Notes under the pieces: model-generated
What the model was told of the DNA's origin: nothing
The model's database searches: none
Seen by the model: only the letters and a program-made list of their open reading frames with translations
Made by a program: the position numbers and the translations under genes
Origin: Leuctra nigra
Lineage: Eukaryota; Arthropoda; Insecta; Plecoptera; Leuctridae
Assembly: GCA_934045905.1 (NCBI GenBank)
Contig: OW203764.1
Span: forward strand, 36,949,434 to 37,013,433
Direction of reading: 5' to 3'
Length of the DNA stretch: 64,000 nt
Part shown: positions 1 through 64,000 of the stretch, one piece after another
Layout: each line of letters opens with the position of its first letter
Numbering within the stretch: the first letter of the stretch is position 1

Positions 1-539
1 ATCCCAGAAAAAACACTCCGTGTAAAAAAGGCAGCCAAGTCTCTTTACTTAAAAAAAATCAACACCGAAAAGGAGTGATATCAAAAAAGGAGCCAAGTCA
101 ATGACATTTCCAAATATTTAATTGTATCTTTGAAATAAAAGTATAAACACCGAGAAATACTTAAAAATGGACTTAGCGCATCGTTTTTTTAAAGACATTT
201 TTTCTATTCATAAGCATGTGCCATTTATATACAACCGTCATTTAGAATGTATAGAATAATAGGGACACATCTTTTAATTACATATTATATATACCTACTG
301 TAAAATATTTTCTATTTGAATATGTACACGATAAAACTTGTTGCATTTGTTTGTAATAAATACATAATAGTTATCTTCTTAATATTGTTTCGTGGCAACA
401 TATTAATTAAGTCTCATGCGTTGTACCTTCGCATCATGAAATAAATTTCAATTCATCCGCATTTTATATTAATACATTTTACAAAGTACACAGTCACATT
501 GAATTTGTTTAAACAATTTAACTTTATACACTTGACACT
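1..539 (-). mobile_element. Left half of a long-inverted-repeat DNA element, split by a gypsy insertion
   Basis: Bases 1-205 are the inverted counterpart of 10029-10227 and match both ends of the element at 34015-35101. Bases 206-535 match, inverted, the interior of that second copy (about 34560-34905). The repeat carries the word GCCAAGTC twice and its reverse complement once, plus AGTGATATC and ACACTCCGTGTAAAAA. The window starts at or near its outer edge. Coding sequence is not visible, so it is non-autonomous. It is interrupted at 536-539 by the gypsy element. Confidence 0.8.
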
Positions 540-795
540 TGAAGTGATCCTACCCAAAGGAAGGGAGAAGGATGCCCAGATTATAACAGTAATTACGTAT
601 AATCACTAGTTTATTGAAACGTAGCCGCCGTAGCTAGCTTACAATCACACGTCTGCTTCTGCAAGAGTTCTCAAGACAACTGATTTTAACACACCTGTCA
701 CCTGTGCTGGCCGCCCAGACAAGGGGTTGCCATGTCGCACACTTGACACAGCGCACCTGGCTGTCAATACGATGAAGCATGAATGATTCATTACA
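540..795 (-). repeat. 3' LTR of the gypsy-type element
   Basis: A 256-bp copy near-identical to 3077-3091 joined to 9450-9689. Read on the minus strand it starts TGTAATGAATC and ends GGATCACTTCA, the usual TG...CA termini. It is flanked on its outer side by CACT (536-539), matched by CACT at 9690-9693. The purine-rich tract next to its inner edge marks it as the 3' LTR of a minus-strand element. Confidence 0.88.
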
Positions 796-808
796 TATCT
801 CCCCCAGA
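796..808 (-). other. Polypurine tract of the gypsy-type element
   Basis: On the minus strand the sequence CTGGGGGAGATA abuts the start of the 3' LTR. This is the expected plus-strand priming site of an LTR element. A near copy of the same word lies at about 889-910, which suggests a small local duplication in the 3' untranslated region. Confidence 0.65.
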
Positions 809-1190
809 TCAAAGTATGGTGAGAATTACGAAACTATATTTTTATCTTAATTAAGTCATGAATCTTACAATTAACTGATTTGCCAACATCTCCCCCAGAT
901 CAAAGTATCGGGCTACACAACTCATACTTTTATCTAAACCAAAAGTCATGTGTAATGAACAGATTTGCAAAGCACATAGAATACAAAACACACAATTCAA
1001 AAATATACTTTTTTACCAACAACCTCCCATGGCATAAAAACTCCTAGAATCAGGTATACGAGATTCGTAGAATCAAAGAAAAGTAGTGGATAGTTTGTGT
1101 GGAGAAATTCTGAGAATCAAGAACTTTACAAACTACAGAAAGTGATATACTGAATTCATATTTTAGAGAATAGTCTTTCTCTATTGATTG

Positions 1191-1769
1191 TCAGTTGCCG
1201 CGCGTTCGGAGAACTTCGTGTCTTTTATTCTTGTCCCGCAATTTGAGTTTACATTGCCAGAATGTATGGTCGTCTAATGTTCCCTTCTTCAACACATTCA
1301 CGAGGTTCTTGATATTTCCGTCTTTGAACTCGGCTGTTTCGAAGTCTCCATCCATTTTGATAGTTGTGCGTAGCAGATTGACGTAGGACGATGTTCCAGG
1401 TTCGATGATACCGAGGTTGTCTCTCTGATCGATCTTTTTGTCAATGACTGCACGATTCGCTGATCGCTTCGTGAACGTTTCAGTGTCCTTCATTGGAACT
1501 TCTGGAAGTTGAGATAATATTGCTTCGCCGTGTTTCGGTGAAGTGTTTTGTAGTTCGTCGCTTATTGTTGAGTGAAAAACCTTATTTAAATCGGACTCGC
1601 TATTCTTAGAAATCAGTCTGCATTCGATTGCTCGCGCGTGTATCTGATGAAGTTCGTCCTCTGGTTCGCACTCGATATCTTTGTCACTTACTGGATCACT
1701 TGCACGTTTGACACTTGTTATTTCAACATTATGATGAGCAAGTGGAGCACTGATGTCATTAACACACAC
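1191..1769 (-). pseudogene. Gypsy-type pol fragment (start of reverse transcriptase)
   Basis: A 192-codon open frame. Its central part (IDKKIDQRDNLGIIEPGTSS, then MDGDFETAEF) resembles the N-terminal segment of Ty3/gypsy reverse transcriptases, where a Lys-Arg-rich stretch is followed by a GIIEPS-like motif. The catalytic YxDD region, RNase H and integrase are all absent, so most of pol is deleted: only about 400 bp separate this frame from the 3' LTR. The N-terminal third is acidic and may be protease-linker sequence. A domain search would be needed to fix the limits. Confidence 0.55.
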
Positions 1770-1914
1770 AGTCTGGGATTCAAAACTTATTAATGGTTGA
1801 TGTTTCTTACGCTCGTCAAGAACGTTGATTGGTTGAATGTTTGAGATATTTGTTTACTTGCCTTCGCAGCATCACATCGAGTCAGCAGCAATGAAGGCGC
1901 TTGGCTGACTTTAT

Positions 1915-2891
1915 CTAGTTTTCCGATTCCGAGTTCACATCTTCATGTTCGACGTGCGTGCCGGCGAGCACCATCATGCCCTCCTTGGAGCCGATGTCTT
2001 GCACCACGAGTTGGTTGATGCCAAGTTTTGTATCTCGAGACGAGCGTTGCTGATCTCGCCATGTTTGACTCCCCCTTGCCTTGTCCTGGTCTCGGGCCTG
2101 GGAGTTATTGATGGGCTTTCCTCCATGGACCGCATTGCTCTGGAAAGACGTGTTTGGACGTCGTGTCTCTGATTCGGACATAACGCGGTCTTGCCGTCGC
2201 GCTGCAGCGTCGTCCAAGTCGCGCAAGAAAGTCAACATTTCTTGCTCGGTCGAAATCTTTGCAAAGTAAATCGCCATTTCCACATTGGCGGGGGAAAGTG
2301 ACGCGCCATGCGGCGAATGAACGTGCGTGAGGACATCGGTGGCGACAAATGTCTTGTTTTGGCCATCCACTTAATGAAAAACGACGTCAAAGATTTGTCT
2401 CGCGCCCGCACAAAAGTTGACGCACTCATTTCTTCAATCAATCTTTCTTGTCTATCTTCGGACCAGAACATTTCCAAGAATGCCTGTCGGAATGAAACCC
2501 AGTCTTTCCACGTGTGGAAGAAGGATTTGCCCCAGTCGTGAGGCATGCCAGTCATGTTATAGGTATAGCATGACGAACCCAAGCCTCTGGTTTCAAATTC
2601 ATGGTATTGAATTGATCCTCCAGTGTATTTACAAAGTCTACAAGATGCACATCCTCGTCGTTTCCAAACCTTATCTGCTGTATTGGAGCGACCATCGTTG
2701 ACAGCGGTGGTACATACGACGTGGCACGGCTTGCTTGCTGGACCGATGTCGGTGATGAACTTTCTAGCGCCGCGACTCGCGTACCAAGTGCAGAGATCGC
2801 CGTTATAATTGTCTGCAGATCTGCCTGTGCAGATGAAGTAGGGACTGTCGTTTCGAATTATTTTTGGGAGGAGCCATTTCAAAAATGTCAA
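1915..2891 (-). pseudogene. Gypsy-type gag remnant in two overlapping frames
   Basis: Two minus-strand frames overlap (2232-2891 and 1915-2370), as expected for one ORF broken by a frameshift. The first contains HTWKDWVSFRQAFLEMFW, the Trp/Phe-spaced pattern of retrotransposon gag capsid domains. The second is Arg/Gln/Ser-rich, like a nucleocapsid region, and ends in an acidic tail. It lies just downstream of the 5' LTR and primer site, where gag belongs. No intact CCHC knuckle is seen. Non-functional. Confidence 0.6.
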
Positions 2892-3061
2892 TGTATAAGT
2901 TCAATTCAACAATAAACAAAATAATCTCACTCAGTTGAAAACACAACACGTATGTTGATCCGACTTGACACAACACGAATGTATGTCCACGCTGTCACCG
3001 CCACTCACAAACACGTATGTTCGTTTCTTCTTATCCAACACGTATGTTGAACCAGTCCGTT

Positions 3062-3075
3062 AACGTTAGGCGCCA
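3062..3075 (-). other. tRNA primer-binding site of the gypsy-type element
   Basis: One base inside the 5' LTR, the minus strand reads TGGCGCCTAACG. TGG at the start is complementary to the tRNA CCA tail, and TGGCGCC is a common primer-site start in gypsy elements. It fixes the orientation: the 5' LTR is the right-hand one. Confidence 0.7.
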
Positions 3076-3076
3076 A

Positions 3077-3091
3077 TGAAGTGATCCTACC
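3077..3091 (-). repeat. 5' LTR of the gypsy-type element, first piece
   Basis: The 15 bases TGAAGTGATCCTACC equal the outer edge of the left LTR. The match then breaks off and resumes at about 9450, so a LINE inserted here. Confidence 0.8.
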
Positions 3092-3416
3092 AGGGCCAAG
3101 TATGATGTTTTTGCGGGAAAGTAGCAAAGTGAAGTGGTGTCATCTTTAAGACGATATAGGATGTATAAACAGTTTTGATGTGAATAGTTTGTATTTATTC
3201 CAGTGCAGTGTTGAATAAGTGATCATGTAAATAAATTTGAAGACTAGTTAGGACTATATTTTGTGCTGTTATTGCCAAAAACAATATTAATATTAATTTG
3301 GAGGTTATGGTGCGCGAGCTCTGAGATATAACGGACAGTACACTCCAACGCCGTGGGCAGCAGCACTGAGCGGCAACAGCTTGTATACAACTTGGGGGGA
3401 AATTTCAAATAGTATA

Positions 3417-4575
3417 ATGGGGAGGAGGAAGAATCAGAAAGATGATGCAGTGTGCAGCAAATGTAATGAGGAGATGGAAGATGTCAACATGCAAATAATT
3501 TGCGATGGGGAGTGTGGAGAAGTTTATCACAAGAAATGTGCGGCACTAACTGAAAATGAGTGCAAATTGATTAAGAAAAAGAAGAACATTTACTGGTGTT
3601 GCGAAAATTGCGCTATGTTTGTACAGCAAAAGGATGATGTCGGAAAGATATTAATGGAACTTAAGGAAATGAACATGAAAATAAACAATTTAACAGCAGA
3701 AATTTCTGAATTGAAGAAAGTAAAGGTTCCAGTAGGTCCAGCTCCAGCAAGTTATTCGTCAATGATTAAGAAAGGAATGAGTAAGCAGAATGAGAAGTTC
3801 ATCATCCAGTCAATTCCTGAAGAAAATGGTGATGTGGCAGACAGCAGCCAGGTACAGAAAACACTTAAAAGTAAGATTGACCCTATGAAGATGGAAGTCG
3901 GAGTAAAAAATGTCAAAAAATGTGGAAAAGGAAAGATATAAGTAAGTTGTGATAACAAGGATTTGGTGGAAATTTTGAAGGAAGAAGCAAAAAAAGGCAT
4001 TGGGTGATAAGTTTCAAATAAAAGATGTGCACAGAGGATGGCGTCCACGAATCATGATTCTGGGACTGAATAAAGATGAAACAGAAGAAGATGAAGACAC
4101 TCTTGTGAAGCAAATAATCGGGCAGAATAAATTGGAAGAAGACAATGCTACAGTAATTATCAAGAAAGTAGCGACCCTAGCAGACAATCGGTTCAGAAAT
4201 CAAGTGAAGCTCATACTAGAGGTGGATGCGAAATCAAGAAAGAAGTTGGTAGAGGCCGGTTCAGTGAGAGTTGGATGGCAGTGTGGCAGGGTAAAGGACT
4301 ACGTTCGAGTTGTCAGATGCTCCAATTGTGCAGGATATGGTCATACGCAGAAGGAATGTAGATACAACCGTTACTGTCCACGTTGCAGTGGTGATCATGA
4401 TCTGCAAGACTGTGACGCGAATGAAGATGAGTTGAATTGCATCAACTGTGAAGACGCCAATGATAGATTGGTATTGAATATGGACATTAACCACAGTTCG
4501 CTAGACAAGGATTGTAGATGTTTCATCAGGCAGAGGGCGAGCATGGAGAATCGGGTGAACTATGACACTGACTAG
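3417..4575 (+). pseudogene. LINE A ORF1: PHD finger and zinc knuckles, broken
   Basis: Starting at ATG 3417, the N-terminus holds a C4HC3 PHD-type finger (CSKC, CDGEC, HKKC, CENC spacing; roughly residues 12-65), then a coiled coil-like stretch (ILMELKEMNMKINNLTAEI). After a TAA near 3939 and a one-base slip in the A-run at about 3990, the frame resumes at about 4000. It continues with an RRM-like segment and Cys-His clusters (CSNCAGYGHTQKEC, CPRCSGDHDLQDC, CINC). PHD-bearing ORF1 proteins are known from insect non-LTR elements and bind the element RNA. One nonsense codon and one frameshift make this a relic. Confidence 0.75.
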
Positions 4576-6701
4576 CAGTTACGTTCAGGGAGTGCGAGTA
4601 ATAGCAACAATAGTGTATATATTAACAACATAATAACTAGAGATGTTGTGCACATTAATGCCCAAAGTGCGACACGAAACTTTAACCTCCTTGAAGATAT
4701 GATTAATACGCTGCGACCGAAGATCATTGGTGTCTCTGAAACACATGTCACTTCTGATATATTTGATAAAGAAATTTTCCTTGACGATTACATCTGTGTA
4801 AGATGTGACTCAGACAGTTGATATACAGGGGGAGTGATTGTTTACGTGCGAAAGGGAATAAAATTTAATGTAAATAGAAATATAGCACAAAATGGTAACT
4901 TTTGGACTATAGGAATTGTGGTAACTATGGACAGTAAGGAAAGTAACATAAATTTCTTTTACAGATCTCCTAATGGTGATTGTAAAGAGTTTTTGAAGTG
5001 CTTAGATGATATTTTTGAAGCTGATTCTGCAGACAATTTGTTGTCAATTTATGCTGGAGATTTTAATATAAATTGGGAAAGACGCAATGACTCGAAATAC
5101 TTAAGGGAGATTGTTGATAGTTATGAATTGAAGCAAATAGTTAATAAGCCAACTAGAATTAACAAAACTTCATCCACGATAATTGACCTGGTAATAACAA
5201 ATAAAAAGGAATGTATGCAAGTTGTAGTAGAAGAATCGGGGATTGGAGACCATGAGATGTTATCGATGTACTTTATAGATGCAGGCACAAGAGAGCCTCG
5301 AGGGCTTATAAATAAGACTAAGACTATAGAAGACTGGTCCAGCTATGACATTCATCAACTACGAAATGATCTTATGGGATGTGAATGGTCAATGGAAATT
5401 ATAGATGCAAATGATAAATGTAGGAGAATTATAGATAATATTATTGAATGTAAGAAAAAGCAGGTTATTTCAAAAGAGGTTCGAATTGACAAACAAAGGC
5501 GCCCATGGATTAATGATGAAGTGCTTGAGTGTATTAAAGTTCGAGATATTTGTTCTAAGAGAGCGAAAATGCTGAATACTGATGAAGCATGGGAGAGTTA
5601 CAGATTCAGGAGAAATCTAGTGAAAACTATTATTAGAAAGAACGAAAGAATATATTATGCCAAAAAAATTGATGAGGTGAAATATGATACTGTAAAACTA
5701 TGGAAAACCTTAAAATGTATTGTAACTACAAATGCACATCAAGCTGATGTATCGGTGGTCAAAGATGAATTGGGAAATAGTCATACTGATACCAATGAGA
5801 TAGCAAATAAATTTAACATGTATTTTATTAAGAGTATTAATGATATTGTCGACAGTATTGATGATGTGAATTTCAATGAAATAAGACGTAATGAGGTGAG
5901 AGATACTTTGGTATTAAATAATTATGTAAGGCAGGATGCCTTCTGTAAGCTTAGTGAATTTTGTAAAGTGTCTATTATTGAATTAGATAATGTGGTAAGG
6001 AAGCTAAACAACAAAAAAGGATCGATTGATGGAATAAATACTAAACTATTTCGAGACGCTTATAAAATAACAAAATATAGTATTCTAGATTTAATAAATG
6101 CCTCTCTATGCAGAGGAGTGTTTCCGAGTCAGATGAAGGAATCTATTATTCAGCCAGCTATTAAGGTATCCGGTTCCAATCTCATCAGTAACTTTAGACC
6201 AATTAATATGCTTTCAATAATAGATAAAATAATAGAGATGCTAGTCCATGACCAACTTTATAAATATTTTGATGACAATAAAATAATGGCTGTAAACCAG
6301 TCGGGGTTCAGAAAAGGACATTCTTGCGAGACAGCTGTGCAAAATGTTATTAGCAAGTGGTTAGAGGATATGGATAAGGGATTGTCAACACTCATTGTAT
6401 TTTTAGATTTAAAGCGAGCGTTTGAGACAGTTAATGTTGGTAGATTACTAAAAAAGTTGGAATATATGTATGGAGTGGAGGGTGTAGTGTTAGCATGGAT
6501 CAAGGATTATTTAAATGCAAGAAAACAAAAAGTAAGATTTGGTAATGCAATATCTGAAGTGGAAGACTGTGTTCATGAGGTGCCTCAGGGATCGGTATTA
6601 GGCCCATTATTATTTGTTATATATCTTAATGATATAAGTGTATGTAGCAGAATTACATTTTTAAACATGTATGCCGATGACATGGTATTATCTGTGGCAG
6701 G

Positions 6702-6797
6702 AAATAAGAGTCAATCGTCTGTGTATAGTACCGATGCCTTCATTCCAACAAATAAGAGTCAATCGTCTGTGTATAGTACCGATGCCTTCATTCCAAC
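6702..6797 (+). repeat. 48-bp tandem duplication at the LINE A/LINE B junction
   Basis: Two identical 48-bp units (6702-6749 and 6750-6797) encode NKSQSSVYSTDAFIPT twice. Because 48 is a multiple of three, the frame is kept. It lies exactly where YADD-containing LINE A sequence gives way to LINE B. Confidence 0.9.
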
Positions 6798-8535
6798 ATT
6801 CAACACTGCTGGCACGTGCTCAATGTCCATAAGTATTGCTGAAGTTCACGATGTGATTAGAAAGCTTAAAAATGGAAAAGCTCCTGGAGCAGATGGTTTA
6901 ACAGCACGTTTCTTCAAATTGGGTGGATACAATATTTCCCAATACCTTTGTCATCTATTTACTTGTGTTCTTAAACAAGGGTTAATGCCAACTGATTGGA
7001 AAAAGGCCATTGTCATACCTATTTTTAAAAACGGAGAAAAGTGTCGGGTTTTCAATTACCGCCCGATTAGTCTAACGTCTATTGCTTGCAAAATTTTTGA
7101 GAAATTAATACACAAATATGTCTGGAAAATCTTAGTTGAACAGAATTGGATTGTAGACGCCCAACATGGATTCAGATCGAAACATTCTTGTGAGACACAA
7201 CTGACTGGTTTTGTTCAAGAACTTTCAGATGCAATAGATGCTGGAGAGCAGGTGGATGCAGTTTTCTTGGATATGATGAAGGCATTTGACAAGGTCCATC
7301 ATGAAATCCTTCTTCAGAAAATCAAGTCAATAGTTCCTGATCATGCGGTTATAGCAGTAATTAAAGCATTTCTCACGGGACGAAAGCAGAAGGTAAAAAT
7401 TGACAATGTCTTGTCAAAAAGTATCGATGTCACGTCCGGAGTACCCCAAGGTAGCGTTCTTGGTCCGCTGCTCTTTCTTATTTATATTAACGATTTAGTT
7501 GTCAACTTAAACTCATGCGTAAGACTTTTTGCTGATGATTGTGTAGTATATCGCAAGATAAATGGTGAAGATGATGAAATACTGCTGCAGAAAGACTTGG
7601 ACTCTATCGATGAGTGGATGATCAGGAATGAAATGAGTTTGAATGTAAAGAAGTGTGAGACTGTGAAGTATTGCCGAAGAAGAAACGTATCAACATCAAC
7701 ATACTTTGTTTGTAAACAGATGCTTCAACGAAAGGCTAGTTATAAATATCTTGGAATATGGATCAATGAGAAGTTAGATTGGAAAGAGCACATTAATGCA
7801 GTTGCACGAAAGGCGATTAATAACATTAATTTTGTATACAGAAACTTGAACGGAACAAGTATTGATACAAAGAACATGGCCTATAAGTCACTTTTGAGAC
7901 CGATTTTAGAATATGGAAGCGCCATTTGGGACCCATATAAGGACGGTGAAGTAAACACATTGGAAAAGGTTCAAAAAGTAGCTGCAAGAAGGGTGACTGG
8001 AAGAGTCAAGAAATGTAGAAAAGAGAGGAATGCAAGAGGCGAGGTAGCTGTTGTTTGGGAAAGTGTAACTGAAATGATGGAAGATTTGGAATGGGAATCG
8101 TTAGAGAGTAGAAGAAAGAACACGCGGTTATGTAACATGTTCAAAATGAGAAGGAATGAAGTTGGATGGAAAGAAATGGCTGGAAGGTTGAAGGAAAGGC
8201 ATCAAGGAAGAACGATTAAGAAGGGAATGTTGGAGGAGATGTTTGCGAAGACGGACTGTGGGAAATATTCTTACTTGATGAGAACCATTCGAGATTGGAA
8301 CCTGCTGGCAAATGAAATGGATGTGACAGAAGACATGAGCAGTAAAGAGTTTAGAAAGAAAATATCGGGCATTGGATTGGAAACAGAGATAGGAGGAAGA
8401 GAAGGAGTATGAGAAAGAAGATTTGGAAGAGTTAATTATAGTATTGTTATTTATAGTTTTAAGTTGTATTTGTATTTCCTTGCCACCTGTTTAAAACTAC
8501 TTGCAAGATGTAAATAAATAAATAAAAAAAAAAAA
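6703..8535 (+). mobile_element. LINE B, 5'-truncated, inserted into LINE A ORF2
   Basis: It starts inside an ORF2 and ends in TGTAAATAAATAAATA followed by an A-run at about 8505-8540, the usual LINE 3' end. LINE A sequence flanks both sides. The 5' truncation is typical of target-primed reverse transcription. I could not define a convincing target-site duplication beyond a few A/T bases. Confidence 0.82.
6798..8412 (+). pseudogene. LINE B reverse transcriptase and C-terminus
   Basis: This is a complete RT core in order: NGKAPGADGLTARFF, NYRPISLTSIACKIFEKLI, QHGFRSKHSCETQL, FLDMMKAFDKVHH, SGVPQGSVLGPLLFLIYIND, then the catalytic FADD at about 7530, SLNVKKCE, and the thumb YKYLGIWINEKLDWKEH. 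A basic C-terminal region ends at TGA 8410-8412. No stop interrupts the RT core, so this copy looks younger than LINE A. It lacks endonuclease and ORF1. The open frame continues upstream into LINE A, so a read-through product would have two RT palms. Confidence 0.8.
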
Positions 8536-9449
8536 AAAATATATTGATGTGATGGGTAATATAATGAGCAAAGAGTTGGAAGATTTTTCACAATGGCTGA
8601 AAATAAATAAGCTTAAGTTGAATGTGTCCAAGTCTAAAGGAATGTTTGTAGGTGTAGGAAAGTACTTTAATAAAAATGTAAATGGAGCAGTTAATATGCA
8701 AATGGACAGTGAAGATATTGAAATAGTAAGTAGTTTTAACTATATTTAGGTTTAGTTTTAGATGAAAAACTTAATTTCAAATTGCATATGGAGTATATTA
8801 CAAAAAAAATTGGAAAGAAAGTTGGTTATCTACAGAGAATAGGAAATAAAGTATCATTATGGACTAGGATTACAATGTAATTATCAAACCTCATTTTGAA
8901 TATGGTGCCACTATTTTATATCAGGCCAACAAAAATGATATATGTAAATTGCAGGTACTGCAAAATAAGGCCATGCGCAGTATCTTGAGGTGTAGAAGAG
9001 ATGTGCCAATTGTTGTTATGTTGGATGTTAAAGTGGTTAAATGTTCATGACTCTATTTTGTTGTTAGTATTAGTTTTCATATTTAAAATTAGAAAAGGAA
9101 TGATGCCCGATTACCTCTGTAGTAAAATAGAATGTGTTGGAAGTGTCCATAATATTAAGACGCGAAGTGCAGTTCAAATGGCTAGCTATAGAAAAGATGT
9201 AAAAAGCAAAAAATGGGCATCTTCAGTATTTAATGATGGAATCAAAATTTATGATAAAATACCACGAGAAGTTAGGATGTGTGATAGTGTTTTAAATTTT
9301 AAGAGCAAATGTAATGACTTGATTTTGCATGTAAAGTTAAGATAGTATATAGATAATTAGAAGAGATATTTTATTGTTACTTCTATGTAATTAGTGTAAG
9401 CAAACTGGCTTATGTAAGCTAATAATAAATACATACAATACAATACAAA

Positions 9450-9689
9450 AAAGGATGGGAGAAGGATGCCCAGATTATAACAGTAATTACGTATAATCAC
9501 TAGTTTATTGAAACGTAGCCGCCGTAGCTAGCTTACAATCACACGTCTGCTTCTGCAGGAGTTCTCAAGACAACTGATTTCAACACACCTGTCACCTGTG
9601 CTGGCCGCCCAGACAAGGGGTTGCCATGTCGCACACTTGACACAGCGCACATGGCTGTCAATACGATGAAGCATGAATGATTCATTACA
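9450..9689 (-). repeat. 5' LTR of the gypsy-type element, second piece
   Basis: Matches 555-795 with a few substitutions and ends ATTCATTACA. The next four bases, CACT (9690-9693), duplicate 536-539. Confidence 0.88.
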
Positions 9690-10227
9690 CACTTCAAAAA
9701 TATAATATAATAGTGTTCCATAGATAGTTAGTCATTATTTGACAACGTTTTATGATTTCCCTCAGTCAAGATCAAATTATGAAAATATACCCTTCTAATA
9801 TCACCATATTAACAGTGCTATAAGAATATATATGAGCCCACTTCCTTGTTATTTAATTCTTCCACCATATTACTTATCTATTACAACATGAAATCTTTCT
9901 TCTATCGCCATTGACAAAACTATAAAATAGCCATTACTAAAAGTAGCTTGATTCATAGATACTGGCTCTAAAGAAAGAGGAAAATGTACCTACTTGTAAA
10001 TTTCTGTCCACTTATAGGATAGAATGATGTCTTTAAAAAAACGATGCGCCAAGTCCTTTTGTAAAGTATGTCTCGGTGTTAAAACTTTTATTTCAAAGAT
10101 ACGATTAAATATTTGGAAATGTCATTGACTTGGCTCCTTTTTTGATATCACTCCTTTTCGGTGTTGAATTTTTTTAAAGTAAAGAGACTTGGCTGCCTTT
10201 TTTACACGAAGTGTTTTTTCTTGGTAT
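9690..10227 (-). mobile_element. Right half of the long-inverted-repeat DNA element
   Basis: 9694-10020 matches, inverted, 34216-34550 of the second copy. 10029-10227 is the inverted terminal repeat paired with 1-205. At the gypsy junction the flanks read CTTGACACT and CACTTCAAAA. The uninterrupted copy reads (inverted) CTTGACACTTCAAAA, a direct empty-site proof of the insertion. Confidence 0.85.
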
Positions 10228-10561
10228 ACATTTACTATGACCGAAACCGGAAATGACGTCATAAAAATAAAAATCAGACTTTAATCGCCTCTTACTACAA
10301 TAACTAACTACATTATTCAGAAGGCTTATGACACATAACATTTAGATAAATACATTCTAGGTGGCAGTGATTTCAGCCGCCATTTTGTTAACCGGAAGTG
10401 ATTCCATATCTCTAAAACGGCTGGACCAATTGGAACAAAGTTTTCGCTTTTCTTCATGTAGTAAAATTTTTAGCATTATTTATTACCAAACGCAACTTTT
10501 ATCAGTAACCATATCGGAAATGGCTTTTTTTTAAGGAATTAATCAGCGTTGCTTCGATATG
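10228..10561 (-). repeat. Body fragment of the CRE/ETS-motif repeat family
   Basis: Contains ACCGGAAATGACGTCAT (about 10248) and AGCCGCCATTTTG...ACCGGAAGTGA (about 10376-10405), matching 57000-57545 and, inverted, 55507-56100. It continues after the hAT insertion at 11908 to 11948. This is a minus-oriented partial copy. Confidence 0.7.
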
Positions 10562-11907
10562 CAGGGACCCGAACCGGAACCGGAACCGGAACCTAGAACC
10601 GGTATGAACCTTTATAATTTTGGAACCGGAACCGGAACCGTTATACTTTTTTTCCCCAAGAACCGGAACCGGAACCCGAACCTTTAAAATCAATTAGGTT
10701 CTTAAAGGTTCTTAAAGGTTCTTTAAGGTTCCTTCTTTTAATAAAAGAAACATGTACGATTTTATTTTTTAACACTTGGATATTAATATTATGATATTTT
10801 CAAAAAATATTATTCGCAAAGTTGTAAAAAGTTATATTTTTTGATAATCTATTAGTATTTTTTGTAGACTTTTTTTCATTCTTGAAAATCCTTTATTTTC
10901 AAATGATGCTCGAGTTTTCAATTTTTGAATCTGACTACTGCGATGAGAACTGCATTGTTGACAATTATGAAGCTCTTGCAAAATGTATGTTTACGCCGTC
11001 TTATGGAGAAAATTGCCGCCACTGTATCTTCTGACTCTGAGATTTAGTCTGCGTACCATCCTGTGACTTCTGTACGCATATTACAGACACTACACCACAG
11101 TGGCGGTTTGTGCATGAGGCAAGGGAGGCTGTGCCTCCCTAAATAATAGAGGAGAAGAAAGGGATTGCATAGTATTTCACAACTCTTAACGTCATATATA
11201 ATTGTGTATATCATTTAAATTTTAAATTATATAAATATTATTATTTTACTTTGACTGATTGGTTAAATTCGCCACGCCAATCCTCGACAATGAGTTCGCG
11301 CGCGCTGCTGAATACACGTTAGCTGTATACGCGGACTGCAAGGGAGGCTGAGCTGCTTACAGCCTCGTGTAGCCTCTGATTTCTACAGGCGAGGGGCAAG
11401 CGCGGGAGTGCGGGGTAAGCGCAACGCATGCAGGGCTATGATGACGTCAGTGAGGCGGCGGACATGTCGAGAGGCTCCGAGCAAACGACGAAGCTTTCTG
11501 CCCGCACCGCTCTGCCCGCGCGCATGGTAGAATAATATTTCTGTTTTGATCTTTACATTACCTTATGGCCCACGCGTTTACGTTTAAACGTAATTATAAA
11601 ATATTTTTCTGCCTCCCCACATTTCAAACCCACAAACCGCCACTGCTACACCAGTGCTTCATTCAGGACAAAATCCAAATTCATAATTCCATTAAATTTG
11701 ACATAATACTGAAGTGTTTTAATCTAGTTTGATTTAAAATTAATTTGAGAACCGGAACCGGAACCCGGAACCTTTATGCAGGAACCGAAACCGGAACCGA
11801 ACCTTTAAGATTATTTGTTTAAGAACCGGAACCGGAACCCGAACCTTTATAAAGTAAAATTGTGGAACCGGAACCGGAACCTTTATTAATAAAGGTTCGG
11901 GTCTCTG
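10562..11907. mobile_element. Non-autonomous hAT-like transposon with GGAACC subterminal arrays
   Basis: The ends read CAGGGACCCGAACC and GGTTCGGGTCTCTG, imperfect terminal inverted repeats of the CAG...CTG type. They are flanked by TCGATATG (10554-10561) and CCGATATG (11908-11915), an 8-bp target duplication with one mismatch. That combination is diagnostic of hAT elements. Both subterminal regions are rich in CCGGAA/GAACC hexamers (10567-10735 and 11747-11905). No transposase ORF is present, and a second hAT-like element sits inside. Confidence 0.8.
11098..11645. mobile_element. Nested 548-bp non-autonomous hAT-like element
   Basis: Perfect terminal inverted repeats CAGTGGCGGTTTGTG / CACAAACCGCCACTG are flanked by an identical 8-bp target duplication CTACACCA (11090-11097 and 11646-11653). 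The interior has a GC-rich block (about 11280-11530) and no credible ORF. It inserted into the larger hAT-like element after that one had landed. Confidence 0.9.
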
Positions 11908-11948
11908 CCGATATGTGTTACAAGTGTGAGAATAATCTAAAAAAGAAG

Positions 11949-12279
11949 TGATATCCCCATAAAAATCACTCCGTGTAAAAATACCAGACAAGTCTTTTCA
12001 ACTATAAAAAAATAGAAGAAATCTAAAAATTCAGCACTGAAAAGTAGTGATATCAAAAAATGGGCCAAGTCAAAACTTAATTTTAAAAACCAAAATATAC
12101 TTGGCGCATCGTTTTTTAGGGTATTATAGGTACCTATATTATGTGTATAGATGTAGGTAGATTTTATGTATATTTAACATCAGGCCTATACGTCTAAACT
12201 ATCTTGGCATTATGCACGATGCGCCAAGTATATTTTGGTTTTTAAAATTAAGTTTAGACTTCGCCCATTTTTTGATATC
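11949..12279 (-). mobile_element. Near-palindromic terminal module (family B), right arm truncated
   Basis: The left arm starts CCCCATAAAAATCACTCCG and carries the GCCAAGTC-type words seen at 55151 and 57546. The right arm stops at TTTTTTGATATC, missing its outer half. It directly follows the repeat body ending at 11948, in the same arrangement as at 57546. Confidence 0.7.
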
Positions 12280-12503
12280 TTACAATTGAAACGAACTGAT
12301 AATTATTATTTTGACCAAACTAATCTGGCACAAGACAATGTCACGTATTTAAAGTGATTTTGCAATACTGAAACTGTGAAACATGTAAAACACAATCAAC
12401 TGGCAGTAAAAAATTATACCTTAACATGTGCATGGTCTGAAATGGCTATTCAGAGATGCACGAAACTCACCTGTCGAGTTTCTACGATCAATATAAAATG
12501 TAT

Positions 12504-12722
12504 TTATTTCGTTCAACAATCAACAAGTGTTTGGATCAACAATACAGCTGCTGTGAACTTAACAGATCATTGTTGTAGGTTGTTGCCATTTGCCAAGATA
12601 ATGCCAACAACACGTATATTTTATTTCGTTCAACAATCAACGAGTGTTTGGATCAACAATATTATGCAGCTGTGAACTTAACAGATCATTGTTATAGGTT
12701 GTTGCCAAGATAATGCCAACAA
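12504..12722. repeat. 117-bp direct duplication
   Basis: Two copies begin TTATTTCGTTCAACAATCAAC at 12504 and 12621. They share AACTTAACAGATCATTGTT and end AAGATAATGCCAACAAC. They differ by small indels. No gene recognised. Confidence 0.8.
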
Positions 12723-12842
12723 CTGATTTCAAGTTAGGTAAATTAATTTCTGAGTTGAGATAATTGCAGTGAAAGAAACTTGATCCTATTTAGTTTTACT
12801 TCAAACAACATCCATGGTTTAGTTTGTGCATGAATAAGCAGA

Positions 12843-12942
12843 AACTACATGGACCTCATGGAAGAAGATATGTTGGCCGTCCACGGAAGAGGTGGAAGAA
12901 CCCTTAGATGCCGGAACAGGCTAGAAGCCTACTCCTTGATGG
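12843..12942 (+). pseudogene. 3' stub of a LINE (GRPRKRW tail)
   Basis: In one frame the DNA reads GRRYVGRPRKRWKN, then after a stop PEQARSLLL. The motif GRPRKRW followed by an EQA segment is the C-terminal end of ORF2 in several insect non-LTR elements, which often run straight into a simple repeat. Only about 100 bp remain. Confidence 0.5.
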
Positions 12943-13147
12943 GAAGAAGAAGAAGAAGAAGAAGAAGAAGAAGAAGAAGAAGAAGAAGAAGAAGAAGAAG
13001 AAGAAGATGAAGAAGAAGAAGATGAAGAAGAAGAAGAAGAAGAAGAAGAAGAAGAAGAAGAAGAAGAAGAAGAAGAAGAAGAAGAAGAAGAAGAAGAAGA
13101 AGAAGAAGAAGAAGAAGAAGAAGAAGAAGAAGAAGAAGAAGATGAAT
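12943..13147. repeat. (GAA)n microsatellite, about 205 bp
   Basis: An almost pure GAA/AAG tract with four GAT interruptions, attached to the LINE stub before it. Poly-Lys and poly-Leu reading frames here are artefacts of the repeat. Confidence 0.97.
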
Positions 13148-13511
13148 AAGGTTCTCTGAGTGATCCAAGTATTGATTTAATACTTAAAATACAACATACC
13201 TAGACACCTTTATCGAGGAAGACAAGAAGAAGACCAGAAGCAACTGAACTTCATTCAATGTCACCAAGTCCATATTACACCGGCAATTCAAAACGGACAA
13301 TGTCAATTTTGAGCCAAAAGAAGCTCTGAAATCCCATAGAGAAATTGGTAAATTGTGTTTGGCGTACCTAATTATAGGATATAATCATTGAAGAGGATGT
13401 TAAAATCGTTTACTAATTAATAATTACATATCAACTTTAAACTGTGATGTAAACAAATCCTTTGATATGTTAACGTAATGATATTTTAAATAGTATTGCC
13501 CAGCGCTTGTG

Positions 13512-13665
13512 TAGGTACAGTATTGGAAATGTGTCTCGATCATCCCTACGCTTATACCATCCCGCCATACAACGGAGATCGTAAAGTGGTATACCAGCGC
13601 TCCGTTGTATGGCGGGATGGTATAAGCGTAGGGAAGATCGAGACACATTTCCAATACTGTACCTA
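13512..13665. repeat. Long hairpin: 66-bp inverted repeat with 22-bp loop
   Basis: 13512-13577 and 13600-13665 are reverse complements with about one mismatch. The arms contain TACGCTTATACCATCCCGCC. Transcription would give a nearly perfect 66-bp duplex. It could be a foldback element or a source of small RNA. Confidence 0.9.
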
Positions 13666-14551
13666 TGTTACTCGTCATGTCTCTTGCCCGACTGCGTTTC
13701 TTCACAGCTTGTTTGTTTCTATCAGATCTCAGCTGGCTGTGAGGAGTTGGACGATGCTGCAACAGTCTCTACATCATGCAGTGGAGTCCTTGATGAATGT
13801 ATCGGTGAGTCAAGGTCATGGAAGGGCGTGTGATGCATGTGCATTATGCCGAACGACAATTCCCATACCAAAACAATGATGTCACATGCTACTTGTTTCT
13901 GTCACCCAACAGTGTCTACCTAGCTGCCAGAACGTCTGCACACTCTCCCCGGGCTTCTTCTGCCGCGGCGACATCTGCCGACTGGTCTGGCCGACGCTGG
14001 AGGCCGAGCACCTCTCTGCTCGAGATGGATCTTGTCCCCGGCACTGCCCATGGAGCTCGGAGACCTTCGGGTCGGTTTCAACATCAAAGAGATTCTAAAT
14101 ATCTGTCTGGAGGTACTCTTGGTTAGGGGGAGTGTAGTCTGTTCTACATGGAACCATGCAGTCCATTTCATAAGTAATTTTGGGCCTTACTCTCAACTTC
14201 CACATAGAGGCCAGACCAAAGTAGGAGAAGCAAAGTTGCTGCAATGCCAGACAGTGTGCTAGAGGCCCTTCAGACATTTATTTAGAACCTCCTTGTTAAT
14301 GACCGTGTTGGTAGTGCTCTACCAGGAGCCGGCCGATGGCTTTCACACTGGTCATGGAATGCACTGGCGGCTGCTCGGCTTTCAATGCGGCTTCCCAAGT
14401 GCTTCGCTAGCCGAACCTTACTGCAGGCGATGGTGGCCGCCTAGAGGAAGTTCCCGAAACACGAACAGCTGCCGGTGCTCCCTGGCCGGCGTGAAGGCAC
14501 TACGGGCTGGATCGACCGGCTTCTGGTGGAGCACATCGAGCTCTTGAGCTC

Positions 14552-14745
14552 CTTGGTAGTGCCCAGGACAAGAGTCATCTCCAGCAGCGAGGCCTCTACG
14601 AGATCCCAGCCTCGGACTGCAGGGTCGGTCAGACCCGAAGGCAGATGTCAACGCGGCGACGCGGCGTTGTCAAGAGGACGACCCTCGCCAAGCACGTTGA
14701 AGAAACATCATCTACGTGGAGGCAACGAAACCACATGGTAGTGAG
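14552..14745 (+). pseudogene. GIY-YIG-type endonuclease fragment (Penelope-like)
   Basis: One open frame reads DKSHLQQRGLYEIPASDC, then VGQTRRQMSTR and LAKHVEE. This follows the pattern of the GIY-YIG domain of Penelope-like retroelements (GIYxIPC..C..YIGQTGR...R..EH), with the YI of the second motif missing. Neighbouring GC-rich sequence from 13680 to 14550 has several short open frames that I cannot name. It may be other parts of the same relic. Confidence 0.42.
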
Positions 14746-15116
14746 AAAGAAGGTGAGTAAAACAATTCCACCAATAGAATCTAAACCTTTGGACTCCTTA
14801 TGGCTGAAACGATATTCTCACCTTTTTATCTCACAAGTCACTCCTCACTTATTTCAGGAATTGTACTTCTGAATCTCTGAATCCTGTTAAAACAAAACCT
14901 GGAGACTGACGGATATCAAGGACCAACACAAAGAAGAATCAATTGTCAATTCCAGCTTTGCGTATTGCGATTGATGCTCCGATGGGCAAATACCAACAGT
15001 CAAGAACATGTGTGCTAGAAAAGCGGGGAACTGGAAGGCAAAGAACATCATGGCTGAAGAAGGCTAAGCAGACGCAGCACTAAACAAAGAAGAAAGAAGT
15101 ATAGATATGACCACGA

Positions 15117-18100
15117 TATGTCCACGGACTCACTCCAGCACCTGTCTCTCTCTTCGCGTGCTCTACAACCACGGCGAAGTGCTCCTCGTTCGTCGGAACA
15201 GCACCTCCTGTTCCACTCACTGACTTCGCGCTCTCTACAACGACGCCGAAGTGCTCCTCCCTCGAGGGAACAGCACCTCCTGTTCCATTCTCTCGCTTCC
15301 CGTGTTCTACAGCCACGGCGAAGTGCTTCTCGCTCGTCGGAACAGCACCTCCTGTTCCACTCTCTGACTTCCCTTGCTCTACAACCACGGCGAAGTGCTC
15401 ATCGTTTGTCGGAATAGCACCTCCTGTTCCACTCTCTGACTTCCCGTGCTCTACAACCACGGCGAAGTGCTCCTCGTTTGTCGGAACAGCACCTCCTGTT
15501 CCACTCTCTGACTTCCCTTGCTCTACAACCACGGCGAAGTGCTCCTCGTTCGTCGGAATAGCACCTCCTGTTCCACTCTCTGACTTCCCGTGCTCTACAA
15601 CCACGCCGAAGTGCTCCTCGTTCGTCGGAACAGCACCTCCTGTTCCACTCTCTGACTTCGCGCGCTCTGCATCGACGCCGAAGTGCTCCTCGTTCGTCGG
15701 AACAGCACCTCCTGTTCCACTCTCTGACTTCCCGTGCTCTACAACCACGCCGAAGTGCTCCTCGTTCGTCGGATCAGTACTTCCTGTTCCACTCTCTGAC
15801 TTCCCGTGCTCTACAACCACGGCGAAGTGCTCATCGTTCGTCGGAACAGCACCTCCTGTTCCACTCTCTGACTTCCCTTGCTCTACAACCACGGCGAAGT
15901 GCTCATCGTTCGTCGGAACAGCACCTCCTGTTCCACTCTCTGACTTCCCGTGCTCTACAACCACGGCGAAGTGCTCCTCGTTCGTCGGATCAGTACTTCC
16001 TGTTCCACTCTCTGACTTCCCGTGTTCTACAACCACGGCGAAGTGCTCCTCGTTCGTCGGAATAGCACCTCCTGTTCCACTCTCTGACTTTCCTTGCTCT
16101 ACAACCACGGCGAAGTGCTCCTCGCTCGTCGGAACAGCACCTCCTGTTCCACTCTCTGACTTCCCGTGCTCTACAACCACGGCGAAGTGCTCCTCGTTCG
16201 TCGGAATAGCACCTCCTGTTCCACTCTCTGACTTCCCGTGCTCTACAACCACGGCGAAGTGCTCCTCGTTCGTCGGAACAGCACCTCCTGTTCCACTCTC
16301 TGACTTCCCTTGCTCTACAACCACGGCGAAGTGCTCCTCGTTCGTCGGATCAGTACTTCATGATCCATTCTCTCGCTTCCCGTGTTCTACAGCCACGGCG
16401 AAGTGCTCCTTGTTCGCTGGAACAGTAACTCCTGTTCCACTCTCTGACTTCCCGTGCTCTACAACCACGGCGAAGTGCTCCTCGTTCGTCGGAACAGCAC
16501 CTCCTGTTCCACTCTCTGACTTCCCGTGCTCTACAGCCACGGCGAAGTGCTCCTTGTTCGCTGGAACAGCACCTCCTGTTCCACTCTCTGACTTCCCTTG
16601 CTCTACAACCACGGCGAAGTGCTCCTCGTTCGTCGGAACAGCACCTCCTGTTCCAACTCTGACTTCCCGTGCTCTACAACCACGGCGAAGTGCTCATCGT
16701 TCGTCGGAACAGCACCTCCTGTTCCACTCTCTGACTTCCCTTGCTCTACAACCACGGCGAAGTTCTCATCGTTCGTCGGAACAGCACCTCCTGTTCCACT
16801 CTCTGACGCCCGTGCTCTACAACCACGGCGAAGTGCTCCTCGTTCGTCGGATCAGTACTTCCTGTTCCACTCTCTGACTTCCCGTGTTCTACAACCACGG
16901 CGAAGTGCTCCTCGTTCGTCGGAATAGCACCTCCTGTTCCACTCTCTGACTTCCCTTGCTCTACAACCACGGCGAAGTGCTCCTCGCTCGTCGGAACAGC
17001 ACCTCCTGTTCCACTCTCTGACTTCCCGTGCTCTACAACCACGGCGAAGTGCTCCTCGTTCGTCGGAATAGCACCTCCTGTTCCACTCTCTGACTTCCCG
17101 TGCTCTACAACCACGGCGAAGTGCTCATCGTTCGTCGGAACAGCACCTCCTGTTCCACTCTCTGACTTCCCTTGCTCTACAACCACGGCGAAGTGCTCAT
17201 CGTTCGTCGGAACAGCACCTCCTGTTCCACTCTCTGACTTCCCGTGCTCTACAACCACGGCGAAGTGCTCCTCGTTCGTCGGATCAGTACTTCCTGTTCC
17301 ACTCTCTGACTTCCCGTGTTCTACAACCACGGCGAAGTGCTCCTCGTTCGTCGGAATAGCACCTCCTGTTCCACTCTCTGACTTCCCTTGCTCTACAACC
17401 ACGGCGAAGTGCTCCTCGCTCGTCGGAACAGCACCTCCTGTTCCACTCTCTGACTTCCCGTGCTCTACAACCACGGCGAAGTGCTCCTCGTTCGTCGGAA
17501 TAGCACCTCCTGTTCCACTCTCTGACTTCCCGTGCTCTACAACCACGGCGAAGTGCTCCTCGTTCGTCGGAACAGCGACTCCTGTTCCACTCTCTGACTT
17601 CCCGTGCTCTACAACCACGGCGAAGTGCTCCTCGTTCGTCGGAATAGCACCTCCTGTTCCACTCTCTGACTTCCCTTGCTCTACAACCACGGCGAAGTGC
17701 TCATCGTTCGTCGGAACAACACCTCCTGTTCCACTCTCTGACTTCCCGTGCTCTACAACCACGGCGAAGTGCTCCTCGTTCGTCGGATCAGTACTTCCTG
17801 TTCCACTCTCTGACTTCCCGTGTTCTACAACCACGGCGAAGTGCTCCTCGTTCGTCGGAATAGCACCTCCTGTTCCACTCTCTGACTTCCCTTGCTCTAC
17901 AACCACGGCGAAGTGCTCCTCGCTCGTCGGAACAGCACCTCCTGTTCCACTCTCTGACTTCCCGTGCTCTACAACCACGGCGAAGTGCTCCTCGTTCGTC
18001 GGAATAGCACCTCCTGTTCCACTCTCTGACTTCCCGTGCTCTACAACCACGGCGAAGTGCTCCTCGTTCGTCGGAACAGCACCTCCTGTTCCACTCTCTG

Positions 18101-21100
18101 ACTTCCCTTGCTCTACAACCACGGCGAAGTGCTCCTCGTTCGTCGGATCAGTACTTCATGTTCCATTCTCTCGCTTCCCGTGTTCTACAACCACGGCGAA
18201 GTGCTCCTCGTTCGTCGGAATAGCACCTCCTGTTCCACTCTCTGACTTCCCTTGCTCTACAACCACGGCGAAGTGCTCCTCGCTCGTCGGAACAGCACCT
18301 CCTGTTCCACTCTCTGACTTCCCGTGCTCTACAACCACGGCGAAGTGCTCATCGTTCGTCGGAACAGCACCTCCTGTTCCACTCTCTGACTTCCCTTGCT
18401 CTACAACCACGGCGAAGTGCTCCTCGTTCGTCGGAACAGCACCTCCTGTTCCACTCTCTGACTTCGCGCTCTCTACAACGACGCCGAAGTGCTCCTCCCT
18501 CGAGGGAACAGCACCTCCTGTTCCATTCTCTCGCTTCCCGTGTTCTACAGCCACGGCGAAGTGCTTCTCGCTCGTCGGAACAGCACCTCCTGTTCCACTC
18601 TCTGACTTCCCTTGCTCTACAACCACGGCGAAGTGCTCATCGTTTGTCGGAATAGCATCTCCTGTTCCACTCTCTGACTTCCCGTGCTCTACAACCACGG
18701 CGAAGTGCTCCTCGTTTGTCGGAACAGCACCTCCTGTTCCACTCTCTGACTTCCCTTGCTCTACAACCACGCCGAAGTGCTCCTCGTTCGTCGGAACAGC
18801 ACCTCCTGTTCCACTCTCTGACTTCGCGCGCTCTGCATCGACGCCGAAGTGCTCCTCGTTCGTCGGAACAGCACCTCCTGTTCCACTCTCTGACTTCCCG
18901 TGCTCTACAACCACGCCGAAGTGCTCCTCGTTCGTCGGATCAGTACTTCCTGTTCCACTCTCTGACTTCCCGTGCTCTACAACCACGGCGAAGTGCTCAT
19001 CGTTCGTCGGAACAGCACCTCCTGTTCCACTCTCTGACTTCCCTTGCTCTACAACCACGGCGAAGTGCTCATCGTTCGTCGGAACAGCACCTCCTGTTCC
19101 ACTCTCTGACTTCCCGTGCTCTACAACCACGGCGAAGTGCTCCTCGTTCGTCGGATCAGTACTTCCTGTTCCACTCTCTGACTTCCCGTGTTCTACAACC
19201 ACGGCGAAGTGCTCCTCGTTCGTCGGAATAGCACCTCCTGTTCCACTCCCTGACTTCCCTTGCTCTACAACCACGGCGAAGTGCTCCTCGCTCGTCGGAA
19301 CAGCACCTCCTGTTCCACTCTCTGACTTCCCGTGCTCTACAACCACGGCGAAGTGCTCCTCGTTCGTCGGAATAGCACCTCCTGTTCCACTCTCTGACTT
19401 CCCGTGCTCTACAACCACGGCGAAGTGCTCCTCGTTCGTCGGAACAGCACCTCCTGTTCCACTCTCTGACTTCCCTTGCTCTACAACCACGGCGAAGTGC
19501 TCCTCGTTCGTCGGATCAGTACTTTATGTTCCATTCTCTCGCTTCCCGTGTTCTACAGCCACGGCGAAGTGCTCCTTGTTCGCTGGAACAGTAACTCCTG
19601 TTCCACTCTCTGACTTCCCGTGCTCTTCAACCTTGGCGAAGTTCGTCTGAACAGCACCTCCTGTTCCACTCTCTGACTTCCCGTGCTCTACAGCCACGGC
19701 GAAGTGCTCCTTGTTCGCTGGAACAGTAACTCCTGTTCCACTCTCTGACTTCCCGTGCTCTACAACCACGGCGAAGTGCTCCTCGTTCGTCGGAACAGCA
19801 CCTCCTGTTCCACTCTCTGACTTCCCGTGCTCTACAACCACGGCGAAGTGCTCATCGTTTGTCGGAACAGCACCTCCTGTTCCACTCTCTGACTTCCCTT
19901 GCTCTACAAACACGGCGAAGTGCTCATCGTTTGTCGGAACAGCACCTCCTGTTCCACTCTCTGACTTCCCGTGCTCTACAACCACGGCGAAGTGCTCCTC
20001 GTTCGTCGGAACAGCACCTCCTGTTCCACTCTCTGACTTCCCTTGCTCTACAACCACGGCGAAGTGCTCCTCGTTCGTCGGAATAGCACCTCCTGTTCCA
20101 CTCTCTGACTTCCCTTGCTCTACAACCACGGCGAAGTGCTCATCGTTCGTCGGAACAGCACCTCCTGTTCCACTCTCCGACTTCCCTTGCTCTACAACCA
20201 CGGCGAAGTGCTCATCGTTCGTCGGAACAGCACCTCCTGTTCCACTCTCTGACTTCCCTTGCTCTACAACCACGGCGAAGTGCTCATCGTTTGTCGGAAC
20301 AGCACCTCCTGTTCCACTCTCTGACTTCCCTAACTCTACAACCACGGCGAAGTGCTCATCGTTTGTCGGAACAGCACCTCCTGTTCCACTCTCTGACTTC
20401 CCTTGCTCTACAACCACGGCGAAGTGCTCATCGTTCGTCGGAACAGCACCTCCTGTTCCACTCTCTGACTTCCCTTGCTCTACAACCACGGCGAAGTGCT
20501 CCTCGTTCGTCGGAATAGCACCTCCTGTTCCACTCTCAGACTTCCCTTGCTCTACAACCACGGCGAAGTGCTCATCGTTCGTCGGAACAGCACCTCCTGT
20601 TCCACTCTCTGACTTCCCTTGCTCTACAACCACGGCGAAGTGCTCCTCGCTCGTCGGAACAGCACCTCCTGTTCCACTCTCTGACTTCCCTTGCTCTACA
20701 ACCACGGCGAAGTGCTCCTCGTTCGTCGGAATAGCACCTCCTGTTCCACTCTCTGACTTCCCTTGCTCTACAACCACGGCGAAGTGCTCATCGTTTGTCG
20801 GAACAGCACCTCCTGTTCCACTCTCTGACTTCCCTAACTCTACAACCACGGCGAAGTGCTCATCGTTTGTCGGAACAGCACCTCCTGTTCCACTCTCTGA
20901 CTTCCCTTGCTCTACAACCACGGCAAAGTGCTCATCGTTCGTCGGAACAGCACCTCCTGTTCCACTCTCTGACTTCCCTTGCTCTACAACCACGGCGAAG
21001 TGCTCCTCGTTCGTCGGAATAGCACCTCCTGTTCCACTCTCTGACTTCCCTTGCTCTACAACCACGGCGAAGTGCTCATCGTTCGTCGGAACAGCACCTC

Positions 21101-21290
21101 CTGTTCCACTCTCTGACTTCCCTTGCTCTACAACCATGGCGAAGTGCTCATCGTTTGTCAGAACAGCACCTCCTGTTCCACTCTCTGACTTCCCTTGCTC
21201 TACAACCACGGCGAAGTGCTCCTCGTTCGTCGGATCAGTACTTCCTGTTCCACTCTCTGACTTCCCGTGCTAATTACGACCACGGAGAAG
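15117..21290. repeat. 72-bp minisatellite, about 85 copies
   Basis: The unit is 72 bp (for example GGCGAAGTGCTCCTCGTTCG plus 52 more). Being 24 codons long it stays open in several frames. The plus strand can encode SSFVGTAPPVPLSDFPC-type repeats, and the minus strand HGKSESGTGGAVPTNEEHF-type repeats. The minus frame is broken by recurring TGA codons near 16.34, 18.14 and 19.51 kb and by indels at about 16.65 and 16.81 kb. Multi-unit blocks repeat at larger scale: TGA-bearing units recur at 1368 bp (19 units). The right edge (TTACGACCACGGAGAAGATC at about 21274) is a diverged unit running into the BEL/Pao relic. No ATG-led gene is evident on either strand. Confidence 0.93.
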
Positions 21291-21348
21291 ATCTCTCTGC
21301 GTGACATCGGGGTATCGGAGGAAGTCTCCTCTCCTACACCGAAGACTT

Positions 21349-22457
21349 AAGAACCTCTGCTGTGTGAAGACTCTTTCGGGTCCTCACTGAAGAACTCTGA
21401 AGATCAACTCCCCGACGACGGAGATCCCTCTCCTCTCGCTGCACAATCGTCTCTCAAGCTTATTGTCTCGCCTTTCGTCGACGAAGATGGCCTTCTCAGG
21501 GTGGGCGGACGATTGAAACTCTCCTCCTTGCCCGCTGAAGCTTGCCATCCTCTATTGCTTCCCAAGCAAACGCACCTTCCCTATTCATTGTGCGACGATT
21601 ACTACAAGCAATCGCCACGTTCTGGACCTCTCGCTGGTCCATGTCTGATTCAGCACAAGCTCTGGATTGCTTTTCTTCGAGATTTTCTGCAGCAACGTAT
21701 TCATCACTGTTTTACTTGCTTGAAGTTTCGCGCTAAGACGTGCCAACCCGTCCTGGCAGACCTCCCTCCTGCTCGTGTTCAGGCCTCTCGGGCCTTCACC
21801 CACGTTGCAACGGACTTCGCCGGACCTTTTCGCGTCAAGGTCAGCCAACGCCGCAACGCTGCCCTCTCCAAGAGTTACTTGTGTGTGTTCATTTGTATGA
21901 GCATGAAGGCCGTCGACCTCGAGATGGTTTCCTCATTCCTCGCATGTCTGGACCGGCTATTGGCTCGAAAAGGACTTCCTTCCGACATCGACTCGGACAA
22001 TGGTAGAAACTTCGTCGGCGCCGCCCGTCAGCTACGGGAACTGTCCAAATTTCTTGAACATGCCAACCACGCCATTGCCGACCATCTCTCTAGTCGCAGG
22101 GTTCGCTGGCCCTTCACACCCCCTTATGCCTCTAATTTTGGTGGCCTCTGGGAGGCCGGTGTCAAGTCGGCAAAAGCCTTATTACACCGGCTTATCGCGG
22201 ACACGCCGCACACTCATGAAGAATTCAGCACGCTGTTCTGCCGCATCGAAGCCGTACTCAACAGCCGCCCTCTCTGCGCCCTCGCGTCTGATCCTCAAGA
22301 AAGTTCCTCGTATCTTACCCCCGGGCATTTTCTCATCGGCCGCATCGTCAGTCTCATGCCCGGTCGTGACGGCGTCGTTCGCGTAGTCTCCATCCGCACG
22401 ACTCACGGCACCTTTGTCCGTCCAGTCAGCAAACTGGTCGCTCTCCCTCTTGCTTAA
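21349..22457 (+). pseudogene. BEL/Pao retrotransposon integrase relic
   Basis: Open from about 21349. It begins with FVDEDGLLRVGGRL and HPLLLPKQTHL, the RNase H-integrase linker of BEL/Pao pol. A zinc-binding HHCC region follows (HHCFTCLKFRAKTCQP), then the DDE core: TDFAGPF (first Asp), DSDNGRNF (second Asp), NFGGLWEAGVKSAK (Glu). LTPGHFLIG and a terminal VRPVSKLVALP come next. The roughly 70-residue segment normally between HFLIG and GRDGVVRVV is missing, so the C-terminal DUF5641-like region is internally deleted. Gag, protease and RT are absent, and the 72-bp array occupies their place. Non-functional. Confidence 0.85.
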
Positions 22458-22524
22458 CTAGCTTGAGTTTTTCGTATCGTTTTGTTTTGGATTTCTAGTC
22501 GGAGAGACTGGAAAAATTGCCATT

Positions 22525-22865
22525 TTTTGTGGGCGGAATGTTAGCGCCAAAACTCCCCCCCCCCCCCCCTCCCCCTCATGCTAGAGGAGTGGAAGACTGA
22601 CATTAGAAGTGACAGCGCCAGACCAAACCGGCCTGTTCCAAAAACTCTCGTGTAAACTATGACAATGTATAACTAAATCTTTGAAGTACGAATATGTTCC
22701 TGTTCACATGGAAGATTTTGAAATGGCGATTCGGAACTTCGCATTCACTTGTGAATGCACCTATAGAACTTTGCAGTCATAATTTTTTTCTGCTCTGACA
22801 AAGTTACATGGAAAACTATGAAAAGCCATGTGACTACCAACAATAGCGGTGCAAGTTCCAGTGCG
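22525..22865 (+). repeat. Probable start of the BEL/Pao 3' LTR
   Basis: About 80 bp after the pol stop, a G-rich tract (TGTGGGCGGAA) precedes TGTTAGCGCC at 22539. This matches the usual BEL/Pao arrangement of polypurine tract then LTR starting TGTT. A C-homopolymer lies at 22555-22570. The other LTR is not in the window, so the end cannot be defined; the 83-bp array begins at 22871. Confidence 0.45.
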
Positions 22866-22870
22866 ATGTA

Positions 22871-25800
22871 GAAGAGAGACAACTTATCTCCGATGCACAA
22901 CAGAAGTAGTAATGCATGTCAACCATCCAGTCAGCTAGAAGGCATCATGTGATGAAGAGAGACAACTTATCTGCGATGCACAACAGAAGAAGTAATGCAT
23001 GTCAACCATCCAGTCAGCTAGAAGGCATCATGTGATGAAGAGAGACAACTTATCTGCGATGCACAACAGAAGAAGTAATGCATGTCAACCATCCAGTCAG
23101 CTAGAAGGCATCATGTGATGAAGAGAGACAACTTATCTGCGATGCACAACAGAAGAAGTAATGCATGTCAACCATCCAGTCAGCTAGAAGGCATCATGTG
23201 ATGAAGAGAGACAACTTATCTGCGATGCACAACAGAAGAAGTAATGCATGTCAACCATCCAGTCAGCTAGAAGGCATCATGTGATGAAGAGAGACAACTT
23301 ATCTGCGATGCACAACAGAAGAAGTAATGCATGTCAACCATCCAATCAGCTAGAAGGCATCATGTGATGAAGAGAGACAACTTATCTGCGATGCACAACA
23401 GAAGAAGTAATGCATGTCAACCATCCAGTCAGCTAGAAGTCATCATGTGATGAAGAGAGAAAACATATCTGCGATGCACAACAGAAGAAGTAATGCATGT
23501 CAACCATCCAGTCAGCTAGAAGGCATCATGTGATGAAGAGAGACAACTTATCTGCGATGCACAACAGAAGAAGTAATGCATGTCAACCATCCAGTCAGCT
23601 AGAAGTCATCATGTGATGAACAGAGACAACTTATCTGCGATGCACAACAGAAGAAGTAATGCATGTCAACCATCCAGTCAGCTAGAAGTCATCATGTGAT
23701 GAAGAGAGACAACTTATCTGCGATGCACAACAGAAGAAGTAATGCATGTCAACCATCCAATCAGCTAGAAGGCATCATGTGATGAAGAGAGACAACTTAT
23801 CTGCGATGCACAACAGAAGAAGTAATGCATGTCAACCATCCAGTCAGCTAGAAGGCATCATGTGATGAAGAGAGACAACTTATCTGCGATGCACAACAGA
23901 AGAAGTAATGCATGTCAACCATCCAGTCAGCTAGAAGGCATCATGTGATGAAGAGAGACAACTTATCTGCGATGCACAACAGAAAAAGTAATGCATGTCA
24001 ACCATCCAGTCAGCTAGAAGTCATCATGTGATGAAGAGAGACAACTTATCTGCGATGCACAACAGAAGAAGTAATGCATGTCAACCATCCAGTCAGCTAG
24101 AAGTCATCATGTGATGAAGAGAGACAACTTATCTGCGATGCACAACAGAAGAAGTAATGCATGTCAACCATCCAGTCAGCTAGAAGGCATCATGTGATGA
24201 AGAGAGACAACTTATCTGCGATGCACAACAGAAGAAGTAATGCATGTCAACCATCCAGTCAGCTAGAAGGCAACATGTGATGAAGAGAGACAACTTATCT
24301 GCGATGCACAACAGAAGAAGTAATGCATGTCAACCATCCAGTCAGCTAGAAGGCATCATGTGATGAAGAGAGACAACTTATCTGCGATGCACAACAGAAG
24401 AAGTAATGCATGTCAACCATCCAGTCAGCTAGAAGGCATCATGTGATGAAGAGAGACAACTTATCTGCGATGCACAACAGAAGAAGTAATGCATGTCAAC
24501 CATCCAGTCAGCTAGAAGGCATCATGTGATGAAGAGAGACAACTTATCTGCAATGCACAACAGAAGAAGTAATGCATGTCAACCATCCAGTCAGCTAGAA
24601 GGCATCATGTGATGAAGAGAGACAACTTATCTGCGATGCACAACAGAAGAAGTAATGCATGTCAACCATCCAGTCAGCTAGAAGGCATCATGTGATGAAG
24701 AGAGACAGCTTATCTGCGATGCACAACAGAAGAAGTAATGCATGTCAACCATCCAGTCAGCTAGAAGGCATCATGTGATGAAGAGAGACAACTTATCTGC
24801 GATGCACAACAGAAGAAGTAATGCATGTCAACCATCCAGTCAGCTAGAAGTCATCATGTGATGAAGAGAGACAACTTATCTGCGATGCACAACAGAAGAA
24901 GTAATGCATGTCAACCATCCAGTCAGCTAGAAGGCATCATGTGATGAACAGAGACAACTTATCTGCGATGCACAACAGAAGAAGTAATGCATGTCAACCA
25001 TCCAGTCAGCTAGAAGTCATCATGTGATGAAGAGAGACAACTTATCTGCGATGCACAACAGAAGAAGTAATGCATGTCAACCATCCAGTCAGCTAGAAGG
25101 CATCATGTGATGAAGAGAGACAACTTATCTGCGATGCACAACAGAAGAAGTAATGCATGTCAACCATCCAGTCAGCTAGAAGTCATCATGTGATGAAGAG
25201 AGACAACTTATCTGCGATGCACAACAGAAGAAGTAATGCATGTCAACCATCCAGTCAGCTAGAAGGCATCATGTGATGAAGAGAGACAACTTATCTGCGA
25301 TGCACAACAGAAGAAGTAATGCATGTCAACCATCCAGTCAGCTAGAAGGCATCATGTGATGAAGAGAGACAACTTATCTGCGATGCACAACAGAAGAAGT
25401 AATGCATGTCAACCATCCAGTCAGCTAGAAGGCATCATGTGATGAAGAGAGACAACTTATCTGCGATGCACAACAGAAGAAGTAATGCATGTCAACCATC
25501 CAGTCAGCTAGAAGTCATCATGTGATGAACAGAGACAACTTATCTGCGATGCACAAGAGAAGAAGTAATGCATGTCAACCATCCAGTCAGCTAGAAGTCA
25601 TCATGTGATGAAGAGAGACAACTTATCTGCGATGCACAACAGAAGAAGTAATGCATGTCAACCATCCAGTCAGCTAGAAGTCATCATGTGATGAAGAGAG
25701 ACAACTTATCTGCGATGCACAACAGAAGAAGTAATGCATGTCAACCATCCAGTCAGCTAGAAGGCATCATGTGATGAAGAGAGACAACTTATCTGCGATG

Positions 25801-28800
25801 CACAACAGAAGAAGTAATGCATGTCAACCATCCAGTCAGCTAGAAGGCATCATGTGATGAAGAGAGACAACTTATCTGCGATGCACAACAGAAGAAGTAA
25901 TGCATGTCAACCATCCAGTCAGCTAGAAGGCATCATGTGATGAAGAGAGACAGCTTATCTGCGATGCACAACAGAAGAAGTAATGCATGTCAACCATCCA
26001 GTCAGCTAGAAGGCATCATGTGATGAAGAGAGACAACTTATCTGCGATGCACAACAGAAGAAGTAATGCATGTCAACCATCCAGTCAGCTAGAAGTCATC
26101 ATGTGATGAAGAGAGACAACTTATCTGCGATGCACAACAGAAGAAGTAATGCATGTCAACCATCCAGTCAGCTAGAAGTCATCATGTGATAAAGAGAGAC
26201 AACTTATCTGCGATGCACAACAGAAGAAGTAATGCATGTCAACCATCCAGTCAGCTAGAAGGCATCATGTGATGAAGAGAGACAACTTATCTGCGATGCA
26301 CAACAGAAGAAGTAATGCATGTCAACCATCCAGTCAGCTAGAAGGCATCATGTGATGAAGAGAGACAACTTATCTGCGATGCACAACAGAAGAAGTAATG
26401 CATGTCAACCATCCAGTCAGCTAGAAGGCATCATGTGATGAAGAGAGACAACTTATCTGCGATGCACAACAGAAGAAGTAATGCATGTCAACCATCCAGT
26501 CAGCTAGAAGTCATCATGTGATGAAGAGAGAAAACGTATCTGCGATGCACAACAGAAGAAGTAATGCATGTCAACCATCCAGTCAGCTAGAAGGCATCAT
26601 GTGATGAAGAGAGACAACTTATCTGCAATGCACAACAGAAGAAGTAATGCATGTCAACCATCCAGTCAGCTAGAAGTCATCATGTGATGAAGAGAGACAA
26701 CTTATCTGCAATGCACAACAGAAGAAGTAATGCATGTCAACCATCCAGTCAGCTAGAAGGCATCATGTGATGAAGAGAGACAACTTATCTGCGATGCACA
26801 ACAGAAGAAGTAATGCATGTCAACCATCCAGTCAGCTAGAAGGCATCATGTGATGAAGAGAGACAACTTATCTGCGATGCACAACAGAAGAAGTAATGCA
26901 TGTCAACCATCCAGTCAGCTAGAAGTCATCATGTGATGAAGAGAGACAACTTATCTGCGATGCACAACAGAAGAAGTAATGCATGTCAACCATCCAGTCA
27001 GCTAGAAGTCATCATGTGATGAAGAGAGACAACTTATCTGCGATGCACAACAGAAGAAGTAATGCATGTCAACCATCCAGTCAGCTAGAAGTCATCATGT
27101 GATGAAGAGAGACAACTTATCTGCGATGCACAACAGAAGAAGTAATGCATGTCAACCATCCAGTCAGCTAGAAGGCATCATGTGATGAAGAGAGACAACT
27201 TATCTGCGATGCACAACAGAAGAAGTAATGCATGTCAACCATCCAGTCAGCTAGAAGTCATCATGTGATGAAGAGAGACAACATATCTGCGATGCACAAC
27301 AGAAGAAGTAATGCATGTCAACCATCCAGTCAGCTAGAAGGCATCATGTGATGAAGAGAGACAGCTTATCTGCGATGCACAACAGAAGAAGTAATGCATG
27401 TCAACCATCCAGTCAGCTAGAAGGCATCATGTGATGAAGAGAGACAACTTATCTGCGATGCACAACAGAAGAAGTAATGCATGTCAACCATCCAGTCAGC
27501 TAGAAGGCATCATGTGATGAAGAGAGACAACTTATCTGCGATGCACAACGGAAGAAGTAATGCATGTCAACCATCCAGTCAGCTAGAAGGCATCATGTGA
27601 TGAAGAGAGACAACTTATCTGCGATGCACAACAGAAGAAGTAATGCATGTCAACCATCCAGTCAGCTAGAAGGCATCATGTGATGAAGAGAGACAACTTA
27701 TCTGCGATGCACAACAGAAGAAGTAATGCATGTCAACCATCCAGTCAGCTAGAAGGCATCATGTGATGAAGAGAGACAACTTATCTGCGATGCACAACAG
27801 AAGAAGTAATGCATGTCAACCATCCAGTCAGCTAGAAGTCATCATGTGATGAAGAGAGACAACTTATCTGCAATGCACAACAGAAGAAGTAATGCATGTC
27901 AACCATCCAGTCAGCTAGAAGGCATCATGTGATGAAGAGAGACAACTTATCTGCGATGCACAACAGAAGAAGTAATGCATGTCAACCATCCAGTCAGCTA
28001 GAAGGCATCATGTGATGAAGAGAGACAACTTATCTGCGATGCACAACAGAAGAAGTAATGCATGTCAACCATCCAGTCAGCTAGAAGTCATCATGTGATG
28101 AAGAGAGACAACTTATCTGCGATACACAACAGAAGAAGTAATGCATGTCAACCATCCAGTCAGCTAGAAGTCATCATGTGATGAAGAGAGACAACTTATC
28201 TGCGATGCACAACAGAAGAAGTAATGCATGTCAACCATCCAGTCAGCTAGAAGGCATCATGTGATGAAGAGAGACAACTTATCTGCGATGCACAACAGAA
28301 GAAGTAATGCATGTCAACCATCCAGTCAGCTTGAAGTCATCATGTGATGAAGAGAGACAACTTATCTGCGATGCACAACAGAAGAAGTAATGCATGTCAA
28401 CCATCCAGTCAGCTAGAAGGCATCATGTGATGAAGAGAGACAACTAATCTGCGATGCACAACAGAAGAAGTAATGCATGTCAACCATCCAGTCAGCTAGA
28501 AGGCATCATGTGATGAAGAGAGACAACTTATCTGCGATGCACAACAGAAGAAGTAATGCATGTCAACCATCCAGTCAGCTAGAAGTCATCATGTGATGAA
28601 GAGAGACAACTTATCTGCGATGCACAACAGAAGAAGTAATGCATGTCAACCATCCAGTCAGCTAGAAGGCATCATGTGATGAAGAGAGACAACTTATCTG
28701 CGATGCACAACAGAAGAAGTAATGCATGTCAACCATCCAGTCAGCTAGAAGTCATCATGTGATGAAGAGAGACAACTTATCTGCGATGCACAACAGAAGA

Positions 28801-30175
28801 AGTAATGCATGTCAACCATCCAGTCAGCTAGAAGGCATCATGTGATGAAGAGAGACAACTTATCTGCGATGCACAACAGAAGAAGTAATGCATGTCAACC
28901 ATCCAGTCAGCTAGAAGTCATCATGTGATGAACAGAGACAACTTATCTGCGATGCACAACAGAAGAAGTTATGCATGTCAACCATCCAGTCAGCTAGAAG
29001 GCATCATGTGATGAAGAGAGACAACTTATCTGCGATGCACAACAGAAGAAGTAATGCATGTCAACCATCCAGTCAGCTAGAAGTCATCATGTGATGAAGA
29101 GAGACAACTTATCTGCGATGCACAACAGAAGAAGTAATGCATGTCAACCATCCAGTCAGCTAGAAGGCATCATGTGATGAAGAGAGACAACTTATCTGCG
29201 ATGCACAACAGAAGAAGTAATGCATGTCAACCATCCAGTCAGCTAGAAGGCATCATGTGATGAAGAGAGACAGCTTATCTGCGATGCACAACAGAAGAAG
29301 TAATGCATGTCAACCATCCAGTCAGCTAGAAGGCATCATGTGATGAAGAGAGACAACTTATCTGCGATGCACAACAGAAGAAGTAATGCATGTCAACCAT
29401 CCAGTCAGCTAGAAGGCATCATGTGATGAAGAGAGACAACTTATCTGCGATGCACAACAGAAGAAGTAATGCATGTCAACCATCCAGTCAGCTAGAAGGC
29501 ATCATGTGATGAAGAGAGACAACTTATCTGCGATGCACAACAGAAGAAGTAATGCATGTCAACCATCCAGTCAGCTAGAAGTCATCATGTGATGAAGAGA
29601 GACAACTTATCTGCGATGCACAACAGAAGAAGTAATGCATGTCAACCATCCAGTCAGCTAGAAGTCATCATGTGATGAAGAGAGACAACTTATCTGCGAT
29701 GCACAACAGAAGAAGTAATGCATGTCAACCATCCAGTCAGCTAGAAGGCATCATGTGATGAAGAGAGACAACTTATCTGCGATGCACAACAGAAGAAGTA
29801 ATGCATGTCAACCATCCAGTCAGCTAGAAGGCATCATGTGATGAAGAGAGACAACTTATCTGCGATGCACAACAGAAGAAGTAATGCATGTCAACCATCC
29901 AGTCAGCTAGAAGGCATCATGTGATGAAGAGAGACAACTTATCTGCGATGCACAACAGAAGAAGTAATGCATGTCAACCATCCAGTCAGCTAGAAGGCAT
30001 CATGTGATGAAGAGAGACAACTTATCTGCGATGCACAACAGAAGAAGTAATGCATGTCAACCATCCAGTCAGCTAGAAGGCATCATGTGATGAAGAGAGA
30101 CAACTTATCTGCGATGCACAACAGAAGAAGTAATGCATGTCAACCATCCAGTCAGCTAGAAGGCATCATTGTGAT
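22871..30175. repeat. 83-bp minisatellite, 88 copies
   Basis: The unit starts GAAGAGAGACAACTTATCTG and ends GCATCATGTGAT. 7304 bp from 22871 to the last boundary is exactly 88 x 83. Units are very alike, with one main two-state site (AAGGCATC or AAGTCATC) and rarer changes (GAACAGAG, CTGCAATG, GACAGCTT). The first unit is the most diverged, as usual for array edges. 83 is not a multiple of three and no frame stays open. Confidence 0.97.
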
Positions 30176-30840
30176 GAAGTTTTAATAATCTGAATTATTA
30201 TTTTAATTAATAATCTCATGTATTTTTTGTACTTGTTTTTACATTATGTAATGCAATGCAAACAAACAGCTTTTTAAATAAATTAATAAATAAAGTAACT
30301 TTTATAAACAGTTGATTAGGACTGTATTGTTATGGCAATTACTTGTTTTTGCAGAGTATTGAAAAACTTGCCCTAAGACTGTCTACTCAATGATTTTCAT
30401 GTTCTGCAATATGTTTTATTGTTTATGATATCGTTTTATGCAATTATGCTCTATTCCAACTGACATATGTAAAAACCAGACTCGAACAATTGTAACAAAC
30501 TATCCTGTAGTTTTAAGTTGTTTGTGCTTTTTTCTGTATACAACTAAGCTCACATCTGTATTGTGTTCTCACTATGCACAACTAAAGTCTTGTTAATAGG
30601 CTTAAGAGGGCACCTATGTAGCCCCAGGTACTAGCCATCCTGCCTCTGGCAGGAAATGTACAATACATAAAAATAAAACTTATACTTTATTGGCATATGT
30701 AACAAACAGGGTAGAGGACAGAACATAAGAAACATTATACAAGTAAATACTACTTCATTGATGTCCTTTGACTTATCTAATAAATGTGAAAACTGCTAAT
30801 CATCTATTATAAAACGTCACGCGCCGCCAGATGAATCCGT
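30176..30840. other. Downstream flank of the channel gene
   Basis: AT-rich sequence without a recognisable gene. It contains plus-strand AATAAA-like words near 30280-30295. The word GCAGAGTATTGAAAAACT at about 30352 recurs at 58783, so it is a short dispersed repeat. GGGCACCTATGTAGCCCCAG and CTGCCTCTGGCAGG (about 30607-30652) may be a LINE 3' remnant, unproven. Confidence 0.4.
30686..30691 (-). promoter_or_regulatory. Candidate polyadenylation signal of the channel gene
   Basis: AATAAA on the minus strand, about 150 bp beyond the stop codon at 30841-30843. It is well placed for the channel transcript. Confidence 0.5.
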
Positions 30841-31089
30841 CTAGACACTACTGTCAGAATCGACTCTCAGACTGTCTTCCAATTCCTTGACCATCTTCAT
30901 GCGATCGTCCGCGACCTCCTTCATCCGTCTGAAGACGGGCTGACGGCCGACGATCGTCTCCTGGAAGTCGGTGTTCTCCAGACGGTACAGCGAGCACGTC
31001 TCCAGCGCGAGGACAGACATGGGGCTCACGTGATCTTCAGAGAGAAGCGCAACCATGCCGAATATGTCGCCGTCCACCAGGTGGCAGAG
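30841..31089 (-). CDS. Channel exon 8: end of nucleotide-binding domain and C-terminus
   Basis: The acceptor CTCCACCAG precedes CTC TGC CAC; phase 0 joins exon 7. Encodes 82 residues and a TAG stop at 30841-30843. It begins LCHLVDGDIFGMVALLSE, the phosphate-binding cassette, then SVLALETCSLYRLEN (end of the beta roll) and a charged C-helix (FRRMKEVADDRMKMV). In HCN channels the FGE Glu and the Arg of RRTAS contact cAMP. Here the positions read FGM and VSPMS, so canonical cAMP binding is doubtful. Confidence 0.88.
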   Translation of the reverse strand, partial: LCHLVDGDIFGMVALLSEDHVSPMSVLALETCSLYRLENTDFQETIVGRQPVFRRMKEVADDRMKMVKELEDSLRVDSDSSV

Positions 31090-34000
31090 CTGGTGGAGTG
31101 CAACAGGGTTTAGATGGGGTCCAACAGGGCACAGTTTTATACATGATTTGTTAATACGAAATTTAAAAAAATGCTTGACACGTCGTTTAGAGGATTTCAA
31201 ATTCAGACATTCTATTCAGAGCTCAGTAGGCGAAAGTAAAGTTCATTATATACTATGGAAAACGCTATGTGTAACGCGTTAATGAGCGAGCCTTCGTACT
31301 ACATGCGATTTGACAGCGTTTGCAAGTCTCTGCTCTACAGGCCTTGTAACTGAAGAGTGTGATAGCAGTGATAACATAATTGTAATTCTTGGCATACACT
31401 TGGCATACATGTCCAAAATGGCAATAACAGATAGTCTGAAAATTGACAAAAATACCTAAAATGTTATTAGTGAAAAATTTCGAATTGATACGTCGAGCGG
31501 TGTGAGCTAGAGGCCATTTTCATGTATCAACCAATCACAGGATCTTGTTCAAAAAACGATCCAGTATTTGTTTAAATTTTCTGATCGATTGGAATTGAAC
31601 GGTTTGACCTGGGCACTGCAGCAAAAATTAACAAAAAAAAAACACACATAGAGACAAAGAGTATACCGTGGTCCGTGATGACGCTCGCTACGCTCGCACA
31701 ATGACGACAATATTAATTAGGTGCAGTCTAACGACTTGGTCGAGTGTTGCCACCGCCCCACTACATTCCACACACCACTATCTGAGAGAGCAATGAGTCC
31801 GGGTCATACCTCCACACCGTCTTTCAAGAGGACGGCGACGGACCCGTACTCGATGAAGTACATCATGTCGACGACCTCGCCCTCGCGCACGATGTAGTCG
31901 CCGTTGAGACAGATCTCCGGCGTGAGGGCCGACACGATGTTGCTGACTTGTTCGGAGGGCAAGCCGTCGAAGAGGCCGACGATCTGCACAAGACGGCGCC
32001 GAGTGTACATGCTCAAGTCCTTGCGCAGGGGCTCTGCGCACAGGAGATTTCAGTGCATTAAAGTGAATATTTCTGACGTTTTAGTAGATCACGTCGTTTA
32101 TTGGTCGTTCACATGAACACTGCCCTGTCAATGGCAAGTCTTTCTTTGAAATTGTATAAATTATGTGAAATACACACTTTTTAATAGTAGAAAATATTAG
32201 AAAACTTCAATCAAGTTGATTTATCTCTATCTACATGGTCATCTTTTACATATTTTTTGATTATTGATATTTACATGTGTAGGTATACAATTTTTCGCTA
32301 GACTACAGTAGTACACGGCCGCCATTACGCCTTGATATTCTAAACGTGAACGAACTTTATTATTAGAAAACTAGCTGACCCGCCCGGCGTTGCTCGTTTT
32401 TTTTGGGGGGGGGGGGGGGGGGGTGGGGGGAGGGGGAAGTTTGTGTAGGTTGTTCGCAGAGTTCTGAAGGGTAATTGTTAAAAATTGTTAAAAAATAAAC
32501 ATTAAAAACAGATATTTAGGCTTCTTTTTTTCTGCGTATTCTGCTGTCAACAGAATCGACTTAAAAGAAACCATTTGCCCACCGAGGTCCTGTTTAGTTT
32601 GACAGCAACTTGGCAACAAGGTAAACTGGTTTGTACCTGACATGGCCGACAGAATGGAGTGGTCTCGCGTGTAATGTTTCTCATAGCGGTGCTCGTAGAA
32701 CGTGATCAGTCTGTTCTGGATATTCATCGGCAGCTGTTTGTGGAACATGAACGCCTGCAGCTGGTTCATGATCTCAAAGTACTTCTGCTCCGAGTAGTGA
32801 GCTGACGTCACCATTTGTAGCAGCGTTGCTAGAAGTACATCGACATTTAAGTTGGTGAAAACGCGAGCGGTTTTGCTGCTTTTTGCAGGCACTTATTTGG
32901 AGACGATTGTAGACGAAATGGGACTGGGTTGACGATATAATTTGAAATGTTAATCATGATTAGATAAAAGGCAAACTTTGGGTTATCACTTGGTACATTT
33001 TAAATTATTTGCTTCGTTTATTATTTAGTATTAATAAGTTAATTTTCGTGAGAAAAACAGCTCTGTTCTTGTATTGGTGGGTGCCATATAAAATTTAATT
33101 TAAAACATGTGCCAAGTAATAACCCAAAGTTTGTCTATTATCTAATCATTATTAAATTATCATCATTATCATTATTAATCAATTTATCTAATGATTATTT
33201 AATCATTATTAAAATTTGAGATCAATTGGTTGACGGGTTTAATCACCAATCGTATCGGAAATTTCATAGTTTGGTTCGGTTTTGGTGAATAACGAAGCAC
33301 GAAGCAATAATAAAAAAGTGCTTCTAATATACAATCAGACTGATCATGTGAACATCCTATCAAGTTACACCCACTTATGAAACTATATTCCTCTTTCAAT
33401 GGGCTCGAACGGCCGAGCGCTTGTATCACCTTAATACTCCTTTCAGTATAAATGACTACCCGTGTTAGAACCAGTTAGAACATAGGAGTTACTAACAATA
33501 TTACGGTGGTAAAGAAGTATTACGTTCATGTAACTCAGGAGAGGCGCATTCAGAAAGTTGAGATACTGTTTTAATTGCGCGTCAGCGAATAAGTTCAATT
33601 CAATTCAGGCTCTACGTCATCGAGTCAATTGTGTTATCTCGTTGTAATCTCACCGAACAGCATCAAGTTGAACAGCATCCCGAAGATGTATGTGGTGATG
33701 GACATGATGAGCTCCTCTCTGGGATGCGGGACCAGCGTGTCGTAGCCGATCATGCAGACCTCCAGCACCGCCCGCACCAGACACAGACGATACCTCCTCC
33801 AGAGGGACGCGTCGCCCAGGTGGTACACGTTGATCCAAGAGTTCTTGTACTCCTCGGCGTAGTCCTTGTCCGTCTGGGGACAGGGCAACGAGGAGGCCGA
33901 TCAGAGGGTGAGGGCGAGGGACCGAATTCCACGGATTATAAATAATATATATTTTTTGTGGAATAATAAGCTAAGATATTTGTATGTAATTTTCCTTGGG

Positions 34001-37000
34001 CTTTCAATTAATTATAATCCCAGAAAAAAACACTCCGTGTAAAAAAGGCAGCCAAGTCTCTTTACTTTAAAAAAATTCAACACCGAAAAGGAGTGATATC
34101 AAAAAAGGAGCCAAGTCAATGACATTTCCAAATATTTAATCGTATTTTTGAAATAAAAGAATAAACACCGAGAAATACTTTACAAAAGGACTTGGCGCAT
34201 CGTTTTTTTAAAGACCTCATTCAATACTAAAAGTGGAAAGAAATTTAAAGTAGGTACATTTTCCTCTTTCTATTAGAGCCAGAAACTATGAATCAAGCTA
34301 CTTTTAGTAATGGCTATTTTATAGTTTTGTCAATGGCGATAGTAGAAAGATTTCATGCTGTAATAGATAAGTAATATAAGGGTGGAAGAATTAAATAACA
34401 ATTGGAAGTGGGCTCATACATATTCTTATAGCACTGTTAATATGGTGATATTAGAAGGGTATCTTTTCATAATTTGATCTTGACTGAAGGAAATCATGAA
34501 ACGTTGTCAAATAATTACGAACTGTCTTTGGAACACTATTATATATTTTTGAAGTGTCAAGTGTATAAAGTTAAAATTTTTAATAGAAATTCAATGTGAC
34601 TATGTACTTTGTGAAATGTTTTGTTATAAAATGTGGATTAATAGAAATGTATTTCATGATGAGAAGGTTTAACGCATGAGACTTAATTATGTTGACCACG
34701 AAACAATATTACGAAGATAACTAACTATTGTGTATTTATAGAAAACATAGGCAACAAGTTTTATCGCGTACGTACATATTCTAATAGATAATATTTTACA
34801 GTAGGTATATGTATAATATGTAATTGAAAGATGTTTCCCTATTATTCTAAAAATTCTAAATTACGGTTGTATATCAATGGCATATGCTTATGAATCAAAA
34901 AATGAATTTAAAAAACGATGCGCCAAGTCCTTTTGTAAAGTATTTCTCGGTGTTTATTCTTTTATTTCAAAAATACGATTAAATATTTGGAAATGTCATT
35001 GACTTGGCTCCTTTTTTGATATCACTCCTTTTCGGTGTTGAATTTTTTTAAAGTAAAGAGACTTGGCTGCCTTTTTTACACGGAGTGTTTTTTTCTGGGA
35101 TATCACTTCTTTTGTTAGTTTATTCATACAGCTTGTAGCACATGTCCGAGCAGGGACTAATTTCTTTAAAAAAATACGCCTCAACCGATTTGCTTACTAA
35201 GAAAAGTTGCGTTTGGTATAAGATGAAAATGATTATCCAAGAAGAATAGCTTAAGTTTCGTTATAATCGATCCAGCCGTTTTCGATATATGACGTCACTT
35301 CCGGTTTTGAAATAGCGGCCGAAAATAATGTCGTCTTGAATTCATAATTATAAGTCCTACATAATTGCACAATTTGGTTGCAATCGGTACAGACGATTTC
35401 GATATATGACGTCACTTCCGGTTTAACCAATGGCGGCCGAAAATAATGTCGTCTTTTTATCCATAATTATAAGTCCTACATATTTCCAAAATTTGGTTGC
35501 AATCGGTACAGACGTTTTCGATATATGACGTCCCTTCCGGTTTTAACAATGACGGCCGAAAATAATGTCGTCTTTAATTCATAATTTTTAGTCCTCCATA
35601 TTTCCAAAATTTGGTTGCAATCGGTACAGACGATTTCGACATATGACGTCACTTCCGGTTTTAACAATGGCGGCCGAAAATAATGTCGTCTTTAATTCAT
35701 AATTATAAGTCCTACACATTTCCAAAATTTGGTTGCTATCGGTACAGCCGTTTTTGATTTATGACGTTACTTCCGGTTTTAACAATGGCGGCCAAAAATA
35801 ATGTCGCCTTTAATCCATAATTATAATTCCTACATATTTCCAAAATTTGGTTGCAATCGGTACAGCCGTTTTCGATATATGACGTCACTTCCGGTTTTAA
35901 CAATGGCGGCCGAAAATAATGTCGTATTTCATTCATAATTATTAGTCCTCCATATTTCCAAAATTTGGTTGCAATCGGTACAGCCGTTTTCGATATATGA
36001 CGTCACTTCCGGTTTTAACAATGGCGGCCGAAAATAATGTCGTCTTCAATTCATAATTATTAGTCCTACACATTTCCAAAATTTGGTTGCAATCGGTACA
36101 GCTGTTTTCAATATATGACGTCACTTCCGGTTTTAAAAATGGCGGCCGAGAACACTGCAACCTTGAATTTATAATTATTTACAAAGTAGGTTTACTAAAT
36201 ATCTATTTAAAAGTATAAAGTGGTGAATTTTGTGTCAATTATCATATTTATGACGTCATTTCCGGTATAGGTAATAGGAAAACAATCTAGTTGATACTTT
36301 ATGAACGACCATCTGAATTCATAATCCCTATATTTCCGTAAAATCGGTCTTGCCGTATGTAATATATGACGTCACTACCGGTTTCATTTAGTGGTTCCTG
36401 CCGCCATTTCCGGTACCGTTAATTTGTTTATTCATTTTTCACAATTGAGTTTCAAAAAAAGTTGCAGAATGAATACGCAGGAGCTAGTTCAGTTGCAAAC
36501 GGTACAGGCGTTTTAGATATATTACGTCACTTCCGGTTTCAGGAATGGCGGCCGAGAACACTGCCTCCTTGAATTTATAATTTGTATTGTCTATGTTACA
36601 ATGTAAGTTACTTATGTATGTATTTTAAGTATAATTTGTTGAAATAAGTTAAATATTGCGTATTTATGACGTCACTTCCGGTTCAGAAAATAAGAAAATA
36701 ATAATTTTTTTATTGATACTTCATATAGATGACCGTCTAAATCGAATGGCGCTAATTTCGTTCTAATCGGTCCAGACGTTTTTGAGATATGACGTCACTT
36801 CCGGTTTAAAAATGGCGGCACAAAAAATCACAAGAGGCAAGGTATCATCAGACGCCAAAAGTGCATATGTGGTAAAAATTTCAGGTTGATCGGTTCAGCC
36901 GTTTAGGCTGTGGCGGTGATAGCAACGTTTCCTGATATCTGAATCATCATCATCAGATAGCTTTTAAAAGGGGTGTAATTTCACTGTTTTCACGGCCCTC

Positions 37001-40000
37001 TAGCACCCAAACGGCATAACGTATTGTTCCCAAATTTGGTATATGTTGTCAGGTGGGCCATAGCTCGAAATTAAGTTATTTCGCAACAATGTGAGATTTC
37101 CCAATTTTAAGATCCAGTAGGCCGAAAATGCCATGTTGTTGCTTACAGTAAAAGTGTTTCGTCTGCTCCTCAGTTTATTAGGCATTTACGGTATGTTGAG
37201 TGAGTGTGAGTGTATAGTACGACTTGGCTGGGTGGAGCGACCGCTCCACTAGATATTAATCTTTCTCCCGGTTCCAAAAGTTGGATCGGGGAGTGGCGAA
37301 GGCCACCATTTACTAGGGCCCGGACTCCTAAGCTAGCTGGCCAGGCTTGGCTCTCCCTCTTCGTTCTTCTCTACCAGTTTATTCCACTATTTCCTGTCTT
37401 ACCCCCACCTTTCTTCCTCCACTTCTTCCCACATCTCCAGTCTCTCTTGTACATCCTCTGCTACCAGCTCTCTCCACTTTTCCCTCGGTCTTCCCACTCT
37501 CCTTGTATCACTTCTCGCAGCTTCGGTATTCTCTCCCTCTGCATTCTCTTCATGTGGCCAAATCACCTTCTCCCCATTTTAAATGCCAACCTCTCTACCT
37601 TCAAGTCTCCTCTAATCTTTTCACTACAGATCTTGTTCATCTTAGTTACTCCTTTTATGCTTCGTAAAAACTTCATTTCTGCTCCTGCAACTGGCTCTCC
37701 TCCTTTCCTCCTCGCCCACGATACGGAACCGTAGGACCCGTAGGCAGGAACCGTAGGCAGGAAATAGCTTTTGAAAAGGAGTATCTTGCATTTCTGGGGG
37801 ACCTGCTCATTCCAAAGAAGTTTCCTGACTAACTGGAAAAATGTGTTAGCCTGTTGTACTCTTGATGTTATCTTCTCTCCCCAGATACTTCAGATGGCTG
37901 ACCGGCATGCATCCTACTCCTGACGAAATATACCAAGCACCCAACGGCTTAATGTCCCGTCGAATTACGGTGTAACATTTACAGCACGGGTCTCCACAAC
38001 CCGCGCCGTCGAGAGACTGATAACAGGTGAAGGGAGGTCTTCACACTAACCCCCAAACACCCCAGTCTCTCTGGCCCAACGGCAGCAACTAGCAGCCCAG
38101 AGTTGAACAGTCACCCATCCAACTTTTTATCCTCGGTGATCTGACGAGAACCGTGGTATCCAATACACCAGCCATTGGGTACCCAGCCACTAGTCATCTG
38201 AACAGTATGCAAGTAGCTTCGATGTCGTTTGAATGTTTTATTCTGCTAGAGTTGTAATTTTTTAATGTGATCACTTAATCCCTACGTAGCGAACAATAAG
38301 TTTTATTTTTTGTATTCATTTTGACTGTGTATTTTTTAGATGGTGGCATAATTTTCTTCTTTATTGTCCCCGCTATTTGTCTGCACTAACCAGATGTGGC
38401 CAGTTGCAGAGGACCGGGATAAAGTAGTGGAAGCAGCCGGCCCAGTGTATTAGGATGAGGTACACGACGCCCATGCGGATACCGCGCTTGGCACTCGGCT
38501 GCAAGTGCGCCATCTGAAGTCAAGACACCAGTGTATTAGGATGAGGTACACGACGCCCATGCGGATACCGCGCTTGGCACTCGGCTGCAAGTGCGCCATC
38601 TGAAGTCAAGACACCAGTGTATTAGGATGAGGTACACGACGCCCATGCGGATACCGCGCTTGGCACTCGGCTGCAAGTGCGCCATCTGAAGTCAAGACAC
38701 CAGTGTATTAGGATGAGGTACACGACGCCCATGCGGATACCGCGCTTGGCACTCGGCTGCAAGTGCGCCATCTGAAGTCAAGACACCAGTGTATTAGGAT
38801 GAGGTACACGACGCCCATGCGGATACCGCGCTTGGCACTCGGCTGCAAGTGCGCCATCTGAAGTCAAGACACCAGTGTATTAGGATGAGGTACACGACGC
38901 CCATGCGGATACCGCGCTTGGCACTCGGCTGCAAGTGCGCCATCTGAAGTCAAGACACCAGTGTATTAGGATGAGGTACACGACGCCCATGCGGATACCG
39001 CGCTTGGCACTCGGCTGCAAGTGCGCCATCTGAAGTCAAGACACCAGTGTATTAGGATGAGGTACACGACGCCCATGCGGATACCGCGCTTGGCACTAGG
39101 CTGCAAGTGCGCCATCTGAAGTCAAGACACCAGTGTATTAGGATGAGGTACACGACGCCCATGCGGATACCGCGCTTGGCACTCGGCTGCAAGTGCGCCG
39201 TCTGAAGTCAAGACACCAGTGTATTAGGATGAGGTACACGACGCCCATGCGGATACCGCGCTTGGCACTCGGCTGCAAGTGCGCCATCTGAAGTCAAGAC
39301 ACCAGTGTATTAGGATGAGGTACACGACGCCCATGCGGATACCGCGCTTGGCACTCGGCTGCAAGTGCGCCATCTGAAGTCAAGACACCAGTGTATTAGG
39401 ATGAGGTACACGACGCCCATGCGGATACCGCGCTTGGCACTCGGCTGCAAGTGCGCCGTCTGAAGTCAAGACACCAGTGTATTAGGATGAGGTACACGAC
39501 GCCCATGCGGATACCGCGCTTGGCACTCGGCTGCAAGTGCGCCATCTGAAGTCAAGACACCAGTGTATTAGGATGAGGTACACGACGCCCATGCGGATAC
39601 CGCGCTTGGCACTCGGCTGCAAGTGCGCCGTCTGAAGTCAAGACACCAGTGTATTAGGATGAGGTACACGACGCCCATGCGGATACCGCGCTTGGCACTC
39701 GGCTGCAAGTGCGCCGTCTGAAGTCAAGACACCAGTGTATTAGGATGAGGTACACGACGCCCATGCGGATACCGCGCTTGGCACTCGGCTGCAAGTGCGC
39801 CGTCTGAAGTCAAGACACCAGTGTATTAGGATGAGGTACACGACGCCCATGCGAATACCGCGCTTGGCACTCGGCTGCAAGTGCGCCATCTGAAGTCAAG
39901 ACACCAGTGTTTTAGGATGAGGTACACGACGCCCATGCGGATACCGCGCTTGGCACTCGGCTGCAAGTGCGCCATCTGAAGTCAAGACACCAGTGTATTA

Positions 40001-43000
40001 GGATGAGGTACACGACGCCCATGCGGATACCGCGCTTGGCACTCGGCTGCAAGTGCGCCATCTGAAGTCAAGACACCAGTGTATTAGGATGAGGTACACG
40101 ACGCCCATGCGGATACCGCGCTTGGCACTCGGCTGCAAGTGCGCCGTCTGAAGTCAAGACACCAGTGTATTAGGATGAGGTACACGACGCCCATGCGGAT
40201 ACCGCGCTTGGCACTCGGCTGCAAGTGCGCTTGGCACTCGGCTGCAAGTGCGCCATCTGAAGTCAAGACACCAGTGTATTAGGATGAGGTACACGACGCC
40301 CATGCGGATACCGCGCTTGGCACTCGGCTGCAAGTGCGCCATCTGAAGTCAAGACACCAGTGTATTAGGATGAGGTACACGACGCCCATGCGGATACCGC
40401 GCTTGGCACTCGGCTGCAAGTGCGCCATCTGAAGTCAAGACACCAGTGTATTAGGATGAGGTACACGACGCCCATGCGGATACCGCGCTTGGCACTCGGC
40501 TGCAAGTGCGCCATCTGAAGTCAAGACACCAGTGTATTAGGATGAGGTACACGACGCCCATGCGGATACCGCGCTTGGCACTCGGCTGCAAGTGCGCCAT
40601 CTGAAGTCAAGACACCAGTGTATTAGGATGAGGTACACGACGCCCATGCGGATACCGCGCTTGGCACTCGGCTGCAAGTGCGCCATCTGAAGTCAAGACA
40701 CCAGTGTATTAGGATGAGGTACACGACGCCCATGCGGATACCGCGCTTGGCACTCGGCTGCAAGTGCGCCATCTGAAGTCAAGACACCAGTGTATTAGGA
40801 TGAGGTACACGACGCCCATGCGGATACCGCGCTTGGCACTCGGCTGCAAGTGCGCCATCTGAAGTCAAGACACCAGTGTATTAGGATGAGGTACACGATG
40901 CCCATGCGGATACCGCGCTTGGCACTCGGCTGCAAGTGCGCCATCTGAAGTCAAGACACCAGTGTATTAGGATGAGGTACACGACGCCCATGCGGATACC
41001 GCGCTTGGCACTCGGCTGCAAGTGCGCCATCTGAAGTCAAGACACCAGTGTATTAGGATGAGGTACACGACGCCCATGCGGATACCGCGCTTGGCACTCG
41101 GCTGCAAGAGCGCCGTCTGAAGTCAAGACACCAGTGTATTAGGATGAGGTACACGACGCCGATGCGGATACCGCGCTTGGCACTCGGCTGCAAGTGCGCC
41201 ATCTGAAGTCAAGACACCAGTGTATTAGGATGAGGTACACGACGCCCATGCGGATACCGCGCTTGGCACTCGGCTGCAAGTGCGCCATCTGAAGTCAAGA
41301 CACCAGTGTATTAGGATGAGGTACACGACGCCCATGCGGATACCGCGCTTGGCACTCGGCTGCAAGTGCGCCATCTGAAGTCAAGACACCAGTGTATTAG
41401 GATGAGGTACACGACGTTCATGCGGATACCGCGCTTGGCACTCGGCTGCAAGTGCGCCATCTGAAGTCAAGACACCAGTGTATTAGGATGAGGTACACGA
41501 CGCCCATGCGGATACCGCGCTTGGCACTCGGCTGCAAGTGCGCCATCTGAAGTCAAGACACCAGTGTATTAGGATGAGGTACACGACGCCCATGCGGATA
41601 CCGCGCTTGGCACTCGGCTGCAAGTGCGCCATCTGAAGTCAAGACACCAGTGTATTAGGATGAGGTACACGACGCCCATGCGGATACCGCGCTTGGCACT
41701 CGGCTGCAAGTGCGCCGTCTGAAGTCAAGACACCAGTGTATTAGGATGAGGTACACGACGCCCATGCGGATACCGCGCTTGGCACTCGGCTGCAAGTGCG
41801 CCGTCTGAAGTCAAGACACCAGTGTATTAGGATGAGGTACACGACGCCCATGCGAATACCGCGCTTGGCACTCGGCTGCAAGTGCGCCATCTGAAGTCAA
41901 GACACCAGTGTTTTAGGATGAGGTACACGACGCCCATGCGGATACCGCGCTTGGCACTCGGCTGCAAGTGCGCCATCTGAAGTCAAGACACCAGTGTATT
42001 AGGATGAGGTACACGACGCCCATGCGGATACCGCGCTTGGCACTCGGCTGCAAGTGCGCCATCTGAAGTCAAGACACCAGTGTATTAGGATGAGGTACAC
42101 GACGCCCATGCGGATACCGCGCTTGGCACTCGGCTGCAAGTGCGCCGTCTGAAGTCAAGACACCAGTGTATTAGGATGAGGTACACGACGCCCATGCGGA
42201 TACCGCGCTTGGCACTCGGCTGCAAGTGCGCTTGGCACTCGGCTGCAAGTGCGCCATCTGAAGTCAAGACACCAGTGTATTAGGATGAGGTACACGACGC
42301 CCATGCGGATACCGCGCTTGGCACTCGGCTGCAAGTGCGCCATCTGAAGTCAAGACACCAGTGTATTAGGATGAGGTACACGACGCCCATGCGGATACCG
42401 CGCTTGGCACTCGGCTGCAAGTGCGCCATCTGAAGTCAAGACACCAGTGTATTAGGATGAGGTACACGACGCCCATGCGGATACCGCGCTTGGCACTCGG
42501 CTGCAAGTGCGCCATCTGAAGTCAAGACACCAGTGTATTAGGATGAGGTACACGACGCCCATGCGGATACCGCGCTTGGCACTCGGCTGCAAGTGCGCCA
42601 TCTGAAGTCAAGACACCAGTGTATTAGGATGAGGTACACGACGCCCATGCGGATACCGCGCTTGGCACTCGGCTGCAAGTGCGCCATCTGAAGTCAAGAC
42701 ACCAGTGTATTAGGATGAGGTACACGACGCCCATGCGGATACCGCGCTTGGCACTCGGCTGCAAGTGCGCCATCTGAAGTCAAGACACCAGTGTATTAGG
42801 ATGAGGTACACGACGCCCATGCGGATACCGCGCTTGGCACTCGGCTGCAAGTGCGCCATCTGAAGTCAAGACACCAGTGTATTAGGATGAGGTACACGAT
42901 GCCCATGCGGATACCGCGCTTGGCACTCGGCTGCAAGTGCGCCATCTGAAGTCAAGACACCAGTGTATTAGGATGAGGTACACGACGCCCATGCGGATAC

Positions 43001-46000
43001 CGCGCTTGGCACTCGGCTGCAAGTGCGCCATCTGAAGTCAAGACACCAGTGTATTAGGATGAGGTACACGACGCCCATGCGGATACCGCGCTTGGCACTC
43101 GGCTGCAAGAGCGCCGTCTGAAGTCAAGACACCAGTGTATTAGGATGAGGTACACGACGCCGATGCGGATACCGCGCTTGGCACTCGGCTGCAAGTGCGC
43201 CATCTGAAGTCAAGATACCAGTGTATTAGGATGAGGTACACGACGCCCATGCGGATACCGCGCTTGGCACTCGGCTGCAAGTGCGCCATCTGAAGTCAAG
43301 ACACCAGTGTATTAGGATGAGGTACACGACGCCCATGCGGATACCGCGCTTGGCACTCGGCTGCAAGTGCGCCATCTGAAGTCAAGACACCAGTGTATTA
43401 GGATGAGGTACACGACGCCCATGCGGATACCGCGCTTGGCACTCGGCTGCAAGTGCGCCATCTGAAGTCAAGACACCAGTGTATTAGGATGAGGTACACG
43501 ACGCCCATGCGGATACCGCGCTTGGCACTCGGCTGCAAGTGCGCCATCTGAAGTCAAGACACCAGTGTATTAGGATGAGGTACACGACGCCCATGCGGAT
43601 ACCGCGCTTGGCACTCGGCTGCAAGTGCGCCATCTGAAGTCAAGACACCAGTGTATTAGGATGAGGTACACGACGCCCATGCGGATACCGCGCTTGGCAC
43701 TCGGCTGCAAGTGCGCCATCTGAAGTCAAGACACCAGTGTATTAGGATGAGGTACACGACGCCCATGCGGATACCGCGCTTGGCACTCGGCTGCAAGTGC
43801 GCCATCTGAAGTCAAGACACCAGTGTATTAGGATGAGGTACACGACGCCCATGCGGATACCGCGCTTGGCACTCGGCTGCAAGTGCGCCGTCTGAAGTCA
43901 AGACACCAGTGTATTAGGATGAGGTACACGACGCCCATGCGGATACCGCGCTTGGCACTCGGCTGCAAGTGCGCCGTCTGAAGTCAAGACACCAGTGTAT
44001 TAGGATGAGGTACACGACGCCCATGCGGATACCGCGCTTGGCACTCGGCTGCAAGTGCGCCATCTGAAGTCAAGACACCAGTGTATTAGGATGAGGTACA
44101 CGACGCCGATGCGGATACCGCGCTTGGCACTCGGCTGCAAGTGCGCCGTCCGAAGTCAAGACACCAGTGTATTAGGATGAGGTACACGACGCCCATGCGG
44201 ATACCGCGCTTGGCACTCGGCTGCAAGTGCGCCATCTGAAGTCAAGACACCAGTGTATTAGGATGAGGTACACGACGCCCATGCGGATACCGCGCTTGGC
44301 ACTCGGCTGCAAGTGCGCCGTCTGAAGTCAAGACACCAGTGTATTAGGATGAGGTACACGACGCCCATGCGGATACCGCGCTTGGCACTCAGCTGCAAGT
44401 GCGCCGTCTGAAGTCAAGACACCAGTGTATTAGGATGAGGTACACGACGACCATGCGGATACCGCGCTTGGCACTCGGCTGCAAGTGCGCCGTCTGTAGT
44501 CAAGACACCAGTGTATTAGGATGAGGTACACGACGCCCATGCGGATACCGCGCTTGGCACTCGGCTGCAAGTGCGCCGTCTGAAGTCAAGACACCAGTGT
44601 ATTAGGATGAGGTACACGACGCCCATGCGGATACCGCGCTTGGCACTCGGCTGCAAGTGCGCCGTCTGAAGTCAAGACACCAGTGTATTAGGATGAGGTA
44701 CACGACGCCCATGCGGATACCGCGCTTGGCACTCGGCTGCAAGTGCGCCATCTGAAGTCAAGACACCAGTGTATTAGGATGAGGTACACGACGCCCATGC
44801 GGATACCGCGCTTGGCACTCGGCTGCAAGTGCGCCGTCTGAAGTCAAGACACCAGTGTATTAGGATGAGGTACACGACGCCCATGCGGATACCGCGCTTG
44901 GCACTCGGCTGCAAGTGCGCTTGGCACTCGGCTGCAAGTGCGCCATCTGAAGTCAAGACACCAGTGTATTAGGATGAGGTACACGACGCCCATGCGGATA
45001 CCGCGCTTGGCACTCGGCTGCAAGTGCGCCATCTGAAGTCAAGACACCAGTGTATTAGGATGAGGTACACGACGCCCATGCGGATACCGCGCTTGGCACT
45101 CGGCTGCAAGTGCGCCATCTGAAGTCAAGACACCAGTAAATTAGGATGAGGTACACGACGCCCATGCGGATACCGCGCTTGGCACTCGGCTGCAAGTGCG
45201 CCATCTGAAGTCAAGACACCAGTGTATTAGGATGAGGTACACGACGCCCATGCGGATACCGCGCTTGGCACTCGGCTGCAAGTGCGCCATCTGAAGTCAA
45301 GACACCAGTGTATTAGGATGAGGTACACGACGCCCATGCGGATACCGCGCTTGGCACTCGGCTGCAAGTGCGCCATCTGAAGTCAAGACACCAGTGTATT
45401 AGGATGAGGTACACGACGCCCATGCGGATACCGCGCTTGGCACTCGGCTGCAAGTGCGCCATCTGAAGTCAAGACACCAGTGTATTAGGATGAGGTACAC
45501 GACGCCCATGCGGATACCGCGCTTGGCACTCGGCTGCAAGTGCGCCATCTGAAGTCAAGACACCAGTGTATTAGGATTAGGTACACGACGCCCATGCGGA
45601 TACCGCGCTTGGCACTCGGCTGCAAGTGCGCCATCTGAAGTCAAGACACCAGTGTATTAGGATGAGGTACACGACGCCCATGCGGATACCGCGCTTGGCA
45701 CTCGGCTGCAAGTGCGCCATCTGAAGTCAAGACACCAGTGTATTAGGATGAGGTACACGACGCCCATGCGGATACCGCGCTTGGCACTCGGCTGCAAGTG
45801 CGCCGTCTGAAGTCAAGACACCAGTGTATTAGGATGAGGTACACGACGCCGATGCGGATACCGCGCTTGGCACTCGGCTGCAAGTGCGCCATCTGAAGTC
45901 AAGACACCAGTGTATTAGGATGAGGTACACGACGCCCATGCGGATACCGCGCTTGGCACTCGGCTGCAAGTGCGCCATCTGAAGTCAAGACACCAGTGTA

Positions 46001-49000
46001 TTAGGATGAGGTACACGACGCCCATGCGGATACCGCGCTTGGCACTCGGCTGCAAGTGCGCCATCTGAAGTCAAGACACCAGTGTATTAGGATGAGGTAC
46101 ACGACGCCCATGCGGATACCGCGCTTGGCACTCGGCTGCAAGTGCGCCATCTGAAGTCAAGACACCAGTGTATTAGGATGAGGTACACGACGCCCATGCG
46201 GATACCGCGCTTGGCACTCGGCTGCAAGTGCGCCATCTGAAGTCAAGACACCAGTGTATTAGGATGAGGTACACGACGCCCATGCGGATACCGCGCTTGG
46301 CACTCGGCTGCAAGTGCGCCATCTGAAGTCAAGACACCAGTGTATTAGGATGAGGTACACGACGCCCATGCGGATACCGCGCTTGGCACTCGGCTGCAAG
46401 TGCGCCATCTGAAGTCAAGACACCAGTGTATTAGGATGAGGTACACGACGCCCATGCGGATACCGCGCTTGGCACTCGGCTGCAAGTGCGCCATCTGAAG
46501 TCAAGACACCAGTGTATTAGGATGAGGTACACGACGCCCATGCGGATACCGCGCTTGGCACTCGGCTGCAAGTGCGCCGTCTGAAGTCAAGACACCAGTG
46601 TATTAGGATGAGGTACACGACGCCCATGCGGATACCGCGCTTGGCACTCGGCTGCAAGTGCGCCGTCTGAAGTCAAGACACCAGTGTATTAGGATGAGGT
46701 ACACGACGCCCATGCGGATACCGCGCTTGGCACTCGGCTGCAAGTGCGCCATCTGAAGTCAAGACACCAGTGTATTAGGATGAGGTACACGACGCCGATG
46801 CGGATACCGCGCTTGGCACTCGGCTGCAAGTGCGCCATCTGAAGTCAAGACACCAGTGTATTAGGATGAGGTACACGACGCCCATGCGGATACCGCGCTT
46901 GGCACTCGGCTGCAAGTGCGCCATCTGAAGTCAAGACACCAGTGTATTAGGATGAGGTACACGACGCCCATGCGGATACCGCGCTTGGCACTCGGCTGCA
47001 AGTGCGCCGTCTGAAGTCAAGACACCAGTGTATTAGGATGAGGTACACGACGCCCATGCGGATACCGCGCTTGGCACTCGGCTGCAAGGGCGCCATCTGA
47101 AGTCAAGACACCAGTGTATTAGGATGAGGTACACGACGCCCATGCGGATACCGCGCTTGGCACTCGGCTGCAAGTGCGCCGTCTGAAGTCAAGACACCAG
47201 TGTATTAGGATGAGGTACACGACGCCCATGCGGATACCGCGCTTGGCACTCGGCTGCAAGTGCGCCATCTGAAGTCAAGACACCAGTGTATTAGGATGAG
47301 GTACACGACGCCCATGCGGATACCGCGCTTGGCACTCGGCTGCAAGTGCGCCATCTGAAGTCAAGACACCAGTGTATTAGGATGAGGTACACGACGCCCA
47401 TGCGGATACCGCGCTTGGCACTCGGCTGCAAGTGCGCCGTCTGAAGTCAAGACACCAGTGTATTAGGATGAGGTACACGACGCCCATGCGGATACCGCGC
47501 TTGGCACTCGGCTGCAAGTGCGCCATCTGAAGTCAAGACACCAGTGTATTAGGATGAGGTACACGACGCCCATGCGGATACCGCGCTTGGCACTCGGCTG
47601 CAAGTGCGCCATCTGAAGTCAAGACACCAGTGTATTAGGATGAGGTACACGACGCCGATGCGGATACCGCGCTTGGCACTCGGCTGCAAGTGCGCCATCT
47701 GAAGTCAAGACACCAGTGTATTAGGATGAGGTACACGACGCCCATGCGGATACCGCGCTTGGCACTCGGCTGCAAGTGCGCCATCTGAAGTCAAGACACC
47801 AGTGTATTAGGATGAGGTACACGACGCCCATGCGGATACCGCGCTTGGCACTCGGCTGCAAGTGCGCCATCTGAAGTCAAGACACCAGTGTATTAGGATG
47901 AGGTACACGACGCCCATGCGGATACCGCGCTTGGCACTCGGCTGCAAGTGCGCCATCTGAAGTCAAGACACCAGTGTATTAGGATGAGGTACACGACGCC
48001 CATGCGGATACCGCGCTTGGCACTCGGCTGCAAGTGCGCCATCTGAAGTTAAGACACCAGTGTATTAGGATGAGGTACACGACGCCCATGCGGATACCGC
48101 GCTTGGCACTCGGCTGCAAGTGCGCCGTCTGAAGTCAAGACACCAGTGTATTAGGATGAGGTACACGACGCCCATGCGGATACCGCGCTTGGCACTCGGC
48201 TGCAAGTGCGCCATCTGAAGTCAAGACACCAGTGTATTAGGATGAGGTACACGACGCCCATGCGGATACCGCGCTTGGCACTCGGCTGCAAGTGCGCCAT
48301 CTGAAGTCAAGACACCAGTGTATTAGGATGAGGTACACGACGCCCATGCGGATACCGCGCTTGGCACTCGGCTGCAAGTGCGCCATCTGAAGTCAAGACA
48401 CCAGTGTATTAGGATGAGGTACACGACGCCGATGCGGATACCGCGCTTGGCACTCGGCTGCAAGTGCGCCATCTGAAGTCAAGACACCAGTGTATTAGGA
48501 TGAGGTACACGACGCCCATGCGGATACCGCGCTTGGCACTCGGCTGCAAGTGCGCCGTCTGAAGTCAAGACACCAGTGTATTAGGATGAGGTACACGACG
48601 CCCATGCGGATACCGCGCTTGGCACTCGGCTGCAAGTGCGCCTTCTGAAGTCAAGACACCAGTGTATTAGGATGAGGTACACGACGCCCATGCGGATACC
48701 GCGCTTGGCACTCGGCTGCAAGTGCGCCATCTGAAGTCAAGACACCAGTGTATTAGGATGAGGTACACGACGCCCATGCGGATACCGCGCTTGGCACTCG
48801 GCTGCAAGTGCGCCATCTGAAGTCAAGACACCAGTGTATTAGGATGAGGTACACGACGCCCATGCGGATACCGCGCTTGGCACTCGGCTGCAAGTGCGCC
48901 ATCTGAAGTCAAGACACCAGTGTATTAGGATGAGGTACACGACGCCCATGCGGATACCGCGCTTGGCACTCGGCTGCAAGTGCGCCGTCTGAAGTCAAGA

Positions 49001-52000
49001 CACCAGTGTATTAGGATGAGGTACACGACGCCCATGCGGATACCGCGCTTGGCACTCGGCTGCAAGTGCGCCATCTGAAGTCAAGACACCAGTGTATTAG
49101 GATGAGGTACACGACGCCCATGCGGATACCGCGCTTGGCACTCGGCTGCAAGTGCGCCATCTGAAGTCAAGACACCAGTGTATTAGGATGAGGTACACGA
49201 CGCGAATGCGGATACCGCGCTTGGCACTCGGCTGCAAGTGCGCCATCTGAAGTCAAGACACCAGTGTATTAGGATGAGGTACACGACGCCCATGCGGATA
49301 CCGCGCTTGGCACTCGGCTGCAAGTGCGCCATCTGAAGTCAAGACACCAGTGTATTAGGATGAGGTACACGACGCCCATGCGGATACCGCGCTTGGCACT
49401 CGGCTGCAAGTGCGCCATCTGAAGTCAAGACACCAGTGTATTAGGATGAGGTACACGACGCCCATGCGGATACCGCGCTTGGCACTCGGCTGCAAGTGCG
49501 CCATCTGAAGTCAAGACACCAGTGTATTAGGATGAGGTACACGACGCCCATGCGGATACCGCGCTTGGCACTCGGCTGCAAGTGCGCCATCTGAAGTCAA
49601 GACACCAGTGTATTAGGATGAGGTACACGACGCCCATGCGGATACCGCGCTTGGCACTCGGCTGCAAGTGCGCCATCTGAAGTCAAGACACCAGTGTATT
49701 AGGATGAGGTACACGACGCCGATGCGGATACCGCGCTTGGCACTCGGCTGCAAGTGCGCCGTCTGAAGTCAAGACACCAGTGTATTAGGATGAGGTACAC
49801 GACGCCCATGCGGATACCGCGCTTGGCACTCGGCTGCATGTGCGCCATCTGAAGTCAAGACACCTCATTAGCCTTTCAAACTCATCAGAATGAAAAGAGT
49901 CCTCATAGAAAAAATAGACTTGATCTGATTTTCGTTACATGTCTTTATTCCCTCCAAAATATCCCATGACATATGCAATTGATTTTTATGAATGATAATT
50001 TAACATTTCTTGGTGTGTTTGTCATTATTATTTGTGTTATAAATGTACATATTTACCGTCATGAAATTTCAGGTGACCTCGCTATTGGAATGTTAATAAT
50101 TTCATTTTATTCTATACGGATATTTAGTGATAAATAAATCAAAAGAACAGAAGACCGTAACCTGAATTAGTATGTGGCATTATTAAGTGGGCTGAGTAGT
50201 GAGCGTGGCCTTGAAGAGTTTTTTAATCGATTTTTATCAATCTAGTGGAGCGGTCGCTCCACGCCAGCCAAGTCGTACGGCGCGCACACTCTCACACAAA
50301 ATACCGTTCAAACCTGAAGGCTGGAGCAACCTCACTTTTACTGTAAGCATCAAAGTGGCCTTTTCGGCCTACTGGATCCTAAAAATGGGAAATCTCACAT
50401 TGTTGCGAAATATCTTAATTTCGAGCTATGGCCCACCCCACCACATATACCAAATTTGGGAACAATACGTTATGCCTTTTGCGAGCAGGAGGACCCTGAA
50501 AACCGTGAAATTGTACGGCTTTCAGATAATGATTACTAGGAAAACGCTCTGTGTAACGTGTTGATGAGCGAGCACGGACACGCGTAACACCTCGAACCGA
50601 AATTTTGTCTATCGAAAATATCATTAAAAGTCAATAATTCTTGAAATTCGTCAGACTTGTAGGTATAAAAATCTCAAAATATTCCTGTAGTATTAGGCCC
50701 AATAACCATGCAAAGGCTTAAGTTGATCGATTGAACCTTTATGTTATTAAAAACAAGAAAATATTATATACCAGTTAGTATACTAATTATTACAACCAAC
50801 TATTGGAAACCTGGTATTCAATTTAAAAGCCACACATTAAAGCAATATTTCGATGATTATTCTATCATCTTCATCAGTCAACTGACGACATTCGCCAGCT
50901 TTCCCCCCTTTCATCAAAAAACCGCTACACCATCTCACCTCTGTCAAAAACTAAAAGTACATTACGTCCTAATAACTAAAGGTAAATGAGTCAGGTACAC
51001 ATAATATCACAGATTAATTAATTACGAAGCAGTTAATTGATGTCAGGAGTCAACAAAGACCTCCATGACTCATCGAACATAAAATTACTCTGGCTAGTAA
51101 TTAGACGATATGTGTGGCTTTTAAATTGAATACCTGGAGGCCAAGTCTTGAAACTTACGCCTTCAGGACGCAAACGCTCTAGGACGTCATAAAGTCCCAT
51201 TTACTGTAAGAGTGATCGACATTGAAACATAAAGTCAAGCCACTTATTTGATTGTCATCCAGCAATCTATTGGAAACAATTTATTAATATTATAATTATT
51301 ATTACAGATGTTATTTAGTCATAAAACCTTATTCAAAATTAAGATAAACAGTTAACAGTAGATTTCAAGGTCGTCATTCTTACAGTAAATGGGACTTTAT
51401 GACGTCCGAGAGCGTTTGCGTCCTGAAAGCGTAAGTTTCAAGACTTGGCCTCCAGGTTTCCAATAGTTGGTTGTCAAGCGAGCGTAGCGAGCGTCTCGTC
51501 TCCACTTGAAACTTATGGCTCGAAACTCTGTTTTTGTGTGTATTTGTGCATTTGGCGTCTCCTGCCAAACGAAGTAATGGATCAGGCCAATTTTTTCACA
51601 AAACTTATATTACTATTCTCGTTATGGTCAAAATGATTTTCAGCAAGTTCGCTCCATTGGTTGCATCGGAAACTTGATGTGTAGTTATAGTTAGCTTGGC
51701 AATGGGGATGAAGGAAACTCTGTGTATATAACTCAGCCATTCCATGTTACGGGCGTGACCGATCTGACTGCTTTTGCCAACTTTACACCATGAAAACAAT
51801 TTTTGTCAATGCTACCAAGTACATCATGATTTTTTCTAAAATTATTATGGGGTCAAAGTAGTCAAAAAAAAAATTGAATGCATTTTAGAAGTGGCAACTT
51901 ACTTAATATTATGAAAAACACTGTGTTACGGGTGTGACGCGATTCAGACAAGGGTTTTCAGATTCTAAGTTAAAAGTGTCAAACTCCGTGAGTTTAGGCT

Positions 52001-55000
52001 TTACTTGTCCTGAACACATTTTTTTTATTGAAGAATACACATGTACCAACCATTCAGTGGTTTTAGAAAGTCAAAAAAGTTTTGGGGTAAAAATACACAG
52101 CTTTCCAAATTTTGTGTTACGGGTGTGACAGGGTGTTACGGGTGTGACTCCGTGTGAAAAAAGTGCATCTCACAGTGTCATAGGCTTTATTTAATTTTTA
52201 CCAAGTAGCAAATATTGATATGGTATGTTACATAGACTAATAAAAAAAACTGGGTCTGTCCATTATAATTTGTAAAACTCCTTTTTTCAGATTTTTTTTT
52301 ATGTTTTTTATTTTATTTATTATTTTTTAAATTAAATTGGATATCAGTAACACTATAAACTTAAAACAGTCTTTATACTATATAAACAATAAAATTATAA
52401 TAATTTATGACATATTTTAAGGGTACGATAATATTATCCCCCAAAATATAAGTTCCGAGGAAATTTTTGTCCAGATAATAGCGTCCAGACACTAAACGGT
52501 TGAAATTTTTTAAAAACTAATAGCATAATCAAAATCAGGGGGAAATTATCTTTAATTTGACATATAGCACATAATTCTAGGATTTTTTTGATTTTTTGGC
52601 CTCATGTCTGCATTTACATGGAATGGCTGAACTGCAATAGTTTGACCGATCATCACCAAATTTTGCAAGGTCATGTCTACCAGCATTATAAGTGATTTTT
52701 TACAAATCTGTTATGAGCTTCAAGAGTAATAGACATTTTACTGACATTTGTATACTTAATTAAAAACGGCCTATAGCCACACCACCATTTGACCTATCAA
52801 ATGGTCTTCGATTAATCTGATCAATCAAACTCATATTTTGCATGGTCGTTCAGACCAACATTGTCTCTTATTTTACGAATTTTCAGCCCTACCAGTCAAG
52901 AACATAGATGCACTTATTGACAGTTTCAATAACTGTCAGAAATGACATTTCAAAACAGAAATTCCACTGCATTATGGGTTGCTCTATGTAGCAAAGCAAA
53001 GTTTATAGATGGTTTTTCTCAATATCAATGTAAGACAGATTCTTTTCTTAGTGAATCAACTTGCAATACATAATGTAGTCAAAATGTAATGTAGGTATTT
53101 CATATACATAGGTATAGGTAAACCTTATCTAAAATAATTTATTTTACGATATGGATTGTGTTTCACAGTTATGAAAACAACGTTTTGACTAGATAGCATA
53201 ATATTTTACACATTTCCAGCCCAATCGGTCAAGAATTTACAGACTTATTTCTGTTTTAAGTGTTTGAATATCTGTCCAAAGAGATTGATGGAAAAATATC
53301 AGTACAATAATCTGTTATTTAATTGATCCAGAGTGTTTATGAAAAGTTGCAAGGAAAATTGGTAATAAATAATGTATAGTTAGTTATCTTTGATTGAATG
53401 GATCGTGCTTGATTGACGATGTCGTGCGTGTCGGTGCTCGCTCATCAACGCGTTACACCGAGCGTTTTCCTAGTAATAATTTGAACCTTTATGATTAAAA
53501 TGTTCCTTGTAAATATTCAAAAATCATAGGATCTATTTAAAAAAATATACCTGGGACCACTCATATCCCGCAGAATCGGGAATGCTAATCAAGCGAGCGT
53601 AGCGAGCGTCTCCACTTGAAACTTATGGCTCGAATCTCTGTTTTTGTGTGTATTTGTGCATTTGGCGTCTCCTGCCAAACGAAGTAATGGATCAGGCCAA
53701 TTTTTTCACACAACTTAAATTACTATTCTCGTTATAGTCAAAATGATTTTCAGCTAGTTCGCTCCATTGGTTGCATCGGAAACTTGATGTGTAGTTATAG
53801 TTAGCTTGGCAATGGGGATGAAGGAAACTCTGTGTATATAACTGCAATAGTTTGACCGATCATCACCAAATTTTGCAAGGTCATGTCTACCAGCATTATA
53901 AATGATTTTTTACAAATCTGTAATGAGCTTCAAGAGTAATAGACATTTTACTGACATTTGTATACTTAATTTTAAACGGCCTATAGCCACACCACCATTT
54001 GACATATCAAATGGTCTTCGATTAATCTGATCAATCAAACTCATATTTTGTATGGTCGTTCAGACACACCTTGTCTCTTATTTTACGAATTTTCAGCCCT
54101 ACCAGTCAAGAACATAGATGCACTTATTGACAGTTTCAATAACTGTCAGAAATGACATTTCAAAACAGAAATTCCACTGCATTCTGGGTTGCTCTATGTA
54201 GCAAAGCAAAGTTTATAGATGGCTATTCTCAATATCAATGTAAGACAGATTCTTTTCTTAGTGAATCAACTTGCAATACATAATGTAGTCAAAATGTAAT
54301 GTAGGTATTTCATATACATAGGTATAGGTAAACCTTATCTAAAATAATTTATTTTACGATATGGATTGTGTTTCACAGTTATGAAAACAACGTTTTGACT
54401 AGATAGCATAATATTTTACACATTTCCAGCCCAATCGGTCAAGAATTTACAGACTTATTTCTGTTTTAAGTGTTTGAATATCTGTCCAAAGAGATTGATG
54501 GAAAAATATCAGTACAATAATCTGTTATTTAATTGATCCAGAGTGTTTATGAAAAGTTGCAAGGAAAATTGATAATAAATAATGTATAGTTAGTTATCTT
54601 TGATTAATAGAGTGATTTCACCCCCTCTGAATACAATAGGAATAGGCTCCTCCCCCTACCTTGAAATCTCGGCGTTGGGCCATCAGGCCAGTGAGATGCA
54701 GCAACAACATGCATTTAGGGTGATTGTTTTCTTAGTTTATATCAAGTTATGCAAGAAAGATATTTAAACAAATTATGTGTGAATAGGCAATACTGATCCT
54801 TACGCATAAACCAGCTCAGAATGCTCATTTAAGGAGATATATTTCCAATTTATTTTTAACATTGATGGGCCTGACCCACGCCGAGATCGTGACGTCAGCT
54901 CGAATCAGTCTATTGGATCGTGCTATGATTGGCGATGTCGTGCGTGTCGGTGCTCGCTCATCAACGCGTTACACCGAGCGTTTTCCTAATGTTATTGAAT

Positions 55001-58000
55001 AGGAACCCGGGAAAATTACTGCTAAAAGTGTGTGTACTTACACAATATTAGACCATAGATTAGACGATCTGTTGAACGGTCATATCAGTTTCATACGTTT
55101 GAAAGTTGCTCTAACTACCTTGGAACTATAAAGAGTCCAAGTAGCCGTGACCCCATAAAAAACACTCCGTGTAAAAATACCAGCCAAGTCTCTTCAATTA
55201 AAAAAAAATAGAAGAAATCTAAAAATTCAGCACTGAAAAGTAGTGATATCAAAAAATTGGCCAAGTCAAAACTTTTCAAAAAATACTTGGCGCATCGTGC
55301 ATAAAAATAGTATAGAAGTAGGCAGGAAATGAAATGTACCTACTCATCTACACATGTCCTAAAAAAAAAGTCCTAAAAAGTTTTGACTTGGCCAATTTTT
55401 TGATATCACTACTTATCAGTGCTGAATTTTTAGATTTCTTCTATTTTTTTTAATTAAAGAGACTTGGCTGGTATTTTTACACGGAGTGTTTTTTATGGGG
55501 ATATCACTCCTTTTTTCAGTTTATTATTACAACTTTTAACATATTGTGGCACCCAAGATTATAATTCTTTTAAAAAATAAGATTTTGTGATTTGGTTGCT
55601 AAGAAAAGTTGTGCTTGTTACTGTGTTTATGCTATAAATAATATGTTACAAAGTATAGCGAAATTTTCGTTCCAATCGGTTCAGCCGTTTTCGAGTTACG
55701 GCATCACTTCCGGTTTTCAAAATGGCGGTTGACATCACTGCCACCTAAAATTTGTATATATAAATGTTATGTGACATTATAAGCCTTCTGAATATGTAGT
55801 TATTGATATAAGAGATGATTTTAGTCAGATTTGTCATTTTTATGACGTCATTTCCGGTTTAGGTTATAGAACATTTCTTCTTTACTATTGGTATTTCTTA
55901 TAGATGACCTTCTAGATCGAATGGCGCTAATTTCGTTCTAATCGGTCCAGCCGTTTTTGATATATGACGTCACTTCCGGTTTAAAAATGGCGGCACAAAA
56001 AATTTATAGGAACAAAGGTATCATCCGACGCCAAAAGTGCACATGTGGTAAAAGTTTCATATCGATCGGTTCAGCCGTTTAGGCTGTGGCGGTGATAGCA
56101 ACGTTTCCTGATATCTGAATCATCAGATATAGCTTTTAAAAGGGGTGTAATTTCACTGTTTTCACGGCCCTCTAGCTCGCAAACGGCAACACGTATTGTT
56201 CCCAAATTTGGTATATGTTGTCAGGTGGGGCCATAGCTCGAAATTAAGTTATTTCGCAACAATGTGAGATTTCCCAATTTTGAGATCCAGTAGGCCGAAA
56301 ATGCCATGTTATTGCTTACAGTAAAAGTGTTTGGTCTGCTCCTCAGTTTATTAGACATTTACGGTATGTTGAGTGACTGTGGTGTACGGTACGACTTGGC
56401 TGGGTGGAGCGACCGCTCCACTAGATCAACATTTTCGAGTAATTTGACAGCAAACACGCAAAATGTCCGTAAAATGTCAATAACTTTTGGATTTAAGTCT
56501 GATAAGTCTGAAAATTGTCAAAAATACAGATAATGTTGGTCCCAATGACCATGCAAAGTTTTAAGTTGATCGGTCATACGGTTCTAGTTTAAATTTAAAA
56601 AATCATATGAAAGATTGTTTTTAAATTTTAACCAATAGGAGGATTTGGCTGAAACTTTGTAAGATTGGGTACAATGTTGGTCGTAATGACTTGTCAAAAT
56701 TTCAAATTGATCGGAACAACCAATCGAAAGATTTTTTTTTTTAAATTTGAACCAATCACATGAGCCCATTCAAAAACGATCCCAGGGACCGCATAGATTA
56801 CGTTAGTATGTGCAAAATTTCAGATCGATTGGTTGTGCCGTTTGACCTGGGCTGTGAACACACAAAAAAAAAAAAAAACACACAGAGAAAGTGCCATAAG
56901 AGTACCGTGGTGACGCTCGCTACGCTCGCTCAATAATGATTCATCTTCCAATAAATTCCGCGGTCTCCGCCACAGGCTTAATGGCTGGGTCGATTGACCC
57001 GAAATTTTCACCACATATACAGCTCGTCTGCCTGATGATACCTTGCACTCATAATTTTTTTGTGCCGCTATTTTGAAACCGGAAGTGACGTCATATCTCA
57101 AAAACGGCTTTACCGATCGGAACGAAATTTGCGCCAATCGATTCAGACCGTCCTGTATATGAAATATCAATTGTCAAAAAAGAAATATATTATTACCAAA
57201 TCCGGAAATAACGTCATAAAAATGCAAAATCAGACTTTAATCACCTCTTACTGCAATAACTACATATTCAGAAGGCTTATACTGATACAAAACATTTATG
57301 TAAATAAATTATTGGTGGCAGTGATTTCAGCCGCCATTTTCTAAACCGGAAGTGATGCCATATCTTGAAAACGGCTGGACCGTTTGGAACGAAGCTTTCG
57401 CTATTCTTTATGGAATATCATTTTATGCATTATTTAGTACCGAACGTAACTTAACTTTGTGTCCAAATCGGAAATGGCTTATTTTATTAAAGGAATTAGT
57501 CATTGTTGCTCCGATTTGTGTTACAAGTGTGAGAATAATCTAAAAAAAGAAGTGATATCCCCATAAAAAAACACTCCGTGTAAAAATACCAGCCAAGTCT
57601 CTTCAACTATAATATAAAAAAATAAAATAAATCTAAAAAATTGAGCACTGAAAAGTAGTGATATCAAAAAATGGGCCAAGTCAAAACATGATTTTAAAAA
57701 CCGAAATATACTTGGTGCATCGTTTTTTTAGGGCATTTAGGTATATTATTTATATTTAGGTACATTTGACTTATGGCATATACCTACGTCTATATTATTT
57801 ATACACGATGCGCCAAGTATATTTCGGTTTTTAAAATCATGTTTTGACTCGGCCCATTTTTTGATATCACTACTTTTCAGTGCTGAATTTTTTAGATTTT
57901 TTTTTTTTTTATAGTTGAAGAGACTTGGCTGGTGTTTTTACACGGAGTGTTTTTTATGGGGATACCTTTTTCCAATGTAATTGTTAACAAAATAGGGCTT

Positions 58001-61000
58001 TGTACGAGTATTCAGAACAGTTCAATGAAAATAATGTCATAGTTTGGAATTAGTTTTATTTTGTCCGACAGATATTTAGTGCCATAATTTTACTAATTTT
58101 CGGGCACTAAACGTCTGTAGGACAAAGTAAATCTTATAAACCATTACAAGCTATGGAATTATTTTCATTAAAACTGTTCTGAATACTCGTGCAAAGCCTT
58201 ATTTTGTTAACAATTACATTGGTAAAAGATATTGATAAAACTCGAAAAAAACTCTTCAAAGTCAAACTCACTACCCAGCCGTCTTCAGATTGAACAGTCG
58301 TGACACACGTATGAAGCCAAGTGTTGAGGGGTGAAGTTCTCCTACCTCTGCCAACTGGCTGATCATGCTGAGCAACGTGATGACGCGGATGATCTTCATG
58401 CTGGACATCGCAGCGAAGACGGCGGACACCCAGGGAGGCTGCTTGGCGAGATTCTCAGAGCCGCTCGTGAGGGTCACGATCAACGAGCCGACGGACTCCA
58501 ACGGCAGCGACGAGATCATGTCCACGAAGAAGTAGCTGCGCAGGTAGCGGCTGCGCAACAGAATGCGCTTTAGGACGGCGCACGGATTCACTCGCTTTTG
58601 AAGTCTGATTGGCTCCAACGCCAATTTAGTGCAATATTTAGTTAATCCGGAATCCGAACTTTAAGGGTCAGTTTTTCAATACCTACACTACATTTTAAAC
58701 AGAGGATGAGGAATATGTGACATGGCAATAACCAATCACATTGCTTCATTGACCGCTTAAATTTAATGCTCTGCTGGTTTTAGCAGAGTATTGAAAAACT
58801 GGTTCTAAATCTATATTTAAGTTAACGTGTCGGCTTGGTCAATGTTTTAGTATCATCACTTTTTATGTAGTGATGCGTGTCATCACTATACGTTTCAGTG
58901 ATGAATTTGGATATATACATCCTATCATTGATCCTATAGAAGCAAAACTCGCCTATTACATTTTTTTATAATTTTCAGAAAAGGTCAAAAACGAGAATAG
59001 GTTTTGAGATGGAGCTATTTGGATATATTTTAAAACATCTGTGCCGTAAAAGTTTCGTTTGTGCCTAACCCCTTCAACCCTCAAAGCTCCAACCCCCAAA
59101 TTGTAAATAAAATTTTGTTGAAGGACTTGGCACAAACCAGCACCAACGATTGCCGTTTTCGGAACTCCAAGATTCCAAAACGGGGGTTCTGAGGTCACGC
59201 ACCCCAAGACGAGTTTTAAAAAAATCGCTCTACCCATAGGCGACTTATGCTTCCAAAAACGTGTACCTGGATTAGGCAAGTTTTGATTAACTGAAGTAGG
59301 AAAATACAAGTTTTGGTTTTAAACATCTATAAAGATGCCTGTAGCATGAAGTTTTGACGAGTTTTGCATGGGTGTTTTTCCTCATTACATGCGGATTTAG
59401 ACAGAGAACAATAATCAGGAGATAACTATATTTTTTTTTTGAAAAGTGGAGTATGCGAGTTTTGCTTCAATAGGACAAACTTTTTTCTTAATTTAGGAGA
59501 TGAGACTGCGCTCTTTTTACATTTAGTGCTTTTTATGGGTTATTATTATATCTGGCAAAAACTGCGTTACTTTATGGTTTATAGCTATAATTTTCACAAA
59601 ATGTTTGATCAATAAATCAATAAGTCAATAAATGAGAAGCACAAAATCTCTGAAATAATCATTGCTAGCAATGATTACTTCAGAGATTTTCTACAGAGGG
59701 GGGGGGGGGGGGGATCAAACTAGTTGACAACAAAATTATGAAACTTTACTTATTTTACTGCAAAACGTTGCATTCCCCGTCATTCTCCTCAAATGTTATG
59801 ATGTTTAAAGGCCTCTACTCTGGGAGTTACCCGCTGATCATTCCAAGCTCCAGCACAATGGTCTTGCTCATGTCGTCTTGGTATCCGGTGAAGAAGTTGA
59901 AGATGACGTCGATCATGCACAGACAGTCGAGGGTGGACAACACGTAGAGGTCGTTGAGACGCAGAGTGTCGTCTTCGTAGCTGAACGCCATGCTCCACGG
60001 GATCAGGATCATAGAGATCGAGATCACCACCACCATGAACATCTGCCAGACAAATCTGTGGAGAGCGAAGAAGAGGACATTGGCACGTAGAACACGTAGA
60101 GGTCGTTGAGACGCAGCGTGTCGTCCTCGTAGCTGAACGCCATGCTCCACGGGATCAGGATCAGAGAGATCGAGATCACCACCACCATGAACATCTGCCA
60201 CACAAATCTGTGGAGAGCGAAGAAGAGGACATTGGCACGTAGAACACGTAGAGGTCGTTGAGACGCAGCGTGTCGTCCTCGTAGCTGAACGCCATGCTCC
60301 ACGGGATCAGGATCAGAGAGATCGAGATCACCACCACCATGAACATCTGCCACACAAATCTGTGGAATTTCAGATCGATCGGTTCAGCCGTTTAGGCTGT
60401 GGCCCTGTCAACAGTGTTTCCTGATATCATCTTAGGAAGATAGGTTTTAAAAGGGGTGTAATTTCAATTTCACTGTTTTCACGGCCCTCTTGCTCGCAAA
60501 AGGCATAACCTGTTGTTCCCAAATTTGGTATATGGGGTGGGGTGGGCCATTGAACGAAATTAAGATATTTCGCAACAATATGAGATTTCCCAGTTTTGTG
60601 ATCTAGTAGGCCGAAAATGCCATGTTGTTGCTAACAGTAAAAGTGTTTGGTCTGCTCCTTAGTCCGTTCCTTAGTCCTTAGTCCGTTACTGCCTAATAGG
60701 CAGTAACGGTATGTTGAGTGAGTGCGAGTGTATTGTACGACTTGGCTGGGTGGAGCGACCGCTCCACTAGATCTTTATGGGGTTAGAGGGTTTAGTTATA
60801 GGGGTGAGAATGTGTTGTAATTCATACCAAGATTGATGAAATTACATACAACTTCAAAAAAACTATTTTCCATCACTGGTATGCATGATTGAAGTTTCAC
60901 TGTTACCCCTTCCAATGCCCCTTCATTGGATAACACAGGGAGAGATGAAAATCATTGAGCATTGGACTTCAATTGCTCCTAGAACCACAAGAGATATGAC

Positions 61001-62125
61001 AAAATGTTGAAAAAACACTTATAATAAGCTTTCCGTTTTAAAATAGGTATAAGATCACCGGCCAAATAAAAAAAAAAAAAAAAAAAAAAGGAACCCCACC
61101 GATGGCTGCCACCTTAGCGCGGTGGTGGGGTTTGCGTTGGCCAATGATCCATTGCCGCTACGCCGGCGAGCATATGCTCAAGTGTAAGGGTTACCCATGC
61201 CGGACAGATCAGTGGTGAGGTCCAGACAAAGAGCAGCCAGGGTCGGCCTAACCATGTCCTCCCTTGAATTTGCGGTCCCCATCGGGTCGGCCTCTCCCCT
61301 CGAGATGGTGATCCCCCATGAAATCGGGTTCCGCCGGCCCGAATCCTCACACCCCCCGGTCCGTCCCCATTCCGGCCTGGCCTCCCCACCAGTGTTGGAC
61401 TCCCCCGGATCGGGCCCGTTAGGACGACCCCTCCCCATGTCCACCACTTATATCAACAAAGTTAAATGCAAAAATGCAAAAACTAATGTGCGCAATATAA
61501 CCTCGTCGTTGACGCGCCGTTAAACCACAATAATCTAATCTAATCTAAAAAAGGAAAATTGTATAATGTTAGAAGTTTACAATAAAGCTGTCAACGCTGG
61601 GGCGTGGGCATCATGCGGTAAGATACAATGGTTTTATACTGTTATATGTGAGGTACGGTTCCATCAGCAATTCATACGGATTACAACTAATTCTAAGCAC
61701 CATGACTGGAGTCCTGTTCCACAACTCCCAAAAACATTTCAGAGAACGACTTATTACAACATTTTATCTCTCTGCAATCGACATCATACAGGCATACTGC
61801 GTCAGTGAACTCCTACTTATTGTGTTAAAAATAAATACATCACACCAAACAATCACTGGTATCTTCGTTCTTCTCACCTGAATTTGCTGAACGGATGTAT
61901 GATATACCAGTACTTGGAGTTGAAGTGGTTCTCCCGTTCGGTTTGCAGCGCAGCCGTACTGCGCAGGTACATTCTGCAGCGCGGATGACTGTTGGACGCT
62001 TGCACGAAGTTGCCGATGCGACGCTTGAACTTCTGCCGCAACGTCAGCTTCAGTTTGCGCTGTCGGTAGAAGCTCGTCAGCTCGCATTTGTGATCAGCGA
62101 TGTTGTACACTTGGGGTGGAGCCAT
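30841..62125 (-). CDS. HCN/CNG-like ion channel with unusual filter and ligand pocket (whole gene)
   Basis: Eight coding exons read from 62125 down to 30841. All have GT donors and AG acceptors and consistent phases, and together give 1740 nt (579 aa plus stop). Order: N-terminus with IHPFSKFR, S1-S2, S3-S4, S5, pore-S6, C-linker, and a cyclic-nucleotide-binding domain in two exons. The family forms tetrameric plasma-membrane cation channels gated by voltage and cyclic nucleotides. Departures from HCN: the filter is CMIGYD instead of CIGYG, S4 has only Lys and Arg near KIIRV, and the binding cassette FGMVALL lacks the conserved Glu and the later Arg-Thr-Ala. The S4-S5 segment is about 16 residues short, so a small exon may be missing. 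The true start may lie further upstream. Probably a divergent insect paralogue of the Ih channel; ion preference and ligand are unknown. Confidence 0.85.
31255..31700 (+). repeat. Dispersed repeat D in intron 7
   Basis: It starts GGAAAACGCTATGTGTAACG, with GCGTTAATGAGCGAGC next, and ends GTGATGACGCTCGCTACGCTC. The same ends bound sequences at 50537, 51475-53480, 53590-55000 and 56930. No ORF. The remaining intron sequence to 31809 shows nothing recognisable. Confidence 0.65.
31810..32033 (-). CDS. Channel exon 7: first half of the nucleotide-binding domain
   Basis: A 224-bp exon between acceptor TGTGCGCAG and donor GTATGA. It starts in phase 1 (completing a Glu codon) and ends in phase 0. 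Encodes EPLRKDLSMYTRRRLVQIVG (C-linker end), then LFDGLPSEQVSNIVSAL and ICLNGDYIVREGEVVDMMYF, the conserved beta-roll start with GDYIVREG, then IEYGSVAVLLKDGVE. This half is well conserved with HCN channels, in contrast to exon 8. Confidence 0.9.
32365..32445 (+). repeat. Short dispersed-repeat end plus G-homopolymer
   Basis: ACTAGCTGACCCGCCCGGCG is followed by a T-run and about 25 Gs (32408-32440). The AGCTGACCCG word is typical of a widespread insect repeat, but too little remains to classify it. Confidence 0.4.
32637..32828 (-). CDS. Channel exon 6: C-linker
   Basis: A 192-bp exon with acceptor TACTTCTAG and donor GTACAA, entering and leaving in phase 1. Encodes the end of S6 (ATLLQMVTS) and the A'-B' helices of the C-linker: HYSEQKYFEIMNQLQAF, FHKQLPMNIQNRLITFYEHR and DHSILSAMS. 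The YEHRY motif is a hallmark of HCN C-linkers, which couple ligand binding to the gate. Confidence 0.92.
32949..33155. repeat. Foldback element in intron 5
   Basis: AATCATGATTAGATAAAAGG with CAAACTTTGGGTTATCACTT is mirrored by AAGTAATAACCCAAAGTTTG with TCTATTATCTAATCATTATT. The arms are about 57 bp around an 85-bp centre. Non-coding. Confidence 0.75.
33654..33873 (-). CDS. Channel exon 5: pore and S6, with a GYD filter
   Basis: A 220-bp exon with acceptor GTCCCCAG and donor GTGAGA, phase 0 in and phase 1 out. Encodes TDKDYAEEYKNSWINVYHL (pore turret), RRYRLCLVRAVLEVCMIGYD (pore helix and filter), then PHPREELIMSITTYIFGMLF (S6). Family members carry CIGYG; here the last filter Gly is Asp (codon GAC at about 33739-33741). 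The reading is unambiguous on the DNA. An acidic residue at the outer mouth should alter cation selectivity or abolish conduction. Confidence 0.9.
34015..35101 (+). mobile_element. Long-inverted-repeat DNA element, uninterrupted copy (5' module)
   Basis: A 1087-bp element whose first 200 and last 190 bases are inverted repeats (AAACACTCCGTGTAAAAAAG at the left, its complement at the right). The interior is AT-rich and non-coding. It is the same family as 1-539 plus 9690-10227, in opposite orientation. Its inner edge reads CTGGGATATCACTTC and runs straight into the motif-rich body at 35102, as in the family B copies. Confidence 0.8.
35102..37254 (+). repeat. Body and 3' hairpin end of a Helentron-like (HINE-type) element
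   Basis: A 2.15-kb non-coding body with many copies of TGACGTCACTTCCGG followed by AATGGCGGC. It ends in CGACTTGGCTGG and the hairpin GTGGAGCGACCGCTCCAC, then TAGAT. The same 3' end occurs at 50240 (inverted), 56426 and 60772, after which sequences diverge. The end word GACTTGGCTGG is the inverse of CCAGCCAAGTC in the 5' module of the family B copies. Palindromic 5' part, internal tandem repeats and a 3' stem-loop are the features of DINE/HINE-type non-autonomous elements. The classification is inference. Confidence 0.6.
35270..36165. repeat. 118-bp tandem repeat, about 8 units
   Basis: Each unit reads AATTTGGTTGCAATCGGTAC, then GCCGTTTTCGATATATGACG, TCACTTCCGG, AATGGCGGCCGAAAATAATG, and TCATAATTATAAGTCCTAC. 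Starts of the TGACGTC core fall at about 35289, 35408, 35527, 35645, 35763, 35880, 35998 and 36116. Short minus-strand ORFs here are repeat artefacts. Confidence 0.9.
37260..37935 (-). pseudogene. LINE 3' remnant (RTE/L2-like C-terminus)
   Basis: Minus-strand frames, broken by stops and shifts, read KYLGRE, KFLRSIKGVTKMNKICSEKI, RGDLKVERLAFKMG, FGHMKRMQRERIPKL and RRVGRPREKWRELV. This is the C-terminal pattern of RTE/L2-type ORF2 (RSIKGVTK...LRWFGHVKRM...GRPRKRW). The plus-strand open frame at 37210-37734 is its shadow. Confidence 0.65.
38090..38180 (-). repeat. 5S rRNA-like segment, probably SINE-derived
   Basis: On the minus strand CCACGGTTCTCGTCAGATCA, CCGA and TTGGATGGGTGACTG follow the order of internal and 3' parts of 5S rRNA (CACGGTTCTCGTCCGATCACCGAAGT...CTTGGATGGGTGACCG). 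The part between is shortened. It is not a functional 5S gene. It precedes the LINE remnant in the same orientation, as in a 5S-headed SINE or LINE chimera. Confidence 0.5.
38391..38513 (-). CDS. Channel exon 4: S5 segment
   Basis: A 123-bp exon with acceptor TTGACTTCAG and donor GTTAGT, phase 0 at both ends. Encodes MAHLQPSAKRGIRMGVVYLI, LIHWAGCFHYFIPVLCNWPH and a final Leu. The HWAGC...FxxPxL pattern matches HCN S5 (HWSGCLQFLVPML). Its first 68 bases and the preceding acceptor form the unit of the 86-bp array, so this copy is the last and only complete one, with 131 further partial copies upstream in transcript order. Confidence 0.88.
38446..49864 (-). repeat. 86-bp minisatellite made of an exon start plus its splice acceptor, 132 copies
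   Basis: Each unit on the minus strand is TGTCTTGACTTCAG followed by 68 bases of the S5 exon (ATGGCGCACTTGCAG to CTAATACACTGG), with four more bases from the joint. Length arithmetic gives 132 units plus three 23-bp internal insertions (about 40207, 42208, 44897). Those three lie 2001 and 2689 bp apart, that is 23 and 31 units plus 23 bp, so blocks of units have duplicated. Most units are identical; recurrent variants are GCCATC/GCCGTC and CCCATG/CCGATG. 86 is not divisible by 3. The far edge departs after CACC at 49864. Confidence 0.95.
49865..50239. other. Intron 3 sequence with no recognised feature
   Basis: AT-rich; no ORF, repeat arm or known motif seen. The first bases (TCATTAGCC) are probably the ancestral intron upstream of the S5 acceptor. 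Confidence 0.5.
50240..50500 (-). repeat. 3' end of the hairpin-ended (HINE-like) element, inverted
   Basis: Starts ATCTAGTGGAGCGGTCGCTC, the inverse of the 37254, 56426 and 60772 ends, then CAGCCAAGTCGTAC and CCTACTGGATCC...GGGAAATCTCACATTGTTGCG, matching 56180-56426 inverted. Confidence 0.75.
50797..51471. mobile_element. Foldback element with nested inverted repeats
   Basis: Outer ends CCAACTATTGGAAACCTGG (50797) and CCAGGTTTCCAATAGTTGG (51450) are perfect inverted repeats. Internally TTCAATTTAAAAGCCACACA is mirrored at about 51111, and AAACTTACGCCTTCAGGACG plus the next 50 bases are mirrored at 51375-51440. Non-coding. Confidence 0.75.
51475..53490 (-). repeat. Dispersed repeat D, copy 1 (with an insertion)
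   Basis: Bounded by AAGCGAGCGTAGCGAGCG at the left and GCTCGCTCATCAACGCGTTA, CACCGAGCGTTTTCCTA at the right. Nearly identical to 53590-55005 apart from insertions. No coding potential seen. Confidence 0.8.
51734..52629. mobile_element. 896-bp non-autonomous DNA transposon with 4-bp target duplication
   Basis: Terminal inverted repeats CAGCCATTCCATGT / ACATGGAATGGCTG are flanked by AACT (51730-51733 and 52630-52633). The sister repeat at about 53840 has the empty site TATATAACTGCAATAG. Inside, GTTACGGGTGTGAC recurs at least three times near the left and centre. TSD size would fit Sola- or Chapaev-like groups, but the family is not identified. Confidence 0.85.
53590..55005 (-). repeat. Dispersed repeat D, copy 2
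   Basis: Direct duplicate of 51475-53490 lacking the 896-bp transposon and carrying instead a roughly 310-bp insertion at 54606-54914. Ends again in CACCGAGCGTTTTCCTA. Confidence 0.8.
54606..54914. mobile_element. About 310-bp MITE-like insertion in repeat D copy 2
   Basis: Imperfect terminal inverted repeats AATAGAGTGATTTC / CGAATCAGTCTATT. The sister copy at about 53399 lacks this segment. Target duplication not clear. It includes a GC-richer part around GGCCATCAGGCCAGTGAG. Confidence 0.6.
55151..56426 (+). mobile_element. Complete short copy of the palindrome-headed, hairpin-tailed element (family B)
   Basis: 5' module 55151-55500 is a near-perfect palindrome starting CCCCATAAAAAACACTCCG and ending in its complement, immediately followed by GATATCACTCC. 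The body holds CRE/ETS-like cores at about 55700, 55845 and 55965. The element ends in GTGGAGCGACCGCTCCAC-TAGAT at 56426. Its 1276-bp layout mirrors 34015-37254. Non-coding. Confidence 0.65.
56431..56939 (+). repeat. Dispersed repeat D-like fragment
   Basis: Includes GTTGGTCCCAATGACCATGC (also near 50695 and 62550), an A-run at 56866-56880, and the end word GTGACGCTCGCTACGCTCGC. No ORF. Confidence 0.55.
56940..57545 (-). repeat. Inverted, 3'-truncated body of the family B element
   Basis: Matches 55507-56050 inverted. It contains ACCGGAAGTGACGTCATA (about 57079), a diverged second site (CCGGAAATAACGTCAT, about 57203) and GCCGCCATTTT with ACCGGAAGTGATG (about 57330-57357). It joins directly to the palindromic module at 57546. 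Confidence 0.7.
57546..57966 (-). mobile_element. Near-palindromic 5' module (family B), inverted
   Basis: Arms of about 190 bp. The inner edge is GAAGTGATATCCCCATAAAA, the outer edge TTTTTATGGGG. The inner edge carries the GATATC joint to the body and the outer edge does not, the same asymmetry seen at 55151-55506. Confidence 0.75.
57972..58222. repeat. Foldback element with about 110-bp arms
   Basis: CCAATGTAATTGTTAACAAA at 57972 is mirrored at 58222. Homology between arms extends to GGGCACTAAACG, with small differences. Lies about 120 bp from exon 3. Confidence 0.8.
58346..58604 (-). CDS. Channel exon 3: S3 and S4
   Basis: A 259-bp exon. The acceptor AGCCAATCAG leaves a single A to complete Gly (phase 2 in). 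Donor GTAGGA at 58345 keeps phase 0 with exon 4. Encodes LQKRVNPCAVLKRILLRSRY (S2-S3 linker), LRSYFFVDMISSLPLESVGS (S3), and AAMSSMKIIRVITLLSMISQ (S4). HCN S4 has Arg or Lys at about every third position; here only KIIR is kept. The frame stays open past this donor to about 58271 (GFIRVSRLFNLKT), with a second GTGAGT-type donor. That reading resembles the HCN RLSRL stretch, but its phase does not fit exon 4. Confidence 0.8.
58668..58804. repeat. Small inverted-repeat element
   Basis: AGTTTTTCAATACCT (58670) is mirrored by AGTATTGAAAAACT (58789). The right end word also occurs near 30355. Confidence 0.6.
58830..59640. other. Intron 2 sequence, nothing identified
   Basis: AT-rich intron. One 117-codon minus-strand frame (58956-59309) shows no family motif, splice-site support or repeat match and is not called. 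Confidence 0.4.
59643..59690. repeat. 48-bp loop-less palindrome beside a G-homopolymer
   Basis: AAAATCTCTGAAATAATCAT, then TGCTAGCAATGATTACTTCA, then GAGATTTT: each half is the complement of the other with one mismatch. A run of about 18 Gs follows at 59696-59713. Confidence 0.9.
59831..60055 (-). CDS. Channel exon 2: S1 and S2
   Basis: A 225-bp exon with acceptor CTTCGCTCTCCACAG and donor GTAACT, phase 2 at both ends. Encodes FVWQMFMVVVISISMILIPW (S1), SMAFSYEDDTLRLNDLYVLS, then TLDCLCMIDVIFNFFTGYQD (S2, with the DxxxNFxTG motif of HCN/CNG channels) and MSKTIVLELGMIS. The junction with exon 1 gives HPFSKFRFVWQ, matching HCN IHPYSDFRFYWD, so the splice call is firm. Confidence 0.92.
60056..60363 (-). 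repeat. Two extra 152-bp copies of the acceptor plus 5' part of exon 2
   Basis: Exon-start sequences recur at 60055, 60207 and 60359, exactly 152 bp apart. Each extra copy has about 112 bases of exon 2 (through LRLNDLYV) followed by TCTACGTGCCAATGTCCTC and the acceptor of the next copy. They lack the exon's 3' half and donor, so they are not complete alternative exons. In the most upstream copy the pyrimidine tract is replaced by hairpin-element sequence (GAAATTCCACAG). Confidence 0.92.
60364..60772 (+). repeat. 3' part of the hairpin-ended (HINE-like) element
   Basis: Starts AATTTCAGATCGATCGGTTC, corresponding to the body near 56055, and ends GTGGAGCGACCGCTCCAC-TAGAT. Its 5' part and motif array are missing. 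It abuts the exon 2 duplication. Confidence 0.75.
61068..61545 (+). mobile_element. 3' end of a non-LTR element (R1/LOA-like)
   Basis: After an A-run (61069-61090) comes GGAACCCCACCGATGGCTGC, CACCTTAGCGCGGTGGTGGG, then about 350 bp of GC-rich sequence and the tail GACGCGCCGTTAAACC...TAATCTAATCTAATCT. This is the style of 3' untranslated regions of several insect non-LTR elements. The open frames inside (61114-61523) do not show conserved domains. Confidence 0.5.
61878..62125 (-). CDS. Channel exon 1 (first recognised): N-terminal region before S1
   Basis: From ATG 62125 the exon encodes 82 residues plus two bases (donor GTGAGA, phase 2). It reads MAPPQVYNIADHKCELTSFY, a basic stretch (RKLKLTLRQKFKRRIGNF), RMYLRSTAALQTERENHF and WYIIHPFSKF. 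The YLRS.AA...ER and IHPFS motifs match the HCN pre-S1 domain. An AG acceptor (CACTCCCAG) lies just before the ATG and the frame is open upstream, so this may be an internal exon with the true start outside. Confidence 0.85.
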
Positions 62126-62184
62126 TCTGGGAGTGCAGTGCGTACAAACATTAGGGATTCTCTTTCTCGTACGTCCAGAGGTGG

Positions 62185-62278
62185 GATTCTATAACTCCAT
62201 TGCGATCGCTTAGCAATTTCTTCCATAAGGATTATCATTGAAATAATTGCTAAGCGATCGCAATGGAGTTATAGAATC
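62185..62278. repeat. Perfect 34-bp inverted repeat
   Basis: 62185-62218 and 62245-62278 are exact reverse complements (GATTCTATAACTCCATTGCG, then ATCGCTTAGCAATT) around a 26-bp centre. It lies 60 bp upstream of the first channel exon. Possibly a tiny MITE. Confidence 0.93.
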
Positions 62279-62324
62279 AGGGCCCTGGAGTAGTTCATTG
62301 TAACTAGGACGAATCTGTTCTTCT

Positions 62325-62394
62325 ACATACTAGCACATACTACACATACTATACTATACCACACACATACTATACATACTACATACATACTAGC
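62325..62394. repeat. Degenerate ACATACT simple repeat
   Basis: Repeated CATACTA/ACATACT words over about 70 bp. Nothing coding from here to about 63565, apart from a repeat D word (CTGGTCCCAATGACCATGC, about 62550). Confidence 0.8.
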
Positions 62395-63571
62395 CTTTTG
62401 AAGATAATCTAACGCTAATCTCTAACTGGCAGTGATAAAAAGTGATAGGTACATTTTGAGATATTTCAAATCAAGCATAAAAATGTCTGTAAAGTGTCAA
62501 TTGACAATTGAAGTTCATTACAGATTTGTCAAGAAATACTTATAATGCTGGTCCCAATGACCATGCAAAATTTGGTGATGATCGCTCAAAAGATTCTAGT
62601 TTCAATTTGCACACAATTCTTTAAGGTGGCTGGATCGATCGGTTTTCTGAAGTTTTGGAGAGCTTTCACTAGTTTATTAAGTGGAAATAATACACGTTTA
62701 TAAATTCTTTTAGCACATAATTTACTTTCATTATATACTGGGTAGTTGAAATAGACAACATTTAAATGGTATTTATACGTTATCTTATTATTTAAAGCAG
62801 AATTACTGCCCCAAAGAAGTTAGTTTTGAATCGGATAATGAAGATTTTTCAATAATTTTAACAATACGGTACTTTCGAAATTTGTATTTGATGCGGAATC
62901 ATGATGGCTGAGCTTGCTGAGCTTACACCTCGAGTTTACTTTCATGAAAATTCAAGGTATCTTTAGTAGGCATTTAGTGCCTTCTAACTACCTTGAGCAC
63001 CCCCGTGTTGCCAAAATTATTTTGACTTGATTCGCAATTTGAATTGAATCGCCTATAACTTTTTATTTAGCACACGATGATTTTGGTTTATATTTTTTTA
63101 ATGTAAGTAAATAGATCAAAGATTCTTTCTTATATAGGTTTTTTGAAAATCTATCGGGCCGATTAAATAAAATCTTCATTTGTAGCAAATTTTTCAAACC
63201 TGCCATAAGATAACATGGGGAAAATACTTCTTTCTTATTCGCCTATCTCGAAAACTAGACACGGGAAGTATTTTATTTTTTGAAGTGTTGTTTAGGGGAT
63301 ACTAATGAGGGAGTACAGCAAAATTTAACACTATCTGAAAAAATGGTCGATCGACCCAGCCAGCGAATTGCCAAGCTAAGTACAAACTACAAATCAAGTT
63401 TCCGATGAAACTAATAGACTGATTTTGCTGGAAGTCATTAGCACGTTCTGCATTGGATAGTGATAAATGTTTTGTGAAAAAATTTACTTGGTCCGTGACT
63501 TTGTTTAAAATTTAACGCAAAAAGCACAAATAAACAGAAAAAAACAAAAAAACAACACAATAAACATATAT

Positions 63572-64000
63572 TCGAGCCATACGTTTTAAGTATTGATGGT
63601 ATCAGAGTTCGGGACTTAGTGAATCTAAAATGTGAAATTAGCCCTGTTCTGGCTCATTTAGTTAACTGTTCGATTAGAAGTGGAGAAGTACCTAAATTAT
63701 TGAAAATCTCAATGGTCAAGCCAGTATTTAAAAAAGGTGATCATTTACAATTTAATAATTATAGACCAATTTCTTTGCTTCCGGCGATAGAGAAGATCAT
63801 GGAACGTTGTGTCGCAAATCACCTAACTGACTACTTAAAGAAATATCAAATCATTAATTCATTGCAATACGGATTTCAAAAGGGCAAAGGTACATCAGAT
63901 TTATTGCTGTCCTTTTCGGATTTTGTTAATAAGAAGTTAGATAGTAACATGCACGTAATAACCTTATTTATAGATTATTCGAAGGCATTTGACACGTTAA
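63572..64000 (+). pseudogene. LINE reverse-transcriptase fragment running off the window
   Basis: Open from about 63572 to the window end, without an ATG. Reads VLSIDGIRVRDLVN, VPKLLKISMVKPVFKKGD, NNYRPISLLPAIEKIMERCV, QYGFQKGKGTSDLLLSFSD and LFIDYSKAFDTL, that is, RT blocks 0 to 3 in order. It lacks everything upstream of the RT fingers, so it looks 5'-truncated. It continues past 64000 and may be intact there. Confidence 0.85.

Follow-up and report, generated by a model that had tools for sequence, protein, structure and literature searches.

A 132-unit minisatellite over a splice acceptor of an HCN-like channel gene resembles a giant 'mirage'

Among the literature matches listed, minisatellites lying over exon–intron boundaries were reported only from amphioxus and human genes; none came from an insect, and subscription journals were mostly outside the coverage. 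In amphioxus, such 'mirages' occur in Adh3, the globin genes BflGb6 and BflGb9, troponin C and PGBD5, and the passages cited here report length instability and undisturbed splicing (PMC3087553; PMC3902484). Copy numbers in those passages are small, with BflGb6 haplotypes of 6 and 3 units, one duplicate in BflGb9 and a triplication in PGBD5. In human segmental duplications, internal tandem repeats alter gene structure; like the array described below they are minisatellites at exon–intron boundaries, but their units average 30 bp in four copies and, according to the cited passage, may form novel introns (PMC2812944). The human CBS polymorphism 844ins68, for which splicing has been measured, adds a single 68-bp copy, and splicing strongly prefers the more distal of the two sites, so that the upstream copy is removed (PMC2630376); the sites are called 'donor' in the cited passage and '3′ splice site' in a title that it references.

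Here we describe an array that, like the amphioxus mirages in the passages cited, consists of tandem repeats over an intron/exon boundary (there at an acceptor or a donor), with the authentic exon present and concerted evolution within the cluster. It differs from them in comprising 132 units in 11.4 kb and in occurring in an insect-like genome, represented by one assembly, in which several channel-like and receptor-like genes carry arrays. We think it probable that this is a giant mirage, a boundary-spanning minisatellite that grew near-neutrally, one of the survivors on splice boundaries, with the exon-proximal acceptor as the productive one. Scale and recurrence are what is new relative to known mirages.

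The host gene lies on the minus strand of the window (the whole stretch of DNA that was analysed, 64,000 nucleotides). In the refined model it is intact, with eight exons and 561 codons:
61878–62125, minus strand: exon 1, start codon inferred
59831–60055, minus strand: exon 2 (S1–S2)
58346–58550, minus strand: exon 3 (S3–S4), acceptor refined by alignment to relatives
38391–38513, minus strand: exon 4 (start of S5), 123 nt, phase 0-0
33654–33873, minus strand: exon 5 (pore region)
32637–32828, minus strand: exon 6
31810–32033, minus strand: exon 7 (cyclic-nucleotide-binding domain, first part)
30841–31089, minus strand: exon 8, with the stop codon

A first choice of exon-3 acceptor, which gave 18 extra amino acids, was discarded after relatives had been aligned. 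The joined protein contains both Ion_trans and cNMP_binding domains, and hand-joined pieces of exons 1–4 matched HCN1 chains best among solved structures (E 2.2e-22). Exon 4 is in frame with relatives and with one paralog, and the exons have a GC content of 0.56. Channels of the HCN family have a GYG selectivity filter. In an alignment with five relatives, GYG was absent from the host channel, whose filter reads IGYD, and was present in one of the five (P0004); we therefore claim the gene only as HCN-like. The window also holds a reverse-transcriptase frame with 35 relatives, all at 40% identity or less.

The full copy of exon 4 forms the gene-downstream end of the array, which has the following features:
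38442–49864, minus strand: splice-acceptor minisatellite of 86-bp units, 131 in addition to exon 4's own copy
38514–38527, minus strand: exon 4's own acceptor, TGTCTTGACTTCAG
44150–44151, minus strand: unit 67, the sole mutated acceptor AG (GG)
44852–44960, minus strand: 109-bp unit with a 23-bp internal duplication
42163–42271, minus strand: 109-bp unit with a 23-bp internal duplication
40162–40270, minus strand: 109-bp unit with a 23-bp internal duplication
39631–41214, minus strand: 1584-bp exact match to 41632–43215, copies 2001 bp apart
38535–38539, minus strand: CTAAT, putative branch site in the exon-derived part of unit 131; exon 4 starts about 22 nt downstream
49867–49871, minus strand: CTAAT, putative branch site in the intron outside the array; the most upstream acceptor ends about 19 nt downstream

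A preliminary description had read the locus as 132 units of 86 bp derived from a channel exon and its own acceptor. Consistent with this, we found 132 copies of TGTCTTGACTTCAG (two mismatches or fewer), the last being the acceptor of exon 4 itself, and the channel is HCN-like. The 14 intron bases assigned to each unit were correct, whereas the exon part has 72 bases rather than 68. The acceptors are indeed near-identical, with the AG intact in 131 of 132 units and the exact 14-mer in 128. This boundary is backed by the paralog, whose exon likewise starts directly after AG, with ATGGCGCACTTGCAGCC.

Spacing between acceptor copies was 86 bp in 128 of 131 cases and 109 bp in the other three, which arose from the 23-bp internal duplication. 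The consensus unit is the exon-4 sequence and is matched exactly by 78 of 132 units; the 129 units of 86 bp differ pairwise by 1.0% on average, and 24 distinct variants are scattered along the array. Read from its sequence, the 1584-bp match is the trace of a 2001-bp block duplication within the array. The unit thus has the attributes of a mirage: it spans an exon–intron boundary with its splice site, the genuine full exon is intact alongside, and the low divergence and block duplication bespeak concerted evolution. One possible explanation for the block repeat is a mis-join, so that the array would be an assembly artefact or an over-expanded repeat. We regard this as very unlikely, as the distinct variants and the three 109-bp units are distributed along the array, the block copies differ in single bases and similar arrays are present at other loci.

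The exact 14-mer occurs 134 times in the 536-Mb assembly (1 forward, 133 reverse; 8 for a reversed control pattern). Because 128 of these matches fall in the exon-4 array, the array is a single-locus one, and dispersed satellite DNA was ruled out. Distinct substitutions in the exon part comprised 15 nonsynonymous and 4 synonymous changes against 168 and 48 possible ones, and the array units therefore bear no sign of coding constraint. The re-creation of CTAAT from codons is unremarkable, as 26 of 104 possible exon-4 breakpoints keep this motif in range. The exon and intron ends do share GG at the joint, as had been described. By eye, however, the joint of this array (C3 e4, C3 being the window gene) shares two bases, that of C9 e3 about three and that of a Ca-channel array none; two bases are little, and the proposal that microhomology drove the start of the array is unsupported.

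We then considered acceptor choice in the refined gene model. Each of the 131 upstream acceptors leads to a stop after 254–288 residues, as against 561 residues from the exon-proximal acceptor, which is thus required for the whole protein; the earlier prediction that one extra unit shifts the frame, reading ASCTSS and then a stop, was also confirmed. Skipping exon 4 keeps the frame and gives 520 amino acids. The same gene has a second array:
59939–60366, minus strand: 152 bp × 2.8, acceptor and 5′ part of exon 2

Use of either of the two upstream acceptors here ends the reading frame after 143 residues. The preliminary description mentioned neither this array nor those in other genes nor the amphioxus precedent. 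For the exon-4 array, we rejected a coding internal protein repeat, as 86 leaves a remainder of 2 on division by 3 and the longest open stretch through the array is 64 amino acids.

A giant mirage could be seeded by a tandem duplication that chanced to span the intron-3/exon-4 boundary. Every extra copy would carry a 3′ splice site and would therefore be removable as intron with the protein unchanged, leaving the array free to grow and homogenise almost neutrally through block duplications and unequal exchange. In productive mRNA, the exon-proximal acceptor would most likely be used, by way of cross-exon pairing to the exon-4 donor. When 3′ sites compete, the upstream site is preferred overall and exon definition significantly lowers this preference; under exon definition, the conclusion of the same paper favours the sites nearest across the exon (PMC9225289, in the passages cited). 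On this precedent, exon-proximal use at exon 4 would be likely, not assured.

It is possible that the 131 decoys instead compete with the true acceptor, so that a copy-number-dependent share of transcripts is truncated or lacks exon 4; the length of the array would then determine channel dose or yield a shorter isoform. The AG (intact in 131 of 132 units) and the CTAAT (kept in 130) would fit such a rheostat, as would the early stops from all decoys, the in-frame skip and the splice sites of exon 4, which look modest by eye. However, recent homogenisation would conserve these motifs anyway, the C9 paralog manages without an array at exon 4, and the amphioxus mirages were reported not to disturb splicing, in the passages cited (PMC3087553; PMC3902484); we consider the rheostat unlikely. 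Masking of the decoys by RNA structure was rejected, as two units gave no more stable a fold than shuffled sequences (z +1.6). With one donor facing 132 near-identical acceptors, the locus is a natural experiment on splice-site choice, in which exon-proximity rules, usually tested with two sites, are testable across 2 to 132 copies.

Twelve splice-boundary arrays were identified from sequence in this genome, nine at acceptors and three at donors; copy numbers outside the exon-4 array range from 2 to about 50. Eight of the twelve lie in three of the five HCN-like genes (C3 e2 and e4; C9 e3 and e8; C10 e3, e5, e7 and e8), two being in the window, and the remaining four lie at one Ca-channel-like, one Na-channel-like and two receptor-like (7tm_1) exons. 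On C9, the close paralog lacks an array at exon 4, and its exon is 86% identical in DNA; the array therefore arose, or C9 lost it, after the duplication. No boundary array was found in the pieces fetched of two C6 HCN-like genes. Unit length is a multiple of 3 in 4 of 12 arrays, the chance fraction, so frame does not appear to be selected. Two of these, C9 e8 (75 bp) and C10 e7 (102 bp), keep open frames of 251 and 229 amino acids and could be partly coding. That extra units likewise enter the protein at exon 4 is extremely unlikely, the unit length and short open stretch there refuting it.

In the HCN-like gene pieces, 8 of 10 arrays with a period of 50 or more span a splice boundary (1.26 expected, P 1.4e-6), and 7 of 9 do so without the exon-4 array (P 1.5e-5), in a post hoc test of one gene family that takes placement to be uniform and each gene to have 14 boundaries, some exons being unseen. 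If arrays that span boundaries were favoured 2-, 3- or 4-fold over uniform placement, P for the 7 of 9 would be 0.0015, 0.020 and 0.11. The genome is rich in minisatellites, which make up 7.4% of a 200-kb sample (16 arrays, 14,842 bp) and have a GC content of 0.478 against 0.378 outside arrays. We infer that they arise often in this genome, with a preference for GC-rich sequence, exons included. Copies lying within an exon would be purged and copies that include a splice site would persist; the survivors would therefore sit on splice boundaries.

Alternatively, mutation could be targeted to boundaries beyond any effect of GC-rich seeds, with a GC step, R-loops, fork stalling or co-transcriptional damage causing duplications there. 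The eight boundary arrays, at acceptors and donors alike, would accord with this, but GC-rich seeding with exon-internal purging predicts the same pattern, and no common motif was seen by eye in eight joints inspected. We find such targeting doubtful. A combined reading, in which exon–intron boundaries here are an amplification hot spot that yields mirages genome-wide, the largest acting as copy-number-variable splice competitors that set productive channel mRNA, is quite unlikely. The arrays indicate that boundary minisatellites recur in an insect-like genome and make introns longer, which is relevant to intron growth and to mirage-based models of intron gain; gene-prediction tools may misread such exons.

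Domain searches returned 155 matches to Ion_trans (about 50 rows from one array), 150 to 7tm_1 and 23 to ABC_tran; the matches listed showed a single long array and two short arrays. No array lay within about 400 bp of 9 of 10 fetched Ion_trans exons. Arrays thus seem rarer outside HCN-like genes, which may be specially prone to them or specially tolerant of them. The 16 sampled arrays have 52 open frames crossing their edges, and a Ribosomal_L14 match to a 72-bp repeat was taken as chance.

The host gene of the window array is HCN-like, and the protein joined from its exons carries Ion_trans and cNMP_binding domains. Hand-joined pieces of exons 1–4 had HCN channels as their best match among solved structures. 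A protein search returned eight relatives, and the four with organism names are all insect (Diamesa, Ctenocephalides, Agrilus and Anopheles; two are named HCN channel 1-like); the five best align at 26–32% identity. The pore motif of HCN channels is GYG. Here the pore (exon 5, window 33654–33873) reads IGYD, and because GYG is absent both here and in four of the five aligned relatives (P0004 has it), this subfamily may lack K+ selectivity. The gene and its two boundary arrays are as follows.

62125 to 30841, minus strand: HCN-like gene, eight exons, 561 codons and a stop in a single open frame
38442–49864, minus strand: 86-bp array at intron 3/exon 4, 132 acceptor motifs
Exon 2, minus strand: 152 bp × 2.8, acceptor plus the exon's 5′ part

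Each 86-bp unit joins the final 14 bases of intron 3 to the initial 72 bases of exon 4, and the acceptor motifs are spaced by 86 bp (n = 128) or 109 bp (n = 3). The acceptor AG is intact in 131 of 132 units, and 78 match the exon sequence exactly. Of the 134 exact matches to the intronic 14-mer in the genome (536 Mb, 144 contigs searched), 128 lie inside the array. Units are homogeneous, with a mean pairwise difference of 1.0% among the 129 of 86 bp, and 24 distinct variants account for 66 occurrences. With the commonest variant excluded, variant sharing at a shift of 23 units was 6, against a maximum of 5 over all shifts in 2000 shuffles; a single exact run of 1584 bp is common to copies 2001 bp apart. 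The exon part shows no sign of coding constraint (15 nonsynonymous and 4 synonymous changes, versus 168:48 possible).

Computed from the gene model, exon 4's own acceptor gives the whole protein (561 aa), any of the other 131 leads to a stop after 254–288 residues, and skipping exon 4 preserves the frame (520 aa). CTAAT, a putative branch site, lies about 22 nt ahead of the next AG in 130 of 132 units, and 26 of 104 breakpoints in exon 4 would retain a CTAAT. No structure stood out when units were folded as RNA. In human CBS 844ins68, the excerpted report describes a strong preference for the more distal site, with the upstream copy removed (PMC2630376). With large introns, pairing across the exon generally supports exon-proximal choice, and it is reported to reduce significantly the upstream preference at 3′ sites (PMC9225289). 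Like the window array, amphioxus mirages are repeats spanning intron/exon boundaries; excerpts describe regular splicing, length instability and at most six units in the cases covered (PMC3087553, PMC3902484). Compared with these mirages and CBS 844ins68, the window array is therefore a new and extreme form of the mirage type. Our literature search for insect splice-boundary arrays of this type found no case.

Searching the genome with the channel protein identified a close paralog on contig C9 and further relatives on contigs C6 and C10, with these arrays (C10 exon 8 comes from a tblastn match; C10 exons 3, 5 and 7 are by-eye assignments from the translations).

C9 exon 3 donor: 142 bp × 11.8
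C9 exon 8 acceptor: 75 bp × 20.5
C10 exon 3 acceptor: 182 bp × 14
C10 exon 5 acceptor: 139 bp × 12.9
C10 exon 7 donor: 102 bp × 5
C10 exon 8 acceptor: 149 bp × 3

Exons 2 and 4 of the C9 paralog carry no array, and the fetched pieces of the two C6 genes contain no boundary array. The C9 exon 8 and C10 exon 7 arrays (pieces L033 1165–2701 and L036 4960–5469), whose units are multiples of 3, have open frames (251 and 229 aa, respectively) and might be translated as protein repeats. In the window gene, the two upstream acceptors of the exon 2 array lead to a stop after 143 residues. The distal copy of this exon 2 array lacks the pyrimidine-rich tract and is adjoined on its far side by repeat-element sequence (60380–60700), with further copies at 36891–37174 and 56067–56347.

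Among arrays of period ≥50 in the fetched HCN-like gene pieces, 8 of 10 span a splice boundary, versus 1.26 expected under uniform placement (P = 1.4 × 10^-6); without the window array that drew attention, 7 of 9 do (P = 1.5 × 10^-5). Strong seed bias alone could explain this excess, because for the latter set a fourfold higher likelihood of boundary-spanning arrays than under uniform placement raises P to 0.11.

Arrays also occur in other genes, whose channel and receptor names we presume from domain matches and resemblance.

C4 donor: 137-bp unit in which GTAGG follows the 132 final bases of a Ca-channel-like exon; the full exon comes first (fetched ends)
Na-channel-like exon acceptor: 88 bp, two copies
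7tm_1 acceptor: 150 bp × at least 3.7, cut by the end of the piece
7tm_1 acceptor: 165 bp × 3.0

The C4 array appeared as about 50 matches spaced 137 bp among the Ion_trans matches listed. Ten Ion_trans exons (ranks 1, 2, 3, 5, 7, 9, 10, 13, 15 and 16 of 155 reported) were fetched with about 400 bp of flank per side; one was the Na-channel-like exon, and nine had no repeat of period ≥20 within that distance. Two suspicious pairs, picked by eye from 150 7tm_1 matches, were both confirmed as acceptor arrays, and none of 23 ABC_tran matches was repeated. These counts are lower bounds, since domain scoring is limited to the best candidates and misses arrays with an exon part too short to match; outside HCN-like genes, long arrays seem to be less common. 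In total, 12 arrays were read from sequence, nine at acceptors and three at donors as predicted from sequence and homology, with units of 75–182 bp (multiples of 3 in 4 of 12).

In 20 evenly spaced 10-kb pieces of contigs C1–C3, 16 merged arrays occupied 14,842 of 200,000 bases; arrays make up 40.9% of the window. GC content in the sample was 0.478 in arrays versus 0.378 outside, and is 0.56 in the channel gene exons. In the simplest account of their boundary position, minisatellites would be seeded in GC-rich DNA and copies within exons purged, leaving survivors on splice boundaries.

Other window repeats include a 118-bp × 7.5 array in channel intron 4 (35265–36149), with a 118-bp array (× 4.8) also in sampled piece L016, and an 83-bp × 88 array (22871–30179) some 660 bp beyond the stop codon of the channel gene; the unit of this 83-bp array has no other match within the window. 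A 72-bp × 85 array (15145–21271) has long open frames on both strands and is directly adjoined by a DUF5641-matching frame (21351–22457), which presumably resembles retrotransposon integrase. A 1196-aa reverse-transcriptase frame (4822–8412), with two stretches matching RVT_1, contains an exact 48-bp tandem duplication (6702–6798).
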